Positions 1-64,000 of a stretch of 64,000 bases of DNA are shown piece by piece (the first letter of the stretch is position 1; each line of letters begins with the position of its first letter). Made by a program: the position numbers and the translations under genes. The stretch spans positions 1 to 64,000 of the forward strand of contig JAPLQS010000054.1 in the NCBI GenBank assembly GCA_026399575.1, read 5' to 3'. This DNA is from Nitrosospira sp. GTDB lineage: Bacteria > Pseudomonadota > Gammaproteobacteria > Burkholderiales > Nitrosomonadaceae. Below the pieces are notes generated by a model that saw nothing but the letters and a program-made list of their open reading frames with translations, was not told the DNA's origin and did not search any database.

Positions 1-1
1 C

Positions 2-331
2 CATATATGGTGGTTCGGCAAGCACATCGGCAATACTGATATGCACGAAGGCAACCTCGCCTTCCGTCCCGACATGACCCTCGCCCCGGCTTACGACATG
101 CTGCCCATGCTATATGCACCGCTCCGTGGCGGGGAATTGCCGGCCAGAGTGTATGTCCCGGAACTGCCGTTACCGGATGAAGCGCAAGCTTGGCGTCAAG
201 CCGCGCAGGCGGGCATTGTGTATTGGCAAACCTGCGCAGGTGACGAGCGAATCAGCGCAGAATTTCGTCTTATCTGCGAAGCCAACGCACACCAGTTGAG
301 CAGACTGCAGACTGAGGTGGGTTGTCAATAA
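2..331 (+). CDS. HipA-like serine/threonine kinase toxin, C-terminal part
   Basis: The reading frame is open from base 2, so the gene starts upstream of the window; about 109 residues are visible. The segment GNTDMHEGN followed by PAYDMLPMLYAP matches the catalytic loop and following region of HipA-family kinases, the toxins of type II hipBA modules that phosphorylate tRNA synthetases or translation factors. The internal ATG at 41 is not the start because the conserved motif begins before it. A HipB antitoxin would be expected upstream, outside the window. The stop codon TAA (329-331) is exactly the 3-bp target duplication of the adjacent MITE-like element, so the native C-terminus may have been altered by that insertion. 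Family is clear; activity unknown. Confidence 0.75.
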   Translation, partial: HIWWFGKHIGNTDMHEGNLAFRPDMTLAPAYDMLPMLYAPLRGGELPARVYVPELPLPDEAQAWRQAAQAGIVYWQTCAGDERISAEFRLICEANAHQLSRLQTEVGCQ

Positions 332-569
332 TCCTAAATCCGGCAGTTGGACAGGGTAGAGTGTGCGGTTTTTGGGGTGCAGGGCAAGGCGCAACGACGC
401 GGAATGGTCATTCCATTCCAAGGAGTTGCAACGCAGCCATGTGCTGCAAAAATCGTGCAATCTACCCTGTAGCGAACTCATCCCAAAGGTGAAGGCCAAA
501 TACTGCAAAAAATTACTATGTGTCATGGTGTTAAACTGAAAAATGAGCGATCAGCTGCCGGATTTAGGA
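332..569. mobile_element. MITE-like element, 238 bp, 15-bp perfect terminal inverted repeats
   Basis: Left end TCCTAAATCCGGCAG (332-346) and right end CTGCCGGATTTAGGA (555-569) are perfect reverse complements, with partial complementarity further in. TAA flanks both sides (329-331 and 570-572), a plausible 3-bp target duplication. The interior has no convincing gene and contains a short perfect hairpin, GGAATGG with CCATTCC, around 400-420. Non-autonomous transposable elements have this build. The mobilising transposase is not visible in the window. Confidence 0.6.
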
Positions 570-580
570 TAACGCCGGCA

Positions 581-710
581 AGGAGCGCCTTCAAGCGCGA
601 AAATTCATTCCGTTCGGCCTGAGCCGGTCAAAGGCCATGAAATCATTCATGTTTCGACATGGCCACCGAAAGAATCAACCACCGTTCTTGGAGCGCCTTC
701 AGGCGCGAAA
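581..710. repeat. Two REP palindromes and a truncated second-family repeat
   Basis: REP copies with core AGGAGCGCCTTCA-GCGCGAA lie at about 581-600 and 690-709. Between them (607-665) is a partial copy of the CGTTCGGCCTGAGCCGGTC repeat that is fuller at 2331-2414. Bases 711-809 hold nothing else recognisable besides the antitoxin ribosome-binding site CGGAG at 797-801. Confidence 0.7.
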
Positions 711-809
711 TAGCTAACCATGGATCATGGAATATTAATTAGGTATCTGTTGACTGTTCATCAGGTATCTTTTAGACTGCCATGATGTTGATCAATCGGA
801 GTGATAATC

Positions 810-1049
810 ATGCCTAAAGAAGTGCAAATGTCGATAAAAATGGAGCCGGAATTGCACGAGCAGTTCATGGCTGCAGCCGCTGCAATGCATCGGCCGGCGG
901 CGCAGATTGTGCGCGAGCTAATGCGCTCTTATATTGCCCATCAAGAATTGCCCAATGCTGAAACCATTGCTGCTATTGAAGCCGTTGAGCGCGGTGAAGT
1001 GAATACTTACGCCAGCGTTAACGATTTCTATAACAAGATGGGTATCTGA
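810..1049 (+). CDS. RelB/DinJ-type antitoxin (ribbon-helix-helix)
   Basis: A 79-residue protein. The N-terminus (MPKEVQMSIKMEPELHEQF) is a short strand followed by helices, as in ribbon-helix-helix antitoxins that bind operator DNA and neutralise a RelE-superfamily toxin. An in-frame GTG lies at 801, but ATG at 810 is preferred because CGGAG lies 8 bases before it. The stop overlaps the toxin start as TGATG, the usual coupling in toxin-antitoxin pairs. Autorepression by the antitoxin-toxin complex is expected from the family; no clear operator palindrome was seen. It could equally be grouped with other small RHH antitoxins. Confidence 0.75.
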   Translation: MPKEVQMSIKMEPELHEQFMAAAAAMHRPAAQIVRELMRSYIAHQELPNAETIAAIEAVERGEVNTYASVNDFYNKMGI

Positions 1050-1327
1050 TGGAAGCACGCAGGCTCAACACCACAAACAGATTTGAAAAGGAGGTTGAGC
1101 TTGCAAAACGTCGGGGCAAGGATACTAAAAAATTGCGTGCTGTCATCGAATTGCTGGTGCATCGTCGGCCTTTGCCCCGCGAACTGAATGACCATCCCCT
1201 GCGTGGCGAATTCAAAGGCTATCGCGACCTGCACATCGAGCCCGATTGGCTGCTGATCTACAAAACAGATGATGAGGATTTGTGGCTAGTGCGCACCGGC
1301 TCCCATGCCGATCTTTTCGGAAATTAA
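1049..1327 (+). CDS. YafQ/RelE-superfamily mRNA interferase toxin
   Basis: A 92-residue basic protein whose start ATG shares its A with the antitoxin stop. The order FEKEVELAKRRGKD, LPRELNDHPLRGEFKGYRDLHIEPDW and LLIYK is characteristic of YafQ-type toxins, ribosome-dependent endoribonucleases that cut mRNA in the A site. The family's C-terminal catalytic His-x-x-Phe is represented by the HADLFGN end. Length matches YafQ (about 92 residues). It forms a two-gene operon with the upstream antitoxin. Confidence 0.82.
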   Translation: MEARRLNTTNRFEKEVELAKRRGKDTKKLRAVIELLVHRRPLPRELNDHPLRGEFKGYRDLHIEPDWLLIYKTDDEDLWLVRTGSHADLFGN

Positions 1328-1337
1328 TTATCGCCCT

Positions 1338-1540
1338 TGTGGAGCGCCTTCAGCCGCGAAAAATTCAACCATCGCCCCGTAGGAGCGCGTTTACGCGCGA
1401 AAGAATCAACCATCGCCCCTAAAGGGGCTCCTACAACTGCATCCGATCCCATTATTTTGTAGGAGCGCCTTCAGGCGCGAAAGACCTAGGCTGCATCCCG
1501 ATCCCATTATTTTGTAAGAGCGCGTTTACGCGCGAAAGAT
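1338..1540. repeat. REP cluster downstream of the toxin gene, including an inverted pair (REPIN)
   Basis: Imperfect palindromes of consensus GTAGGAGCGC-N4-GCGCGAA lie at about 1339-1360, 1379-1401, 1459-1481 and 1514-1536. An opposite-orientation copy with a different stem (CGCCCCTAAAGGGGCTCCTAC) is at 1414-1434, so 1379-1434 forms an inverted REP pair. Spacers between copies share the words GAATCAACCATCGCCC, so the amplified unit is longer than the palindrome. Sequence next to the RAYT gene suggests these are its substrate. Confidence 0.8.
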
Positions 1541-1561
1541 TCAGGCGCGAAAAACCTTCCG

Positions 1562-2053
1562 CTACAACCACACCGCATCCCACAACGGATATTCACCCAC
1601 ATGTGCCACTAACCCCGCCCGCACTGGATTGGCAACAACGTAACGCGCCACCGTGCGTACATCTTCGTCATGGCGCAAAGCATGGTCATGATATCCACGC
1701 TGCCACACCGGCCCTGTGCGGCCCAGCGACCGATTGACTGCCATTGCCGATCTTCCCTTTGTCACATTCATCACTTGAGCCAGATCGATCATCTCGCCCA
1801 ATTGCAATAGCCAATGCCAATGGTCAGGCATCACGACCCATGCCAGCGACTCTACCCGATTCAATTCATGCAAGCGCCGCATCTCGGCTACTACCAACCG
1901 ACCGGCGCGCCAATCCTGAAACAATGGTGCGCGGTGATGAGTGCAAGCAGTCACCAGATAAATGCGGTTGGGCTCCGAGTAGCGCCCACGCCGCAACGCC
2001 GCATTGCCGGGTGAATTGCCAGCACCTGGACGATTCGTGGCGATTGCCATCAT
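1562..2053 (-). CDS. REP-associated tyrosine transposase (RAYT, IS200-like Y1 family)
   Basis: 163 residues. The RAYT hallmarks are present: a SEPNRIYLVTACTHHR-type start of the fold, the metal-binding HUH motif within MPDHWHWLL, and YVVANPVRAGLV carrying the candidate catalytic tyrosine. RAYTs are single-strand nucleases linked to the spread of REP sequences. The frame stays open upstream to 2209, but those extra residues merely translate REP repeats; the ATG pair at 2053/2050 preceded by GAGGGG is the better start. REP palindromes occur on both sides, the usual genomic setting. The gene looks intact and may be active. Confidence 0.88.
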   Translation of the reverse strand: MMAIATNRPGAGNSPGNAALRRGRYSEPNRIYLVTACTHHRAPLFQDWRAGRLVVAEMRRLHELNRVESLAWVVMPDHWHWLLQLGEMIDLAQVMNVTKGRSAMAVNRSLGRTGPVWQRGYHDHALRHDEDVRTVARYVVANPVRAGLVAHVGEYPLWDAVWL

Positions 2054-2075
2054 TGCCCCTCTGTCTATCGCTTTG

Positions 2076-2328
2076 GTAGGAGCGGTTTCAGCCGCGATAA
2101 ACTCAACCATTGCCCCTGTAGGAGCGCATTTATGCGCGAAAAGAATCAACCATCGCCCTTGCGGAGCGCCTTCAGGCGCGAAATAACCGAGCGCGAAATA
2201 ACCAGCCAATCGCCCCTAAAGGGGCTCCTACAACCGCATTCCAATCCCATCATCTCGTAGGAGCGCCTTCAGGCGCGAAGAAATAACCAATCAATTCGCA
2301 CCCGTAGGAGCGCCTTCAGCCGCGAAAA
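2076..2328. repeat. REP cluster upstream of the RAYT gene
   Basis: REP copies at about 2076-2098, 2118-2140, 2161-2182, 2257-2279 and 2304-2328, plus an opposite-orientation copy at 2212-2232 pairing with 2161-2182 as a REPIN. Stems vary (GCGCC/GGCGC, GCGG/CCGC, CGCA/TGCG) but with compensating changes, which suggests selection on the hairpin. No gene is seen in 2054-2423. Confidence 0.82.
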
Positions 2329-2330
2329 CC

Positions 2331-2414
2331 ATTCCGTTCGGCCTGAGCCGGTCGAAGGCCCTGAAATTATTCATGTTTTGACCGTTCGACAAGCTCACGG
2401 CTCAACACGAACGG
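2331..2414. repeat. Second dispersed inverted repeat (CGTTCGGCCTGAGCCGGTCGAA type)
   Basis: The left arm (2331-2360) contains CCGTTCGGCCTGAGCCGGTC and the right arm (2380-2414) contains GACAAGCTCACGGCTCAACA; the arms are imperfect reverse complements, giving a long hairpin. A truncated copy lies at 607-665. This type of repeat is dispersed in many proteobacterial genomes. It sits just downstream of the WbpM-like gene and could work as a terminator or mRNA stabiliser (inference). Confidence 0.6.
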
Positions 2415-2423
2415 TCTCATATA

Positions 2424-4319
2424 TCATTTATCCCCATCCGACTTGCTCGGCACATATTCCGGCACCCACTTGGCCAACTCCTGCTTGACCTCCGCATCGC
2501 TTAACACCGGGTGCCCGTCCAGCCACACCATCAACTCCGCCAGCCACTGCGCATCAACTGCACGGGCCTGGGCGATGCGTAGCTTGGCGTGGGGGGTAGG
2601 CAGAGTGTTCTCGTCATCCGCCAGCAGTTCCTCATAGAGCTTTTCACCCGGCCGCAAACCGCTGTAGACAATCTTGATGTCTTCTTCACTCAAGCCGGAC
2701 AGGCGGATCAGGTCTCTTGCCAGGTCGGCAATCTTGACCGGCTCGCCCATGTCCAGCACGAAAATCTCCCCGCCATCATTTCCCCCACCCATCAACCCCG
2801 CCTGCAGCACCAGTTGCGCGGCTTCGGGAATGGACATGAAATAGCGCGTGATTTCCGGGTGAGTAACGGTGATCGGCCCACCATTGGCAATCTGCTCGCG
2901 GAATTTCGGAATCACGCTGCCCGTGCTGCCCAGAACATTGCCAAAACGCACCATCACGAAACGTGTCTTCAGTTCTTTGTCACCGGGATCATTTTTCCTT
3001 GAGGAGGAAACGGATTGCTGCTGTGCCTGACACACCATCTCCGCCAGGCGTTTGCTGGCACCCATGACGTTGGTAGGATTGACGGCTTTGTCGGTCGAGA
3101 TCAGCACGAATTTCTCCACCCCGTATTCGACCGCGGTCTGTGCCAGAACATGGGTGCCCATGACGTTGTTCTGCACCGCCTGCCAGGCATTTTCCTGCTC
3201 CATCAGTGGCACATGCTTGTAAGCGGCGGCATGGAACACCACGGCCGGCCGGAACTGCGTGAACACCTGCGCCAGACGGGCAGGATGCTTGACATCGCCG
3301 ATCACGAACGCCATCGGCATATCCGGAAAAGCGGCGCTGAATTCTTGTTCCATGTTGTAGAGCGCTAGCTCGTTCAACTCAAACAGCACCAGCCGAGCCG
3401 GTTCGAATCTGGCAATTTGCCGGCATAGCTCCGAGCCGATCGAGCCGCCCGCCCCGGTGACCAGCACGGTTTTTCCTGTCAGCAGGCCGTGCAGCCCTGC
3501 GTTGTCCAGCGTCACCGGATCGCGCCCGAGCAGGTCATCCAGTTCGACATTGCGGATTTGCGAGACAGTGACCTTGCCGCTGATCAAGTCATCATAGGAG
3601 GGCACAGTCAGTGCTTTAACTGCTGCGGCAGCGCATATCTCCAGCGCCCGGCGGCGGTCTCCGTGGGTGGCAGACGGCATGGCGATAATGGCATGGGCGA
3701 CATCCAGCTTCTCCGCGATAGCGGGCAACTGGTCGATTCGCCCCAGCACCTCAAAGCCATGCAGCATCATGCGGTGCCGCTGCGGGTTGTCATCGAGCAA
3801 TCCCACCACCCGCCATTCCTTGCTGCGGGCAAGTTCTTTCACCAGACCGACCGCAGTATCGCCCGCACCCAGCACCAGCACCGGATTGCCCTGCGGGTCT
3901 CTGAGCTTGAAGAGATGGCCTTCTTTCCACAGCCGGTAGGTAAGACGGCTGCCGCCCATGATGAATAAAAGCAAAATCGGATCCAGCAACAGCACCGAGC
4001 GCGGCACCCCAGCGAGTAGTTGCAGCAAAAACAATCCCAGCGGCACTGCCGCGGCACCCGCCAGGATCGCCAACAGGATACGACGCAAATCGGGAAGGCT
4101 TGCGTAGCGCCAGACGCCGCGATACAAACCGAACAATTGAAATACTGCTGCCTGAATCGGGATCACCCAGGGCAGGGTTGCTTTCAGCGATGCGAGGTAT
4201 TCGGGAGGAATGTCGAAATTGAAACGGAATAAATAAGCCAGACACCACGCCGCAATGACTGCGGCGAGATCGTGAAGAATTGCGATGAGTCTGCGCAAGC
4301 TCGGGTTACGTCGAGGCAT
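2424..4319 (-). CDS. wbpM: Membrane-anchored nucleotide-sugar 4,6-dehydratase (WbpM/CapD family)
   Basis: 631 residues from ATG 4319; an earlier in-frame start (4364) would lie deep in the upstream gene. About four N-terminal membrane segments (roughly 15-130) precede a nucleotide-binding domain with VLGAGDTAVGL and a C-terminal SDR domain with TGAGGSIGSELC near residue 290. The catalytic Tyr is replaced by Met in NVMGASKR, the Ser-Met-Lys triad known for large WbpM/PglF enzymes. These convert UDP-GlcNAc to UDP-4-keto-6-deoxy-GlcNAc, the precursor of QuiNAc, FucNAc or bacillosamine residues. It overlaps the WbpL-like gene by 14 bases and works with it and the SDR at 5384-6346 to start O-antigen repeat units. 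Confidence 0.88.
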   Translation of the reverse strand: MPRRNPSLRRLIAILHDLAAVIAAWCLAYLFRFNFDIPPEYLASLKATLPWVIPIQAAVFQLFGLYRGVWRYASLPDLRRILLAILAGAAAVPLGLFLLQLLAGVPRSVLLLDPILLLFIMGGSRLTYRLWKEGHLFKLRDPQGNPVLVLGAGDTAVGLVKELARSKEWRVVGLLDDNPQRHRMMLHGFEVLGRIDQLPAIAEKLDVAHAIIAMPSATHGDRRRALEICAAAAVKALTVPSYDDLISGKVTVSQIRNVELDDLLGRDPVTLDNAGLHGLLTGKTVLVTGAGGSIGSELCRQIARFEPARLVLFELNELALYNMEQEFSAAFPDMPMAFVIGDVKHPARLAQVFTQFRPAVVFHAAAYKHVPLMEQENAWQAVQNNVMGTHVLAQTAVEYGVEKFVLISTDKAVNPTNVMGASKRLAEMVCQAQQQSVSSSRKNDPGDKELKTRFVMVRFGNVLGSTGSVIPKFREQIANGGPITVTHPEITRYFMSIPEAAQLVLQAGLMGGGNDGGEIFVLDMGEPVKIADLARDLIRLSGLSEEDIKIVYSGLRPGEKLYEELLADDENTLPTPHAKLRIAQARAVDAQWLAELMVWLDGHPVLSDAEVKQELAKWVPEYVPSKSDGDK

Positions 4320-5313
4320 CCTGTCGATCGCCGCAGCGGCGCTCCCAATAACGATCAAAAACAAACATCATCACCAGATAAACTCCGCTCCATGCCACAC
4401 TGGTTCCCAACTGAGTCATGGTGTCTTGCTTCGCTGTCCACACTGCGCTGGCGCCTGCAGCCAACATCAGTAGATAACCGAGCAGCGCCGTGTTGCGATG
4501 GCCGAAGCCGCTTCGCACTAGGCGCTGGTAATAATGCTCGCGGTGCGCCTGCCAGATTTTTTCACCACGCAGGCTGCGTTTTGCGAGCGTGGCCGTGGCG
4601 TCGGCAATGAACGGCGAGAATACCAGCAGCGGCAGCCACAATGGCCACAAGCCATTGATCCAGCCTATCACGCCGAACACCGCCGCCAGGAACCCCAGCG
4701 GAATCGAGCCGGTATCACCCATGAAAATGCGCGCTGGATGAAAATTAAACAACAAAAAAGCTGCGGCAGCGGCAGCGATACAGAAGTTTAGCATGGCAAA
4801 TGCCTCATCCCCAGCGAGCCATGCAGCCAGACCGTAGCAACTAAAGCCGATCAATGTCATGCCTCCAGCCAATCCATCCGAGCCATCCATGAAATTATAA
4901 AGATTGGTCATCCAGGCGATGGCGAATGCAATCACGATGACCAGCATCCAGCCATGTGTAGCGGATAGGAGTGTGGCAGAGAGCCAGACCGCAGTCGCGC
5001 CATGCGTCAACAGCCGCTGCCAGACTGGCAGCGTAAAAACATCATCGGCGAGAGACACCGCTATCAGCAAGCCGACGCCCAGCCATACCGGCAAAGGCAG
5101 CACAGCGGGAAGCAGCGCCCACGAGACCAGCACCCCCAGCATCAAACCGACACCGCCGGTACGGGGAACAGGTTTGGTATGGAGAGAGCGGGAATTGGGG
5201 TGATCCAGGATCTTGAAGGTGTTGCCCTTGATCAGCCACCAGACCAAGGCAAGCGTTACCGCAAACGAGAACAGCGGTGCAGTGACGAGCGGAAAAGAAA
5301 GGCCGGCAATCAT
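4306..5313 (-). CDS. wbpL: Polyprenyl-phosphate sugar-1-P transferase (WbpL/WecA-MraY superfamily)
   Basis: 335 residues with about ten membrane helices. Superfamily motifs are visible: SLADD, NLYNFMDGSDGLAGG, RIFMGDTGS and HREHYYQRLV, which bind Mg2+, the nucleotide and the polyprenyl phosphate. WbpL-type enzymes move FucNAc-1-P, QuiNAc-1-P or GlcNAc-1-P to undecaprenyl phosphate at the inner membrane and so begin O-antigen units. The neighbours (WbpM-like dehydratase and WbpV/K-like SDR) point to a 6-deoxy-HexNAc as first sugar. Exact sugar specificity cannot be read from the sequence. Confidence 0.88.
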   Translation of the reverse strand: MIAGLSFPLVTAPLFSFAVTLALVWWLIKGNTFKILDHPNSRSLHTKPVPRTGGVGLMLGVLVSWALLPAVLPLPVWLGVGLLIAVSLADDVFTLPVWQRLLTHGATAVWLSATLLSATHGWMLVIVIAFAIAWMTNLYNFMDGSDGLAGGMTLIGFSCYGLAAWLAGDEAFAMLNFCIAAAAAAFLLFNFHPARIFMGDTGSIPLGFLAAVFGVIGWINGLWPLWLPLLVFSPFIADATATLAKRSLRGEKIWQAHREHYYQRLVRSGFGHRNTALLGYLLMLAAGASAVWTAKQDTMTQLGTSVAWSGVYLVMMFVFDRYWERRCGDRQDAST

Positions 5314-5342
5314 GATGCGGGATTATACCCGCCGACCACCTT

Positions 5343-5367
5343 CGTAGGAGCGCCTTTAGGCGCGATA
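5343..5367. repeat. Single REP palindrome
   Basis: GTAGGAGCGCCTTTAGGCGCGA lies between two glycan genes. It is the same family as the clusters at 0.6-2.3 kb and shows the repeat has spread beyond the RAYT locus. Confidence 0.75.
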
Positions 5368-5383
5368 AATATCCCACAAAATA

Positions 5384-6346
5384 TCAACCTTGGTTATCCC
5401 ATCCTTGAAACCACCGTGTCGTCTCCGCCAATCCCTGTACCAATGTATGGGATGGTGTCCAATCTAACTCATTGCGAATTCTGCTGCTATCGATACACAG
5501 CGAACCCAGCAATCTTGCAACCTCATCGGATTTCCCCGTCATCATGCCGGCCAATTTCATCAACCCCAAAGGACAAGGCCACAATCGCGAGGATTTACCC
5601 AGTGCCCGGGTAATATGAGTAATTAGTTCAGCAGTGGAAATATCCTCACCATCGCTCACAAGATATGTTTTCCCGGCAGCAGCGGGGTGCGTCAAGCAGG
5701 CGGCAATGGCACCGGTGAGGTTATCAAGATAAATGAGGCTGCGGCGGTTCCTTGCCAAAGCAAATGGCAGTGGAATGCCGCGATCTACAGCCTGCAACAA
5801 CCGTAGGAAATTTCCCTTTACCCCAGGGCCATACACCAACGGACAGCGCAGCACCACCACTTCCAGACCGGTCTCGGCAGCGACACGAGTGAGCGCCTGC
5901 TCTGCTTCCCATTTTGAAATGGCATAAGGGTCTTGCGGCTTGGCGGGAGAAGTCTGATCAAACGGTGCATCCGGCAAAGTGCTTTCACCGTTGACCTTGA
6001 TGGAGCTTAGAAAAACCAGGCGCTTGACCCCGCAGCGTGCTGCCGCTCGTGCCAAGGTCTCGGTACCCAGTGTATTGACGTAACGAAATTCTGTCAGTGG
6101 ATCATGCGCATGGTCGCGCATCACATGCACACGGGCAGCGCAATGGACGATAACCTGCACTCCGGCGAGAGCATCTAACCAGTCGGTACCGGCACCCATC
6201 TCAGCCACGATGCAGTAATTCACCCCTGGCACAGGAGTGCCAGGCAAGCTCCGCACTGTGCCAACGACATCAAGACCATGCGCCAAAAGACGGTCGCATA
6301 AGGCTCTGCCGACAAAACCCGAAGCACCGGTTATCAATACCTTCAC
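5384..6346 (-). CDS. SDR-family sugar-nucleotide epimerase/reductase (WbpV/WbpK-like)
   Basis: 320 residues, extended SDR. The NAD(P)-binding motif GASGFVG is at residues 7-13, the Ser of FLSSIKVNGES and the catalytic YAISK follow. Proteins encoded beside WbpL-WbpM pairs with this sequence reduce or epimerise the 4-keto product of WbpM to UDP-QuiNAc or UDP-FucNAc (WbpV, WbpK). That role fits here: the three genes lie in one minus-strand run ordered SDR, WbpL, WbpM. Which of the two sugars is formed cannot be told. Confidence 0.78.
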   Translation of the reverse strand: MKVLITGASGFVGRALCDRLLAHGLDVVGTVRSLPGTPVPGVNYCIVAEMGAGTDWLDALAGVQVIVHCAARVHVMRDHAHDPLTEFRYVNTLGTETLARAAARCGVKRLVFLSSIKVNGESTLPDAPFDQTSPAKPQDPYAISKWEAEQALTRVAAETGLEVVVLRCPLVYGPGVKGNFLRLLQAVDRGIPLPFALARNRRSLIYLDNLTGAIAACLTHPAAAGKTYLVSDGEDISTAELITHITRALGKSSRLWPCPLGLMKLAGMMTGKSDEVARLLGSLCIDSSRIRNELDWTPSHTLVQGLAETTRWFQGWDNQG

Positions 6347-6490
6347 AGAGAGGTCAATACAAGGTTAGAGCAGAACAAAGCCATACTTATCAGGCGAGCT
6401 GCCATGGAAGAATCGGCCTGCTCGAATTATTTATTGTCATGGTTACCATCGTAGCTGGGTGAGATGGTCAGTGATCGTAACATTGGCAAG

Positions 6491-7357
6491 TCAATCGTTT
6501 GTATTGACGGATACGTGTGATCTCCACAGGGCTAACAATATTCCTATGAGCAGACCAATCACCAGTCCACTCGCGGCAAAAAGTGGTTTCTTGGGAAATA
6601 CTGGTTGCGTTGAAACTTCTGCCCGCCCCAGAGAGGAGGTAGGGAAAGTATGCTCTGGGCTGATTTGTTCTTGAAGTACACGTTTGCGTTCCAGGAATCT
6701 ATGCATCTCTCCCTTATGAGTTAGCAGAACGCTGTTCATAAGCGCAACCTGAGAAAAATTGGCAGCTGAAAACTCCCCCGTTGCTTTTGCAAGAAAGCCA
6801 TTCAACCGTTCAATTTCTTTATTCAGCGGCTCTGATTCCATGTCGATTTCTTCAATCTTACTGTGCCAATGCAGGAGGGTGGGTTCCGCCATTTTTGTGT
6901 GGATATCTGCCAGTTCCGCGATCAAGGCATCCACAAAACGTATCGCATCATCTGGAGTAGTGCCGCGCACGTGAACATCAATTAGACCGGATTCTTTAAT
7001 CTTCACCTTGAGGCTGTTGAGCAACAAGTTTATTTTCGGGTCAAGCTCGTCTGGTGAAACACCCATCCGCTTCAGTGCATCATCTTTGAGAGATCTTTGC
7101 GTAATGCGATCTACCACCATCGGAGGTGGCTCTACAAGGTGTGATTTCCCAAGGTGCCCAATCCGAATCAACGCACTCGCCTCCCATTGTGCAGGCAGAG
7201 CAAATGCAACTGCCAGCCCCAGGGCGCCACCTACAAGTGCACCACCCAGCAAGATAGCACGATAATCCCGGATAAATTTCATCAAATCATAGAGTGACAC
7301 TTCACCATTGGACTGAAGCTTATCGGCCAGCGATGTTTTATTCTCAGAGCCACCCAT
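6491..7357 (-). CDS. wzz: Wzz-family polysaccharide chain-length determinant
   Basis: 288 residues. A cytoplasmic N-terminus (VSLYDLMKFIRDYRAILLGG) leads into TM1 near 35-55; a long periplasmic helical region follows; the proline-rich segment PVFPKKP precedes TM2 near 255-275. This is the Wzz/PCP topology. Such proteins form inner-membrane oligomers that set the length of Wzy-polymerised chains. No tyrosine-kinase domain is attached, so it is an O-antigen type rather than the capsule PCP-2a type. Its presence implies Wzy-dependent assembly and supports the Wzy call at 9938-11023. Confidence 0.85.
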   Translation of the reverse strand: MGGSENKTSLADKLQSNGEVSLYDLMKFIRDYRAILLGGALVGGALGLAVAFALPAQWEASALIRIGHLGKSHLVEPPPMVVDRITQRSLKDDALKRMGVSPDELDPKINLLLNSLKVKIKESGLIDVHVRGTTPDDAIRFVDALIAELADIHTKMAEPTLLHWHSKIEEIDMESEPLNKEIERLNGFLAKATGEFSAANFSQVALMNSVLLTHKGEMHRFLERKRVLQEQISPEHTFPTSSLGRAEVSTQPVFPKKPLFAASGLVIGLLIGILLALWRSHVSVNTND

Positions 7358-7619
7358 ATTTTCTCTCGCTCTTGTCTCTTGTATTCGTCAGTTCAAACGG
7401 TCAACACATTAGTTCTAATGTATAAACTACGGAACGTTGCAACGGTATCCCTTCTACTCTAGTTCCACGGCGGGGCAGAAATGTGGCAAGCATTCTGTGT
7501 ATGGCGAGTGATGATTTTATCACGTGCCCCCTCGCAACTGCGGAAATGACGATTCAATTCTTCAGCATAAGAGCACTATCTAACTCAGAATCTTCACTCG
7601 AATGTAAAATTTCCCAGAG

Positions 7620-8747
7620 TCATGTCATGACCTCTTTATAAAAATCAATCAGCTCCCTTGTTATCTTCTCACTCGCGAATAACTCTATTGCGCGCACTCT
7701 TGCGACTTCACCCATTTTTTGGCACAACGCTCGATCTTCAATCAACCTCAACAGAGCTTTAGTGAGCGCAGCAACATCGCCTGCGGGAAACAGCAAACCT
7801 GTCTTGCCGTCTTCTACCGCATCGGTAATACCATAAATGCGCGAAGCTACGGACGGAATTCCACTTGCGGCCGCTTCGATAATGACCTGACCAAATCCTT
7901 CACGATAACTTGGCAAGCAAAAAATATCAGCGGCCGCCATATAGTGCTCCGGATTAGGGGTAAAGCTGACTCTGCGCAATTGGCTGCTACTAGCCTCGCA
8001 AATTTTTTGTATGCGCGTAAAGGGCACATCCTCCTCAGTTCCGACCAGCAGCAACACCGTATCAGATCTGTGACGTGAAATATTGGTGAAGGCAGTAGCC
8101 AGATCCAGCATTCCCTTGTCGCGATTTAGCCGCCCCAAGAATAGTAATACCGTTGCATTCTGATTTATGCCGAGCTCTTCGCGGACAATGGTTTTCATTT
8201 TTGCATCAGGATGAAAGCAGGCGGGGTCAACACCACAGATTGAGCCGTGCCCAATGACCATACCTTGACCTTGCGTCAGGATACCCTCAGAAACCAGAAA
8301 ATCGTGCTGCGATGGGCTGTCCACAAAGACGTGTGTAGCAAAAGATACAATTAGTTTGTCGAACATTTTGAGCGTACTGCGCCTCCATCCGCGCTTATTC
8401 GACCAAACTTGCCCGGTAAACGTATGCATCCGAACGGGAACGCCAGTCATCCAGGCCGCCAGCATTGCCAATAGCCCCGTTTTTGGCATGATTGAGTGAA
8501 CTAGATCGAAATGTTCACGACGAAACAATATCACCAGTTGAGTCAAGACAAGCAAATCATGCCAAGGTGTTATCTTACGTTCGATTGCGAGTGGAATGAA
8601 TTGGGCATCCAGGGCGTTCAGAAGCTCTGCTCCGGCAGGATTAGTAATTATCTTGACCCCCCATTCTTTTGCAGATGCACGGATGTGCTCTTTCAGGAAG
8701 GAACGTACTACCGCAGGGACGGTTGCAACGAAGCAAAGATTTTTCAT
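7620..8747 (-). CDS. Glycosyltransferase family 4 (GT-B)
   Basis: 375 residues from ATG 8747, which lies one base after the upstream stop with GGCGAG before it; an upstream in-frame ATG at 8813 lies inside the neighbouring SDR gene. The C-terminal half has GRLNRDKG near residue 195 and the acidic EGFGQVIIEAAASG motif near 280, typical of retaining GT4 enzymes. These cytoplasmic enzymes add a sugar from a nucleotide donor to the lipid-linked repeat unit. Donor and acceptor cannot be assigned. Confidence 0.85.
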   Translation of the reverse strand: MKNLCFVATVPAVVRSFLKEHIRASAKEWGVKIITNPAGAELLNALDAQFIPLAIERKITPWHDLLVLTQLVILFRREHFDLVHSIMPKTGLLAMLAAWMTGVPVRMHTFTGQVWSNKRGWRRSTLKMFDKLIVSFATHVFVDSPSQHDFLVSEGILTQGQGMVIGHGSICGVDPACFHPDAKMKTIVREELGINQNATVLLFLGRLNRDKGMLDLATAFTNISRHRSDTVLLLVGTEEDVPFTRIQKICEASSSQLRRVSFTPNPEHYMAAADIFCLPSYREGFGQVIIEAAASGIPSVASRIYGITDAVEDGKTGLLFPAGDVAALTKALLRLIEDRALCQKMGEVARVRAIELFASEKITRELIDFYKEVMT

Positions 8748-8748
8748 T

Positions 8749-9705
8749 TCAGCTCGCCGAGTCGGGGTTTCTGTATACTTCAACCAACTCTCGTAATCCA
8801 TCTTCCATGGCAATGACGTGGTTATAACCTAGCTCCCGTTGAATGCGGGATATGGGGTAATGCGAACGGTTTACAAGTGCATCGACTCTTGATTGAGTGA
8901 GTGGAAAGCCAGGTATCCTGCCTAAGGTTCTTCCTATCAGTTGTGCAATTGGCTTTGGAATCCTCAACCATGGGGAAGCACAGCCAAGCGCAGCGGCTAT
9001 CACTTCAACAAGATGTTCTATAGTGCGGTGGTCGGAAAGATTATAGATTCGGCCTTTGGCGGAATGCATAGTTCCACAACGTACTAACCCCTCGACTACG
9101 TTATTAACGTGAATATAGTTTGCAGATGCCCCTAGCTTACCGATGTAAGAAAAGAGTCCTCGGTCTATCATGGCGATCATGCTGAACAAAGAGTTGTTGG
9201 TCATTCCAGCACCAAACACGTTTGATGGACGCAAGATGGAATAACTGAAACCACCTCTGTTTGCAGTGTCAGCGATAATTTGATCTGATATGGTTTTGGT
9301 AATCTCATACTCTCCAACGGGATTGAATTCTGCTTCCTCAGAGATTATGCCTTCCGATACTGGGCCATATACACCTACGCTGCTCAACTGCACCCAATGA
9401 GCTACTTGTCGAGAGGCTGCTTCGGCTAGATTGCGAGTTGCATCAACATGCAGTGCACTCATGCTATGTGGATCAGTCAGTTGGCCCGCACAATGATAGA
9501 GTACATCTGCTCCATCCAGCATGGCTGAAAGTTTATTGGTTTCTACCGTCACCAAGTCGCATTCATACATCGACACCAATGAAGGTTTCTCAGCCGCTCT
9601 CGGGCTATGTCGGGTCAATAATCGAACTGTGTCACCACGCTCGACAAGACTGGCGACAAGCTTTTTTCCTATAAATCCCGTCCCTCCAGTAATTGCGACA
9701 ATCAT
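8749..9705 (-). CDS. NAD-dependent epimerase/dehydratase (extended SDR)
   Basis: 318 residues beginning MIVAITGGTGFIGKK; the in-frame ATG at 9744 would add 13 residues before the Rossmann strand and is less likely. GGTGFIG binds NAD(P); the region around SSVGVYG and YEITK supplies the catalytic Ser and Tyr-x3-Lys. It is likely a nucleotide-sugar epimerase, dehydratase or reductase for the glycan. It is followed one base later by the GT4 gene, so the two are cotranscribed. The substrate is unknown. Confidence 0.75.
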   Translation of the reverse strand: MIVAITGGTGFIGKKLVASLVERGDTVRLLTRHSPRAAEKPSLVSMYECDLVTVETNKLSAMLDGADVLYHCAGQLTDPHSMSALHVDATRNLAEAASRQVAHWVQLSSVGVYGPVSEGIISEEAEFNPVGEYEITKTISDQIIADTANRGGFSYSILRPSNVFGAGMTNNSLFSMIAMIDRGLFSYIGKLGASANYIHVNNVVEGLVRCGTMHSAKGRIYNLSDHRTIEHLVEVIAAALGCASPWLRIPKPIAQLIGRTLGRIPGFPLTQSRVDALVNRSHYPISRIQRELGYNHVIAMEDGLRELVEVYRNPDSAS

Positions 9706-9937
9706 GAATTTGCCATTTTGCAGGTTAAAAGAGTTGCGACCCACGAGTGGTCATGAAGCGGAAGCAACATTTTATCGTCATCTCAATGCTGTTGCATATC
9801 TTAAATGACGTTGGAGGTAGGTGGTCAAATAGAGAAAAATAAGTACTAAGTCATTTCATTTGTATGACTTAAACAATACTGTGCACATGCACTGAGTCAA
9901 AAAAGCACATGGTTTTACATATGGCTGTACCTTCTTG

Positions 9938-11023
9938 TTATTTGTTGGTCGTTACTGTCGCCAAGTGGTCTGATTTTGTCAAAGTTAGAATCCACGCAAA
10001 AATGATTTGCCCAGATAAAGAAAAGATAATCTGATAATGGATAGTTCCAATCAGAAGCAAAATAACAGAAATATAGTTTTTCTTGCTGATACGGGTCAGG
10101 ACGAACAACAAAAATAGAATAGTGCCGATCAAGCCATTAAATACGAAAAAATCGAGCGCCTGAAAGTCGCCACTTCTTAAATCAGAATCTCGAAGAGACT
10201 GACCAACATAGAATTCCAAGGAATCGATCTGACCTATTACGGAATATATTTGATTGAGCTTTAATTCCCCTATATATAAGAAATAATTAATCGATAGTCT
10301 GTGTAATGCAGGATAATCTATGGCATTCGCAGCATCACCTGAGAAGGAGAGCGCAAGAATTGCTATCGGAAGCACAAGAATTAAAGTGATTAATCGCCTT
10401 TGTTTCAAAATAAACTTGGCAAGTAAAGCTATCCAACCAGTAGCGCTGACAGCCAGGCTTAGAGTAAGAAAGTCACGGATATATCCCTGATATAAAATGG
10501 TTGTCAGTGAAATCACCAGAACAGAAGTGACAGTGGCATTACCACCAAAACCATAAGCACGCGCAATGGCACCTGCGCTGATCTCATCAAGAAAATAATG
10601 CTGCCTGTTGGGCCACTGGAAAGAAAATAAGTTTGATGTGAGGAATTCAATGAAGAGCAAGACAATAAGAACATTGACCACTATCTTGAAAAAAACATGA
10701 TAATGATTTTCTGCAGGGGGATTATGAAGGCGTTCGGACAGGAAGAATATATAAAAAAAGATAAAGCCCCAGAAGTACCTAATATCCTGAATAAGATGAA
10801 CTAATTTATCTGATTCTAGGTGGAATCTTGCGAGAAAGTAGAGTGTCAGGGTACATATGAAAATGAGGAAACTAGTGGTCGTCCTTCTAAAAAAAAGGAG
10901 CAGAAACACGAGAGATGTGACCCAAAGGACTATAGACAGACTCTCTGCATAGTAGGAGCTTAAGCCCAAGAATAGCAGAAAGTACTTAGAGGTCGCTCTG
11001 CTTGACTGGACAAAATTTTCCAT
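9938..11023 (-). CDS. Putative O-antigen polymerase (Wzy-like membrane protein)
   Basis: 361 residues, almost wholly hydrophobic with about ten predicted membrane segments and one larger periplasmic loop near residues 220-270. Wzy polymerases are poorly conserved and are recognised by topology and by lying in Wzz-containing O-antigen loci, as here. No Wzx flippase gene adjoins it. The gene is more AT-rich than its neighbours, common for wzy. Assignment rests on topology and context only. Confidence 0.6.
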   Translation of the reverse strand: MENFVQSSRATSKYFLLFLGLSSYYAESLSIVLWVTSLVFLLLFFRRTTTSFLIFICTLTLYFLARFHLESDKLVHLIQDIRYFWGFIFFYIFFLSERLHNPPAENHYHVFFKIVVNVLIVLLFIEFLTSNLFSFQWPNRQHYFLDEISAGAIARAYGFGGNATVTSVLVISLTTILYQGYIRDFLTLSLAVSATGWIALLAKFILKQRRLITLILVLPIAILALSFSGDAANAIDYPALHRLSINYFLYIGELKLNQIYSVIGQIDSLEFYVGQSLRDSDLRSGDFQALDFFVFNGLIGTILFLLFVLTRISKKNYISVILLLIGTIHYQIIFSLSGQIIFAWILTLTKSDHLATVTTNK

Positions 11024-11066
11024 TTCTTAAATGGAAATATTGTGGCTCATGCCTGTACTGTTTTTT

Positions 11067-11330
11067 TTACAATATCGGCAGTTTCTCGAGATGAAATTCA
11101 TCCGGTATTTTGTTATTAAGTACCGAGCGTGGCCTTTCATAGTCATTCAGTCTGAGTATTCTTCCAATTATAATCTGGCCTGAATGTACTCTCAGGTTGC
11201 CGCGCCAGTTTAGCCAGCATCTTGTCACCTGCCATCTCTGCCAGCACCATTTTGACTCTGAATGCCGATGGAATTCGCTCATCACGCTCTTTTTCTCTCT
11301 CTCAAAGTTCCGAGGGGGCATCAAAAGGTA
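11067..11330 (-). pseudogene. IS3-family transposase remnant (OrfA start fused to OrfB end)
   Basis: In one minus frame (about 11210-11280) the translation FRVKMVLAEMAGDKMLAKLARQ resembles the helix-turn-helix start of IS3-family OrfA. In another frame toward 11067 it reads NDYERPRSVLNNKIPDEF, like the integrase-core C-terminus (YNxxRPHxxL). The two ends lie side by side with the middle deleted, so it is non-functional. It fills most of the 353-base gap between the Wzy-like gene and the GT2 gene and marks past insertion in this locus. Confidence 0.55.
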
Positions 11331-11376
11331 GCAGACTCACCACTTATAGACGTGTGCGAACTCCTGGAGACATTTT

Positions 11377-12210
11377 TTACCCACGCGTTGCAATAAAACC
11401 AAGCTGATTACATATTCTGTGATATGCCTCGGCAACAAACGATCTTATAAATTTCCATGCGATGGCCAGTCGTGTGTCGAATGTGACCCTGGCATGGGAA
11501 AAGTGACGTTTTAATACTGAGCGGACTTCCTTGTATCTATTCAGATTCGTGTTCGTTTCCTGCCCAGCATGAATTCGCCAAGCAGCCAGTGTATCGGTCG
11601 TATATGCGAAATCAATCTCAAATCCAGCCCGGATGAAATAATCGTAATCACACGCATACCGAAGCGACTCATCCAACGGTTCCAGATGATTAACCGTGGT
11701 ACGTTTGATAAAACAAGTCAAGGAGCTAACATAACATCCTTGACTTAACAGTAGGTTGGATGCTTGGTTTTTTGGAATAAACAAATCAGGTAGTGTAAAA
11801 GGTGAAAGGTGATTGCCTATATTCCTACCGATTTCATCAATGAAATGTGCATTGCAGAATATCAGGCCGGCAGAAGGATATGTTTCGGCCACAGCTACTT
11901 GCTTTGCTAAGCGTTCGGGGTAACAGAGATCATCCTGATCAATGATCGCAATCCATTCACCCCTAGCCTGAGCGAATGCGTAATTTCTTGATGCCGGGAG
12001 CCCCGCATTTCTCCGAGCGAACCAATGTATACGTGAATCACGTTCCGCGTACTGTTTGATAATTGAAACGGTGCCGTCACTAGAGCCATCATCGACGATG
12101 ACCACTTCCATATTCAGGTAGGTCTGCGCGAGGACACTATCCAGCGTAGTTGCGAGGTAGCGTTCGCCGTTATAGGTGCAAATCACCACTGTAATTAAAG
12201 GTAAAGTCAT
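11377..12210 (-). CDS. Glycosyltransferase family 2 (GT-A)
   Basis: 277 residues. The N-terminal domain shows TVVICTYNGERYL, VIVDDGSSDGT and the acidic IAIIDQDD, the nucleotide- and metal-binding motifs of inverting GT2 enzymes; the C-terminal part carries YDYFIRAGF. It probably adds one sugar of the repeat unit at the inner face of the inner membrane. The specificity is unknown. It lies between an IS3 remnant and the RmlD-like gene. Confidence 0.85.
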   Translation of the reverse strand: MTLPLITVVICTYNGERYLATTLDSVLAQTYLNMEVVIVDDGSSDGTVSIIKQYAERDSRIHWFARRNAGLPASRNYAFAQARGEWIAIIDQDDLCYPERLAKQVAVAETYPSAGLIFCNAHFIDEIGRNIGNHLSPFTLPDLFIPKNQASNLLLSQGCYVSSLTCFIKRTTVNHLEPLDESLRYACDYDYFIRAGFEIDFAYTTDTLAAWRIHAGQETNTNLNRYKEVRSVLKRHFSHARVTFDTRLAIAWKFIRSFVAEAYHRICNQLGFIATRG

Positions 12211-12303
12211 TTCTGGGGTCGAATGTTTTTTTGCAGTAACAATGTTTCTCGTACTCGATATGCCAACGCGGCAGATTACTAAAAATGTCTGGCAAGGGCG
12301 CAG

Positions 12304-13221
12304 TCAGCGCGATTCAGTTAGGTTATCGAGGTATCCTTGGTAATCGGCACCGATATAGTCTCTCAGCCCATCCGCCCAATGGCGCATCACATTCAGGCCA
12401 CGTAGATTCAGCTTTTGGTTGATCAGTCTTTCGGAAGATGGTCTTTCGGCGAAATATTCATTTTTAAAATAATCCGAAGAGACTTCAGTAATCCTGACAC
12501 TTTCCTTCATTCCTAGGAGGTTAATTAGTTCTTGCAGTACTTCAAGTCGACTTGTGATTCCTTCACAGACCATGTTGTAGAGTCCCCAATATTCCTTTTT
12601 CAGGAGCAACTTTACGTTCTGGGCAAAGTCATGCGTATAGGTAGGGGTCCCAAGCTTATCGTTTACTACAAAAAGTTCCTTCTTTCCTTCCTTGATCTGC
12701 CCCATAATCTTTTGGATAAATTTCTTGTCCTTACGCGGCCCTCCCCCCATCATCCAGCCAGCGCGGCAGATCAAGTGCCGTTGAACATTTTCCTTAACGA
12801 ATACTTCGCCGGCATATTTTGACCTCGCATAGTGCCCAAGAGGGTTAGGGTAGTCCCAGTCGTCATAGGTATCCTTCCTGCCGTCGAAGATGCCCGCAGT
12901 ACTTATATACAATAATGGAATATTCAATTCATTTGAAATATAAGCCGCGTTCTCGACGGATAACGTGTTCGTCGCATAGGTGTCTGCCGGATGGAGTTCG
13001 CAATACTCCAGATCAGTATAGGCGCCCAGGTGAAACAAGTAATCTGGCTTGAATTCCATGACGTCTTTGCGATATGACTCATGGTCTCTAAAATCGAGAT
13101 AGGATAACCATGGTTCATTGACATCGATATCTGTGCACTTTAATTCATAATCAACGCCAAAAACCCTGTAGAAAGCATCGCCCAGCATCCCACCACATCC
13201 CGCAATATAAATTCGTTTCAT
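12304..13221 (-). CDS. RmlD-like sugar-nucleotide reductase (SDR)
   Basis: 305 residues starting MKRIYIAGCGGMLGDAF, with AAAGGAA 10 bases before; the earlier in-frame start at 13266 is less likely. GCGGMLG is the NAD(P) loop, STAGIFDG and YARSK give the catalytic residues, and VVNDKLGTPTYTHDFA resembles the RmlD segment that contacts the sugar. RmlD reduces dTDP-4-keto-rhamnose, but no rmlA, B or C genes are in the window, so it may act on another 4-keto sugar. Confidence 0.7.
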   Translation of the reverse strand: MKRIYIAGCGGMLGDAFYRVFGVDYELKCTDIDVNEPWLSYLDFRDHESYRKDVMEFKPDYLFHLGAYTDLEYCELHPADTYATNTLSVENAAYISNELNIPLLYISTAGIFDGRKDTYDDWDYPNPLGHYARSKYAGEVFVKENVQRHLICRAGWMMGGGPRKDKKFIQKIMGQIKEGKKELFVVNDKLGTPTYTHDFAQNVKLLLKKEYWGLYNMVCEGITSRLEVLQELINLLGMKESVRITEVSSDYFKNEYFAERPSSERLINQKLNLRGLNVMRHWADGLRDYIGADYQGYLDNLTESR

Positions 13222-13278
13222 TAAATTACAATTCCTTTCTCGGATTATCGTGGATAAGTTATCCATTCACGCGCAAAG

Positions 13279-15183
13279 TCATACCATGCTAAACAATCCG
13301 CGCCAGCGTAGCAATCTATTGTCCAAGCAAAAGTAGGGCTCAGCCAAGATGCGTTCATTTTGTTGAGAATTACGCAATGCTGCGGCCAATTCCGTTGGGT
13401 TGGTGACATAGACTGCACCCTTCAAGCCACGGAGGGGGCTCATATTAAAAGTATTGCCGTCTAGAACCTGGATCACGGGAATCGCACTGCAGTAGGCATC
13501 TACTGCTGCTGAGGTAATGTTGCTAGTGTAGGCCACATCGCAGTCTGCAAATAATTCTACCAGCGGCGCATTGGTCATGTGCAGGGTCAAAGATGGGTAG
13601 TCGCTCGCTTTGATGGTGCAGGCTGGATGAGGTTTTACTGTATAGCGGGTATTTGCGGGCAAATTATTTGCTGCCAGCTCCAGCCACTGCATCATCTGCT
13701 GACTTACGGCGGGGAGAATATCACCACAAACCAGAACCCTGAGCGTGGACGACAAATCTGTGTCTTTGGGTTTCGCAGAGTCTTTGCCCGCCAGATACAA
13801 GTACCGCAGCGCTTCTACCTCGATGATTTGGTCTTCCGGATAACCACCATCACGGTATGCCTTCAGTGCCATCGGGCCGTTTAGCGCCACCTGGTCTGGC
13901 ATCGGTAAATCGTTCTTCGCCTGCCGTGAGTAACTCCGAGGATCGTAAAAATAACGGAGATCCCAGTACCGCACAGTCGTATGTGGCACCCCAATCAGAC
14001 GGCCATGCCCAGTAGCTTTCCAGGCATGGATAAATGCCATTTCCCAGCCTTGGTTCTCTTGCAAATAGATACCCAGTTTCTGACATGGCAACTGACTCAG
14101 AGTCTTCTCAAAGAGATTGAGCACAAGGCAATTCCACATAGCCGTTAGACCACGCATCGAATCTAGCCAGTCTTGCTTGAACAGTGGCCAGAAATCCAGG
14201 TTTGACCCGGCAGGACGAAAGAGATGCTTGACTCTGCTTAATCGCCAGCTTCGCCCAGTGAGGCGAGCATAATCACGCAGGACAGCAGAGAGCAGCGAGA
14301 AACTTAGCACACCGTCCAAACTAGCATGAAACTCCAACTCTGCGCCGATGAGATTAAATTGCTCAATTAAATCAAGCGCCTGTTCTGTGGTGGGCACAGC
14401 CTCGTGTTGAACATAAATATGCAGCCAATTCGCCTTCATCTTGGCTTGAGCGAGAGCTCCTATCAATCCCATCCAATAGTTGGAAACAAAGCGGCCTGTT
14501 GTCAGGGCGCTACGATCCAAATGAACCAAGTAATCGACGAACATAATTTCCGTCTTAGGTGAAGCATCCAGGCTTTTGTGTTTATGTCGCAGCGGCCATC
14601 TCTGCCAAGCATATCTCAGCAACCAAACAGCCGACTGTGCTATATACGGTAACAGACGGAAGATAAATCTTTTCGGCGGAATCCGACTACCGTTCCGCTC
14701 AGACTGCCTCCACTCAAAATCCATGTCGGCATTCCGGCACCACATCCTGAAAGTGGTTGCAAGGGTCGGGTCATTGCTTACCAGAGTGATTCGGCGCGAG
14801 TGCCGTACTTGAGTCAAGTCCTCAAGCGCGAAAAACCGGACAGCGTCATAAAGCCGGGCGGATTTACCATAGCTCTTCTCTACCAGCAGCGTCATCCACC
14901 AGTAACTAAAATCTGGCCGCAACTCCAGGCAGTCAGTCAGCCGCTTGCCATCGATGCGTGTCTCACCGAGTTCATGGATCCAGGCGAGATAGCGTATCCT
15001 CAGAGTGTCGGCCTGTTCTTCAACCAGCGTGGGAATTGAGATAACACCTGGATCATTGGCTTTCCCAAATCCACTCCAAAGAATCGTCGTCCAGTTTCCG
15101 GACGGTGGCGATCCTTCCGTATCCCAAACGAGCAGAGTGCGTCCCTTGTTAGCATCGCTCTCCAAACCGGACTCAGGCATCAT
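13279..15183 (-). CDS. Large surface-carbohydrate biosynthesis protein (TIGR04326-like), probable GT-B transferase
   Basis: 634 residues, mostly cytoplasmic in look. The opening LLVWDTEGSPPSGNW recalls the LIC13510-type surface carbohydrate protein family first noted in Leptospira O-antigen loci; this is from memory. The C-terminal half contains YTVKPHPACT and then YTSNITSAAVDAYCSAIPVI, the HP and S/T motifs shared by KpsC/S, CDP-glycerol transferases and bacterial sialyltransferases. That makes it a candidate transferase for a CMP-activated acid sugar (inference). An alternative start is the adjacent ATG at 15180. Confidence 0.55.
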   Translation of the reverse strand: MMPESGLESDANKGRTLLVWDTEGSPPSGNWTTILWSGFGKANDPGVISIPTLVEEQADTLRIRYLAWIHELGETRIDGKRLTDCLELRPDFSYWWMTLLVEKSYGKSARLYDAVRFFALEDLTQVRHSRRITLVSNDPTLATTFRMWCRNADMDFEWRQSERNGSRIPPKRFIFRLLPYIAQSAVWLLRYAWQRWPLRHKHKSLDASPKTEIMFVDYLVHLDRSALTTGRFVSNYWMGLIGALAQAKMKANWLHIYVQHEAVPTTEQALDLIEQFNLIGAELEFHASLDGVLSFSLLSAVLRDYARLTGRSWRLSRVKHLFRPAGSNLDFWPLFKQDWLDSMRGLTAMWNCLVLNLFEKTLSQLPCQKLGIYLQENQGWEMAFIHAWKATGHGRLIGVPHTTVRYWDLRYFYDPRSYSRQAKNDLPMPDQVALNGPMALKAYRDGGYPEDQIIEVEALRYLYLAGKDSAKPKDTDLSSTLRVLVCGDILPAVSQQMMQWLELAANNLPANTRYTVKPHPACTIKASDYPSLTLHMTNAPLVELFADCDVAYTSNITSAAVDAYCSAIPVIQVLDGNTFNMSPLRGLKGAVYVTNPTELAAALRNSQQNERILAEPYFCLDNRLLRWRGLFSMV

Positions 15184-15257
15184 GCCGGAAAAGGACGGCT
15201 TTCAGAGTCCCGTAGCATGAGAATTCGATTGGCAGATTGGGTCATGACAGAATTGCG

Positions 15258-16061
15258 CTAACCGGCAGTTTTTCTGAGTAACGCAACAAACTTTCGCCGG
15301 CGAGGGATGGCTGACCACTGGGTGCTATTTCGTTTCAAGAAGTAGATCGGAGTCTCGTGGGTCCGCGTAGCCACATACTCGAGCACTTGGTGTGAATCAG
15401 GGCTGACATAAGCATCACGAAATCCCCGATGATGAGTAATAACGTCATCGACCATGATAAATCCGCCGGGTGAGCAAAAGTGGTAAGCATTACAAATATC
15501 CCAGGCGACCTCGGGGTACAGGTGCCCCCCATCGACCCAGATCAGATCGAATCCGCCTTCTATTTTTCCTGGGAGAAAGAAGCTGTTTATTCCCTTGTGA
15601 ATGATGTTATCGGCTTTCAAGTTGGCGCTTTGCCTGGTCTTGAAATCATTAAGTGTCTGTACATCATCGCGGGCATATGAGCTGTGGAAGATCGGATCAT
15701 CCTCTGGTAGCTCCACAGTGACAATCTCTGAGGTTGGAAAAAGCTTGGATAAAATAAAAGTGGTTTCACCATCGAAGGTCCCAATCTCGAGAATTCTTCT
15801 GATGGGTATCGGGGAATGTTCACTGAGACAGGCAAAGAGAATCCAGTGAATCGAGCGCATACTCTGATCATCTGAGTTTAGATGCCTTTCAAGTTCTTTC
15901 AAGAGCCGCTCAAGTTTTGCTGAGCCACACGCATAATCAAGACCAGACTGGACAAATTTGGAGTCCTCTTCTATTTGTGTGCGTGATGGATCATAGTTCC
16001 GGGCCCAAAGAAAATACTCAAGGCGCCGGATATAATTTTCCAATACAAAGTATTTGATCAA
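15258..16061 (-). CDS. Class I SAM-dependent methyltransferase
   Basis: 267 residues from a TTG start at 16061 preceded by GGGGA. The SAM motif is ILEIGTFDGETTFIL, followed by the acidic end of strand 2 (VTVELPE) and FDLIWVDGGHLYPEVAWD, as in Methyltransf_24-type enzymes that O-methylate sugars or small molecules. A methyl cap could end an O-antigen chain or decorate a repeat residue; the sequence does not decide. It is the first gene of the minus-strand O-antigen module. Confidence 0.75.
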   Translation of the reverse strand: MIKYFVLENYIRRLEYFLWARNYDPSRTQIEEDSKFVQSGLDYACGSAKLERLLKELERHLNSDDQSMRSIHWILFACLSEHSPIPIRRILEIGTFDGETTFILSKLFPTSEIVTVELPEDDPIFHSSYARDDVQTLNDFKTRQSANLKADNIIHKGINSFFLPGKIEGGFDLIWVDGGHLYPEVAWDICNAYHFCSPGGFIMVDDVITHHRGFRDAYVSPDSHQVLEYVATRTHETPIYFLKRNSTQWSAIPRRRKFVALLRKTAG

Positions 16062-16209
16062 GATTTCCCCAGGTCAAGAAACTGCTTCAATCCCAATGTC
16101 AATGTGCGGATACTAGAACTAGAAATGTTGGCTATGATAGCGATGATATACCTGATTGTATCCAGCTTTAGTTATCCATGGAAGAATCGGATGAATCCTT
16201 TTTTTAGAA

Positions 16210-16450
16210 TGATCGGCAGTTAAAACGGTAATGGCCCATATATTTCGTATCTCTTAACGAGTTCGTTTATGTGGCATCCTTCACCAAGCTGGTCTGTTAC
16301 GCGTAGTTCATGCAAGTATGCCGGCATGCTCGAGAGCTCATGGGTACGGCAATTCGCTGCGAAGCGATCAACCAGATGTTCGAAATGGACAAGCGGAATA
16401 AATTTCAATAACTGTGCGAATACAATTCTGTCCCGATTTGACAGCTAGGT
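16210..16450 (-). pseudogene. IS4-family transposase N-terminal remnant
   Basis: In the minus strand a short open stretch reads RIVFAQLLKFIPLVHFEHLV followed by DRFAANCRTHELSSMPAYL, close to the DUF4372 N-terminal domain of IS4-family transposases. The remainder of the transposase is missing. The 593-base gap 16062-16654 separates the divergent O-antigen and legionaminate modules; apart from this scrap and presumed promoters (none convincing) nothing else is recognised. Assignment is by similarity from memory. Confidence 0.4.
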
Positions 16451-16654
16451 CTGCCGAGAAAACGGCAACGACAACGACATGGCCCGAAAACGAATGGTGA
16501 TTTCGAATCGCTGAGATGCCAGACCGCATCAAGTCTCTTAACGGTATTAGTTTGTGATCAAGTGACATTGAAGATAATCGGCTAGAAGTGCTGTAAAATA
16601 AAAAAACTTATCCAGGCAAACAGTGCCATTTCTGTTCAATTAGGGGAGTATTAG

Positions 16655-17659
16655 ATGAATAAATCTGTCTTGATCATCGGAGGGGCTGGATACATCGGCC
16701 CGGTGCTTACAGATCACCTGCTCACTGCAGGTTATAAAGTAAATTGTCTCGATCTGCTGCTCTACCAGAACAACACCTGCGTAATCCCATATTTGAGTAA
16801 CCCCAACTACCGGTTTATCTATGGTGATCTGCGCGACCAGAATGTGCTTGATCGAGCATTGCAGGGTGTCACGAATGTGATTCTGCTCGCGGGTCTTGTC
16901 GGGGATCCGATCACCAAAAAATATCCGGAGGCCTCTCATGCGATCAATGACGAAGGCATTTTAAGCTGCATTGATTTCCTCAATGGCAAGGGGTTGGATC
17001 GAGTGATTTTTGTCTCGACCTGTTCCAATTATGGGTTGATTAAATCAGATGAGCTTGCTGATGAGACCTATCCCCTGAGCCCGCTTTCACTTTATGCGAA
17101 GTCCAAGGTAGCTGCGGAACAGCATTTACTGACCAACAGAGGGAAGGTTGACTACACACCAACAATCTTGCGGTTTGCTACAGCCTTCGGTCTTGCTCCG
17201 CGTATGCGTTTTGATCTCACGGTCAATGAGTTCACCCGCGAATTGGCTTTGGGACGAGAGCTGCTGGTTTTTGACGCACACACTTGGCGTCCGTATTGCC
17301 ATGTCATGGATTTTGCCAGACTCATTCAGCAAGTGATTGAAGCGCCCCACGCCAAAATTGCTTTTGAAGTGTTTAACGCCGGTGGCGAGATTAACAACTC
17401 CACCAAACAGGGTATTATCGACACCATTCTTGCCTTATTGCCCGATGCAAAAGTGCGCTACCAAGAACATGGCTCTGATCCCCGCAATTACCGTGTTAAT
17501 TTTCAGAAAGTGCGCGAGACCCTTGGTTTTGAGCCAGAGTACACAGTTGATTACGGCGTGAAGGAATTGCTCAGTGCCATCCGCGAGCATATCTTTGATC
17601 GCGCCGATCTGATGCGCAATTTCCATGGCAATTACGAGATAGAATATCCGCTACCATGA
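16655..17659 (+). CDS. NAD-dependent epimerase/dehydratase heading the legionaminate-type operon
   Basis: 334 residues; strong site AGGGGAG before the ATG. GGAGYIG binds NAD, VSTCSNYG gives Ser and SLYAKSK gives Tyr-x3-Lys. It belongs to the extended SDRs but lacks the opening typical of LegB (the GDP-GlcNAc 4,6-dehydratase), so it is not confidently LegB even though it sits in that gene's place. It may supply the 4-keto sugar or an epimer used by LegC, whose start overlaps this stop by 4 bases (ATGA). Confidence 0.75.
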   Translation: MNKSVLIIGGAGYIGPVLTDHLLTAGYKVNCLDLLLYQNNTCVIPYLSNPNYRFIYGDLRDQNVLDRALQGVTNVILLAGLVGDPITKKYPEASHAINDEGILSCIDFLNGKGLDRVIFVSTCSNYGLIKSDELADETYPLSPLSLYAKSKVAAEQHLLTNRGKVDYTPTILRFATAFGLAPRMRFDLTVNEFTRELALGRELLVFDAHTWRPYCHVMDFARLIQQVIEAPHAKIAFEVFNAGGEINNSTKQGIIDTILALLPDAKVRYQEHGSDPRNYRVNFQKVRETLGFEPEYTVDYGVKELLSAIREHIFDRADLMRNFHGNYEIEYPLP

Positions 17660-18825
17660 CGCTTGCTCAATCCATTCAAGCAGCAATTTCTCAGGTGGTC
17701 GGCACTGGTCCAGTGGTTTTACACGAGCCGCGTTTTGCCGGCAACGAGTGGGCTTATCTCAAAGAATGCCTCGATTCGACTTTCGTCTCTTCAGTGGGTA
17801 AGTTCGTCGATCGTTTCGAAATTGATCTTGCTGCTTACACTGGCGCTAAGCATGCGGTGGCGGTGGTTAATGGCACCGCAGCTTTGCATGTAGCTCTGCG
17901 GCTGGGAGGGGTGCAGCCAGGCGACGAAGTGCTCATTCCTGCACTGACTTTTGTCGCGACTGCCAACGCTGTTGTCTATGGTGGGGCAACGCCGCATTTT
18001 GTCGACAGCGAAGAGTGCACTCTCGGGTTGGATCCCCGGGCGCTACGCGAATATCTGCAAGGTATCACCGATATCGACCAGAAGCAGTGTGTGAATCGCG
18101 CGACTGGTCGCGTGATCCGTGCGTTGGTGCCCATGCACACCTTTGGTCACCCCGTGGATATCGAAGGAACACTTGCCGTCGCTCGGGATTTTCATTTAAC
18201 ACTGGTGGAAGACGCGGCCGAGTCTCTGGGTAGTACTTTCCATGGGCGCCACACTGGTACCTTTGGCCTGATGGGCACGCTCAGCTTCAACGGCAACAAG
18301 ACCATCACCACCGGTGGTGGCGGAGCCATCCTTATCAATGATACGGAGTTAGCCAAGCATGCCAAACACCTGACCACCACCGCCAAGGTGTCTCATCGTT
18401 GGGAGTACCTGCACGATGAAATTGGCTACAATTATCGACTGCCTAATATCAATGCCGCTCTTGGCTGTGCCCAACTTGAACAGCTCCCTGACTTTCTGGC
18501 AGCGAAGCGCCGGATTTTTGAGCGTTACCAGGCTGCATTTGTCGGCGTGCCTCAGGTGCGACTTATTGCCGAACCAGAAGGATGTCACAGCAATTACTGG
18601 CTGCAGACAGTACTGCTGGATGAATCCGCCGCCGGAGAGCGCGATGCAATCTTGGCGACCACCAACGGCGCAGGGTTTATGACCCGCCCTGCTTGGACCC
18701 TGTTGCATCGTCTAGCACCATACCATGCATGCCCGAAGATGGAACTGCCAGTAGCCGAATCGCTGGAACGGCGATTGATCAATCTGCCGAGTAGCGCACA
18801 TCTCGGCATGGAGGGCGCGAGGTGA
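17656..18825 (+). CDS. legC: LegC-family PLP aminotransferase
   Basis: 389 residues, DegT/DnrJ/EryC1/StrS fold. The segment LSFNGNKTITTGGGGA holds the lysine that binds PLP, and HTFGHPVDI plus VEDAAESLGSTFHGRHTG match the LegC subgroup. LegC transfers an amino group to C4 of the 4-keto-6-deoxy sugar on the way to legionaminic acid. ATGA overlap with the upstream SDR and GTGA overlap with the NeuD-like gene show tight coupling. The aminotransferase clade is the best evidence that this operon makes a legionaminate rather than sialic acid. Confidence 0.87.
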   Translation: MTLAQSIQAAISQVVGTGPVVLHEPRFAGNEWAYLKECLDSTFVSSVGKFVDRFEIDLAAYTGAKHAVAVVNGTAALHVALRLGGVQPGDEVLIPALTFVATANAVVYGGATPHFVDSEECTLGLDPRALREYLQGITDIDQKQCVNRATGRVIRALVPMHTFGHPVDIEGTLAVARDFHLTLVEDAAESLGSTFHGRHTGTFGLMGTLSFNGNKTITTGGGGAILINDTELAKHAKHLTTTAKVSHRWEYLHDEIGYNYRLPNINAALGCAQLEQLPDFLAAKRRIFERYQAAFVGVPQVRLIAEPEGCHSNYWLQTVLLDESAAGERDAILATTNGAGFMTRPAWTLLHRLAPYHACPKMELPVAESLERRLINLPSSAHLGMEGAR

Positions 18826-19454
18826 TCAGGGTGCCGATCCTGCTGGTGGGCGCCGGTGGCCACGCCCGCGTTTGTATCGACGTAATCGAACAGGAAGGAC
18901 GTTTTGCCGTAGTCGGGCTGGTGGGTTTGCCCGATGAGGTTGGCACTAAGATCCTTGGCTACCCAGTGCTGGGCACGGATGCCGAATTACCAGACTTGCT
19001 CGGCGGCTCCGCCCATGCCTTGGTTGCTGTTGGTCAGATCAAGACCCCGGAGGCGCGGATGCGTCTATTCGATCTGCTTGAGCAAGGCGGCTGTACGCTG
19101 CCAGCCATCGTGTCGCCGCAAGCCTATGTGTCGGCCCACGCCACAGTGGGGGCGGGCACTATTGTCATGCATGGCGCCATCGTCAATGCCGGAGCGGTGA
19201 TCGGACGCAATTGCATCATCAATAGCCAGTCCCTTGTAGAGCATGACGTTGTGATTGCGGATCATTGCCACATTGCCACTGCGGTTGCGATCAACAGTGG
19301 CGTGCATATTGGTGCGGGTACCTTTATCGGCAGTAATTCCAGCGTGCGACAATGTATCAACATCGGCGAGCATTGCCTCATCGGCATGGGGCAGCGGGTA
19401 CTTGCTGATTGCGAAGCCGGAACCCACATGCCATCAGTAAAAAAATCATCTTGA
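18822..19454 (+). CDS. NeuD/PglD-like hexapeptide acyltransferase (LegH role possible)
   Basis: 210 residues. An N-terminal Rossmann-like part (LLVGAGGHARVCIDVIE) is followed by left-handed beta-helix repeats (ATVGAGTIVMHGAIVNAGA, AINSGVHIGAG), with the catalytic-type His in LVEHDVVI. NeuD and PglD/LegH proteins acetylate sialic acid or the 4-amino sugar nucleotide. In this position LegH (N-acetylation after LegC) is the simplest reading. The start is GTG within GTGA, overlapping legC; a second GTG at 18831 is possible. Confidence 0.8.
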   Translation: MIRVPILLVGAGGHARVCIDVIEQEGRFAVVGLVGLPDEVGTKILGYPVLGTDAELPDLLGGSAHALVAVGQIKTPEARMRLFDLLEQGGCTLPAIVSPQAYVSAHATVGAGTIVMHGAIVNAGAVIGRNCIINSQSLVEHDVVIADHCHIATAVAINSGVHIGAGTFIGSNSSVRQCINIGEHCLIGMGQRVLADCEAGTHMPSVKKSS

Positions 19455-20452
19455 AGACGCTGATTATCGCCGAGGCCGGCGTAAACCATAACGGCGATCT
19501 GGTATTGGCGCGACAATTGATCGATGTGGCCGCCGAGGCTGGTGCCGACCTTGTCAAATTTCAGACTTTCAGCGCGGATCGGTTGGTCACCATACACGCC
19601 GGGAAAGCAGAGTACCAGACCAAGACGACCGACGCCGGCGAATCTCAGCACGCCATGATTCGCCGGCTGGAACTGACACGTGACATGCATGACGCATTGA
19701 TTGTTCATTGTAAATTACGTGGAATCCAGTTTTTCTCCACTGGTTTTGACGTGGAAAGCATCGATCTGCTGGCGGAACTCGGGTTGGATCGCTTCAAGAT
19801 TCCCTCCGGTGAAATTACCAACTTGCCCTATCTGCGGCACGTCGGTCGTTACGGCAAGCCGGTGATTCTCTCCACCGGCATGGCCACCTTGGGTGAGATT
19901 GAGGCGGCACTGGAAGTGCTGGAGCATGCTGGCGTGTCGCGTGACCGCATTACCGTGCTTCACTGCAATACCGAATACCCCACGCCCATGGTCGATGTGA
20001 ATCTGCGCGCCATGCTTGCCATCCGCGATGCCTTCGATGTGACCATAGGCTACTCGGACCATACATCCGGCATCGAGGTGGCGATTGCTGCAGTGACCCT
20101 GGGTGCTGCAGTGATCGAAAAGCATTTCACCCTGGATCGCAACCTGCCCGGCCCAGATCATAAGGCCAGCCTCGAACCTAGTGAGCTCAAGGCAATGGTC
20201 ACGGCGATTCGCAATATCGAGGAAGCTTTAGGTGATGGCATTAAGCGTCTTTCCCCGAGTGAAGCAAAAAATAAACCGATCGTCCGCAAATCCATCGTTG
20301 CGGCGGTACCAATTCGCCAAGGTGAGGTCTTCTCAGCCAGTAATCTCAACACCAAACGCCCCGGTACGGGTATCTCGCCGATGCGCTGGGATGATATCAT
20401 TGGCCGCACTGCGCCTCGCGATTTTGTGGCAGACGAGTTGATTAAGCTATGA
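19451..20452 (+). CDS. legI: LegI/NeuB-family nonulosonic acid synthase
   Basis: About 333 residues. IIAEAGVNHNGDLVLARQL and ADLVKFQTF open the TIM barrel, EKHFTLDRNLPGPDH lines the active site, and the C-terminal antifreeze-like SAF domain covers roughly residues 275-333. The enzyme condenses phosphoenolpyruvate with the 6-carbon amino sugar to give the 9-carbon acid. TTG at 19451, overlapping the upstream stop as TTGA, is preferred; another TTG lies at 19409 inside the upstream gene. The next gene overlaps as ATGA. Confidence 0.87.
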   Translation: MKTLIIAEAGVNHNGDLVLARQLIDVAAEAGADLVKFQTFSADRLVTIHAGKAEYQTKTTDAGESQHAMIRRLELTRDMHDALIVHCKLRGIQFFSTGFDVESIDLLAELGLDRFKIPSGEITNLPYLRHVGRYGKPVILSTGMATLGEIEAALEVLEHAGVSRDRITVLHCNTEYPTPMVDVNLRAMLAIRDAFDVTIGYSDHTSGIEVAIAAVTLGAAVIEKHFTLDRNLPGPDHKASLEPSELKAMVTAIRNIEEALGDGIKRLSPSEAKNKPIVRKSIVAAVPIRQGEVFSASNLNTKRPGTGISPMRWDDIIGRTAPRDFVADELIKL

Positions 20453-21612
20453 CTCGCAAGATTTGTGTCGTCACCGGTACTCGTGCCGAATACGGCTTGC
20501 TACGCTGGGTGATGGAAGGCATTCGCGAGACGCCGGGTCTCGATCTGCAGATAATCGTTACTGGCATGCATCTTTCGCCGGAATTCGGCCTCACCTACCG
20601 CGAGATCGAGAAGGACGGGTTCCTCATCGACCATAAAGTAGAGATGCTGCTCAGTTCCGATAGTCCGACGGGATTGGCCAAGTCCATGGGGTTGGGATTG
20701 ATCGGTTTTGGCGATGCCTTGCAGCAACTCCATCCGGACTTGATGCTGGTACTGGGTGACAGGTTCGAGATTTTTTCTGCTGTTGCTGCTGCCATGTTTG
20801 CTCGCATTCCGGTGGTGCACCTTCACGGGGGTGAAGCCACCGAGGGGCTCATTGATGAGCCTATTCGCCATTCTGTAACCAAGATGTCTCACCTGCATTT
20901 TGTAGCCGCGGAAAAATACAGGAGAAGAGTAATCCAGTTGGGGGAGCATCCAGACCGGGTGTTTTTGGTGGGCGGACTCGGCATCGACAATATCAAGAAA
21001 CTGACTCTGCTCGACCGCCCGACGCTGGAAGCCTCTCTCGGATTTGGACTGGGAGTCAGGAACCTTCTGATTACTTTTCATCCGGTGACTCTGGAAAATG
21101 CGACTTCTGCTCAGCAAATGGCAGAGCTGCTCGCAGCCCTGGAAAAACTAGAGGACACGCACCTAATTTTCACCATGCCCAACGCCGATACCGACAGTCG
21201 TGTATTGCTTGACATGGTAGAGCAATTCGTTACTAGTCATGCCAATACCCGTGCCTATACGTCTTTGGGTCAGTTGCGTTATCTCTCCTGCATCCAGCAT
21301 GTCGATGCCGTAGTAGGTAACTCTTCCAGCGGCTTGACCGAAGTGCCGAGCTTTGCTAAAGGTACGATAAATATCGGCGACCGGCAGCGGGGGCGTCTCA
21401 AGGCGGAGAGCGTGATTGATTGCGTGCCGGAGCAGACAGCCATTGCCGCTGCACTGGCGCAGCTTTATTCGCCGGCATTTCAGACAAAGCTCAAGGCTGT
21501 TCGTAATCCCTACGGCGATGGCGGCGCGAGTAACCGAGTGGTGGAAACACTGGCAAAGATTCCGCTGGAAGGTATCATAAAAAAACGTTTCTTTGATTTG
21601 CCGGAACTATGA
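20449..21612 (+). CDS. legG: LegG/NeuC-family hydrolysing UDP-sugar 2-epimerase
   Basis: 387 residues, GT-B-like epimerase_2 fold. VVTGTRAEYGLL at the N-terminus, LVLGDRFEIF, HLHGGEATEGLIDE, and VVGNSSSGLTEVPSF match NeuC/LegG. It releases UDP (or GDP) and inverts C2 to give the free amino sugar that LegI uses. The pairing with LegC rather than a lone NeuB/NeuC supports the legionaminate reading, though NeuC and LegG are hard to separate by motif. Confidence 0.87.
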   Translation: MTRKICVVTGTRAEYGLLRWVMEGIRETPGLDLQIIVTGMHLSPEFGLTYREIEKDGFLIDHKVEMLLSSDSPTGLAKSMGLGLIGFGDALQQLHPDLMLVLGDRFEIFSAVAAAMFARIPVVHLHGGEATEGLIDEPIRHSVTKMSHLHFVAAEKYRRRVIQLGEHPDRVFLVGGLGIDNIKKLTLLDRPTLEASLGFGLGVRNLLITFHPVTLENATSAQQMAELLAALEKLEDTHLIFTMPNADTDSRVLLDMVEQFVTSHANTRAYTSLGQLRYLSCIQHVDAVVGNSSSGLTEVPSFAKGTINIGDRQRGRLKAESVIDCVPEQTAIAAALAQLYSPAFQTKLKAVRNPYGDGGASNRVVETLAKIPLEGIIKKRFFDLPEL

Positions 21613-22490
21613 GAATTGTTTTCATTGGTGCAGTAGAATTTTCTCGCAGCGCTCTGAATCGGCTTATTGAAATTCAAGCTGATTTAGTTGGGGTCTGTAC
21701 TCTGCAGGAATCCAGTGTTAACGCCGATCACAGCGACCTCAGTATTATTTGCGAGTCCAGCGGCATCCCTTGGATATACTCGCCGGACATCAATTCGGAA
21801 GAGACCCTTCAATGGGTGTCCGGCAAACGGCCCGATGTCATTTTTTGTTTTGGCTGGTCAAGGTTGCTTCGAGAGAAGCTATTAAAGCTAGCGCCGCTGG
21901 GTGTGGTTGGCTTCCACCCTGCAGCTTTGCCAGCTAATCGAGGCAGACACCCCATCATCTGGGCACTGGTACTCGGTTTGAAGGAAACGGCATCAACCTT
22001 CTTTTTCATGGATGAAGGGGCAGACCGTGGAGATATTCTTTCTCAGGAAAGGGTTGAGATCGAAGATGAGGACAATGCAACTACACTTTATGAAAAGGTC
22101 ACTCTTTCTGCCTTGAGCCAAATCCAGGCATTTGTACCTCGCTTAGCCTCAGGCTCATTTTCTAGGGTGGCGCAGGATCATCTGCATGCCAATACTTGGC
22201 GGAAAAGGGAGAGAGCAGATGGACAGATAGATTGGAGAATGTCCGCGCATAGCATCCATAACCTTGTCCGTGCTTTGACTAAGCCTTATGTTGGCGCGCA
22301 TTTTCTTTATCAGGACCGGGAATTCAAAGTCTGGGATACAAAACTGGTGATGGATGTGCCGCAAAATATTGAGCCGGGAAAAATCATTGAGGTTGACGAT
22401 AATGGGCCTGTAGTACGATGTGGCGAGTTGGGCATCCGGTTGTTGAAGACTGAGCCATTGTTCAGACCTGCCCTCGGAGAATACCTATGA
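21609..22490 (+). CDS. Sugar N-formyltransferase (methionyl-tRNA formyltransferase fold)
   Basis: 293 residues. The catalytic segment reads GFHPAALPANRGRHPIIWAL, the HPSLLP-like motif of N10-formyl-tetrahydrofolate-dependent formyltransferases, with IWAL and the Asp of EGADRGDIL also in place. Close relatives (ArnA N-domain, VioF, FdtF) formylate amino sugars. Here it lies between LegG and a PIG-L deacetylase with 4-base overlaps on both sides, so an N-formyl group on the nonulosonate is likely. It is distinct from the shorter formyltransferase at 39953-40678. Confidence 0.85.
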   Translation: MRIVFIGAVEFSRSALNRLIEIQADLVGVCTLQESSVNADHSDLSIICESSGIPWIYSPDINSEETLQWVSGKRPDVIFCFGWSRLLREKLLKLAPLGVVGFHPAALPANRGRHPIIWALVLGLKETASTFFFMDEGADRGDILSQERVEIEDEDNATTLYEKVTLSALSQIQAFVPRLASGSFSRVAQDHLHANTWRKRERADGQIDWRMSAHSIHNLVRALTKPYVGAHFLYQDREFKVWDTKLVMDVPQNIEPGKIIEVDDNGPVVRCGELGIRLLKTEPLFRPALGEYL

Positions 22491-23149
22491 GAACTCTAGT
22501 TATCGCACCTCATCCCGATGACGAAATCCTTGGTTGTGGCGGCACCTTGCTGCGCCGCAAAGCTGAAGGTGTGAAGTTAGGCTGGTTGATAGTCACAGGC
22601 ATATCCGAGCAAACTGGTTGGTCGGCAGTACGGGTTCGGCAACGAGATGTGGAGATTGCCAAAGTCGCCAAGTTGGTTGGTTTCAGCGAAGTCTTCAACC
22701 TGCGCTTGCCTACTGCGCATTTGGACAGTTTACCTATGGCCGACCTAGTCGATCAGTTTTCCGCCATATTCAAATCTTTTCAACCTGATGAGGTGCTCTT
22801 GCCGCATCGCGCGGATGCCCATACCGACCATCGGGTGGTGTTTGACGTAGCATCAGCGTGTACCAAGTGGTTTCGATATCCTTCCGTGCGGCGTGTGCTG
22901 GCGTACGAAACGATATCCGAGACCGGGTTTGGTCTTGATGCAGACTGCACCTTTTATCCTAATGTTTTTATTGATATCAGTAATTTCTTGGAACGCAAGC
23001 TGGAAGTAATGTCGATCTATCAGTCTGAGCTAGGAACTTTCCCCTTTCCACGGAGTGTCCAGGCTATCCAGGCTCTGGCTACCTTGCGTGGCGCAACCTC
23101 TGGGTTTATGGCGGCAGAGGCGTTTCAACTGTTGCGAGAGCGGCAGTAA
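22487..23149 (+). CDS. PIG-L/LmbE-family N-deacetylase
   Basis: 220 residues starting MRTLVIAPHPDDEILGCGG, where PHPDDE supplies zinc ligands and the catalytic Asp; HTDHR supplies a further His. PIG-L enzymes remove N-acetyl groups from GlcNAc-type sugars. In this operon it probably removes an acetyl so that the overlapping formyltransferase can act, or makes a free amine. A second family member with the same opening is in the Pse operon (42830-43513). Confidence 0.87.
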   Translation: MRTLVIAPHPDDEILGCGGTLLRRKAEGVKLGWLIVTGISEQTGWSAVRVRQRDVEIAKVAKLVGFSEVFNLRLPTAHLDSLPMADLVDQFSAIFKSFQPDEVLLPHRADAHTDHRVVFDVASACTKWFRYPSVRRVLAYETISETGFGLDADCTFYPNVFIDISNFLERKLEVMSIYQSELGTFPFPRSVQAIQALATLRGATSGFMAAEAFQLLRERQ

Positions 23150-23181
23150 TCAGTGGGTGTATAAACTTGACCAAAGAATGT

Positions 23182-24231
23182 ATGAAAAGTGACGCGCAAA
23201 ATAAAGACTGGCGAAAGGCTTTGCTTCCATTTAATGCCACTTTGCGGCAGGCCATCCACAATCTGGATGAAGCGGCCCTGCAGATTTTGCTAATTATTTC
23301 TCCTGATGGAACGTTGATTGGCACGCTCACCGATGGGGATATTCGGCGCGGTCTGTTGCGCGGACTGGACTTGAACAGTTCTATCGAATCACTAATCCAC
23401 CGCGAACCGTTGGTTGTACCGCCGCAGTTGGATCGCGACACAGTGCTTCAATTAATGCATGCCAATAAAGTTCACCAGTTGCCGGTAGTTGGTGAAGACC
23501 GACGCGTTGTGGGACTGCACGTGTGGGATGAACTTATGATTCCTGGAAAGCGTTCTAATTTGATGGTGATTATGGCCGGTGGCCAAGGCACTCGATTGCG
23601 CCCCCATACTGAAAACTGTCCCAAGCCGCTGCTGCCGATAGCGGGTAGGCCGATGCTGGAACACATCATCGAGCGAGCCAAGGGAGAGGGGTTCGAACAC
23701 TTTGTGTTGGCCATCCATTATCTTGGCCATATGATCGAAGATTATTTTGGAGATGGCGGTCGCTGGCAGGTGAAAATCGATTACCTGCGCGAAGAGTCAC
23801 CACTGGGAACAGCAGGGGCCATTGGTTTGCTGAACCCACGTCCCGATGTCCCATTTCTGGTTACTAATGGGGATGTCCTAACCGATATCCACTACGGTGA
23901 ACTTCTCGATTTTCACTGTCGCCATAGTGCGTCAGCCACAATGGCAGTGCGCCTGCATGAGTGGCAGCATCCATTTGGTGTCGTCCGAACCAAGGGAGTC
24001 GACATCATCGGATTTGAAGAAAAACCTGTCACCCGAAGCCATATCAATGCTGGTATCTACGTGCTGGAACCCGGCGCCCCGGATGTCCTGAATACCGGCG
24101 AACACTGTGATATGCCTACGCTATTCAGTCGCCTGCAGGAGCGTGCTGCACGAATCATCGTCTATCCGATGCATGAACCCTGGCTGGATGTGGGACGTGT
24201 AGATGATCTAGAGCGGGCACAGGCAAGGTGA
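23182..24231 (+). CDS. ptmE: CBS-domain sugar-1-phosphate nucleotidyltransferase (PtmE-like)
   Basis: 349 residues from ATG 23182 (TTG 23167 is also in frame). Two CBS domains cover about residues 15-110 (GTLTDGDIRRGLLRG; HQLPVVG), followed by a nucleotidyltransferase domain with MAGGQGTRLRPHTENCPKP. This layout is that of Campylobacter PtmE, which activates GlcN-1-P with GTP in the GDP-based legionaminic acid route. PtmA and PtmF, the partners making GlcN-1-P from Fru-6-P, are not in the window. It ends the 16.6-24.2 kb operon. Confidence 0.8.
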   Translation: MKSDAQNKDWRKALLPFNATLRQAIHNLDEAALQILLIISPDGTLIGTLTDGDIRRGLLRGLDLNSSIESLIHREPLVVPPQLDRDTVLQLMHANKVHQLPVVGEDRRVVGLHVWDELMIPGKRSNLMVIMAGGQGTRLRPHTENCPKPLLPIAGRPMLEHIIERAKGEGFEHFVLAIHYLGHMIEDYFGDGGRWQVKIDYLREESPLGTAGAIGLLNPRPDVPFLVTNGDVLTDIHYGELLDFHCRHSASATMAVRLHEWQHPFGVVRTKGVDIIGFEEKPVTRSHINAGIYVLEPGAPDVLNTGEHCDMPTLFSRLQERAARIIVYPMHEPWLDVGRVDDLERAQAR

Positions 24232-24341
24232 TCAGGTCACCCGGAATCCTCCCTTCCGAATGAAGGCCTTGGAGAAGAGCAAGTGGTTCGCCGTCTTATT
24301 TCGAAAGTTCTCGGACTAATTGGGTGTGCCCTAGTATCTAG

Positions 24342-24425
24342 CTGTACGACGACTACGACAAACACCGTCCACGCATGGCCATGGGCGGGGCCACACCCAA
24401 GCAGCGGATGGCCATGGCCGCGTAA
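24342..24425 (+). pseudogene. Transposase integrase-core C-terminal scrap
   Basis: One frame reads LYDDYDKHRPRMAMGGATP and a few more residues before TAA, like the YNxxRPHxxLGG(x)TP end of IS3/IS481-type DDE integrases. Nothing else of the element remains. It lies immediately before the AT-rich GMC oxidoreductase gene and marks the boundary where base composition changes. Confidence 0.4.
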
Positions 24426-24466
24426 CTCTACTTCTACCTCCCGCCAAAAAGTGGGAGGATTACCCC

Positions 24467-25954
24467 ATGATCAAAAAAACAGTTTTGGTAGTAGGTGGCG
24501 GGACGGCAGGACTAACGATTGCAAATAATCTCCAAGATTATTTTAATGTTGTTGTTATAGAAAAAAGCAAATACAAAAAATATCCTCCCATTTATAGAGT
24601 CCCCCTGCTTATCGGTCTGCTCTATAGAAAAAAGACACTAAAATACATACTAAAAAGAGAGCTCCTTCTAGCAAATGGGAGGCGCATACCATTCTTTGAG
24701 TCAAATGTCCTAGGCGGGGCATCGGTTATAAATGGATGCGTTCACACAATTGGATCCAAGTCAATTTGGAACAATGTCCTGAGCAACTTCGATTCTGATT
24801 ATCACGAACTGATCGATAGCTACAATAAGCTATATACAACTCATCAGGGTGAGAATAATAAAATTAACTTGATGCTCGCCCCGCAAAATGAAATTGACAT
24901 GGCGTTCATTCTGGCGCTGAATAATAATTTGGTGCCCACTGGAGATATGAACTTTTCCGATGGAGAAAATTGCGGCCCAATTTACGATACTACCAAGGGA
25001 TTTTTCAGATCATCGGTTCTATCTCTCATACAAAAAAAAGGATTTGAAGTATCTTCAAGCGAAGTCGTCAAGCGGGTTTTGTTCGAAAATGGCAACAACG
25101 CTGTCGGTGTTGAGACCGATAAAAGAATTATAAAATCGGACTATGTCATATTATGTGGTGGGGTTATAGGCACATGCCGCCTACTTTTGCGGGAAAAGAA
25201 AGATAAAGAAGCGGTCAATCACTTTAGACTTCTAGATATTGGGCGCGGGGTGCAAGACCATACGAATCTAAGGGTAAATGTAACAACTAAAACAGATATA
25301 GGCTCACTAAATGAGGTGTTTCGGAGTTTTCGAAAGAGACTGTCGATATTTGTCAATCATTTTTCCGGAAGACATACTTTGATGGTGGGCACAGGAGCAA
25401 CCTCTGGTGTTCATCTAGATCTTAATGGAGATGGAAAAGTAGATACGAGAATTCATGTGGTCCAATTCTCCGAAACAGGTAGACATGGTAGTGATGGTAA
25501 ATATTTTTTTGACAAACCAGGATTTTCGCTCTCTATTACTCCAATCCACCCGGCATCTCGAGGGGTAATCGAGTTGTCCGGAGGGGATGTGACAGTAGAT
25601 CCAATGTACCTATCGAATGATGAAGATATTGAAATTCTAAAATTATCCTTAGGTTATTGCTTAAAACTTCTTCGTAGCGAGCCTATGTGTTCTTTTGTGG
25701 AAGAAATAGTAAGCGAACATTTGATAGAGAGTGACCCGGAAAAATATATTAATGAAAATATCTATAGCGGCCACCACCTAATTGGAGGAACCCACGACGC
25801 AATAGATAAAGATTTTAATATTAAGGGAGTGAGTGGATTGTATGTGTGCGACGCTAGCCTCCTTAAAGAATACCCAGCAAGCAATATTCATTCCTCGGTT
25901 GTCTTGATTTCTGATATCTTTTCTAAACGATTTATTTCGAAGAATTCATCGTGA
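24467..25954 (+). CDS. GMC-type FAD-dependent oxidoreductase
   Basis: 495 residues. The dinucleotide-binding motif VLVVGGGTAGLTIANNL is at residues 5-21. LGGASVINGCVH fits the GMC signature (GGSSxxNG), and HHLIGGTHDAIDKDFNIKG with GLYVCDASLLKEYPASN fits the C-terminal GMC end with the active-site His. GMC enzymes oxidise alcohols to aldehydes or ketones. The gene is much AT-richer than the legionaminate operon and follows a transposase scrap, so it was probably acquired separately. Its substrate may be a sugar, given the aminotransferase and CMP-transferase downstream (inference). Start has GGGAGG about 9 bases before. Confidence 0.8.
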   Translation: MIKKTVLVVGGGTAGLTIANNLQDYFNVVVIEKSKYKKYPPIYRVPLLIGLLYRKKTLKYILKRELLLANGRRIPFFESNVLGGASVINGCVHTIGSKSIWNNVLSNFDSDYHELIDSYNKLYTTHQGENNKINLMLAPQNEIDMAFILALNNNLVPTGDMNFSDGENCGPIYDTTKGFFRSSVLSLIQKKGFEVSSSEVVKRVLFENGNNAVGVETDKRIIKSDYVILCGGVIGTCRLLLREKKDKEAVNHFRLLDIGRGVQDHTNLRVNVTTKTDIGSLNEVFRSFRKRLSIFVNHFSGRHTLMVGTGATSGVHLDLNGDGKVDTRIHVVQFSETGRHGSDGKYFFDKPGFSLSITPIHPASRGVIELSGGDVTVDPMYLSNDEDIEILKLSLGYCLKLLRSEPMCSFVEEIVSEHLIESDPEKYINENIYSGHHLIGGTHDAIDKDFNIKGVSGLYVCDASLLKEYPASNIHSSVVLISDIFSKRFISKNSS

Positions 25955-26061
25955 TTATGTTTATTCATCGTAGAATTACTTCCGTTCAATAAACTCTACT
26001 TCAAATCAGATCAAGTTCCCGAGGAAGCGGATGCGTCCGCAGTTCGGTATGAAAGGTTTCG

Positions 26062-26220
26062 GTGCAGGCCTGTCTGGGTCCGGTAGGTATAGCGAAGAAC
26101 AAAATCGAAGAGGTGCGGCGGCTGATGCTGCTCCTCCAGGCAACTTTCAATCAGAAACTACTCTACTTCTTCGCAGAACAGAACGCTAGGAAGATGCTCA
26201 TTCAGCACGTGAATCTTTGA
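26062..26220 (+). other. Short unassigned reading frame in the 25955-26221 gap
   Basis: A GTG-started frame of 52 codons (KNKIEEVRRLMLLLQATF in the middle) ends one base before the methyltransferase pseudogene. It matches no family I recognise and could be the tail of a deleted gene. The rest of the gap holds nothing recognisable. Confidence 0.2.
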
Positions 26221-26221
26221 C

Positions 26222-26860
26222 ATGACAACATACAAGACCTGTACGGAATACTGGCTGGACCCTAAAACCGACGCATTTCGGGGCGAGTTTGAGGCGATGT
26301 ACCGGGATATAGCGGATCCTTGGGGCTGTGAGGCAGGTAAGTCCTCACTCAACAACCAAATATTCATGGACATCATCTTCAATAGCAATCGGCGTTTCGA
26401 CAGAATTTTAGATATTGGCTGTGGTCTGGGAGGATTGCTGAATAAAATCAAGATGCGAAACCAGGGGGGGTATGTGTTGGGCCTGGATGTTTCGCTGACT
26501 GCAATTGAAAAAGCAAAGGAGCGCTATCCTGGTTTGAATTTCGACTGTCGGAACATTTTGAAAGATGAGTTTAAGGAGGATAACTTCGATCTGGTCGTTC
26601 TCTCCGAGGTGCTCTAGTACATATTGGATGACCTGCCAACTTTTTTTACCCGAGTTTCGAGCATGATGTCGGCTACCGGTTCTCTGGCGATTCATCAATA
26701 TTTTCCGGCAGACCAGCGCTTCGGCAGGGAATTAATCGAGGGTTTGCCTGGGTTTCTGAATTTTATGGAAGGTCGAGCGGATTTATCAAGGCAGCATATG
26801 TATACAAGCCATCATCACGATGGCGTTGTGTTTCTATCCACTTTTCAAAAGGAAGAATAG
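26222..26860 (+). pseudogene. SAM-dependent methyltransferase broken by an in-frame TAG
   Basis: Two stretches in the same frame, 26222-26617 and 26621-26860, are separated only by TAG at 26615-26617. Together they make a 211-residue class I methyltransferase with ILDIGCGLGGLLNKI (SAM motif I), VLGLDVSLTAIEKAK and NFDLVVLSEVL-stop-YILDDL. A Trp codon TGG changed to TAG is the simplest origin. The C-terminal half still reads cleanly, so the lesion is recent or a sequence error. It ends one base before the KdnA-like gene. Confidence 0.8.
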
Positions 26861-26861
26861 T

Positions 26862-28034
26862 ATGCCTGGTTTCGAGGTGTTTGGAGAAGAGGAGCGAAAG
26901 GCTATTAATGATCTATTTGACGCCAATGGTGGAATTCTGTTTGCGCATGGTTTTGACGCATTGCGTAAAGGTATATACAAAGTACGGGAATTCGAGTCCA
27001 TTTTATCTGAAAAATTTCATGTGCCGCATGCACAGGCTGTCTGTTCTGGATCGGCTGCACTTAGAGTTGCATTGGCGGCACTTGATATTGGTCCAGGTGA
27101 TGAAGTTATTATTCCTGCTTTTACCTTTGTAGCTACGGCAGAAGCGATCATCCAGTCTGGTGCAGATCTGGTCATCATCGATATTGATGACACATTTAAT
27201 CTGGACCCGGATGCATTTGCAGCGGCCATTAGCGAGCGTACCAAAGCCGTCATTCCCGTCCATATGATGGGTGCGCCGGCCGCTATGGATCGGATTGTTG
27301 AAATAGCACGAGCGCGCGGCATAAGAGTGCTTGAAGATTCTGCTCAAGGTGTCGGTGGGCAGTTTAAAGGACGATATCTGGGCACTATCGGAGATATTGG
27401 TTGCTACAGTTTCGATGCGGGCAAGGTGATTATTACCGGGGAAGGCGGGATGGTCGTGACTGCTGACAAAGATCTCTTTATCAGAGCGCGAGCTTATCAT
27501 GATCATGGACATGAATATTCGACGATGGTTGGAAGGGGGGAGGAAGGTACGATAGGGGAGGGGTTTAACTATCGCATGACTGAACTGCAGGGCGCTATCG
27601 GTATTGTCCAGCTTGGTAAACTGGACATGATTCTGTCTTCGCAGCGAGCTAACAAGGCAAAACTCAAGAAAAGGCTGGTCGAGAATGGGTTTCCTTTCCG
27701 ATATAGGAGGATTCTTGACGAAGGTGAGCTTGGCGACTCCCTGATATTTATGCTGAAGGATAGAGCTCAGACACAGGCTTTCCTGGCTGGCATGAAGAGG
27801 GAGGGCCTTGGTACAAAGAATGTTCCAGATGCGATACGATGGCATTTCGCGAAGCACTGGTCCCATATGTTTCAGAAACATGGTTGGTACCGCGATACTT
27901 ACAAAACGGAATGGCAGCGGTCGGCTGATATACTGGAGACCGCGATAGCTCTGCCGATCATGATCCGAATGACTGATGAGCGGATCGAAGAAATCGCGCA
28001 TAAGATACTCAAGATAACGGCTGAAGTTACCTGA
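26862..28034 (+). CDS. KdnA-like PLP sugar aminotransferase
   Basis: 390 residues from ATG 26862, preceded by AAGGAAG; the ATG-like start at 26820 lies in the pseudogene. The opening MPGFEVFGEEERKAINDLF and the overall layout resemble KdnA, which aminates 8-oxo-Kdo to 8-amino-Kdo in Shewanella. CYSFDAGKVIITGEGG carries the PLP lysine and VLEDSAQGVGG the PLP-stacking region. KdnB, the dehydrogenase partner of KdnA, is absent, but a GMC oxidoreductase lies upstream. TGATG overlap with the CMP-sugar synthetase ties the two products together. Similarity to KdnA is from memory; the substrate is not proven. Confidence 0.75.
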   Translation: MPGFEVFGEEERKAINDLFDANGGILFAHGFDALRKGIYKVREFESILSEKFHVPHAQAVCSGSAALRVALAALDIGPGDEVIIPAFTFVATAEAIIQSGADLVIIDIDDTFNLDPDAFAAAISERTKAVIPVHMMGAPAAMDRIVEIARARGIRVLEDSAQGVGGQFKGRYLGTIGDIGCYSFDAGKVIITGEGGMVVTADKDLFIRARAYHDHGHEYSTMVGRGEEGTIGEGFNYRMTELQGAIGIVQLGKLDMILSSQRANKAKLKKRLVENGFPFRYRRILDEGELGDSLIFMLKDRAQTQAFLAGMKREGLGTKNVPDAIRWHFAKHWSHMFQKHGWYRDTYKTEWQRSADILETAIALPIMIRMTDERIEEIAHKILKITAEVT

Positions 28035-28738
28035 TGCTGTTAGCTATTATCCCCGCACGAGGCGGATCAAAAGGCATACCTAGAAAGAATATGGCTCTTC
28101 TAGGGGGGAGACCATTGGTCGAGTACTCGATCGAGGCAGCCAAGAAGAGTCGATTCATCGATGAAATCCTTCTCTCCACGGATGATGACGAAATTGCAAG
28201 TGTGGGGCGGCACTTTGGTTTGGACGTAAGCTACCGTCGCCCCGCGGAACTAGCCGAGGATGCGACGGCGATGATTGACACGTTAGAGCATGGTCTTCAT
28301 TGGATTGGGAATGCTCGTGGCAGGTTGCCGGATGAAGTTATTCTGCTGCAGCCCACATCACCACTACGTTCTGTGCAAGATATTGACGGTGCCATAGCTC
28401 TTTTTCACGAGTCAGGGGCGCCTTCCCTGGTTAGCGTGCATCCCATGGGCGAGCATCCCTGTGAATGCATCGTTGGTAACTCGAAAGAATGGAAATACTT
28501 GGCATCCCCTCCGGGGGGCGCTGTTCGCCGGCAGGACTATGAAAATAATTTCTTTTTTATCAATGGGGCCATATATCTCGCCGGAACTAAGACATTGTTG
28601 TCCCGGCGCAGTTTCGTCTATCCTCAAGAGACAGTAATGTTTGTTATGCCTCGGGAAAGGGGGATGGATATAGACACATACCTTGATCTGAATATTGCTG
28701 AAGCGATTATTGGTTTTGCTGGTCCGAATGCTGGATAA
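28034..28738 (+). CDS. legF: CMP-nonulosonate cytidylyltransferase (NeuA/LegF family)
   Basis: 234 residues. IIPARGGSKGIPRKNMALLGG is broken by no gap and holds the CTP-binding loop; LLQPTSPLRSVQDID and GMDIDTYLDLNIAEA (metal-binding Asp pair) are typical of NeuA/LegF/PseF. It activates the 9-carbon acid with CTP before transfer. Because the 16.6-24.2 kb operon lacks its own cytidylyltransferase, this is the likely LegF, although coupling to the KdnA-like gene leaves open a different acid. PseF (43510-44211) serves the other pathway. Confidence 0.82.
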   Translation: MLLAIIPARGGSKGIPRKNMALLGGRPLVEYSIEAAKKSRFIDEILLSTDDDEIASVGRHFGLDVSYRRPAELAEDATAMIDTLEHGLHWIGNARGRLPDEVILLQPTSPLRSVQDIDGAIALFHESGAPSLVSVHPMGEHPCECIVGNSKEWKYLASPPGGAVRRQDYENNFFFINGAIYLAGTKTLLSRRSFVYPQETVMFVMPRERGMDIDTYLDLNIAEAIIGFAGPNAG

Positions 28739-28831
28739 AGGTACCAGAATTGCACGCGGACTTCCCCTGTATCTGTTCATCGTCGACATACGTATAAAGA
28801 TAACGACAAGCTGAAATAATTGAATACGAAA

Positions 28832-29986
28832 ATGGCAGTGACCGATATTATCATTCTTACTGAATCGCCATTTAGCAGGAGAGACTACGACCGCTTTGGA
28901 GTGGAGCTGCTAAGCAAAAGATTTCAAGTTTCAATTCTGGATTGCACGCGATGGTTGAAACCGGAGTTCTGGGATAAATATCAAGAGACTGCTTACCGCT
29001 GCCCGGGCTATGTATCTGTTACTGATCTTGGCTCTTTGATTGGCCACATTCATAACCCGGTTAAAGCCATAGCGATCGACTATCTTGGTAGCTGTGCCGG
29101 AAGTAAGCGCATCAGGAAAGAGTTCAAAGATTGCAATATTTCAAGAGCCATTGTTCTTCACGGACTTATACCCACGCCAACCATTAGATGGCCAGACAAG
29201 GTTGGTTTGTTCATCTCTTCAAACACGCCACTTTCCATGCTTAAAAAGATCCACAGGCGAAATAAACAAATATTAAGTCCAGATCCGGCACCCGAGATCG
29301 CATTATTGGCCGGCACTGCAGGTTTGAAAGATAAAAGGCTACATGGTCTGGTGCACAGGATATGGGCACATTCTTTTGATTTTGACATTTATTTGGAAAA
29401 TAAAGGGCAGGCATCTACCTCAGTTGCACCTTATGCTGTGTTCCTCGATGAAGATATGGTGCATCACTCGGATTACACTCATTTGGAAATCAAGTTGCCC
29501 GCAACTGAAGAAGCTTACTACACCTCAATGAATAGTTTTTTCCAGAAGTTTGAGCATGAATTCGGCATACCAGTTAAAGTCGCGGCCCATCCACGCTCCC
29601 GTTATGATTTACGCCCACAACTATGGAATCGCCGCACAACAATTTATGGAAAAACCGCTCAGTTGGTGCGTGATGCCACAATAGTCTTGTGTCATCAATC
29701 AACTTCTGTCAGTTTTGCGGTGATGTGGCGCAAACCCCTTCTATATTTGACGACTAATGAATTGATGTCGAGTTATCTTCAGCCTAGGATCGCTCTTGGA
29801 AGTACCCTCTTGCGAGCCCATTTAATCAACATAGACGGGCACAATGGGCTGCCGGCCATAGAGTCGCTTCTTGCGGTGGATGAGGGGGCTTATGCAAAAT
29901 ACACCGACGAATACATAAAACGGACAGGCACCCCCAATTTTCCAGCATGGCATATATTTTCTGAATATATACAGAATTCTTTGTGA
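28832..29986 (+). CDS. Unrecognised protein, possible GT-B sialyltransferase-like enzyme
   Basis: About 384 residues (ATG 28832; TTG 28820 also possible). I do not recognise the family with certainty. The C-terminal half contains VKVAAHPRSRYDLRP and then VLCHQSTSVSFAVMWRKPL, the HP and S/T pattern seen in polysialyltransferase-like and CDP-glycerol transferase-like GT-B enzymes. It directly follows the CMP-sugar synthetase gene in the same direction, fitting a transferase using that donor (inference). No signal peptide or membrane segment is evident. Confidence 0.5.
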   Translation: MAVTDIIILTESPFSRRDYDRFGVELLSKRFQVSILDCTRWLKPEFWDKYQETAYRCPGYVSVTDLGSLIGHIHNPVKAIAIDYLGSCAGSKRIRKEFKDCNISRAIVLHGLIPTPTIRWPDKVGLFISSNTPLSMLKKIHRRNKQILSPDPAPEIALLAGTAGLKDKRLHGLVHRIWAHSFDFDIYLENKGQASTSVAPYAVFLDEDMVHHSDYTHLEIKLPATEEAYYTSMNSFFQKFEHEFGIPVKVAAHPRSRYDLRPQLWNRRTTIYGKTAQLVRDATIVLCHQSTSVSFAVMWRKPLLYLTTNELMSSYLQPRIALGSTLLRAHLINIDGHNGLPAIESLLAVDEGAYAKYTDEYIKRTGTPNFPAWHIFSEYIQNSL

Positions 29987-30042
29987 TTCAGAGATATGCT
30001 TAGAAAGTGATGATAAGGATGCGCGCGCCGATGCTGATCGAT

Positions 30043-31248
30043 TCACTGCCATAGAGACAGGGCCTTGTCCGCCAAAGTCTGCCCGATGGCCAAGGACGCA
30101 GTCGCTGCCGGCGAGGGCGCATTGCAGACCTGGATTACGTTGCCACTGATACGAATATCGAAGTCATCGAGCAGGCGCCCATTCCGGTCGCAAGCCTGGG
30201 CTCGAATGCCGGCACCACCCGGCTCAAGATGATCTGCCCGTATCTCGGGAATGAGTTTCTGCAGCGCACTTACAAATGCTCTTTTGCTGATTGAGCGGTG
30301 GAACTCCCCCAACCCGGTTCGCCAATATTTGCCAACTACTTTGCGAAATCCAGGCCAGGTGATCGCCTCCCAGGTATCGTGCAGGTTGAAATCTGTTTTG
30401 CGGTAAGCTTCCCGCCCGAAGGCAAAGACGGCATTTGGGCCGCACTCGATGCCGCCACTAATCATGCGGGTAAAATGTACGCCAAGAAACGGAAAGGCCG
30501 GGTCAGGTACGGGATAGATTAGATGGTTCACAAGATGAAGTGCCGACTGTTTAAGCTTGTAGTACTCGCCGCGGAACGGCAGGATGCATAGCGATAGCTC
30601 CGGTTCGGTTACGCGGGCCAGGCGATCCGATTGCAGGCCGGCACAGACAACGGTGATCTGTGTAGTATAAGTACACGACTCGCCTATCACCTCGGTCTGA
30701 TTACCATGGCGTCGGATATCCAGGATACGTTCGCCAAGAACAATTTCCGCGCCCATCTCAGTCAGCTTCTCTGCATACTTTCTAGCCACTGCAACGTAAT
30801 CCACGATTCCGGTCTGAGGTACAAAGAGTCCACGAATACCGTTGCAATGTGGCTCAATTTCACGGATCTCAGCCGGCTGTATAAACCTTAGCCCCTCGAG
30901 ACCGTTTGCCACCCCCCGGCGGTGGAGTTCATCCAACCTGGACACTTCCACTTCAGTGGTTGCAACTACGATTTTGCCGCATATTTCATGCGGAATCGAC
31001 TCCTGCCGGCAAAAGGCCAGCAGTTGTTGGTATCCCGTGCGGCAATTGACAGCTTTAAGTGACCCTGGGCGATAATAAAGCCCCGAGTGAATCACTCCGC
31101 TATTATGCCCGGTCTGATGCTGCGCCAGGTTCGATTCTTTCTCGATGAGCATCAAGCGAGTGCCTGGCCGCGCTTGCAAGATACGCAGCGCGGCGGCCAG
31201 GCCGAGGATGCCGCCGCCAATTATAATGACATCGATATTATTGGTCAT
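30043..31248 (-). CDS. lhgO: L-2-hydroxyglutarate oxidase-like FAD enzyme (LhgO family)
   Basis: 401 residues, DAO-type FAD fold. VIIIGGGILGLAAALRI binds FAD; HNSGVIHSGLYYRPGSLKA and GGAGIRAQACDRNGRLLDDF match LhgO/YgaF, which oxidises L-2-hydroxyglutarate to 2-oxoglutarate and passes electrons to the membrane quinone pool. Length equals the family norm. Its place inside a glycan locus, divergent from a 2-oxoglutarate-dependent dioxygenase, is unusual and may signal oxidation of another 2-hydroxy acid. Confidence 0.82.
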   Translation of the reverse strand: MTNNIDVIIIGGGILGLAAALRILQARPGTRLMLIEKESNLAQHQTGHNSGVIHSGLYYRPGSLKAVNCRTGYQQLLAFCRQESIPHEICGKIVVATTEVEVSRLDELHRRGVANGLEGLRFIQPAEIREIEPHCNGIRGLFVPQTGIVDYVAVARKYAEKLTEMGAEIVLGERILDIRRHGNQTEVIGESCTYTTQITVVCAGLQSDRLARVTEPELSLCILPFRGEYYKLKQSALHLVNHLIYPVPDPAFPFLGVHFTRMISGGIECGPNAVFAFGREAYRKTDFNLHDTWEAITWPGFRKVVGKYWRTGLGEFHRSISKRAFVSALQKLIPEIRADHLEPGGAGIRAQACDRNGRLLDDFDIRISGNVIQVCNAPSPAATASLAIGQTLADKALSLWQ

Positions 31249-31339
31249 ATTTGAACCTAGGTGATGAAAAGGTAGTAGATTTCCCGCTTACAGGTTTATT
31301 CGGATTCACGGGGACACTTCTTTGCGACTACTGGTTTGC

Positions 31340-31345
31340 TATAAT
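31340..31345 (+). promoter_or_regulatory. Possible extended -10 promoter element for the PhyH gene
   Basis: TGC followed by TATAAT (31340-31345) fits an extended -10; no good -35 is seen. It lies in the 249-base divergent gap between lhgO and the dioxygenase gene. Nothing else stands out in 31249-31497. Confidence 0.3.
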
Positions 31346-31497
31346 AACGCAGTGAACGGGTCTAATATTAAATGGTTAAATCCACCGCCACCGATATGGA
31401 CAGCCTTAGAGTACAAACAGATTTGATCCAGCGCAACTAAAGGTTAGTGAGATGCAATGTAAAGGGCAGTATTCACCGAGTCAGTGGAGAGTTCCAC

Positions 31498-32430
31498 GTG
31501 TCTAATTTTCCTGAGAATTTCAAGCAATCTCTTGAAGTGAATGGCTACTGCCTTTTCAAGAATGTCATTTCAGATAGAACCGTTGATCTAGCCCGAGCTG
31601 CTTATCAGCGGATGCTGTGCAAAATAGAGGCGGGCGGCTATCCGTTTTTCAGGATTTATGACAATTATTGGCTGCTAAATATTGCTGGTATTGAACATAT
31701 TTTCCATCCAGACATTTTTGAGCCAGATTTATTTGCTGCGGTAGTGGAGTCAGGTTTACTCCCCAAAGCGATGGGACTATTGGGGACGACTACTCCTGTC
31801 ATGCTGCTTAATCGTATTCACTGCACCACGCACTATAGTCACACAGGAATTTGGCACCGTGATGCCGACGCATGCACAGAACCGCACTTGCAAATGGCAT
31901 TATTTCTTTTTGATGAGGATCGTTTCTTTGTTGTTCCTGGTAGCCACCAAAGGGAATTATCAACTGAGGAAAATCATCTGTTAAGCGTCAGCAGGATGGC
32001 TTGCTTGCCAAATCAGATGACTATAGGTGGGCAAGCCGGTGACTTGATGTTTTTTAAGTCTTCAATTCTTCATCGAGGGAGTTGTATTCAGCAGCGTGCC
32101 CATGTCCACTTTCGTATCGGGAAAGGCGATCCACAAATACCCTTTCAATCTGAATGCAGAGAGGAGTTTGGGCGCCGTGAAGTCCTTGATCTCTGTGATG
32201 AACATTGGGAGAAGATGTTCACTTGCAATATGTACGATAGCCAGGATTCCAGGAAGTCTGTCTGCGGTTCTTCGTCTAATAGTTCGCGCGGAATACTGAA
32301 ACGATTGATGGCAACGTTCCTACATCATTTCTTGTTTTTACTTCCTGAATCGTCGCCGTTGTTCAGTCGTTTGCAATGGGTAGCACCGAATCTTCGACTT
32401 CAGAAAGTATTTGGTTTGGGGAGAAAATAA
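31498..32430 (+). CDS. PhyH-family Fe(II)/2-oxoglutarate dioxygenase
   Basis: 310 residues. IWHRDADA supplies the HxD iron ligands, SSILHRGSC the distal His and HVHFRIG the Arg that grips 2-oxoglutarate. Such enzymes hydroxylate diverse small molecules and sugars. GTG 31498 with GGAGAG 6 bases before is preferred over the upstream in-frame GTG at 31447. The substrate is unknown; hydroxylation of a lipid or sugar of the surface glycan is a guess from context. A hydrophobic patch near residue 265 (MATFLHHFLFLLPE) is odd for a soluble enzyme. Confidence 0.72.
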   Translation: MSNFPENFKQSLEVNGYCLFKNVISDRTVDLARAAYQRMLCKIEAGGYPFFRIYDNYWLLNIAGIEHIFHPDIFEPDLFAAVVESGLLPKAMGLLGTTTPVMLLNRIHCTTHYSHTGIWHRDADACTEPHLQMALFLFDEDRFFVVPGSHQRELSTEENHLLSVSRMACLPNQMTIGGQAGDLMFFKSSILHRGSCIQQRAHVHFRIGKGDPQIPFQSECREEFGRREVLDLCDEHWEKMFTCNMYDSQDSRKSVCGSSSNSSRGILKRLMATFLHHFLFLLPESSPLFSRLQWVAPNLRLQKVFGLGRK

Positions 32431-32472
32431 AGTGTAAATCACCTCCAAGTCACTAGACAGCTTTAAGTCTTG

Positions 32473-33805
32473 GAGGGTGTCCTGAATTTTGTGTAAACGG
32501 AATTCATTAATGCTGCGGCATCCTATCCCCGAACTGAATAGTAAAGCGGTTAAGCGCAGCTTTCCAGTCCCTTATTGGCATCGTCCATTTTCGGCTGATG
32601 TTTTGCTGTGCAAGATAGAATAGTTTTAACAGTGCCTCATCAGATGGAAACGAACCACGGTTCTTGGTAATTTTCCTCAGGCTCATGTTCAGCGATTCAA
32701 TTGCATTGGTGGTGTAGATCACTCGCCGGATCTCCGGCGGGTAGTCAAAGAACGGCGTAATACGCGCCCAGTTGCGCCGCCAGCTTTGGCCAATAGGCGG
32801 ATAGCTCTCATTCCATTTGGCCTCAAACGCAGTGAGCTGTTGTTCGGCTTCTTCAACTGTGGCAGCGGTATAAATAGCACGCAGATCAGTTGCCACCTCC
32901 TTGCGCAGTTTCCAGCTGACGTAGTTCAGGCCATGGCGCACCATGTGCACGATACACAGCTGCACGGCGGTCTTGGGAAACGCGGTTTCAATGGCTTCCG
33001 GGAAGCCCTTCAGCCCATCTACGCAGGCGATGAAGATGTCAGACACGCCGCGATTCTTGAGTTCGGTCACCACTTGCAACCAGAACTTGGCCCCCTCGGT
33101 CTGGGCGATCCAGATACCCAACAGTTCCTTCTCGCCATCCAGCTTGATGCCCAGCGCCAGATACACGGCCTTGATGCGCACCGCACCGTTATCGCGCACT
33201 TTGGCGTGGATGCAGTCGAGATAGACGATAGGGTACAACGCATCGAGCGGGCGGGACTGCCAGGTTTTGACATCCTCGATGACGGCATCGGTCACCGATG
33301 AGATCAGGCTGGGCGATACCTCGGTGCCGTACATCTCTTCCAGGTGGCCTTGTATCTCGCGCACCGTCATGCCGCGGGCGTATAGGGACAGTATCTTGTC
33401 GTCGAATCCCGTCCAGCGGGTCTGGTGCTTGGGGATGAGTTGGGGTTCAAAGCTACCGTTGCGGTCGCGCGGGATTTCTATCGGCAGTTCGCCGAATTCG
33501 CCCTTGAGCGTCTTGCGGCTGGTGCCGTTGCGGGTATTGCCAGCGGCATTGGCGACTGGTTCATGTTTGTCATGCCCTAGGTGCGCTGCTATCTCGGCTT
33601 GCAGGGCGCGTTCTACAATGGCCTTGGTGAGTTGCTTAAGCAGACCATGCTCGCCAATCAGGTCTTCAGGTTTCTGGTAGCCAGCCAGCAGTTGGTCGAT
33701 CAGATCCGGCGATGGTGCTTTTTGTACTGCGGTCATGTTCACTCCTTTTCAAAGTTAGGCAGTTTCCTGCCAAATGACCGTTTACACAAAAATTCTTACA
33801 CCCCC
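32473..33805. mobile_element. Intact IS256-family insertion sequence, 1333 bp
   Basis: Imperfect 28-bp terminal inverted repeats (32473-32500, starting GAGGGTGT and ending GTGTAAACGG; 33778-33805) frame one transposase gene. AAGTCTTG occurs directly outside both ends (32465-32472 and 33806-33813), a perfect 8-bp target duplication typical of IS256. It inserted between two convergent gene ends; the rejoined flank has AGTGTAA and TTACACT arms, so it may have split a terminator hairpin. The perfect duplication argues for recent movement. Confidence 0.92.
32507..33742 (-). CDS. IS256-family mutator-type transposase
   Basis: 411 residues, full length. The DDE residues lie in YLDCIHAKVRDNG, ACVDGLKGFPEAI and TTNAIESLN; QLCIVHMVRH is the mutator-family signature segment. 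It catalyses copy-out-paste-in movement of the element at 32473-33805. Ribosome-binding site AAAGGAG lies just before the start. No frameshift is visible, so it should be active. Confidence 0.95.
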   Translation of the reverse strand: MNMTAVQKAPSPDLIDQLLAGYQKPEDLIGEHGLLKQLTKAIVERALQAEIAAHLGHDKHEPVANAAGNTRNGTSRKTLKGEFGELPIEIPRDRNGSFEPQLIPKHQTRWTGFDDKILSLYARGMTVREIQGHLEEMYGTEVSPSLISSVTDAVIEDVKTWQSRPLDALYPIVYLDCIHAKVRDNGAVRIKAVYLALGIKLDGEKELLGIWIAQTEGAKFWLQVVTELKNRGVSDIFIACVDGLKGFPEAIETAFPKTAVQLCIVHMVRHGLNYVSWKLRKEVATDLRAIYTAATVEEAEQQLTAFEAKWNESYPPIGQSWRRNWARITPFFDYPPEIRRVIYTTNAIESLNMSLRKITKNRGSFPSDEALLKLFYLAQQNISRKWTMPIRDWKAALNRFTIQFGDRMPQH

Positions 33806-33846
33806 AAGTCTTGAACATGGGGTTACACTAGGGATGCAGGAATGGA

Positions 33847-34560
33847 TCAATTCTGAGTAATTTTTACTGAATGTATCATCGTAATTTCCCCTTCTTTTCT
33901 TGTTGAGACAATTCTAAATCCATGCAGCCTGTGCAGTAGTCGATAGAATCGCGGGTAAGCATGACCATTTTCGTTTATAACCAGAATCATTCCTTTTCTA
34001 ACAGTTCTTTCTAATGCCTTAAAGATATCAAATTCAGGGTGGATCAACTCAATCGTTGCAGTATAGGTAATTGCCCAATCAAAAGCGTTGTCAGCCTTGT
34101 CAAGAAAATAGTCTTGCGCAAGGCAATGTTCTACATGAATTAGATCAGGATTGTAGTCCTCGCTTTGCCGGAGCGTTTGGATTGCCTGATCCATAATGTC
34201 AAAACCATACAATTTCGAGAAACCTCTACGTCTCAGTTCAAGAAGAAAACGTCCTTGATTGCAGCAGATATCTAGAATGCTCGCATTTTTCTGTACGTGA
34301 CTACAAACATAATCCACCAATATCATTTCTTCGGGATGGATGACAGAGTAGAAGGCGGTCTTATAGTGAGTTTCATTTGCCCATATGAGCGCATCCTTTT
34401 CTCTTTGCCGCACTTGAAGCTTCCGGAGAATGTTTGCAGTTGGCCTGAATGTGTTGAGGATCTTTCTAGCGTAGATGCCTACTGGAGACTTCCACATCCA
34501 TAAAACAATCTTTTTAGGTGTGGAGATCAGCGCAGGCTTTACTGGAATAGTAGCTCTCAC
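33847..34560 (-). CDS. SAM-dependent methyltransferase
   Basis: 237 residues from GTG 34560 with GGAG 8 bases upstream. ILDICCNQGRFLLELRRRG is motif I and KLYGFDIMD motif II of class I methyltransferases, followed by NAFDWAITYTATIELIH. The N-terminal 60 residues are basic and may contact membrane or substrate. Probably methylates a sugar of the surface glycan. It is convergent with the dioxygenase gene, with the IS256 copy between them. The 34561-34826 gap upstream holds nothing recognisable. Confidence 0.7.
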   Translation of the reverse strand: MRATIPVKPALISTPKKIVLWMWKSPVGIYARKILNTFRPTANILRKLQVRQREKDALIWANETHYKTAFYSVIHPEEMILVDYVCSHVQKNASILDICCNQGRFLLELRRRGFSKLYGFDIMDQAIQTLRQSEDYNPDLIHVEHCLAQDYFLDKADNAFDWAITYTATIELIHPEFDIFKALERTVRKGMILVINENGHAYPRFYRLLHRLHGFRIVSTRKEGEITMIHSVKITQN

Positions 34561-34826
34561 CGTATATACTCCGATACGTTAGCGGTCTTGTAGATTTCCG
34601 AAGCTATGGCTTTAATGGCCTGAATTTCTACTTGAAATATTGTGAAGTAGTCCATCGTTAATTTTCTGCTCTGACGCTTGTGGAATCTGAGTATCCTTCA
34701 TAATTGACTCTTCTTCAACTAATGCGAATCATCGGAGAGGCAACCGTTCGCATGCGGGCACATGAAATCTTGGAGATGGTAAAACCTTTCTGTGCTTAGA
34801 TCCGCCGCCGCTCGTCAATTAAAAAT

Positions 34827-36797
34827 CTAATTTATAAGTTTAAGCATAGATGCAGCTTCTTTTCGAATCCTTTCTCGCGCACAACCATCGTAAGGACCGA
34901 AAAATTGCGTTACTTCATGGAGGTTATCAAGTTTCACCGGTCTGTAGCCATCGATCAAGACTTTCGCAACCCAATAACTGAGTTCTTCACGCGACAAGGC
35001 TGTAAAAGCAAATCCGGAATAATCAATCAACTTGTCGACATAGGAAATCGCGTTTGGATAATAATCCACAATAACAACTGGCTTGCCAGCCACAATACAT
35101 TCATCGACCATACTTGTGTGCCGTGCAACCACCATATCAGATACTGCTGCCAGCTTGTATTGGAGCTGTGGGGTTTTATAATCCGTCGATATGGCTATAT
35201 TGGACATCGATATGATTTCTTTTTTCACATCGTAAAAAAAAGGGATATCGAGCCACTGAATATGCTTGCCACGTATTGTGAATTTAAGATCAGGAAACTC
35301 CTTGGCTAGCGCTATTATTGAATTATAGAAATCAAGATTTGCAGGCCATGAGTTAAGAATAGCCAAAGGTGAGTTATGCTCATCTTTTTCGGAATGAAAA
35401 TCTAGGACAAGAACCCTTTTCGGTCCGCCTAATTCCTTTCCTTTCGGGACAGAGCGCTGTGCGGCGTACAGATAATCACTCCTTTGAAGACCGACAGGGA
35501 CAATGCTTCTGATTACCCAGTCACTTCGACCAGAAATTACTTTTAGGCTCTCTTCAGAAGGAATCATATAGGTGTCAAAAGTCATGCTAAAGCACTTAGC
35601 ATATGAGCTGGACAATCTCTCCTGTACCGCAATGGTTTTTATACCAAGTGACTCCAGCGCCATCGAAAGAGGGGGAGGGAATAGGATGTCATAACCCACC
35701 AATGCAACTTTTGCATTTTTGAATCGTTGACAGGAAAGTCGGTAACTTTCATATTGAGTAAGGCCGATGAAAAGCATATTCACCAATCTTAACAGCTTGA
35801 TTGAGTTAAGCGGACGCCTCCAGAACACCTTATTACACAATAGCAAATAGTTAATCCGGGCATAGATATGCAGAGCCGACGTTAATGTTTTCTTTGCCCC
35901 GGGCCGCAATATGTGTAAATCAATTGATTCAACGCCAAGTTGATTGGAATCAAAATAGTCTTTGTAATACTTGCCGAGTTCTACATGCAAAACTTTTGAC
36001 GGATGAAGTGGGGAGGAGCGTCTGTCGAAGTTATAATAATGATCTTTGGAGTACAGGTTTTTGCCGTACCCAATGCTTAAATGAGGAAAGAATAGCGCCT
36101 CATACTGAGATACGTCTTGCTCAGAAATTATGTTTACATGATGATTTTCGCCTGTGTCTTGTACGTCAGGGATACTATTATCAGCCCGCTTCATGAAACG
36201 ATTAAAAAGCAGGACACAAATCCTAGCAGCGAGTTTTAAGCTAGGAAGAAAAACAGCATCAACCTTCAGGTGGGATACCAAGATTTTCTTTGGGTAAGAG
36301 TTCTGAAGCAGTAGGGTTACCCTGTTGCCACTTTCCTGCAAGAGAATATCCTCACGCCAAGCCAGCATCTGGAGAAGAGGTGCAAGCTCCCTTTGGATGG
36401 AATTATTCAGCAGGACATTTATCTTCAAAGATGGTTTTTCTATATTTAGCATCATGGATGACCAGATGCTTGTGTAATCAGGACCGTTAAGGCACTTGAA
36501 GACTAGCTCTCCATATCCACGGTAATCATCAGATAAGGCTGGATCTATTAAGTGAGACTTGCCAAGATCCATTTGACCGACAAACCCAAAGTGAAATATT
36601 TTTTGAATTTTTATTGCAATAGGTGATTGCTGTCTTGCTGTAACTTTATAGCCTGCCAACCAAAATAAAGAAGCGATGACAAGACTCAAAAAATCAAGAA
36701 ATTCTATACCTACTCTTTTCTTTATGGTGCTACTCACGAGGTTGATAGTCTTTTTCCCTATAGGTTGATTGTCTGTTCTGCTATTCATTGCATTCAT
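34827..36797 (-). CDS. Large unrecognised protein of the glycan locus, possible GT-B transferase
   Basis: 656 residues; family not recognised. A hydrophobic stretch near residues 33-50 (FLDFLSLVIASLFWLAG) may anchor it to the membrane. The C-terminal third shows FPDLKFTIRGKHIQW and then VVARHTSMVDECIVAGKPVVIVDYYPN broken into a GT-B-like donor-site pattern seen in capsule and polysialyl-type transferases. The gene is AT-rich relative to the housekeeping region. It lies among methyltransferase genes, so a role in adding or editing a glycan residue is inferred. Confidence 0.45.
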   Translation of the reverse strand: MNAMNSRTDNQPIGKKTINLVSSTIKKRVGIEFLDFLSLVIASLFWLAGYKVTARQQSPIAIKIQKIFHFGFVGQMDLGKSHLIDPALSDDYRGYGELVFKCLNGPDYTSIWSSMMLNIEKPSLKINVLLNNSIQRELAPLLQMLAWREDILLQESGNRVTLLLQNSYPKKILVSHLKVDAVFLPSLKLAARICVLLFNRFMKRADNSIPDVQDTGENHHVNIISEQDVSQYEALFFPHLSIGYGKNLYSKDHYYNFDRRSSPLHPSKVLHVELGKYYKDYFDSNQLGVESIDLHILRPGAKKTLTSALHIYARINYLLLCNKVFWRRPLNSIKLLRLVNMLFIGLTQYESYRLSCQRFKNAKVALVGYDILFPPPLSMALESLGIKTIAVQERLSSSYAKCFSMTFDTYMIPSEESLKVISGRSDWVIRSIVPVGLQRSDYLYAAQRSVPKGKELGGPKRVLVLDFHSEKDEHNSPLAILNSWPANLDFYNSIIALAKEFPDLKFTIRGKHIQWLDIPFFYDVKKEIISMSNIAISTDYKTPQLQYKLAAVSDMVVARHTSMVDECIVAGKPVVIVDYYPNAISYVDKLIDYSGFAFTALSREELSYWVAKVLIDGYRPVKLDNLHEVTQFFGPYDGCARERIRKEAASMLKLIN

Positions 36798-36865
36798 TCA
36801 TATTAAACACGGGCATTGTCGATCATTGTTCATAGTTTGAGAAAGCACACTCGAACTACAGCTGG

Positions 36866-37531
36866 CTATACTTTCTCCGCTACAAGATTCCACGATGCAA
36901 ACAGGTGACTGGTATGAGGTATTTCAGAAGAAGTCTGTTTGTGTTCCAGCCTGGTAACACGAAATCCGGCATTGGAAAATAATTCGAGGATGTGTGCTCT
37001 GGTTGAGAAGTGAACATTGCCAATACCAACAAATTGGCCTTCAGTGATATTAGCCCGTGTGAATTCATCAATCGAATCTCCCAAACCAAAAGCAGAGTGT
37101 TCGGTCGAGAACCAATCAATGCCGATATATTTAGCGCCCGGTTTCATTGCAGCAGAAAGGTTCTTTAGCCCCAGCTTGATCGCATTTGTATCGTTATGTG
37201 TCATTGAGCTCCGATCAATCACAAGATCATATATATCCAGATAATTTTGACGGATAAAGTCGCCCGTTCTGAGTCTATCTTTAAGATCCGGATATCTCTC
37301 ACGGACGCGCGCTGCGATTGAGTCACTGCCTTCGATCCCATAATAGTCCACACCAATCGTGAGGAAGAAAGGAATATTGGCGCCAGCGCCAAATCCGATC
37401 TCCAGCACTTTTGTGCTAGAAGAGAATGGTTTTCCATAGTGGTGCATGTAACTGACCAAATCAGACCATGGCCAAATAGAGATATTGGATCCTTCGCGAT
37501 AGACTTGATCCCACTGCGTCGAGAAAGACAT
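36866..37531 (-). CDS. SAM-dependent methyltransferase
   Basis: 221 residues. KVLEIGFGAGANIPFFL is SAM motif I, YYGIEGSD motif II, and YDLVIDRSSMTHND follows. The protein resembles small-molecule class I methyltransferases. It is separated from the next gene (TylF-like) by 2 bases, so the two are cotranscribed. Target unknown. Confidence 0.72.
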   Translation of the reverse strand: MSFSTQWDQVYREGSNISIWPWSDLVSYMHHYGKPFSSSTKVLEIGFGAGANIPFFLTIGVDYYGIEGSDSIAARVRERYPDLKDRLRTGDFIRQNYLDIYDLVIDRSSMTHNDTNAIKLGLKNLSAAMKPGAKYIGIDWFSTEHSAFGLGDSIDEFTRANITEGQFVGIGNVHFSTRAHILELFSNAGFRVTRLEHKQTSSEIPHTSHLFASWNLVAEKV

Positions 37532-37533
37532 TT

Positions 37534-38220
37534 CTATAGCACCATATAACTGATGTTCGGCTCATACTCGAAGCATCGAAGTTCACAATCCCTAATATTG
37601 AGTTGTTCAAGCAAAGCCTTGGTTTCCCCTGGCCAGTCTGAGTTGTTAATTTCATCAAAAGCAAGGACAGCACCTTTTGGCATCCTTGGCACGAGTGTCT
37701 TTAATGCAGTAATGGTCGGTGCATAGACGTCAAAATCTAGGTATAAAAGAGATATTAGTAGATGTGGATTATCTTTAAGATACTCAGGTATTTTCAGGTT
37801 TGCATCACCCTGAACCAGCTCGATCTTTGGAATATGGTTCAAGAACCTATTTTCGTCGTACTCCTTCACACACAAATTCAATTCATCGTAGATATTGTAA
37901 GCCTCCGAAAACATCCCTTCTTTCACATCGGGTCTATTTAGCACATCAATGGGTGCAACATGCGGAAAGCCCTCGAAGGTATCGAAACCGATTATTTTTC
38001 GATGGTAATTGTAGGGCTCAAGTGTCGAGGACAGCTTCGCCCAAGTCATCACTCCTCCCCCATGATGCACGCCGCATTCAACGATGCTGCCTTTTACCGG
38101 TAACTGAAGTTTAAATATTTCAGATTGGACCAGAAACCTTGCTATGTTTTGACGGCGGACATACTTGGAAAAGTTGGCTAATTTTTTATCCACTGCACAG
38201 GAACTTTCTTCGAAAATCAT
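37534..38220 (-). CDS. TylF/MycF-type O-methyltransferase
   Basis: 228 residues. GSIVECGVHHGGGVMTWA is the SAM-binding loop; IGFDTFEGFP, LLYLDFDVYAPT and AVLAFDEINN with the metal-binding acids match the macrocin O-methyltransferase (TylF) family, which methylates deoxysugar hydroxyls with Mg2+. AAGGAGG lies 7 bases before ATG 38220, the strongest ribosome-binding site in the area. A likely sugar O-methylating enzyme of the glycan. Confidence 0.82.
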   Translation of the reverse strand: MIFEESSCAVDKKLANFSKYVRRQNIARFLVQSEIFKLQLPVKGSIVECGVHHGGGVMTWAKLSSTLEPYNYHRKIIGFDTFEGFPHVAPIDVLNRPDVKEGMFSEAYNIYDELNLCVKEYDENRFLNHIPKIELVQGDANLKIPEYLKDNPHLLISLLYLDFDVYAPTITALKTLVPRMPKGAVLAFDEINNSDWPGETKALLEQLNIRDCELRCFEYEPNISYMVL

Positions 38221-38254
38221 TATTTACCTCCTTGGTGATTATTGTTCATGGTTC

Positions 38255-38956
38255 TTATGTAAAAGCGCAAATATTTTCTGACATCAAGACGTCAAGAGAA
38301 TCGGGACCAACATTAAATAAGAGATCTATCACAGACATATATGGCTCAAACGCACCATGTAACTGGGGGTATATGGGATGTATGTATTCTTGGAAGTGAG
38401 GTTTGATACCGCAATCCAAAAATGAATCAACATTCGCATAATCTTTTCCTTGAGCACCAAAAATATAGTCACTTGCATCCAGTTTCTTACACATATCCAG
38501 CACCAGATCTGATTTATAACCCTGAAAAGCGAATTCGCTCGCGGTAACAATGGGAACCTTGATGCCGAGTGATTTCAACCCAAATTCGAGAGTTGCAAAG
38601 TCTAAATCAGCCAAATACGTATAGGTTGTGCTGGCTAATATGGTTTCTATGTCACCGATATAGTCTGCGTAGAAGGGAGCCTTGCGATATGCCAGATCGA
38701 TAGATTTGAAATGTTTTCTATTCCAGCCATTGTTGATGATTTTGATGTCGCAAAGCTTTTTCTCCAAGTGATCTTTTGACTCGACTGGTACCGACAGCCA
38801 GATAGGGCCGGTATTGGTTTTGATCTTGTTGCGATTATTGAAATCCTTGGTTTGGTACTGTGCAATATCAAAAATACAAAAACGCTCGGAGAGCGCGATC
38901 TTGTGAAAAAGACCAAGCCAAGGCAAATAAACGGGTTGATGTGCGGTCAAAATCAT
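38255..38956 (-). CDS. WbqC-family protein
   Basis: 233 residues starting MILTAHQPVYLPWLGLFHKI, the WbqC family signature (HQPxYLPWLG). The family is common in O-antigen and nonulosonate loci; its biochemical role has not been established to my knowledge. Its start overlaps the stop of the DegT-type aminotransferase gene by 4 bases, which links it functionally to that aminotransferase and the Pse-type operon. WbqC genes often sit next to DegT aminotransferases, as here. Confidence 0.87.
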   Translation of the reverse strand: MILTAHQPVYLPWLGLFHKIALSERFCIFDIAQYQTKDFNNRNKIKTNTGPIWLSVPVESKDHLEKKLCDIKIINNGWNRKHFKSIDLAYRKAPFYADYIGDIETILASTTYTYLADLDFATLEFGLKSLGIKVPIVTASEFAFQGYKSDLVLDMCKKLDASDYIFGAQGKDYANVDSFLDCGIKPHFQEYIHPIYPQLHGAFEPYMSVIDLLFNVGPDSLDVLMSENICAFT

Positions 38957-39966
38957 GCAAAATCCTTGGCAATACTTGCAATTCTCTGAGCATCACTTAT
39001 CGCAAGCGCGGGGTAGATGGGTAGAGAGATGGACGCACATGTGAGTTTGTTGGCTACGGGATACTTCTCAGGTACATCGAGTAATTCCCAGCGCTCTACG
39101 GGCACGATGGCGCGTATGCCCGCATGTTGCAACGTCTCGATCAATCGCATCGGTTCGGCACAACGCATGACTGCTCTATAGCGTACCGGTTGGCTTAACG
39201 CTGTAGCGGAATCAAGCAAATCTAAGCCAGCTTCGCGGTAAATCCCGAACAAACGTGCGCGTTGCTCCAAAAATGTAGGCAACTTGCCAAGCTGTACCTT
39301 GCCAACAGCGGCTTGCATATCCGTCATCTGGAAGTTGAAGCGAAGTTTCGTATCATCGCGACAGTCGAATTCCCGGTAATCTCGAACTTTGTCAATCAAT
39401 GCCTTGTCACGACTGATTACTGCACCACCTTGCCCCCCACTGGTCATCAATTTGGTCGCATAGAAGGAACAGATGCCCACCTCGCCACGCAGACCAATTC
39501 GTTCACCCGCGACTGCTGCGCCAATTGATTGGGCTACATCTTCCACGATTTTGAAATTGCTTGTGTCTGGTAAAACGATTGGGATACCAAACATTGAAGG
39601 TGCAATCAGGATATCGATATCAGCCTGAATGGCTGCTGACATATCAACATTTGGACCGCCTTCTTCACAGTCGAGATACACGCATTTCCCGTCGATAAGT
39701 CCTACGGCATTGCGTAACGCAGCGCAGGCGTATACCGGAAAGCCAATCTGCTTATTCTTCCCATCCAACACCCATAAAGCCAGGTAGAGCGCAGCTGAGC
39801 CACTGGATACAGCTACCGCATGTCCACTGGGAAGGTCGAGGAATTGACATAACTCATTCTCAAATGCCTCAACCTCGGGGCCTTGGGCGACCCACCCGCT
39901 GGCAAGTACCTGCATCGCAACTGCCTGCTCTTCCGGATCAAAGGTGGGTAGATTATGGGGAATCAT
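38953..39966 (-). CDS. DegT/DnrJ/EryC1/StrS-type aminotransferase
   Basis: 337 residues from ATG 39966. AVSSGSAALYLALW, VEDVAQSIGA and SFYATKLMTSGGQGG (PLP lysine) place it in the sugar aminotransferase family. It is shorter than PseC or LegC (about 389) and distinct from both, so it is an extra amination step in the Pse-type operon or a divergent family member paired with WbqC. It overlaps the formyltransferase gene by 14 bases: an amine made here could be the group that is formylated (inference). Confidence 0.82.
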   Translation of the reverse strand: MIPHNLPTFDPEEQAVAMQVLASGWVAQGPEVEAFENELCQFLDLPSGHAVAVSSGSAALYLALWVLDGKNKQIGFPVYACAALRNAVGLIDGKCVYLDCEEGGPNVDMSAAIQADIDILIAPSMFGIPIVLPDTSNFKIVEDVAQSIGAAVAGERIGLRGEVGICSFYATKLMTSGGQGGAVISRDKALIDKVRDYREFDCRDDTKLRFNFQMTDMQAAVGKVQLGKLPTFLEQRARLFGIYREAGLDLLDSATALSQPVRYRAVMRCAEPMRLIETLQHAGIRAIVPVERWELLDVPEKYPVANKLTCASISLPIYPALAISDAQRIASIAKDFA

Positions 39967-40678
39967 TCCAGTCATTCCAGAATTCGACCTTATTTAGTGC
40001 AGGATATTCAATGATTACTCGCTTCGGCTTGTGTGGCTTTATTTCCGGACGAACTTCTATCAGATATTTCACGCCATCATGAAAAAAGAAAGCGGGGCTT
40101 TCAGTTTCCATGCCTCGTAAATGAGGAAAAATCTCCACCAAAGGTCGAGACAGAGCAATCTCGTTATCAATCGGATAGCGTCGGTGTCGGTAGCTGCCAA
40201 CGCCTACCTGCTTGGCGCCTACTATATTCCCGTTAGGCCACTGTTCTAATATGCGAGAAACAAGTACCAGAGAGAGTTCTTCATCAATCGTTCTAATGAA
40301 AGACGCAGTATATCCCGCCTCAATTGGAAACCGTGCGCGTGCGATGACATCACCAGTATCGACTTCATCTGCAGCAAAGATACCCGAGATGACATACTCT
40401 GCCTTTTGTTCAATGAAGGCATGATATATTGGTGCCCACCCTCGCCCCTCTGGCAAATTAGAAGAATGCATTACTACGACATTACCGGCTTGAGCCGCTT
40501 GTTTAATAACTTTCCGATAACTCCATGGCACTATCAGTTGATACGCTAATGGGTCATCTGGGAATGTTTCTGTGACCACGACTTCGTATCTATCTGCGGG
40601 GAGATAGTGCAGTAACGCCATCTCAAAATCGAATTCATCGAGGTGGTTTAAAAGAATACAGACACGAGGTTTTATCAC
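39953..40678 (-). CDS. Formyltransferase-family protein of the Pse operon
   Basis: 241 residues. VVMHSSNLPEGRGWAPIYHA matches the HPSLLPxxRG catalytic region of N10-formyl-THF formyltransferases; GIFAADEVDTGDVIARA contains the conserved Asp. Unlike the 293-residue copy in the legionaminate operon it is short and lacks a C-terminal domain. Operon context (after the NeuB-type synthase, 4-base overlap) suggests it formylates an amino group of the pseudaminate-type sugar. PseH, the usual acetyltransferase, is absent, so it may take that place. Confidence 0.8.
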   Translation of the reverse strand: MIKPRVCILLNHLDEFDFEMALLHYLPADRYEVVVTETFPDDPLAYQLIVPWSYRKVIKQAAQAGNVVVMHSSNLPEGRGWAPIYHAFIEQKAEYVISGIFAADEVDTGDVIARARFPIEAGYTASFIRTIDEELSLVLVSRILEQWPNGNIVGAKQVGVGSYRHRRYPIDNEIALSRPLVEIFPHLRGMETESPAFFFHDGVKYLIEVRPEIKPHKPKRVIIEYPALNKVEFWNDWNDSP

Positions 40679-41733
40679 AGTTCGATAGGGGAAAATTTAT
40701 TGAAATCACGCCAGGCAGTTCGTCCAAGTAATCGCCAATATATTGCGGGAGAAAATCCTGCTCCCCCCGCTACTCGACGCATTGTTAGATTCGCTTGTGT
40801 GAACTCTTCGCCCGCCTTGATTGCCGTGGCAGCCACTATTACTCTTTGAAATTCCCTCTTGTTAGCGAGCTCAGCAGTGGTAGGTCGTACACATGGGTCC
40901 CCCAAGATAACATTCGCGTTATGAATTGTGGCAATCCACTCAGCAAGGCCTTTCGGTTCTTCTGAAAACCAATGATCAGGCCCTGGCAGATCGTGGTTGA
41001 GCGTGAAATGTTTTTCAAATAACCTTGCACCCCGCGCCACGGCCAATGTGGCCGCCAATGGTCCTCGAGTGTGGTCTGAGAAACCCGTTAGTAAGCCCGG
41101 GAACGCTTGTTGCAGCGTGGTGAGTTTTGCGATGTTTGCATCTTCGGGCGGTGTTGGATATTGTGAAGTGCATAGCAACAGCGCCACCGGGTAACCATCA
41201 AACCAGCCGACAATATCAAGTGCCTGATGTACTTCTGCCAGATCACTCATGCCGCAGGAGAGTATCAGCGGCAGTCCTGTCTCAGCATAACTGCGCAAAA
41301 GCGGCAGGTTGGTAAAATCATCTGAGCCTATCTTGATTGCCGGCACACCGATTTGCAACAGTAGATCCAAGTCGCTACGATTCTGTGGCGTGGAAAAGAA
41401 GGTGATGCCAACCGTCTCGCAGTGCGATTTTATTTCCTGCCATGCTTCTGGCGGGAACTCGTAGCGTTGGAACATTTCTAGCATTGATTCCGTTACGGGT
41501 TGCCCCTGAGACTGATAGGTGAAGGTCTGATTCGGATCACCACAGAATTCCTCCGCCTTGAATGTCTGAAACTTGACTGCATCGGCCCCGGCCGCTTTGG
41601 CTGCTTCGATCATGCGTTTTGCAAGTTCGAGATCACCGTTGTGATTAATTCCAACTTCTGCAATGCAGTAAGGTGGGTCATTAGGGCCGATGCTGCGGCC
41701 AGCGATTTGAAATGGTTTGATTTGATTTAACAT
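40675..41733 (-). CDS. NeuB-family nonulosonate synthase of the Pse operon (PseI role)
   Basis: 352 residues: NeuB TIM barrel followed by a SAF domain. YCIAEVGINHNGDLELAKRM and AVKFQTFKAEEF are NeuB/LegI-like; the AELSANH-type opening I know from PseI of Campylobacter is not present. LFEKHFTLNHDLPGPDH marks the active site. By neighbours (PseB, C, F, G) it should condense PEP with 6-deoxy-AltdiNAc to give pseudaminic acid, but its motifs are nearer to NeuB/LegI. It overlaps pseG by 7 bases and the formyltransferase gene by 4. Confidence 0.78.
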   Translation of the reverse strand: MLNQIKPFQIAGRSIGPNDPPYCIAEVGINHNGDLELAKRMIEAAKAAGADAVKFQTFKAEEFCGDPNQTFTYQSQGQPVTESMLEMFQRYEFPPEAWQEIKSHCETVGITFFSTPQNRSDLDLLLQIGVPAIKIGSDDFTNLPLLRSYAETGLPLILSCGMSDLAEVHQALDIVGWFDGYPVALLLCTSQYPTPPEDANIAKLTTLQQAFPGLLTGFSDHTRGPLAATLAVARGARLFEKHFTLNHDLPGPDHWFSEEPKGLAEWIATIHNANVILGDPCVRPTTAELANKREFQRVIVAATAIKAGEEFTQANLTMRRVAGGAGFSPAIYWRLLGRTAWRDFNKFSPIEL

Positions 41734-42833
41734 GATTTCTGCTTTGGTTGTTCAGGAGCCTTTGGTTGCGCTGCCAATAGTATGCCTGCCATTCGTTCTG
41801 CACCCTTGGCGTCTACCAGCGCCAAAGCTTTTTCCGACATGGCTGCGAGGCAATCATGGTTCAGAGTGATCAGTGCATCCGCATAGTCCTGGGCTTGCAG
41901 GTTACTGCTCCAGCCAAGATTAAATACGATACCTGCTTGGCCTAGGGCTTGCGCAATCGGCGCTTGATTCTCCGCAAGAATTGCGACCAGTGCAGGGATG
42001 CCAAGTGCGCACCTTTCCCAGTTACTTGACCCGCCCGCGCCAATAATAAGGTCAGCCTGAGCAATTAATCTTGGCATGTAATCTACCTGACAGTGATACT
42101 CCCAATGGAGCTCATTGCACTTTCTGACGATTTCAGCATTGCCCGGATTTGATTGGCCCACGACTACATCTACGCATTCAGCTTTGCCAAAAAGCTCAAT
42201 ACCTTGCATGGCTTTGAGCGTTTCGCCTTTATCGTCACCGGCCGTAAAAAAAACCAAGATACTTTTTAATTCATGCGACCGCGGTTCGAGGTGTTCGCGA
42301 ATGGATCTGAATTCTTGTCGCAGCAATGCGTAGCTTGGACCCAGGAGAACCCGGCACGATGGAGGGACTAAAGTGGCGTAGCGCTGCTCACCGTTAGGGA
42401 AATAGTTTTGATCCAACAGTGCATCGCAGTCGTGATGGCGGTTAGCCAGATCGTCAATCGCCATCAACTTTTTGACATGTGGGCGCACCCGCTGCTCCCA
42501 TTCGATATCGAGCGCGTAATGATCTACTACCAGCCAATCTGGTTTCTCGCCATTGAGTGCTGCGATGGACTGCTCGGCATCATCAGCCTGCCTTACGCCG
42601 AGCCAGGCGGCATAGTTCTCGATCGTCCCCGGCACATTTATCGCCATGGTGGGTAGTGCCGTGACAGGCATGGCCTTTTGCTGCAACAGGGCGATGAGGT
42701 TGCCGGCGTGTTCGCGGCAGATAAAGCGTGCCTGCACGCCGCGCTCGCGTAGCGATTCCGCCAAGGTCAGGCAGCGCATGAGGTGGCCGATGCCTATTAG
42801 TGTTGACGAATCAACACGAAAAATGACCTTCAT
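41727..42833 (-). CDS. pseG: PseG UDP-2,4-diacylamido-6-deoxy-altrose hydrolase
   Basis: 368 residues, GT-B-like. IFRVDSSTLIGIGHLMRCLTLA is broken here only by naming: the RVD...GxGHxxR start, LMAIDDLANR and LIIGAGGSSNWERCALGIP are PseG hallmarks. The enzyme removes UDP with retention or inversion at C1 to give free 6-deoxy-AltdiNAc for the synthase. It is the marker gene that distinguishes the pseudaminate route from sialate and legionaminate routes. No C-terminal PseH acetyltransferase fusion is present. Confidence 0.9.
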   Translation of the reverse strand: MKVIFRVDSSTLIGIGHLMRCLTLAESLRERGVQARFICREHAGNLIALLQQKAMPVTALPTMAINVPGTIENYAAWLGVRQADDAEQSIAALNGEKPDWLVVDHYALDIEWEQRVRPHVKKLMAIDDLANRHHDCDALLDQNYFPNGEQRYATLVPPSCRVLLGPSYALLRQEFRSIREHLEPRSHELKSILVFFTAGDDKGETLKAMQGIELFGKAECVDVVVGQSNPGNAEIVRKCNELHWEYHCQVDYMPRLIAQADLIIGAGGSSNWERCALGIPALVAILAENQAPIAQALGQAGIVFNLGWSSNLQAQDYADALITLNHDCLAAMSEKALALVDAKGAERMAGILLAAQPKAPEQPKQKSC

Positions 42834-43513
42834 GTCAGCTGACGACCTAACATGAATGCCTCAGCGGCATTCACACCGACCGTTGCTCCACGCCAATGTG
42901 CCAGATGCTCGACACCCTGCCTTGAGCGCGGGTGCGGCCAATTACGTAGCTCAGTGGCGTAGGCTTCCAGTGCAGATAGCTTGCGGCCGAGCGTTTCGGA
43001 AATGTCCACAAACCAGTTGGGCGCGAACGCTGGTGCGCTACCAGGCAATTGCCATTCGGTGCTGGATGGTACCTCGAAACACAACAGTGTTTTGACTGGG
43101 TGGTTGTGCTGCGGACGGCAGGCCGTGACTACGGCTTCATGCAGCCGGCGATGATCAATGTTGACATCACCCGCGTGGTGAGTGAAAACCATCTCGGGTT
43201 GGTGCTCAGTAATCAGCGTCTCTACAGCCTTGGTAATCTCGAGCACCGCAATGGTATCCATGCGGTTGTCTGGAAAGTCACCGAAGGACACTGATTTGAC
43301 TCCCAAGATATCGCAGGCTTTCTGGGCAGCGGCACGACGCGAGGTGAGCTCATCTAGCTGCGGTTCTGCGTTATACATGCGTGAAAATACTCCATCGGCC
43401 AAAAAGGCAACATGGGCTGTTGCACCTTCATCCGTTAGTTTGGCAATCGTGCCGCCACAACCGAGGACTTCATCATCGGGGTGGGCGACGAGAATGAGGA
43501 TGGATCTGTTCAC
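42830..43513 (-). CDS. PIG-L/LmbE-family N-deacetylase of the Pse operon
   Basis: 227 residues. LVAHPDDEVLGCGGTI supplies the zinc and catalytic residues; GDVNIDHR supplies the other His ligand. It sits between pseF and pseG with 4-base overlaps at both ends. Removal of an N-acetyl group from the nonulosonate or its precursor is the likely role, paralleling the deacetylase at 22487-23149 in the legionaminate operon. Confidence 0.87.
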   Translation of the reverse strand: MNRSILILVAHPDDEVLGCGGTIAKLTDEGATAHVAFLADGVFSRMYNAEPQLDELTSRRAAAQKACDILGVKSVSFGDFPDNRMDTIAVLEITKAVETLITEHQPEMVFTHHAGDVNIDHRRLHEAVVTACRPQHNHPVKTLLCFEVPSSTEWQLPGSAPAFAPNWFVDISETLGRKLSALEAYATELRNWPHPRSRQGVEHLAHWRGATVGVNAAEAFMLGRQLT

Positions 43514-44211
43514 TTTGTGGATTCCTGAGAAATTAATATGTCATGCATTAGTTCAGCCCGTTGCCAGTCATCCGGCGTATCAATATCCTGCACTCGCCAG
43601 CGGGGTATTACGATGGGTTTGGAATGATGGTCAAAGATTTGCTTACTTTCCATCCATGCTGTGGGTCGTCCCCAATAAAACTGTCCGGCGTCATGTAGGG
43701 CAGTCGGTAAATCCTGCGAGCGTGTCGTGAAGTATTCCGGCCAGAACATCTCTATACCGCCCTCAGATAATTGTTTGAAAGAACGAAAAATTGGCGCAGA
43801 AAAGTCAGTTACGGTAAACGCATAGGCCCAATTATCGGACTCGAGCGCCACCCAGCCTCGATTGAGGTCTGACACTTGCACAAAGGGTGCGGTAGCGTAA
43901 ATGCAGCAGATCGCGTCCACATCGAATCCTTGGTCCAGAGCCCATTGGGTAGCGTGCGCAATCACCTCTACCGTACCGGCATAATCGGTGGAAAGTTCTG
44001 CGGGCCGCATAAATGGGACTTCTGCCCCCCACTGTCTAGCTACCTCGGCAATTTCAACATCATCTGTCGAAACGATAATGTGCTCAAACAGGCCAGAGGA
44101 CTTTGCCGCATCTATTGACCAAGCGATCATCGGTTTGCCACAGAAAAGTTTGATATTTTTACGCGGAATGCGTTTGCTACCGCCGCGAGCTGGGATGACA
44201 GCGATTTTCAT
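43510..44211 (-). CDS. pseF: PseF CMP-pseudaminate cytidylyltransferase
   Basis: 233 residues. MKIAVIPARGGSKRIPRKN opens the CTP-binding domain, MIAWSIDAAKSSGLFEHI and VQDIDTPDDWQRAE (metal-binding acids at the C-terminus) are typical of PseF. It couples the acid to CMP, giving the donor used by the transferase. Overlaps pseC and the PIG-L gene by 4 bases each. Confidence 0.88.
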   Translation of the reverse strand: MKIAVIPARGGSKRIPRKNIKLFCGKPMIAWSIDAAKSSGLFEHIIVSTDDVEIAEVARQWGAEVPFMRPAELSTDYAGTVEVIAHATQWALDQGFDVDAICCIYATAPFVQVSDLNRGWVALESDNWAYAFTVTDFSAPIFRSFKQLSEGGIEMFWPEYFTTRSQDLPTALHDAGQFYWGRPTAWMESKQIFDHHSKPIVIPRWRVQDIDTPDDWQRAELMHDILISQESTK

Positions 44212-45377
44212 ATGCTTGTTACCTCTCGTAACGCGGCCACTACCCGATCTTGCTCCTCTTCCGTCAGACCCGGATACATTGGTATACTAATGGCATCTGA
44301 GTAGTATTGCTCCCCCTGCGGACAGTATCCCGCCCTGAATCCCATCTGCTCATAGTAGGGGTGGCGATAAACAGGAATGTAATGCAAATTTACGAGTATC
44401 CCCGCTGCACGCAACGCTTCATATACCTGACGATGCGTCTTATTGATTTCATCGAGCTTCAAACGAATAAGGTAAAGATGGAAGCTAGAATAGCTGTTCG
44501 CGTGTTGCCACGGCGTAACGACTGGTATTCTAGTCAACAATTCGTCATAACGCTTGGCGATGGTGTGGCGCTTGGTAACAAACTCATCGAGTCGCTGCAT
44601 CTGACTTAGGCCCAATGCAGCATGAATGTCGGTCATGCGGTAGTTGAAACCCAAGCCTATTTGTTGATAGTTCCAAAGTTCAGTTGGCGCTCGGGGGTGC
44701 ATATCCGCCGCATCACTGGTGATGCTATGACTGCGCAGTAGCTGCATGTGCTTGGCCAGTTGGGTATCATTGGTAAGCGCCATACCGCCTTCACCCGATG
44801 TGATGATCTTGACCGGGTGAAAGCTGAACACAGTGATATCACTGTAACAGCAGCTGCCAATAGGTTCACCTCTGTAGCGGCCACCAATAGCATGCGAGGC
44901 ATCTTCGATGATTTTGAATCCATAGTGCTGACTCAAAGCATGGATGCCCGCCATATCGCAGGGCTGGCCGCACAGATGCACAGGGATAATGACCTGGGGT
45001 AAATTTCCGGCCTTTTCCGCTCGCGCAAGTTTTTCCGCCAGGCAGTTTACGCTTATGTTATAGGTGCGTGGATCGATATCTACAAAATCCACTGTCGCAC
45101 CGCAATGAAGGGCGCAATTGGAGCTGGCCGGAAAAGTGATCGGTGTTGTCCAGACCACATCACCTTTGCCTACATTCAGTGCCAGGCAGGCAATGTGTAG
45201 CGCACTGGTGGCATTGCTTACCGCCACCGCATACAGTGCGCCGCAGTAACTGGCAACAGCTTTTTCAAATGCGGGGATGACTGGGCCTTGGGTCAGGAAG
45301 TCCGAGCGCAATACTTCTACGACCGCATCAATGTCGGCCTGGTTAATGTCTTGGCGCCCGTAGGGAATTATAGTCAT
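44208..45377 (-). CDS. pseC: PseC UDP-4-amino-sugar aminotransferase
   Basis: 389 residues from ATG 45377, whose A is shared with the pseB stop (TGATG); upstream in-frame starts lie in pseB. MTIIPYGRQDINQADIDAVV is the PseC opening, SDITVFSFHPVKIITSGEGG carries the PLP lysine. It aminates C4 of UDP-4-keto-6-deoxy-AltNAc made by PseB. Full length. Confidence 0.9.
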   Translation of the reverse strand: MTIIPYGRQDINQADIDAVVEVLRSDFLTQGPVIPAFEKAVASYCGALYAVAVSNATSALHIACLALNVGKGDVVWTTPITFPASSNCALHCGATVDFVDIDPRTYNISVNCLAEKLARAEKAGNLPQVIIPVHLCGQPCDMAGIHALSQHYGFKIIEDASHAIGGRYRGEPIGSCCYSDITVFSFHPVKIITSGEGGMALTNDTQLAKHMQLLRSHSITSDAADMHPRAPTELWNYQQIGLGFNYRMTDIHAALGLSQMQRLDEFVTKRHTIAKRYDELLTRIPVVTPWQHANSYSSFHLYLIRLKLDEINKTHRQVYEALRAAGILVNLHYIPVYRHPYYEQMGFRAGYCPQGEQYYSDAISIPMYPGLTEEEQDRVVAALREVTSI

Positions 45378-46375
45378 CAGATACTTTCGATTTTGTCGCG
45401 GTTCTGGTTGATCCATCCGCGTAAAGTTTCGATACTCATCCAGTCGGTGTTGTTGTTTGAGCAATAAGTGAAATCAGGGGCTACCAATTTACCGCCATTG
45501 ATACGCTCAGGGTCTTGGCTCCAGTTATGGATTGCTGGCAGGATTTTGTAGTGCTCTGCATACTCGTATGTATGCAGAGCGTCCTCAGGACCAATCATTT
45601 GCTCATGAAGCTTTTCACCGGGGCGGATGCCAACGATGTCATGACTTGCATCGGGTGCAACTGCGCGAGCAACATCGGTTATTTTCATGGAAGGGTTCTT
45701 CTTCACATAAATCTCCCCTCCGATCATGTCCTCGAAAGCATGCCAGACAAGGTCAACACCCTGCTCTAAGGTGATCATGAAGCGGGTCATTCGGTCATCT
45801 GTGATTGGCAGCATACTTTTGTTCGAAATTGAGAGGAAGAAGGGGATAACAGAGCCACGTGAACCCATAACGTTGCCGTAACGTACCACGGCAAAACGGG
45901 TATCGTTATTGCCTGAATAAGAATTCCCTGCGATAAAAAGTTTGTCCGAGGTCAGTTTGGTAGCTCCATAGAGATTAGCCGGACTGCTCGCCTTGTCCGT
46001 TGACAGTGCAACGACACGTTTTATCCCTCGGTCAATACATACATCAATAAGATTCATGGCGCCAATCACATTGGTCTTCACACACTCGAAAGGGTTGTAT
46101 TCCGCCGTCGGCACAATCTTGGTGGCGGCCGCGTGAACAACATAATCTATACCATTTAGTGCGCGCGCAAGGCGGTCCTTGTCCCGTACGTCCCCAATGA
46201 AAAAACGTACCCGTTCGTCGTTGCCATAAATCTTGGCCATTTCCCACTGTTTCATTTCATCGCGTGAGTAGATGACTAAACGATGCGGGTTGTATTTTGC
46301 CAGCGTCATAGGCACGAAGGTGTGGCCAAAGGATCCGGTGCCACCGGTGACGAGGATGGATGAATTGCTGAGCAT
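45377..46375 (-). CDS. pseB: PseB UDP-GlcNAc 4,6-dehydratase (5-inverting)
   Basis: 332 residues, soluble SDR. ILVTGGTGSFGHTFV binds NADP and ALSTDKASSPANLYGATK carries the Lys and the Tyr-x3-Lys (Tyr present, unlike the WbpM-like enzyme at 2424-4319). PseB converts UDP-GlcNAc to UDP-4-keto-6-deoxy-L-AltNAc, the first pseudaminate step. It heads a run of nine overlapping minus-strand genes down to wbqC. Confidence 0.92.
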   Translation of the reverse strand: MLSNSSILVTGGTGSFGHTFVPMTLAKYNPHRLVIYSRDEMKQWEMAKIYGNDERVRFFIGDVRDKDRLARALNGIDYVVHAAATKIVPTAEYNPFECVKTNVIGAMNLIDVCIDRGIKRVVALSTDKASSPANLYGATKLTSDKLFIAGNSYSGNNDTRFAVVRYGNVMGSRGSVIPFFLSISNKSMLPITDDRMTRFMITLEQGVDLVWHAFEDMIGGEIYVKKNPSMKITDVARAVAPDASHDIVGIRPGEKLHEQMIGPEDALHTYEYAEHYKILPAIHNWSQDPERINGGKLVAPDFTYCSNNNTDWMSIETLRGWINQNRDKIESI

Positions 46376-46406
46376 AGGGATTATTTTCCTTATTTTTCTG
46401 TGATAT

Positions 46407-48182
46407 TCAGGCCGCTTGTGTCACGATTTCTTGGTAAGTGCCAGTTCGCTTGATGCCACCATCAGACAGCTCCACTATTTGCGTACAGTTCTTCAGGGTG
46501 GTGAGGCGGTGGGCGATGATGAGAATGGTAATGTCCTCGCTGAGGTGCTCGATAGCCTGCATAACGGCTTGCTCAGTTTCGTTGTCCAGCGCGCTGGTGG
46601 CCTCGTCAAAGATGATGACATCGGCCTGTTTGTAGAGAGCACGGGCGATGCCGATGCGCTGACGCTGTCCGCCGGACAACCGGATGCCACGCTCGCCCAC
46701 GACGGTTCGGTACTGCTTGGGCCAAGTCTCAATGATGTCGGCGATTTGTGCTTGGCGAGCTGCTTGCCGAACACGCTCATGGTCAACCTTGTCCCTTGGT
46801 ACGCCGAAAGCAATATTCTCTTCAATGCTGTTATCAGCCAAAAAAATAGCCTGCGGTACATGCGCGATATGAGTTTGCCAAGCACGGTGGTTACCCATCG
46901 TGATCGGCTGACCATCGATCTCAAGCGTGCCTTCAGTAGGTTGCAGCAGACCCATGATGATATCAATCAGGGTGCTCTTACCGCTGCCGGTGGCACCGAT
47001 GAAGCCGACGCGGCCTCCCTTAGCGATGCTGAGGTTAAGTTTTTTAAGCGTCCAAGGGGTTTGTGCGTTGTAGCGAAACGAGAGTTGCTTCAGATTAATT
47101 TGTTGTCGGAACGCCAGCGGTTTAGCAGTCGGCTGGTCAGCGTAATCGGGGAGGGGTTGATCAAGTAACTCCAGTGTGTCATGTAGCGAGGCCTGCCCAC
47201 CTTGAATAGATGACCATGCTGCATAAGCCTGCTGCAATACGGGCAAAAGGCGCTGGGCGCCGAGTGCTAGGGCGCCGAGGATAGGGATGGCCTTGGTGAT
47301 CCCATCCGTTTGCTGGGCAAGCGCATAAGCCAGTACGGCGATGAGCAGCATACCCAAGGCCTCCATCCCATAACGTGGGCTGCCGCCGATAAAAGTACTG
47401 CTGCTTTCAGCGCGACGCAAAGAGCGTTCGGCATTATGGTAGGTCTGACAGTAGGTGGCCTGACTACCATCAATCAGGACATCACGAATACCACCCAGTC
47501 CTTCTTGCAGAGATTTGATGACTTGTGTGGATTCATGGGCAATGTGCTGGCCATTGCTTAATAGCCGGTTGCGAGTAAGCCGGATGATGAAGGCGTAGAT
47601 CAAGCCAAAACCGCCAAAGGCTGCCAGTGCAATGATCGGGTCAAGAGACAACAAGGCAATCAGGATAGTGACCAGCATCATGCCTGAACCGATAAGATTG
47701 AGGAACATCATAATAGTCATTATTACGCTACCAGTTTTGTTCAAGATGCCGTTGATGACTTCACTGCTATTGCGGGCAAGATGAACCGCATATGGCTGGT
47801 AAAGTGTGCGGCGGTAGATGCTAATACTGAGGTCAACCCCGGTCGCAAAGGATAGGCGTGTGCTAGTCCAGAGAAGCAGCAAACGCATCACGCCGGCTAC
47901 CAAGGCTGCCAAACCAAATGCGATTGTCAGTGGTAACAGAAGTTGTTCTGGATCTGTGAGTCCCATGGTTTGGATGAAAGGTTGTGCGGCTGGGTGCTCA
48001 AAAACGTGCCCTGGGGCGGTCAAAACGCCGAGAAACGGCAGTACGGCTCCAATGCTGAGGATTTCAGCAAATGAAGTGAGAACTATTAAAACGAGCAGAA
48101 GGCCAAATTGCCACCGGCGCCGTGGGTTGATGTGGTGCCAGAGTCGGCCTAGGAGTTGGGGGATGGATTGGGTGGGCTGCAT
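46407..48182 (-). CDS. ABC transporter, fused permease-ATPase (PglK/MsbA-like lipid-oligosaccharide flippase)
   Basis: 591 residues from ATG 48182. Six membrane helices fill roughly residues 25-310; the ATPase domain has GFIGATGSGKST (Walker A), LSGGQRQRIGIARAL (signature) and ADVIIFDEATSALD (Walker B). PglK-type transporters flip undecaprenyl-linked oligosaccharides to the periplasm. No Wzx gene is in the window, so this is the best candidate flippase for the repeat unit. It could alternatively export another lipid-linked product. Adjacent to pseB. Confidence 0.8.
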   Translation of the reverse strand: MQPTQSIPQLLGRLWHHINPRRRWQFGLLLVLIVLTSFAEILSIGAVLPFLGVLTAPGHVFEHPAAQPFIQTMGLTDPEQLLLPLTIAFGLAALVAGVMRLLLLWTSTRLSFATGVDLSISIYRRTLYQPYAVHLARNSSEVINGILNKTGSVIMTIMMFLNLIGSGMMLVTILIALLSLDPIIALAAFGGFGLIYAFIIRLTRNRLLSNGQHIAHESTQVIKSLQEGLGGIRDVLIDGSQATYCQTYHNAERSLRRAESSSTFIGGSPRYGMEALGMLLIAVLAYALAQQTDGITKAIPILGALALGAQRLLPVLQQAYAAWSSIQGGQASLHDTLELLDQPLPDYADQPTAKPLAFRQQINLKQLSFRYNAQTPWTLKKLNLSIAKGGRVGFIGATGSGKSTLIDIIMGLLQPTEGTLEIDGQPITMGNHRAWQTHIAHVPQAIFLADNSIEENIAFGVPRDKVDHERVRQAARQAQIADIIETWPKQYRTVVGERGIRLSGGQRQRIGIARALYKQADVIIFDEATSALDNETEQAVMQAIEHLSEDITILIIAHRLTTLKNCTQIVELSDGGIKRTGTYQEIVTQAA

Positions 48183-48281
48183 GGGATTATTTGTCAATAA
48201 AGCTGACAAGTTGTGCTTATTTCTTTTTGGAAGCAAGTCGGTGCTGCGCACTTATCATTCAAAGAGATAACTGCGAGAACG

Positions 48282-48674
48282 TCACTCATGTTCGTTACCC
48301 AACTTGCCCTTCCGCGCGGCTTCGCGCCGCAACTCCACGATCTCAACGCGTAGCCGCTCGTATTCCTGCACTTTATATTTGAGAAAGCGCACAGTGATGC
48401 ATGCTTTTTCCTCGACTCCAGCGGGGGTAAGTAGATAAGCATAAGCAAGCTTATTCTTATTGCTGCGAAAGTTCAGCATCTTGATGAGTCCTTTATCCAA
48501 AAGGGCTTTAATGCAGTAATTGGTTTTCCCCAAACTCACACCTAGGGCCTCGGACAAATCGCGTTGGCTCATGTGTGGGTTTGACTCGAGAAGACGCAAT
48601 ACCTTCAGGTGGTTTTCTTCACGCAAGGGAGTGTCAGGCAAGATTTTAATAGAGTTTGAAGGAATTTTATCCAC
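48282..48674 (-). CDS. MarR-family EPS-associated transcriptional regulator
   Basis: About 130 residues. [21 protein letters not shown] and [21 protein letters not shown] form a winged helix; [18 protein letters not shown] is typical of the EPS-associated MarR subgroup found beside exopolysaccharide and O-antigen loci. A basic coiled-coil-like tail (residues 85-120) follows. No ATG precedes the domain; GTG 48674 is chosen, TTG 48704 is an alternative. It probably regulates the glycan locus and itself (see palindrome at 48752). Confidence 0.78.
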
Positions 48675-48751
48675 GTTAACGCCATGCTGTATTACGATCA
48701 GCAAGCACAGTTAGTTAGTAGATCTTGGTTACTCGGGCAAGTGAAAAAACT

Positions 48752-48797
48752 CGTTCATAAACTGAACGCACTATAACACAACTGTTTTATTGTGGAA
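48752..48797 (-). promoter_or_regulatory. Candidate promoter and operator upstream of the MarR-type gene
   Basis: On the minus strand TTCCAC (48792-48797) and TATAGT (48770-48775) are 16 bases apart, a plausible sigma-70 promoter. Just downstream lies the inverted repeat CGTTCA-N5-TGAACG (48752-48768), where a repressor would block the start. MarR proteins bind such palindromes, so autoregulation is inferred. The rest of the 415-base gap to 49119 shows only the waaL ribosome-binding site (GGGAGAG near 49106). Confidence 0.4.
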
Positions 48798-49119
48798 ATA
48801 TTCCAGTTGTCATGCATGCTTGAATTGTTGGATTTCACCGTTATTCGTTGGTAGATGTTCTTAAAATTCAGGAGAACGAATTATCGGTAATCAGAGAGCA
48901 TGCTGGTTGTGGGGTGTTGAGTCTATTGCGCCTGAGGGCATCTCTACGGGGAATGATGGTTGCTTCTTTCGTGCTCGAGAAACACTGCTACAGTTCCTGC
49001 AGATGAAATCGCGTATTATCCCGTTCTGACAAATTTGTGTGATGTCCTGTGGGCATGAAATATTTGGAATGGGCAGGTATGAGATATGGCCTGGAAGACC
49101 AGAGGCGGGAGAGTCCTGA

Positions 49120-50367
49120 ATGCATGAAGAACTAGCTAGTTCATCCAGCCCGACGCAAAACATTTATCAGTGGCGCGATATCCTAGCGAAGTTCGTGCTG
49201 TTCTTTTTTGGCGTCGCTCTGTGGCACAAGGGACTGAGTTTATTTGGCGGTATTCTCCTTGCTTTGGCCTGGGTTCTGGACGGCAGTTTGCACCGACTTA
49301 AACAGGCAATTAGAAGAGAGCCGCTCGTACTGGCAATACTCCTTTTTTGCACTGTGCTGGCATTGGGGATTTTCTGGAGTGATGACCTGAGGTCAGGGTA
49401 TAACGTCTGGAAAAAATATGCCATTCTCCTGGTTTTTATTCCTTTTCTATACCTTTTGAACAAAGAACGGTTGCCATGGGCAATCAGCGGGTTGCTTGCA
49501 GGGTATTCCGGGGTTCTGTTTATGGGCGTTTACCAGTGGATTATTGTTGGAGACACCTCTCTTTCCTTCCCATTGCTTAAGATGTCCCGGACAGGCTTTT
49601 CGGGAATGCTCGGGATCGGTGTGATACTGGCGATCTATCTGGCAGGTGCGAACAGCAGTAAAAAAGTAAAGCCGCTGCTATGGATTTTTGCATCCTTGTT
49701 GTTGTTTATTCAGTTCAATCAAGGTGCGCGGGGCGTTCTGCTGGCTACGCTATTTTCGTTATTGCTTCTGATCTTCATGCGCTACAGAACGAGAATCAAA
49801 GCACTTCTTGGTGTTACGGTAGCGACTCTTATTGTGGTTGGAATTTTTGCATACAGCAGTACCAGCCTTGAGAACAGGCTGATTGAAGCCCAAAGCGATA
49901 TTGAGCTATCCCAGCAAGGAAAGTATACCAGCAGCTCGGGGTACCGCCTTGCCATGTGGGATGTGGGCTTGCACGGCATTGCCCAGCATCCCTGGTTTGG
50001 TCATGGTACCGGGATGCCCAGCCGTTATTTTGACGAAACAGTTGTGACTTACAAGGACGGCCTCTATAAGGATCTGCCTGGCTGGCTTAAAACCTATCAT
50101 TATCACAACGACTGGATTGAGATCGGGATGCAGATCGGCGCGCTTGGTCTGCTGACTTATGCTTTTTTCCTGTGGAGCTGGTTTCAAACGCTACGAGCAC
50201 GCCAGCTAACCACTTTGGGAGCAGTCTTGGTGTGTTTTGTTTTTGTGGCAGGACTGGTGGAGACGCTGGTTTTCTTCAGGGTGATTCTTTATCTGTTGCT
50301 GGTGATAACCGCCATTGCTATTGTTTGGCAGAAAGAATATGGGAGTGGGATCAAGGAGGGCGGCTAG
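49120..50367 (+). CDS. waaL: O-antigen ligase (WaaL-like)
   Basis: 415 residues with about ten membrane helices and a large periplasmic loop near residues 250-325. HYHNDWIEIGMQIGALGLL is the conserved H-NxxL-type ligase segment after the loop. WaaL moves the finished polymer from undecaprenyl diphosphate to the lipid A core in the periplasm. It is divergent from the MarR gene and closes the glycan locus. Pilin/protein O-oligosaccharyltransferases share this domain (Wzy_C), so glycosylation of a protein is an alternative. Confidence 0.8.
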   Translation: MHEELASSSSPTQNIYQWRDILAKFVLFFFGVALWHKGLSLFGGILLALAWVLDGSLHRLKQAIRREPLVLAILLFCTVLALGIFWSDDLRSGYNVWKKYAILLVFIPFLYLLNKERLPWAISGLLAGYSGVLFMGVYQWIIVGDTSLSFPLLKMSRTGFSGMLGIGVILAIYLAGANSSKKVKPLLWIFASLLLFIQFNQGARGVLLATLFSLLLLIFMRYRTRIKALLGVTVATLIVVGIFAYSSTSLENRLIEAQSDIELSQQGKYTSSSGYRLAMWDVGLHGIAQHPWFGHGTGMPSRYFDETVVTYKDGLYKDLPGWLKTYHYHNDWIEIGMQIGALGLLTYAFFLWSWFQTLRARQLTTLGAVLVCFVFVAGLVETLVFFRVILYLLLVITAIAIVWQKEYGSGIKEGG

Positions 50368-50372
50368 GGTAT

Positions 50373-50434
50373 TTCGCGCCTGGAGCTACTCCTACGGGAG
50401 GGTCTGATTCTTCGTGCGTGAACGTGTTCCTACA
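50373..50434. repeat. Two degenerate REP copies downstream of waaL
   Basis: In reverse orientation: TTCGCGCC-N4-GCtaCTCCTAC (50373-50396) and TTCGTGCGTGAACGTGTTCCTA (50412-50433). Both match the REP family after reverse complementing, with compensatory stem changes. They lie between the convergent ends of waaL and tolC. Confidence 0.6.
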
Positions 50435-50485
50435 TGGGCGGAACATCGCGTACAGGGCATCAGGCAAAGCCAAAGTGGCAGCCCC

Positions 50486-51770
50486 TCAGCGCAGCATATC
50501 GTTTACCGCTATCAGGGCGTCTTCATCCAGCTCACCTACCTCCGCTTCCAGTCGCAGTTTTGACATGAGGAGGCTGTAATGTGCCCGAGCAAGATCGCGC
50601 CGCGCGGAATAAAACGATTGCTGGGCATTCAACACATCCACTTCGGTCCTGACACCTACTTGCTGTCCGAGTATGGTTGAATCCAGTTGGCTCTTGCTGG
50701 ATACCACTGCCTGTTTCAACGCTTTTACCTGGGCAATGCCGCTGCTGACGTTGAGATATTGCTGGCTTACTTGCATTGCACTGTTGCGCTTGGCGTTATT
50801 CAGGTTCTGCAGCACCCTTTCCTGATTGGCCAGTGCTTCGCGCACTCGCGACTGTACTGCGCCGCCCTGGAATATGGGAACAGCGAGCTGGAGCCCAATC
50901 TCTTTGGTAGTAATATTGAATCCCGTGCCGACAATCGCGGCACCGACACCTTTTTGATCGCTATACAGCGCGACCAAGTCGAGGGTTGGATAATGCCCTG
51001 CCCGGGCGCGTTCTATATCCTGCGTCGCGATGTCATAGGCCGCCTGCTGGATTTTCAGCGGCAGGTTGTTCTGTTCGGCGACATTGATCCACTCGTCCAT
51101 ATTGGCATATCTCAGCTTGAGCAGATCGGAGGAGTTTTCGTTCGCGCGTCTGCAGGGTGCGTTTACGGATTTCCAGTTCGTTGCGGGCGGCGATTTCCTG
51201 CGAAGCGGTCAGATCGGAGCGGGCCTGGGCTTCATAGGTATCAACGATGGTGGCGGTACCCACCTCGAAGTTGCGCTTGGCCTGCGCCAGTTGTTGGCCG
51301 ATGGCTTTTTTCTGCGCTTCCGCCACTTCCACGTTTACCTGGGCGGTCAGCACATCAAAATATGCCTGTGACACACGCAGGATCAAGTCCTGCGATGCCA
51401 GGATGAGTTGCGAATTTGCCTGCATCACCTGGATTTTCGCCTGTTCGTAGATCGCAAAATTTTCCTTGCGGTAAATCGGTTGGGTGGCGGTGACGGTCAA
51501 GGCTTGGGCATCGATCGTTCTTTCGGGATTTGAGCCTGCTTGTATCAACTGTTTGCGTTGATTCCCTGTAAATGTGATGTTGGGGAGAAATCCGGCTCTG
51601 CCCTGCGGCAGTTTTTCCTGGGCGGCCTGATATGCAGCGCGGGCGGCGCTGTATTGTGCATCCTGTTCCAGCGCCTCGCGGTAAACGGCCATCAGATCGG
51701 CAGCGTGCAGCGGTACAGGTAGAGCCGCTGCGACCATCAGCAGCGCATAAATGTATTGCGGAATTTTCAA
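50486..51770 (-). pseudogene. tolC: TolC-family outer-membrane channel, frameshifted
   Basis: The N-terminal part (51770 to about 51145) has a signal peptide (MKIPQYIYALLMVAAALPVPLHA, 23 residues) split here for naming only, then TolC-like repeats to LEIRKRTLQT. The C-terminal part reads in another frame from about 51145 (ENSSDLLKLRYANMDEWINV) to 50486. One extra base in the GCGCG stretch near 51143-51149 explains the shift. Joined, it would be about 428 residues, TolC-sized, forming the outer-membrane duct of type I secretion and efflux pumps. It follows pcm in the same direction. A sequencing error is possible because both halves are otherwise intact. Confidence 0.82.
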
Positions 51771-51867
51771 TTTGATTCCAGGTTGCCTTGTGCTATCGGG
51801 GGATTATTCGTTTCATGATCTTCGGCCGACTCAGGCCGAACGGTATGTGATTTCTATTCGTGCCAGA

Positions 51868-52533
51868 TCAGAAAACAAATCGCTCCGGCTGCTGTGCATT
51901 TTTGAGCAGAGGAATGCAGGTCTCGAACAGGCTGACGGTATTGTACACGCCCGCTTCTTTCTCCTGCGCCACGCAGGTGACGAGTACGGCTTCCATCACC
52001 GGTGCATCGCCCACCACCGCGAACATGCGTCCGCCGGTCTTGAGGCTGTTCTGAAATGCTTCTGGCAAGACCGGGGTGGAGCCGGTCAGCACGATCACGT
52101 CATAAGGCCCGTGGCCAGGCCAGCCATGGGCGGCATCACCTTGTTCCAGCGTCACATTGCTGATGCCGTGAGTTTGCAGATTCTTTTCTGCCATGGCTTT
52201 CAGTTCCGGCACGATTTCAACGCTGTAAACATGTTCTCCTTGTTTGGCCAGCAATGCAGTCAGGTAGCCGCTGCCGCTGCCGACTTCCAGGATGCGGTCG
52301 GTTTTCTTTATCTGCAGTTCCTGCAGGATGCGCGCCTCCATCTTGGGAGCGAGCATCACCTCGCCGTGTCCCAGTGGAATTTCCATGTCCACAAATGCCA
52401 GTGAGCGATAGACTGCGGGGACGAATTCCTCGCGCCGCAGCTCGAACAACAGGTTGAGAACCTTCTGGTCGAGTACGTCCCATGGACGGATTTGCTGCTC
52501 CACCATGTTGTAGCGGGTCTGTTCGAGATCCAT
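51868..52533 (-). CDS. pcm: Protein-L-isoaspartate O-methyltransferase
   Basis: 221 residues from ATG 52533 (MDLEQTRYNMVEQQIRPWDV); other in-frame ATGs at 52545 and 52599 are possible. ILEVGSGSGYLTALLA binds SAM, and GDAAHGWPGHGPYDVIVLTG follows. The enzyme methylates isoaspartyl residues for repair of aged proteins. The normal family catalytic region is present in MLAPKMEARILQEL. Upstream and in the same direction as tolC, a common betaproteobacterial pair. Confidence 0.88.
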   Translation of the reverse strand: MDLEQTRYNMVEQQIRPWDVLDQKVLNLLFELRREEFVPAVYRSLAFVDMEIPLGHGEVMLAPKMEARILQELQIKKTDRILEVGSGSGYLTALLAKQGEHVYSVEIVPELKAMAEKNLQTHGISNVTLEQGDAAHGWPGHGPYDVIVLTGSTPVLPEAFQNSLKTGGRMFAVVGDAPVMEAVLVTCVAQEKEAGVYNTVSLFETCIPLLKNAQQPERFVF

Positions 52534-52602
52534 TTCCGGTTCCATGCCTGTTTTTATGGTTACAATCTTGCAATTATTCCACATTTCCATTAGCTTCACA
52601 GC

Positions 52603-55684
<3,082 letters not shown>

Positions 55685-55700
55685 AATGGCAGCTACCATT

Positions 55701-55721
55701 CGCGGCTGAAGCCGCTCCTAC
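55701..55721. repeat. Single REP palindrome
   Basis: CGCGGCTGAAGCCGCTCCTAC, the reverse complement of the 2076-2098 variant, lies between the divergent panE and uppP genes. Confidence 0.65.
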
Positions 55722-55844
55722 AAGGGTTTGATGAAATATCCGGAGTGGAATGATTTAATCCTTTTCCGCGCGTAATGACAAGTGCGGCGCCCGCTTGCGA
55801 CCTCAGAAGATATAATGCCGCTTTACAAGTGAATAAAAATACGC

Positions 55845-56669
55845 ATGGATTGGCTGTTACTCACCAAAGCGCTGGTCCTCGGTATCGTCGAGGGGTTGAC
55901 CGAATTTCTGCCGATTTCCTCCACCGGCCATCTGATTCTGGTGGGCGATCTGCTCGACTTCAATGACGAGAAAGGCAAGGTGTTCGCGATCGTGATTCAG
56001 CTGGGCGCAATCCTGGCGGTATGCTGGGAATATCGCGCCAAGATCGGCGAGGTGGTGGCAGGTATCGGTTCCAGCGCAGATGCCAATCGCTTTGTGCTGA
56101 ATCTTTTCATCGCATTCCTGCCCGCCGCGATTCTGGGTCTGCTGTTCATCAAGACCATCAAGCAATACCTGTTTCATCCGGTGCCGGTGGCGCTGGCGCT
56201 CGTCATTGGTGGCGTGCTGATACTATGGGCCGAGCGCAGAAAGCATGTGGTGGATGTCGAGCGAGTGGAAGACATGGACTGGAAGCATGCGCTGAAGGTG
56301 GGGTTGGTGCAGTGTCTTGCGCTGATACCGGGCACTTCGCGCTCCGGCGCCACCATCATCGGCGGTCTATTTTTTGGCCTGTCACGCAAGGCCGCTACCG
56401 AGTTTTCCTTTTTCCTGGCGATCCCCATCATGTTCGCCGCCACTTTCTATGATGTTTACAAGCATCATGAAATTCTGCAATTTGACGATATTGGCATGTT
56501 CGTGGTCGGCTTCGTCGCCTCATTCATCAGCGCGCTGCTGGCAGTGCGGGGATTGTTGCGTTTCATCAGCCATCACGATTTCACGGTGTTCGCGTGGTAC
56601 CGCATCGTGTTTGGGCTGATTGTGCTGGCGACGGCTTATTCCGGAGTGGTGCAGTGGTCAGCAGCTTAG
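55845..56669 (+). CDS. uppP: Undecaprenyl-diphosphatase
   Basis: 274 residues with about eight membrane helices. [18 protein letters not shown] near the start and [19 protein letters not shown] are the two signature motifs, containing the catalytic Glu, Ser, His and Arg. UppP (BacA) recycles undecaprenyl diphosphate to the carrier lipid needed by peptidoglycan and by the O-antigen pathway earlier in the window. Its 3' end overlaps the convergent rhodanese gene by 4 bases. Confidence 0.93.
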
Positions 56670-57118
56670 CCCTGCACCCACGGTAACCCCGCCGCTTTCC
56701 ATCCGCCCTTGGCGCCGCGATGGCCGGTCGCATCCTTGTCACCTTCAAAGCCTTCGAGGATGTTGTAGCAATCCAGATATCCCTCCCCGGTGGCCGTTGC
56801 AGCGGCCTGATGCGAGCGTCCGCCGGTGCGACAGAGGAACATCACCAACGCTTCCTTGTCCACCTGGCTTTGCAGATAAGTGACAAAATCCGGGTTGGTG
56901 CGCATGCCGGGGTAAGTCTGCCATTCAATTTCGATTGCGCCCGGGACTCGTCCCACCCAGTCCCATTCGGCCCTGGAGCGCACATCCACCAGTTTGGCGC
57001 CGGGGGCTTGCTGCAGCAGGGTGAACGCTTCGGCAGGAAGCAGCGCACCTTCGTATGGCAGTTCCATTTCCCTGGCGCGTTGCTGCGCCCTCTCGAGTAT
57101 TGCAGTGATGGTTCCCAT
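56666..57118 (-). CDS. Rhodanese-like domain protein
   Basis: 150 residues. One rhodanese domain, with [21 protein letters not shown] and the active-site loop [14 protein letters not shown], where the Cys is the sulfur-carrying residue. About 30 helical residues precede the domain. Rhodanese domains carry persulfide sulfur or act as protein modules; the partner is unknown. The 57119-57320 gap to glnA holds no gene. Confidence 0.85.
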
Positions 57119-57320
57119 AAGTGTCTATGCCAGCGTTGATTGAAAAATGTAATGTTATTCCATTTTTGCAATTGGTGTCAGGGAACCGCTGCGCAAGTTT
57201 TGCGTGGAGCGCGTTGCCGGCAAAATACAGAAATTCACTCACTTGTTTCAGATAACAGCAGCGTGCGTGCTGATATAATCGGCTGTGCAGTTGTTTTGTA
57301 AACCTAATCTGGAGAGAAAA

Positions 57321-58730
57321 ATGGCGGTAGCCGACGTTCTGAAAATGATCCAGGACAACGAAGTCAAGTTCGTTGACCTACGCTTTACCGACACCCGCGG
57401 CAAGGAGCAGCATGTAACGGTTCCAGCTCATGCTTTCGATGCCGACCGGTTTGAGGACGGTCACGCGTTTGATGGTTCCTCCATTGCCGGCTGGAAAGGC
57501 ATCCAGGCTTCCGACATGCTGCTGATGCCCGATCCTGATACCGCCAATATGGACCCGTTCATGGATGAGGCCACGCTGATTCTCACCTGCGATGTGGTGG
57601 AGCCGGCCGACGGCAAGGGTTACGACCGCGATCCGCGCTCGCTGGCAAAGCGCGGCGAAGCCTATCTCAAGTTCACCGGCATCGGTGATACCGCTTATTT
57701 CGGCCCCGAGCCCGAATTCTTCATTTTTGATTCCGTGACCTGGCATACCGACATGTCGGGCTGTTCGGTGAAAATCGAATCCGAGGAGGCGGCCTGGAGT
57801 TCGATGGAAAAATACGAAGGCGGCAATATCGGCCATCGCCCTGCGGTGAAAGGCGGTTATTTCCCGGTTCCCCCGGTGGATTCATTGCACGATATCCGTT
57901 CCGCCATGTGCCTTGCACTGGAAGAAATGGGCGTGGAAGTGGAAGTGCACCACCATGAAGTCGCGACCGCTGGCCAGTGCGAAATCGGTACCAAGTACGG
58001 CAGCCTGGTGCAGCGCGCCGATTGGACGCAGATACTCAAATACGTGGTGCACAACGTTGCCCATTCCTACGGCAAAACGGCGACTTTCATGCCCAAGCCG
58101 ATAGTCGGCGACAACGGCTCCGGCATGCATGTCCATCAGTCGATCTGGAAGAATGGGCAGAACCTGTTTTCCGGCAACGGCTATGCGGGGCTGTCCGAAA
58201 TGGCCTTGTATTACATCGGCGGGATCATCAAGCACGCCAAGGCATTGAACGCCATCACCAACCCCGGCACCAATTCCTACAAGCGCCTGGTGCCTGGTTT
58301 TGAAGCGCCGATCAATCTTGCCTACTCGGTCAGCAACCGCTCGGCCGCAGTGCGCATACCCTACGCCAACAGTCCCAAGGGGCGGCGGATTGAAGTGCGT
58401 TTCCCCGACCCCACTGCCAATCCTTATCTTGCTTTCACTGCGCTGATGATGGCCGGGCTGGACGGGATCCAGAACAAGATCCATCCGGGTGACCCGATGG
58501 ACAAGAATCTTTATGATCTGCCGCCCGAAGAAGCAGCCGGGATTCCGAATCCCTGCGCCTCACTGGATGAAGCGCTCGACAGTCTGGACAAGGATCGTGA
58601 TTTTCTCATCCGTGGCGGGGTATTTTCCAACGACATGATCGATGCCTACATTGAGCTGAAGATGGAGGAAGTCACGCGCTTTCGCATGACCACCCATCCG
58701 GTCGAGTTCGACATGTATTACAGCCTGTAA
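57321..58730 (+). CDS. glnA: Glutamine synthetase type I
   Basis: 469 residues from ATG 57321 with GGAGAG before it. [21 protein letters not shown], written here in part, [10 protein letters not shown], and [17 protein letters not shown] are the ATP, ammonia and glutamate site blocks. NLYDLPPEE near residue 400 holds the tyrosine adenylylated by GlnE in the beta subtype. It makes glutamine from glutamate and ammonia and is the main nitrogen entry point. No convincing sigma-54 site was found upstream. Confidence 0.96.
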
Positions 58731-58761
58731 CGGAACCAACAGCAATGAAAGGAAATGCTAG

Positions 58762-59424
58762 ATGAATGTTCGCGCAATCTTATTTTCTGCCGCTCTGTTG
58801 TTGTTGCTAGCCGGTTGCGGCGAGAAAGCGCCCGCTGATAAGCCTGAAACGGGCGAGTCATCGATGCCGATGGGCGAGATAACGACAGAAAAAGAGCTGC
58901 CATCGGTGCTGACGGAGGGTCTATCGCCGGAAGAGAAGTCTGAGCTGATGGACAAGATCATGCCGTCTGCGCAGAAGGAAGGCCCCACGCCGGAAGAAAA
59001 ATTCCTGCAATTGAGAAAAGATGCGGATGCAGGAAATGCCAAAGCGCAGAACGGTCTCGGCGTGATGTATTACACCGGCGAAGTGGTAACCAAGGATGCT
59101 TCAGGCAAGATCATGGATAACGACCCAGCAGCAGCAGCAGGCTGGTTCTACCGCGCCGCTGTTCAGGGCTATGCCGAAGCGCAGTTCAACCTCGGCTTGA
59201 TGTATGCCAATGGCGAGGGCGTGGCCAAGGACGAAGCCAAGGCCGTGGAATGGTTCAGAAAATCTGCCGAGCAGGGGAATGTCGATGCCCAGAATAATCT
59301 GGGTGTGATGTATTACACCGGGGAGGGCGTGCCCAAGGATGTTGCCAAGGCCAGGGAGTGGTTCAAGAAAGCCGCCGCACAGGGGAATGCCGATGCGCAG
59401 GCTAATCTCGACGCGATGAAATAG
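58762..59424 (+). CDS. Sel1-repeat lipoprotein
   Basis: 220 residues. A lipoprotein signal peptide (lipobox LLAGC, Cys at about residue 19) precedes a charged linker to residue 85, then three or four Sel1 repeats such as AKAQNGLGVMYYTGEV and AEAQFNLGLMYANGEG, and a further GVMYYTGEG copy. Sel1 repeats form a helical solenoid used in protein-protein contact. Site GGAAATGCTAG precedes the ATG. It follows glnA by 31 bases, so may be cotranscribed. Partner unknown. Confidence 0.88.
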   Translation: MNVRAILFSAALLLLLAGCGEKAPADKPETGESSMPMGEITTEKELPSVLTEGLSPEEKSELMDKIMPSAQKEGPTPEEKFLQLRKDADAGNAKAQNGLGVMYYTGEVVTKDASGKIMDNDPAAAAGWFYRAAVQGYAEAQFNLGLMYANGEGVAKDEAKAVEWFRKSAEQGNVDAQNNLGVMYYTGEGVPKDVAKAREWFKKAAAQGNADAQANLDAMK

Positions 59425-59514
59425 CAGGTACCTCTCAAAATCCAGATTTCGTCACAATACCAGTCAACCATCCCGGTTTGCATGGTATCGATACCTGAGT
59501 GCTTGGGGGCAAAG

Positions 59515-59874
59515 TCACCCTGACTTTGTTCCGCGTTCGATGCATATCCCCAGTTTTTTCACGCCGCGTATCATGCCGAGTTTCGCCACGCTGACTTTTA
59601 CCCAAGGTGCTTTGAACTCCGTCAGGATAATCTGGGCGATGTGTTCGGCCAGCGCTTCCAGCAGCGAGAAATGTTTTTGTGCAAGGGTTTCGTTGATGCG
59701 TTTGACGATGAGAGCGTAATCCAGCGCGTCCTCAAAATTATCGGTCTGGCAGGCGCGGCTGGTCGGCAAGGCAATTTCCAGGTCGAACTGGATGGTCTGC
59801 GCGACTTCGCGTTCCCACGGGTAAATGCCGATCAGGGTACTGGCCTTGAGTTCGTGCAGAAAGATAATGTCCAT
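59515..59874 (-). CDS. folB: Dihydroneopterin aldolase
   Basis: 119 residues, normal FolB length. MDIIFLHELKASTLIGIYPWE and EALAEHIAQIILTEF are the substrate-binding strand and helix; LVNR-type positions are conserved around YALIVKRINETL. FolB cleaves dihydroneopterin to hydroxymethyl-dihydropterin for folate synthesis. Convergent neighbour of plsY is a divergent start, with about 108 bases between them. Confidence 0.9.
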   Translation of the reverse strand: MDIIFLHELKASTLIGIYPWEREVAQTIQFDLEIALPTSRACQTDNFEDALDYALIVKRINETLAQKHFSLLEALAEHIAQIILTEFKAPWVKVSVAKLGMIRGVKKLGICIERGTKSG

Positions 59875-59982
59875 TATTCGATGCTTGGGTATTGAAGCGA
59901 ATTAGGGATGCTTCGTCGGCAGGTGGTTTTCACGTAGAATCAACGGGATTCTATTCTATTTGCAGAGGCGGCGCTAATCGCA

Positions 59983-60591
59983 ATGACGACGATGGTTTTC
60001 ATACTGCTGGCTTACTTGCTCGGATCCATTTCCTTCGCGCTGGTGGCGAGCTGGATTTTCAAGCTGCCCGATCCGCGTACTTATGGTTCGGGAAATCCCG
60101 GTGCCACCAATGTGCTGCGCAGCGGCAAGAAAGCGGCGGCAGTGCTGACGTTGCTGGGTGATGCCGGCAAGGGCTGGCTGGCGGTGGCATTGGCGCAGTA
60201 TTTTGCGGTCACCGCGGGGCTGGGTGGCGAAGCAGTTGCTGCAGTGGCGCTGGCGGTTCTGCTCGGCCATGTATTCCCGGTATTCCTGCGTTTCGAGGGC
60301 GGCAAAGGCGTGGCGACGGCAGTGGGCGTGCTGCTGGGATTGAACCTGGGGATGGGGCTGTTGGCGATTGCCACCTGGATTCTGGTCGCGATGATCTGGC
60401 GCATTTCCTCACTGGCCGCATTGACGGCCGCCGCGCTGGCGCCGCTTTATGCGGTTTTTTTTCTCGGTTTTGAGATGAATGCCCTGGCGGTTCTCATCAT
60501 GTCGCTGCTGCTGATCTGGCGGCACAAGTCGAACATTTCCAATCTGATTGCGGGCAAGGAAGCGCGTATCGGCAAGAGTGGTACATCGTAG
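59983..60591 (+). CDS. plsY: Acyl-phosphate glycerol-3-phosphate acyltransferase
   Basis: 202 residues with about five membrane helices. SYLLGSISFALVAS-like start, DPRTYGSGNPGATNVLRSG (phosphate-binding block), and RFEGGKGVATAVGVLLG are the three PlsY motifs. It makes lysophosphatidate from acyl phosphate, the first step of phospholipid synthesis. Next gene tsaD is convergent, adjoining at 60591/60592. Confidence 0.93.
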   Translation: MTTMVFILLAYLLGSISFALVASWIFKLPDPRTYGSGNPGATNVLRSGKKAAAVLTLLGDAGKGWLAVALAQYFAVTAGLGGEAVAAVALAVLLGHVFPVFLRFEGGKGVATAVGVLLGLNLGMGLLAIATWILVAMIWRISSLAALTAAALAPLYAVFFLGFEMNALAVLIMSLLLIWRHKSNISNLIAGKEARIGKSGTS

Positions 60592-61626
60592 CTAAGGCGT
60601 TTCCAACAGTTCCAGATCCCAGCGCGCCCTTACCGTAAAACTACCCACCAGCTGGTTCCTGATTCCTGCTTGCTGCAGCCGCATTGCGCCTGCGAATGCG
60701 ATCATGGCGCCATTGTCGGTGCAGAACTCAAGTTCGGGATAGAAAACGACCGCCCCCGTTTCTGCTGCACGGCGCGAGAGACTTGCGCGCAACTGACGGT
60801 TGGCGCCTACGCCGCCTGCAACCACCAGTTGGGTGAGGCCGGTCTGGGTCAGCGCCGCCAGCGATTTTTCCGTCAGCACCTCCACTATCGCTTCCTGGAA
60901 GGCAAGCGCGATGCCGCCCCGAGTCTGCTGCGTGATGCCGTGCTTGTTTGTCAGCGTGAGCACGGCAGTTTTCAGGCCGCTGAAGCTGAAATTGAGATCG
61001 CCGCTGTGCAGCATGGGACGGGGAAGCTTGAACTGCTTCGGTTTGCCCGATCTGGAAAATTCTTCGGCGAGTTCTGACAGCGCCGGGCCGCCGGGGTAAC
61101 CCAGTCCCAGCAGTTTCGCGGTTTTGTCAAAGGCTTCACCTGCCGCGTCGTCCACGGTTTCGCCCAGCAATTTGTAGCGACCGACGCCGCTCACTTCCAT
61201 CAACTGGGTATGACCGCCGGAGACCAGCAGCGCCACAAACGGGAAAACCGGCGCAGGAGTAGACAGCAGCGGGGACAGGAGGTGTCCTTCAAGATGATGA
61301 ATACCCAGCACCGGAACCTTGAGCGCGAAACCCATTGCTGCGGCGACACTGGCTCCCACCAGCAGCGCCCCTGCCAGCCCCGGGCCTTGGGTATAGGCAA
61401 TCGCGCCGACATCCTGCAATTCCAGCTTCGCTGCTGCCAGGGTCTGCCTGATCAAGGGCAAGACCCGCCGGATGTGGTCACGCGAAGCAAGTTCCGGCAC
61501 CACGCCGCCGTATTCGCTGTGCATTTCCGTTTGCGAATACAGCGCATGGCCCAACAGGCCGTGCTCTGTATGGTAGAGCGCGATGCCGGTTTCGTCACAG
61601 GAGGTTTCGATGCCGAGTACAAGCAA
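60592..61626 (-). CDS. tsaD: tRNA threonylcarbamoyladenosine synthesis protein
   Basis: 344 residues. [18 protein letters not shown] opens the ASKHA fold; [10 protein letters not shown] carries the metal-binding His pair and [13 protein letters not shown] the nucleotide-binding glycine loop. TsaD with TsaB and TsaE transfers threonylcarbamoyl to A37 of ANN-reading tRNAs. Divergent from rpsU, the common arrangement in proteobacteria. Confidence 0.95.
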
Positions 61627-61650
61627 GGGAGTGATGGAAGAATTACTCTT

Positions 61651-61678
61651 TTACAATAAGATTCATGCTGATATAATG
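61651..61678 (+). promoter_or_regulatory. Sigma-70 promoter of rpsU-yqeY-dnaG
   Basis: TTTACA (61651-61656) and TATAAT (61673-61678) are 16 bases apart, 60 bases ahead of rpsU. It fits the macromolecular synthesis operon promoter location. Confidence 0.7.
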
Positions 61679-61738
61679 CCGGGCTTTCTTCACATTACAC
61701 TCTTCGACTAATATTTTTAAGGAAAGGATCGCATCTTC

Positions 61739-61951
61739 ATGACCACTATCAAAGTTAAGGAAAACGAGCCGTTCGAAGTAGCCATGCGCCGCTTCAAGCG
61801 TACCATAGAAAAAACCGGGCTGCTTACCGAGCTGCGTGCCAGAGAGTTTTACGAGAAACCCACCGCCGAACGCAAACGCAAGCTTGCCGCCGCGGTCAAA
61901 CGCACTTACAAGCGCCTGCGCAGTCAACTGCTCCCGCCGAAACTTTACTAG
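61739..61951 (+). CDS. rpsU: 30S ribosomal protein S21
   Basis: 70 residues, basic. [20 protein letters not shown] and [20 protein letters not shown] are the S21 helices. It contacts the 3' minor domain of 16S rRNA and helps mRNA binding. AAGGA lies about 10 bases upstream of ATG 61739. First gene of the rpsU-yqeY-dnaG operon. Confidence 0.96.
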
Positions 61952-62017
61952 TCGTTCCAGCAAGATGCGCAGCATCTGGCGTCAAGCCGGGTTCCGCCGC
62001 AATAAACAGTATTCAAT

Positions 62018-62436
62018 ATGAGCCTCAAACAGCAGATCACCGAAGACATGAAAACCGCGATGCGGGCGGGCGACACCAAGCGCCGCGATGCCATCCGGTT
62101 GTTGCAGGCTGCGATCAAGCAGCGCGAGGTGGACGAGCGCATTGAGCTGGACGATGCCGCTGTAGTCGCGGTGATCGAGAAAATGCTCAAACAGCGCAGG
62201 GACTCCATCAGTCAGTACGAGGCCGCGCAGCGGCAGGACCTGGCGGATGCCGAAAAGTATGAAGTGGGCGTATTGCAGACTTATATGCCGCAAGCATTGA
62301 GCGACGCCGAGGTGGAAGCGGCGCCCAGGGGCAGCAGGACATGGGCAAGGTGATGGCGCTGCTCAAGCCCAGGCTTGCCGGACGCGCCGACATGGGCAAA
62401 GTGTCTGCTCTGGTCAAGGCCAGGCTCTCTGCCTGA
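62018..62436 (+). pseudogene. yqeY: YqeY/GatB-tail protein with internal deletion and frameshift
   Basis: The N-terminal frame reads MSLKQQITEDMKTAMRAGD to LSDAEVEAA and then a short unrelated tail ending at 62353. The natural C-terminus, QQDMGKVMALLKPRLAGRAD and on, continues in a different frame to 62436. Relative to YqeY (about 148 residues) roughly 11 residues are missing at the join near 62322, so a deletion not divisible by three is likely. YqeY resembles the tRNA-dependent amidotransferase tail domain; its role is unclear. A sequencing error is less likely than for tolC because bases are missing rather than one indel. Confidence 0.75.
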
Positions 62437-62546
62437 GTTTTATCTTATCTAGCTGTTTCTAAAGTTATTTCACTTGTTTCCTGGTAGATTTTCGCGGTAA
62501 CTGGCGCCGGTGCGGGTCCCTGCTCCTTCATTCTCAGAAATTACCC

Positions 62547-62577
62547 TATAATCAGACAAGCCCGTTGGCCTCGTCTG
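62547..62577 (+). promoter_or_regulatory. Possible -10 and hairpin before dnaG
   Basis: TATAAT (62547-62552) is followed by CAGAC (62553-62557) pairing with GTCTG (62573-62577), partly extended. It could be an internal promoter or an attenuator or processing site between yqeY and dnaG. No good -35 is visible. Confidence 0.25.
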
Positions 62578-62603
62578 AAATATTATTGGCTTCATCTCCA
62601 TAA

Positions 62604-64000
62604 ATGATTCCCCAGTCGTTCATTCAGGATCTGCTCAACCGCGTGGATATCGTCGATGTCATCGAACGTCACGTGCCACTCAAGAAAGCGGGTACCAATT
62701 ACAGCGCCTGTTGTCCATTTCATAGCGAGAAAACACCTTCGTTCACGGTGAGTCCTACCAAGCAGTTTTATCACTGTTTTGGTTGCGGTGCGCACGGCAG
62801 CGCCGTCGGTTTCATGATGGAGTACGGCGGTCTTAATTTCATTGAGGCAGTGAATGATCTGGCGGATCGCGTCGGCATGCAGGTTCCGCAGATGCAGCCG
62901 GAATCCCGTCCCGGAATGGCTAGATCTGGAGGACAGAGCGCAGGGAATTCCTCGCAGGATCTGTTTGAAGTGATGAACACCGCCACGCGGTTTTATCGGG
63001 AACAACTCAAACATTCCGAGAGTGCCATTGCTTATCTGAAAAAACGCGGTTTGACCGGCGAGACCGCTGCCCGCTTTGCGATCGGCTACGCGCCTGCCGG
63101 TTGGCAGAATCTGGCCGCAGTATTTCCTGATTACCAGGCAAAAATGCCGACGGATCCGCTGGTTGAGGCAGGGCTGGTGATTGAGAACGATGACGGTAAG
63201 CGCTATGACCGTTTCCGCGATCGCATCATGTTTCCTATCCTCAATCAGAAAGGGATGATCGTTGGTTTTGGTGGGCGCGTGCTGGAGCAGGGTGAGCCCA
63301 AATATCTCAATTCTCCCGAAACGCCGCTGTTCGAGAAAGGCCGTGAGCTCTACAACCTGTTCGGCGCACGCAAGGCGATCCGTGAGGCGGGGAGGGTGGT
63401 GGTGGTGGAAGGATACATGGATGTGGTGGCACTGTCGCAGCATGGCATCGATTATGCCGTGGCTGCGCTGGGCACCGCCACCACCCCTTACCATGTGCAG
63501 AAACTGCTGCGTCAGACTGATGATGTGGTGTTCTGTTTCGATGGCGACAACGCCGGCAGAAAGGCAGCCTGGCGCGCGCTGGAGAACAGCCTGGCGCAAC
63601 TGGTGGACGGCAAGAGCCTCAGCTTTCTGTTCCTGCCCGAGGGCGAAGACCCGGATAGCTATGTGCGCAAGTCCGGCAAGGAGGCTTTCGAGGGATTGCT
63701 CAGCCAGGCACTGCCTTTGTCCGTTTTTCTATTCAAGGAGTTGTCAGCGCACACTGACCTGCAAACCAGCGAAGGGCGCGCCAAACTGGTGCAGGAGGCA
63801 AAACCGCTGCTGGCGCAGGTTACTGCGCCGACGCTCGCGTTGATGTTGCTAAAGCGGCTGGCCGAACTCAGTGGCACCAGTCAGGGAGAGCTGGAGAACC
63901 TGTTGCAGATCAGGCGTGTCTCATCCTCCCCATCACCCCGCCCAAGAGCGCCGCGACCACAGCCCGCCTCACCCTATCGCTGGCTGCTGCAGGTGTTGCT
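62604..64000 (+). CDS. dnaG: DNA primase, 5' part
   Basis: Frame open from ATG 62604 to the window end (465 codons, no stop); the full protein is about 580-600 residues, so the C-terminal helicase-binding domain is cut off. N-terminal zinc finger CCPFHSEKTPSFTVSPTKQF then YHCFGCGAHG (CHC2), RNA polymerase domain with VVVVEGYMDVVAL and the Toprim acids in CFDGDNAGRKAA. DnaG makes RNA primers for replication. Last gene of the rpsU operon here. Confidence 0.95.
   Translation, partial: MIPQSFIQDLLNRVDIVDVIERHVPLKKAGTNYSACCPFHSEKTPSFTVSPTKQFYHCFGCGAHGSAVGFMMEYGGLNFIEAVNDLADRVGMQVPQMQPESRPGMARSGGQSAGNSSQDLFEVMNTATRFYREQLKHSESAIAYLKKRGLTGETAARFAIGYAPAGWQNLAAVFPDYQAKMPTDPLVEAGLVIENDDGKRYDRFRDRIMFPILNQKGMIVGFGGRVLEQGEPKYLNSPETPLFEKGRELYNLFGARKAIREAGRVVVVEGYMDVVALSQHGIDYAVAALGTATTPYHVQKLLRQTDDVVFCFDGDNAGRKAAWRALENSLAQLVDGKSLSFLFLPEGEDPDSYVRKSGKEAFEGLLSQALPLSVFLFKELSAHTDLQTSEGRAKLVQEAKPLLAQVTAPTLALMLLKRLAELSGTSQGELENLLQIRRVSSSPSPRPRAPRPQPASPYRWLLQVL

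Follow-up and report, generated by a model that had tools for sequence, protein, structure and literature searches.

A KdnA-like aminotransferase and a GMC oxidoreductase in a legionaminic acid operon of Nitrosospira: probable genes for an 8-amino nonulosonic acid

Described pathways and the layout of the locus

The KdnB-KdnA pathway of Shewanella oneidensis leads to 8-amino-3,8-dideoxy-Kdo: KdnB oxidises Kdo in the synthesis of this sugar (Kdo8N) (PMC5125639), then the PLP aminotransferase KdnA puts an amine on the side chain of the sugar acid. Oxidoreductases are also known to modify C8 of 9-deoxy nonulosonates: AciE and EpaA/EpaB of Acinetobacter, which are short-chain/aldo-keto reductases, invert this carbon, EpaA carrying a CMP-transferase domain fused to the reductase (PMC12053666); unlike the locus described here, they work without an aminotransferase. 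An 8-amino-3,5,7,8,9-pentadeoxynonulosonate, tentatively L-manno, is contained in the O-polysaccharide of Tenacibaculum (Flexibacter) maritimum (PMC3210612). This end product, of the type predicted below, is known there as a structure only: in the literature searched we found neither published biosynthesis genes for this sugar, known from that one fish pathogen, nor papers linking a GMC oxidoreductase or an iron alcohol dehydrogenase (Fe-ADH) with legionaminic acid and an aminotransferase, and the T. maritimum genome paper does not describe the O-antigen genes.

The window, i.e. the whole stretch of 64,000 nucleotides analysed, contains a legionaminic acid operon (LegB, LegC, acetyltransferase, LegG, LegI and PtmE, LegB by synteny only; Table 1), so that its whole upstream part is like the pathway of Campylobacter and Legionella (LegB, C, H, G, I, PtmE and LegF/PtmB). 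It differs from it by an additional oxidoreductase and a second aminotransferase, and also by a formyltransferase and a PIG-L deacetylase, whose presence among legionaminate genes is particular to the window; a distant formyltransferase lies near the second aminotransferase gene in the Delta 4 locus. The segment 24467-28738 is best explained as the tailoring end of this operon. Since the synthase tree did not separate LegI from PseI with support, the type of acid is deduced from neighbouring genes and model scores. For the last gene of Table 1 the fold search returned generic GT-B neighbours—NeuC-type epimerases, TagF/TarL and capsule synthases—and thus we assign it no donor specificity.

Table 1. 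Features of the operon and of its tailoring end.
Feature	Coordinates	Strand	Evidence
LegB-like NAD-dependent 4,6-dehydratase/epimerase	16655..17659	+	syntenic relatives in L140, L144, L141, L146; LegB model sub-cutoff (69/475 bits)
LegC aminotransferase, first amine of legionaminate pathway	17656..18825	+	TIGR04181 537 bits, cut-off 420; LegC clade 100/100
LegH-like NeuD/PglD-family N-acetyltransferase	18822..19454	+	TIGR03570 above cut-off
LegI/NeuB-family nonulosonate synthase	19409..20452	+	TIGR03569 503 bits, above cut-off
LegG/NeuC-family hydrolysing 2-epimerase	20449..21612	+	TIGR03568 486 bits, above cut-off
Sugar N-formyltransferase (ArnA-N/Fmt-like), putative local role	21609..22490	+	Pfam PF00551 and PF02911 above cut-off
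PIG-L family de-N-acetylase, putative local role	22487..23149	+	Pfam PF02585 above cut-off
PtmE-like CBS and nucleotidyltransferase	23167..24231	+	PF00571 and PF00483; immediately 5' of GMC/Fe-ADH slot in six loci
Transposase C-terminal remnant (LYDDYDKHRPRMAMGGATPKQRMAMAA*)	24300..24424	+	translation
GMC oxidoreductase, proposed nonulosonate alcohol oxidase/dehydrogenase in place of Fe-ADH	24467..25954	+	Pfam, motifs, 51% relative in L014, slot synteny, GC 39%
Methyltransferase pseudogene, in-frame TAG at 26615	26222..26860	+	48-50% relatives after Fe-ADH in L141, L144
KdnA2, KdnA-like PLP aminotransferase, proposed amine installer	26862..28034	+	putative PLP Lys188 from alignment
NeuA2, CMP-nonulosonate synthetase coupled to KdnA2	28034..28738	+	PF02348; PDB best match CMP-NeuAc synthetase
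GT-B-fold protein, probable glycosyltransferase	28820..29986	+	relatives near KdnA2 in L007, L009, L013, L014 (two), L015

The KdnA2 aminotransferase and its gene partners

The reading frame of the second aminotransferase opens mechanically at 26820, but the start is almost certainly the ATG at 26862 (MPGFEVFGEEERK), because the N-terminus beginning there is common to all relatives and the methyltransferase frame 26222-26860 runs into the open reading frame. Among solved structures KdnA (5k8b) is the closest to it, some 100 bits ahead of the next (271.7 vs 171.3); the MPGFE N-terminus is conserved, as is the fold of KdnA (TM 0.87). The likeness to KdnA proposed in an earlier note on this DNA is thus borne out by the phylogeny as far as the wider clade goes: the protein joins KdnA with a support of 100/97, apart from LegC and PseC. 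Within this clade it nevertheless belongs to a separate subclade (100/99, or 98/99 with two intermediate sequences), and the Shewanella KdnA groups not with it but with KdnA of Bacteroidota and gamma-proteobacteria (100/99). We call this subclade KdnA2; it is a rare clade, either sister to KdnA or inside it. An identity as LegC or PseC was rejected (197/420 and 199/423.5 bits with the respective models, and a position outside both clades), as was KdnA proper, given the separate subclade and the different gene partners; KdnA is kept as an analogue for the mechanism.

Ten KdnA2 loci were found, in five phyla. Among the 397 genomes of Flavobacteriaceae, KdnA2 occurs in 1, against KdnA-level matches in about 248. 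A wider sampling (class of the window, Flavobacteriaceae, Campylobacterales, Desulfovibrionales and Nitrospirota) yielded only two new sequences, both intermediate KdnA (G338 and G1376), and the plasmid collection contained only distant DegT and GMC relatives.

Genes for a nonulosonate synthase of the NeuB type accompany KdnA2 in all ten loci, a NeuA-type CMP-transferase directly follows it in nine, and in seven KdnA2 accompanies a legionaminate operon. In the window the coupling to the CMP-transferase, here NeuA2, is as close as the earlier note had described, the two genes overlapping by one base (TGATG, at 28034). NeuA2 has a CTP_transf_3 domain, and its best structure match is of the NeuA type. 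It stands apart from PseF (97/98; PseF model below cut-off, 140/206 bits), its tree supporting it as a group only against PseF. As its only homologues in the window's genome are PseF and one distant match, NeuA2 is, on sequence grounds, the only candidate for a legionaminate CMP-synthetase (LegF) in this genome.

KdnA2 might also be a standard KdnA that produces 8-amino-Kdo for lipopolysaccharide, the GMC enzyme standing in for KdnB. The wider clade is indeed the same, but KdnA2 differs from KdnA by about 20 diagnostic sequence differences besides forming its own subclade, is far rarer in Flavobacteriaceae, and has other partners (NeuA2 and NeuB): NeuB, LegC or GMC genes occur in none of the 45 KdnA loci available with flanks. 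We regard this explanation as very improbable, and Kdo as an unlikely substrate. The earlier note had let an oxidase and an aminotransferase act on either a Kdo-like or a nine-carbon acid; given these neighbourhoods—KdnA2 always with a NeuB-type synthase and nearly always directly before a NeuA-type gene—the nine-carbon version is well supported by the genomics and the Kdo version is not. The idea withstood both tests by which the note had proposed to refute it, phylogeny and gene neighbourhood, and is thus partly supported as a whole.

The oxidoreductase slot

The gene at 24467, announced in the earlier note as a GMC alcohol oxidase, encodes 495 amino acids with both Pfam domains above cut-off (GMC_oxred_C, 1e-10; GMC_oxred_N, 8.5e-7). 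Its FAD and GMC motifs are intact, as in choline dehydrogenase and the alcohol oxidases of this superfamily, and the alignment suggests His437/His475 as the catalytic pair. It is nevertheless very divergent from the solved or modelled members, and we know of no GMC enzyme acting on a nonulosonic acid. KdnB is indeed missing, as had been claimed: no Fe-ADH above cut-off was found in the window or in its whole 95%-complete genome, where a single match lies below cut-off.

The slot after PtmE is occupied by a GMC gene in the window and in L014/L140, and by a Fe-ADH gene in four other legionaminate loci (L144, L141, L146 and L015). Altogether, five of the ten KdnA2 loci carry a GMC gene and the other five a Fe-ADH gene, never both; this exclusivity is significant (Fisher p=0.008, and p=0.0013 with the two intermediate KdnA loci), although the ten loci are not fully independent, three NeuB-NeuC loci forming one clade (p=0.018 when counted once). 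At the scale of genomes, the search for GMC in the five with Fe-ADH is negative up to E = 1e-5, and in three of those with GMC no Fe-ADH exceeds the cut-off; the two others (L011 and L012) do carry Fe-ADH genes elsewhere than in the locus, and the GMC gene of L012 lies at a distance of about 19 kb. The Fe-ADHs concerned form a clade distinct from KdnB (30-39% identity). Both oxidants proposed for KdnA2 differ from that of the Kdo pathway, and at this position of the operon a flavin oxidoreductase has apparently taken over from an iron alcohol dehydrogenase.

Two features that had escaped the earlier note complicate this picture. Just upstream of the GMC gene lies an insertion-sequence-like C-terminal remnant (24300..24424), which we take to resemble insertion-sequence transposase ends; between the GMC gene and the aminotransferase lies a methyltransferase pseudogene, the same methyltransferase that follows Fe-ADH in L144 and L141. 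With the foreign GC content of the GMC gene (39%, vs 48-56% for the surrounding leg genes), they leave room for a recent shuffling or a decay of the module. The GMC gene might even be the passenger of an insertion element without part in the pathway, KdnA2 being fed by another oxidoreductase or the module being in decay. On the other hand a Campylobacterales genome (L014) has a 51% identical GMC at the corresponding place of the same operon, with a GC of 32%, so that the low GC may only reflect a low-GC donor of this kind. The window-type GMC was found nowhere else among 385 sampled genomes: 1 of 200 Campylobacterales, precisely the one bearing KdnA2, and 1 of 185 of the window's class, the window's own genome. 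The intact motifs, the lack of a Fe-ADH above cut-off in the genome, and a second GMC family in three further KdnA2 loci also argue against a passenger, which we hold to be rather unlikely.

The predicted pathway and its products

The best explanation, to which we give reasonable though far from full credit, is a module in which GMC or Fe-ADH oxidises, KdnA2 aminates and NeuA2 activates a nonulosonate; an 8-amino nonulosonic acid is the probable product of this rare gene set. The observations behind it are the gene content, the phylogeny, the conserved gene order, the exchange in the slot, and the lack in the genome of KdnB and of a second candidate for the legionaminate CMP-synthetase. From these we infer the reactions, the carbon concerned, the step at which CMP is attached, and the formylation, as follows. 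LegB-LegC-LegH-LegG-LegI-PtmE would build a nonulosonic acid of the legionaminate type, one free hydroxyl of which the GMC flavoenzyme would oxidise. This is most likely C8-OH, C9 being a methyl and C4 carrying the other free hydroxyl; in the sister loci the KdnA2-specific iron alcohol dehydrogenase would perform this step. KdnA2 would transaminate the resulting ketone, the coupled NeuA2 would give CMP-5,7,8-triamino-3,5,7,8,9-pentadeoxynonulosonate, and the adjoining formyltransferase may N-formylate the product.

The substrate of KdnA is a primary aldehyde; oxidation at C8 of legionaminate would give a ketone, which speaks against this explanation.

KdnA2 might also have a target other than the side chain of the completed acid: C4 of the nonulosonate, an earlier nucleotide-sugar ketone, or the sugar after CMP activation. 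Most DegT aminotransferases use nucleotide-linked keto-hexoses, C4 bears the other free hydroxyl, and an oxidoreductase adjoining PtmE could mean a GDP-sugar substrate. However, the nearest characterised relative, KdnA, modifies an ulosonic acid at its terminal carbon; moreover KdnA2 is coupled to a CMP-synthetase and not to hexose steps, and L010-L012 have NeuB-NeuC alone, so that the core set does without 4-keto-6-deoxy hexose genes. We judge such an action improbable.

If side-chain amination of the nonulosonate is correct, the chemistry of KdnA reaches beyond Kdo to sugar acids of nine carbons, and the module supplies candidate genes for the 8-amino nonulosonic acids so far seen as glycan structures. 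A free side-chain amine would render a sialic-acid-like surface sugar zwitterionic, and the enzymes could become tools for amino-sialic acid synthesis.

L010-L012 combine NeuB-NeuC-KdnA2-NeuA with the second GMC family, which there probably oxidises the primary C9-OH of Neu-like acids. KdnA2 might then be, more generally, a side-chain aminotransferase with a swappable oxidant (one Fe-ADH clade or two distant GMC families), leading to CMP-8-amino-legionaminate here and to CMP-9-amino-Neu-type acids in Bacteroidota and beta-proteobacteria, and so providing amino-nonulosonates with a biosynthetic route; on this wider proposal our opinion is evenly balanced. For Sediminibacterium roseum SYL130 (L011) it predicts a 9-amino Neu-type acid. 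Position 162 of KdnA2, a candidate specificity residue, is Gln in the legionaminate-type loci and Trp in the NeuB-NeuC loci.

The aminotransferase and its flanking genes

The GMC oxidoreductase, KdnA-like aminotransferase (KdnA2) and CMP-transferase (NeuA2) genes of the earlier note are all present. KdnA2 should start at 26862, because its relatives keep the N-terminus MPGFE (nearly all; MPGYE in two) and the preceding codons are part of a methyltransferase frame. This methyltransferase is broken, which could reflect decay or an assembly error.

The closest PDB relative of the window protein is Shewanella KdnA, by a margin of 100 bits (235 bits with profile A1, of KdnA2 and three KdnA), and its predicted structure best matches 5k8b (TM 0.87). 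Identity as LegC or PseC was rejected: family model scores fall far below cut-offs. A maximum-likelihood tree built from 43 aminotransferases puts the window protein in one clade with KdnA (100/97), away from LegC (100/100) and from PseC (100/98). The proposed KdnA membership holds for this wider clade, inside which the protein and nine relatives make their own subclade, KdnA2 (100/99). KdnA2 is joined at 98/99 by two intermediates that come from the window's class and from Nitrospirota. These intermediate KdnA-like genes (47–49% identity; L138/G338 and L139/G1376), which have an Fe-ADH (iron alcohol dehydrogenase) gene and one for a NeuB-type synthase in their vicinity, may represent an earlier stage in a switch from Kdo to nonulosonate.

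Features of the window and of comparison loci (L-numbers)
Feature	Position	Remark
Legionaminic acid operon	16655-24231	upstream of GMC; LegB-like, LegC, NeuD-type acetyltransferase, LegI, LegG, formyltransferase, PIG-L deacetylase, PtmE-like
GMC oxidoreductase	24467-25954	short transposase-like C-terminus 5'
Methyltransferase pseudogene	26222-26860	between GMC and KdnA2; nearly full-length, single in-frame TAG at 26615
KdnA2	26862-28034	
NeuA2	28034-28738	one-base overlap with KdnA2 in TGATG
GT-B-fold protein	28820-29986	without Pfam match
DAO-family FAD oxidoreductase	30043-31248	L-2-hydroxyglutarate-oxidase-like by eye
Second, divergently placed pseudaminate-type locus	38956-46375	PseB, PseC, PseF, second synthase
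Further DegT aminotransferase in this locus	38956-39975	
Formyltransferase-like protein in this locus	39956-40678	
PIG-L deacetylase in this locus	42833-43513	
Second-family GMC	L010:9910-11523, L011:13704-15320, L143:11638-13242	betA-like, canonical His-Asn motif

The proposed oxidising partner in KdnA2 loci

A scan of 84,980 species genomes detected nine other KdnA2 loci (57–76% identity), in Thermodesulfobacteriota, Nitrospirota, Campylobacterota, Bacteroidota, Pseudomonadota and the Olavius Delta 4 symbiont; as the scan looked for exact short peptide patterns, the actual total is larger. All loci carry nonulosonate synthase genes, and a NeuA-type CMP-transferase lies directly 3' of KdnA2 in the window and eight of the nine others, the exception being L007 (Desulfovibrionales), where the operon begins with a more distant NeuA. 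NeuB, LegC and GMC were found in none of 45 ordinary KdnA loci with flanks.

The co-occurrence of GMC and aminotransferase, a check set by the earlier note, is seen in five of the ten KdnA2 loci; five carry an Fe-ADH and none both (p=0.008 in this small, partly related sample; p=0.0013 with the two intermediates, both with Fe-ADH, added; p=0.018 with the NeuB-NeuC clade counted once). In legionaminate-type loci, the gene after the PtmE-like one is a GMC in the window and a Campylobacterales locus (L014/L140; 51–52% identical); its place is taken by an Fe-ADH in four others, those of the Delta 4 symbiont (L144/L013), of Desulfovibrionales (L141/L007), of Magnetobacteriaceae (L146/L009) and of Nitrospirae (L015). 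In L008 the Fe-ADH is immediately 5' of KdnA2. The methyltransferases behind the Fe-ADH in the Delta 4 symbiont and Desulfovibrionales loci match the one behind GMC in the window (48–50%) and are intact, so methylation probably belongs to the ancestral module. Three loci, L010–L012, combine NeuB-NeuC-KdnA2-NeuA with a second GMC family (56–66% identity within it, about 25% to the window GMC; ~19 kb off on the same contig in L012), apparently an independent recruitment.

In the five Fe-ADH genomes, a GMC search with an E limit of 1e-5 found nothing. No Fe-ADH scored above cut-off in the genomes of L010, L014 and the window; those of L011 and L012 carry Fe-ADH genes outside the locus. The five KdnA2-linked Fe-ADHs form a single clade (53–63% identical mutually) distinct from KdnB, the Fe-ADH partner of Shewanella KdnA (only 30–39%).

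A proposed route to an 8-amino nonulosonic acid

NeuA2 and PseF are the only close CMP-transferases in the window's genome, and a legionaminate-type acid must therefore pass through NeuA2, coupled to KdnA2. In 9-deoxy legionaminate only the C4 and C8 hydroxyls are free, and on Kdo the site of KdnA action is the far end of the molecule. Tenacibaculum maritimum has an 8-amino-9-deoxy nonulosonate (PMC3210612). These points together argue for oxidation, then amination, at C8: most likely, the GMC enzyme would convert the C8 hydroxyl of a legionaminate-type acid to a ketone, KdnA2 would aminate it and NeuA2 would activate the 8-amino product. One doubt is that this route requires KdnA2 to work on a ketone instead of an aldehyde. 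KdnA chemistry, legionaminate synthesis, GMC enzymes and an 8-amino nonulosonate structure are each known, and our literature search found no paper linking them; we regard the module as a variation on the KdnB-KdnA type of pathway and do not count its aminotransferase as a KdnA.

In L010–L012, LegB and LegC are absent from the core set and the acid is likely Neu-like; its primary C9 hydroxyl would be the analogous site. Their KdnA2 proteins share changes absent from every legionaminate-type KdnA2; several are next to lysine 188, the presumed PLP lysine, and one replaces the conserved Gln162 by Trp. These changes are consistent with a different substrate, but suggestive only, as the three proteins form one clade.

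Origin of the GMC gene and its surroundings

The GMC gene has 39% GC against 48–56% for the leg genes, which, with the adjoining transposase remnant, indicates arrival from elsewhere; a source like Campylobacterales, whose GMC relative has 32% GC, is a plausible kind of donor. The window-type GMC occurs in 0 of 199 other Campylobacterales genomes and 0 of 184 others of the window's class. A Mutator/IS256-type transposase gene, recognised by eye only, lies inside the glycan region (32507-33742).

The GT-B-fold protein is a possible nonulosonate transferase. Relatives about 25% identical to it lie near KdnA2 in five other loci, with two copies in L014, and a 29% relative of the DAO-family oxidoreductase flanks the legionaminate operon of L140 (18711-19841).
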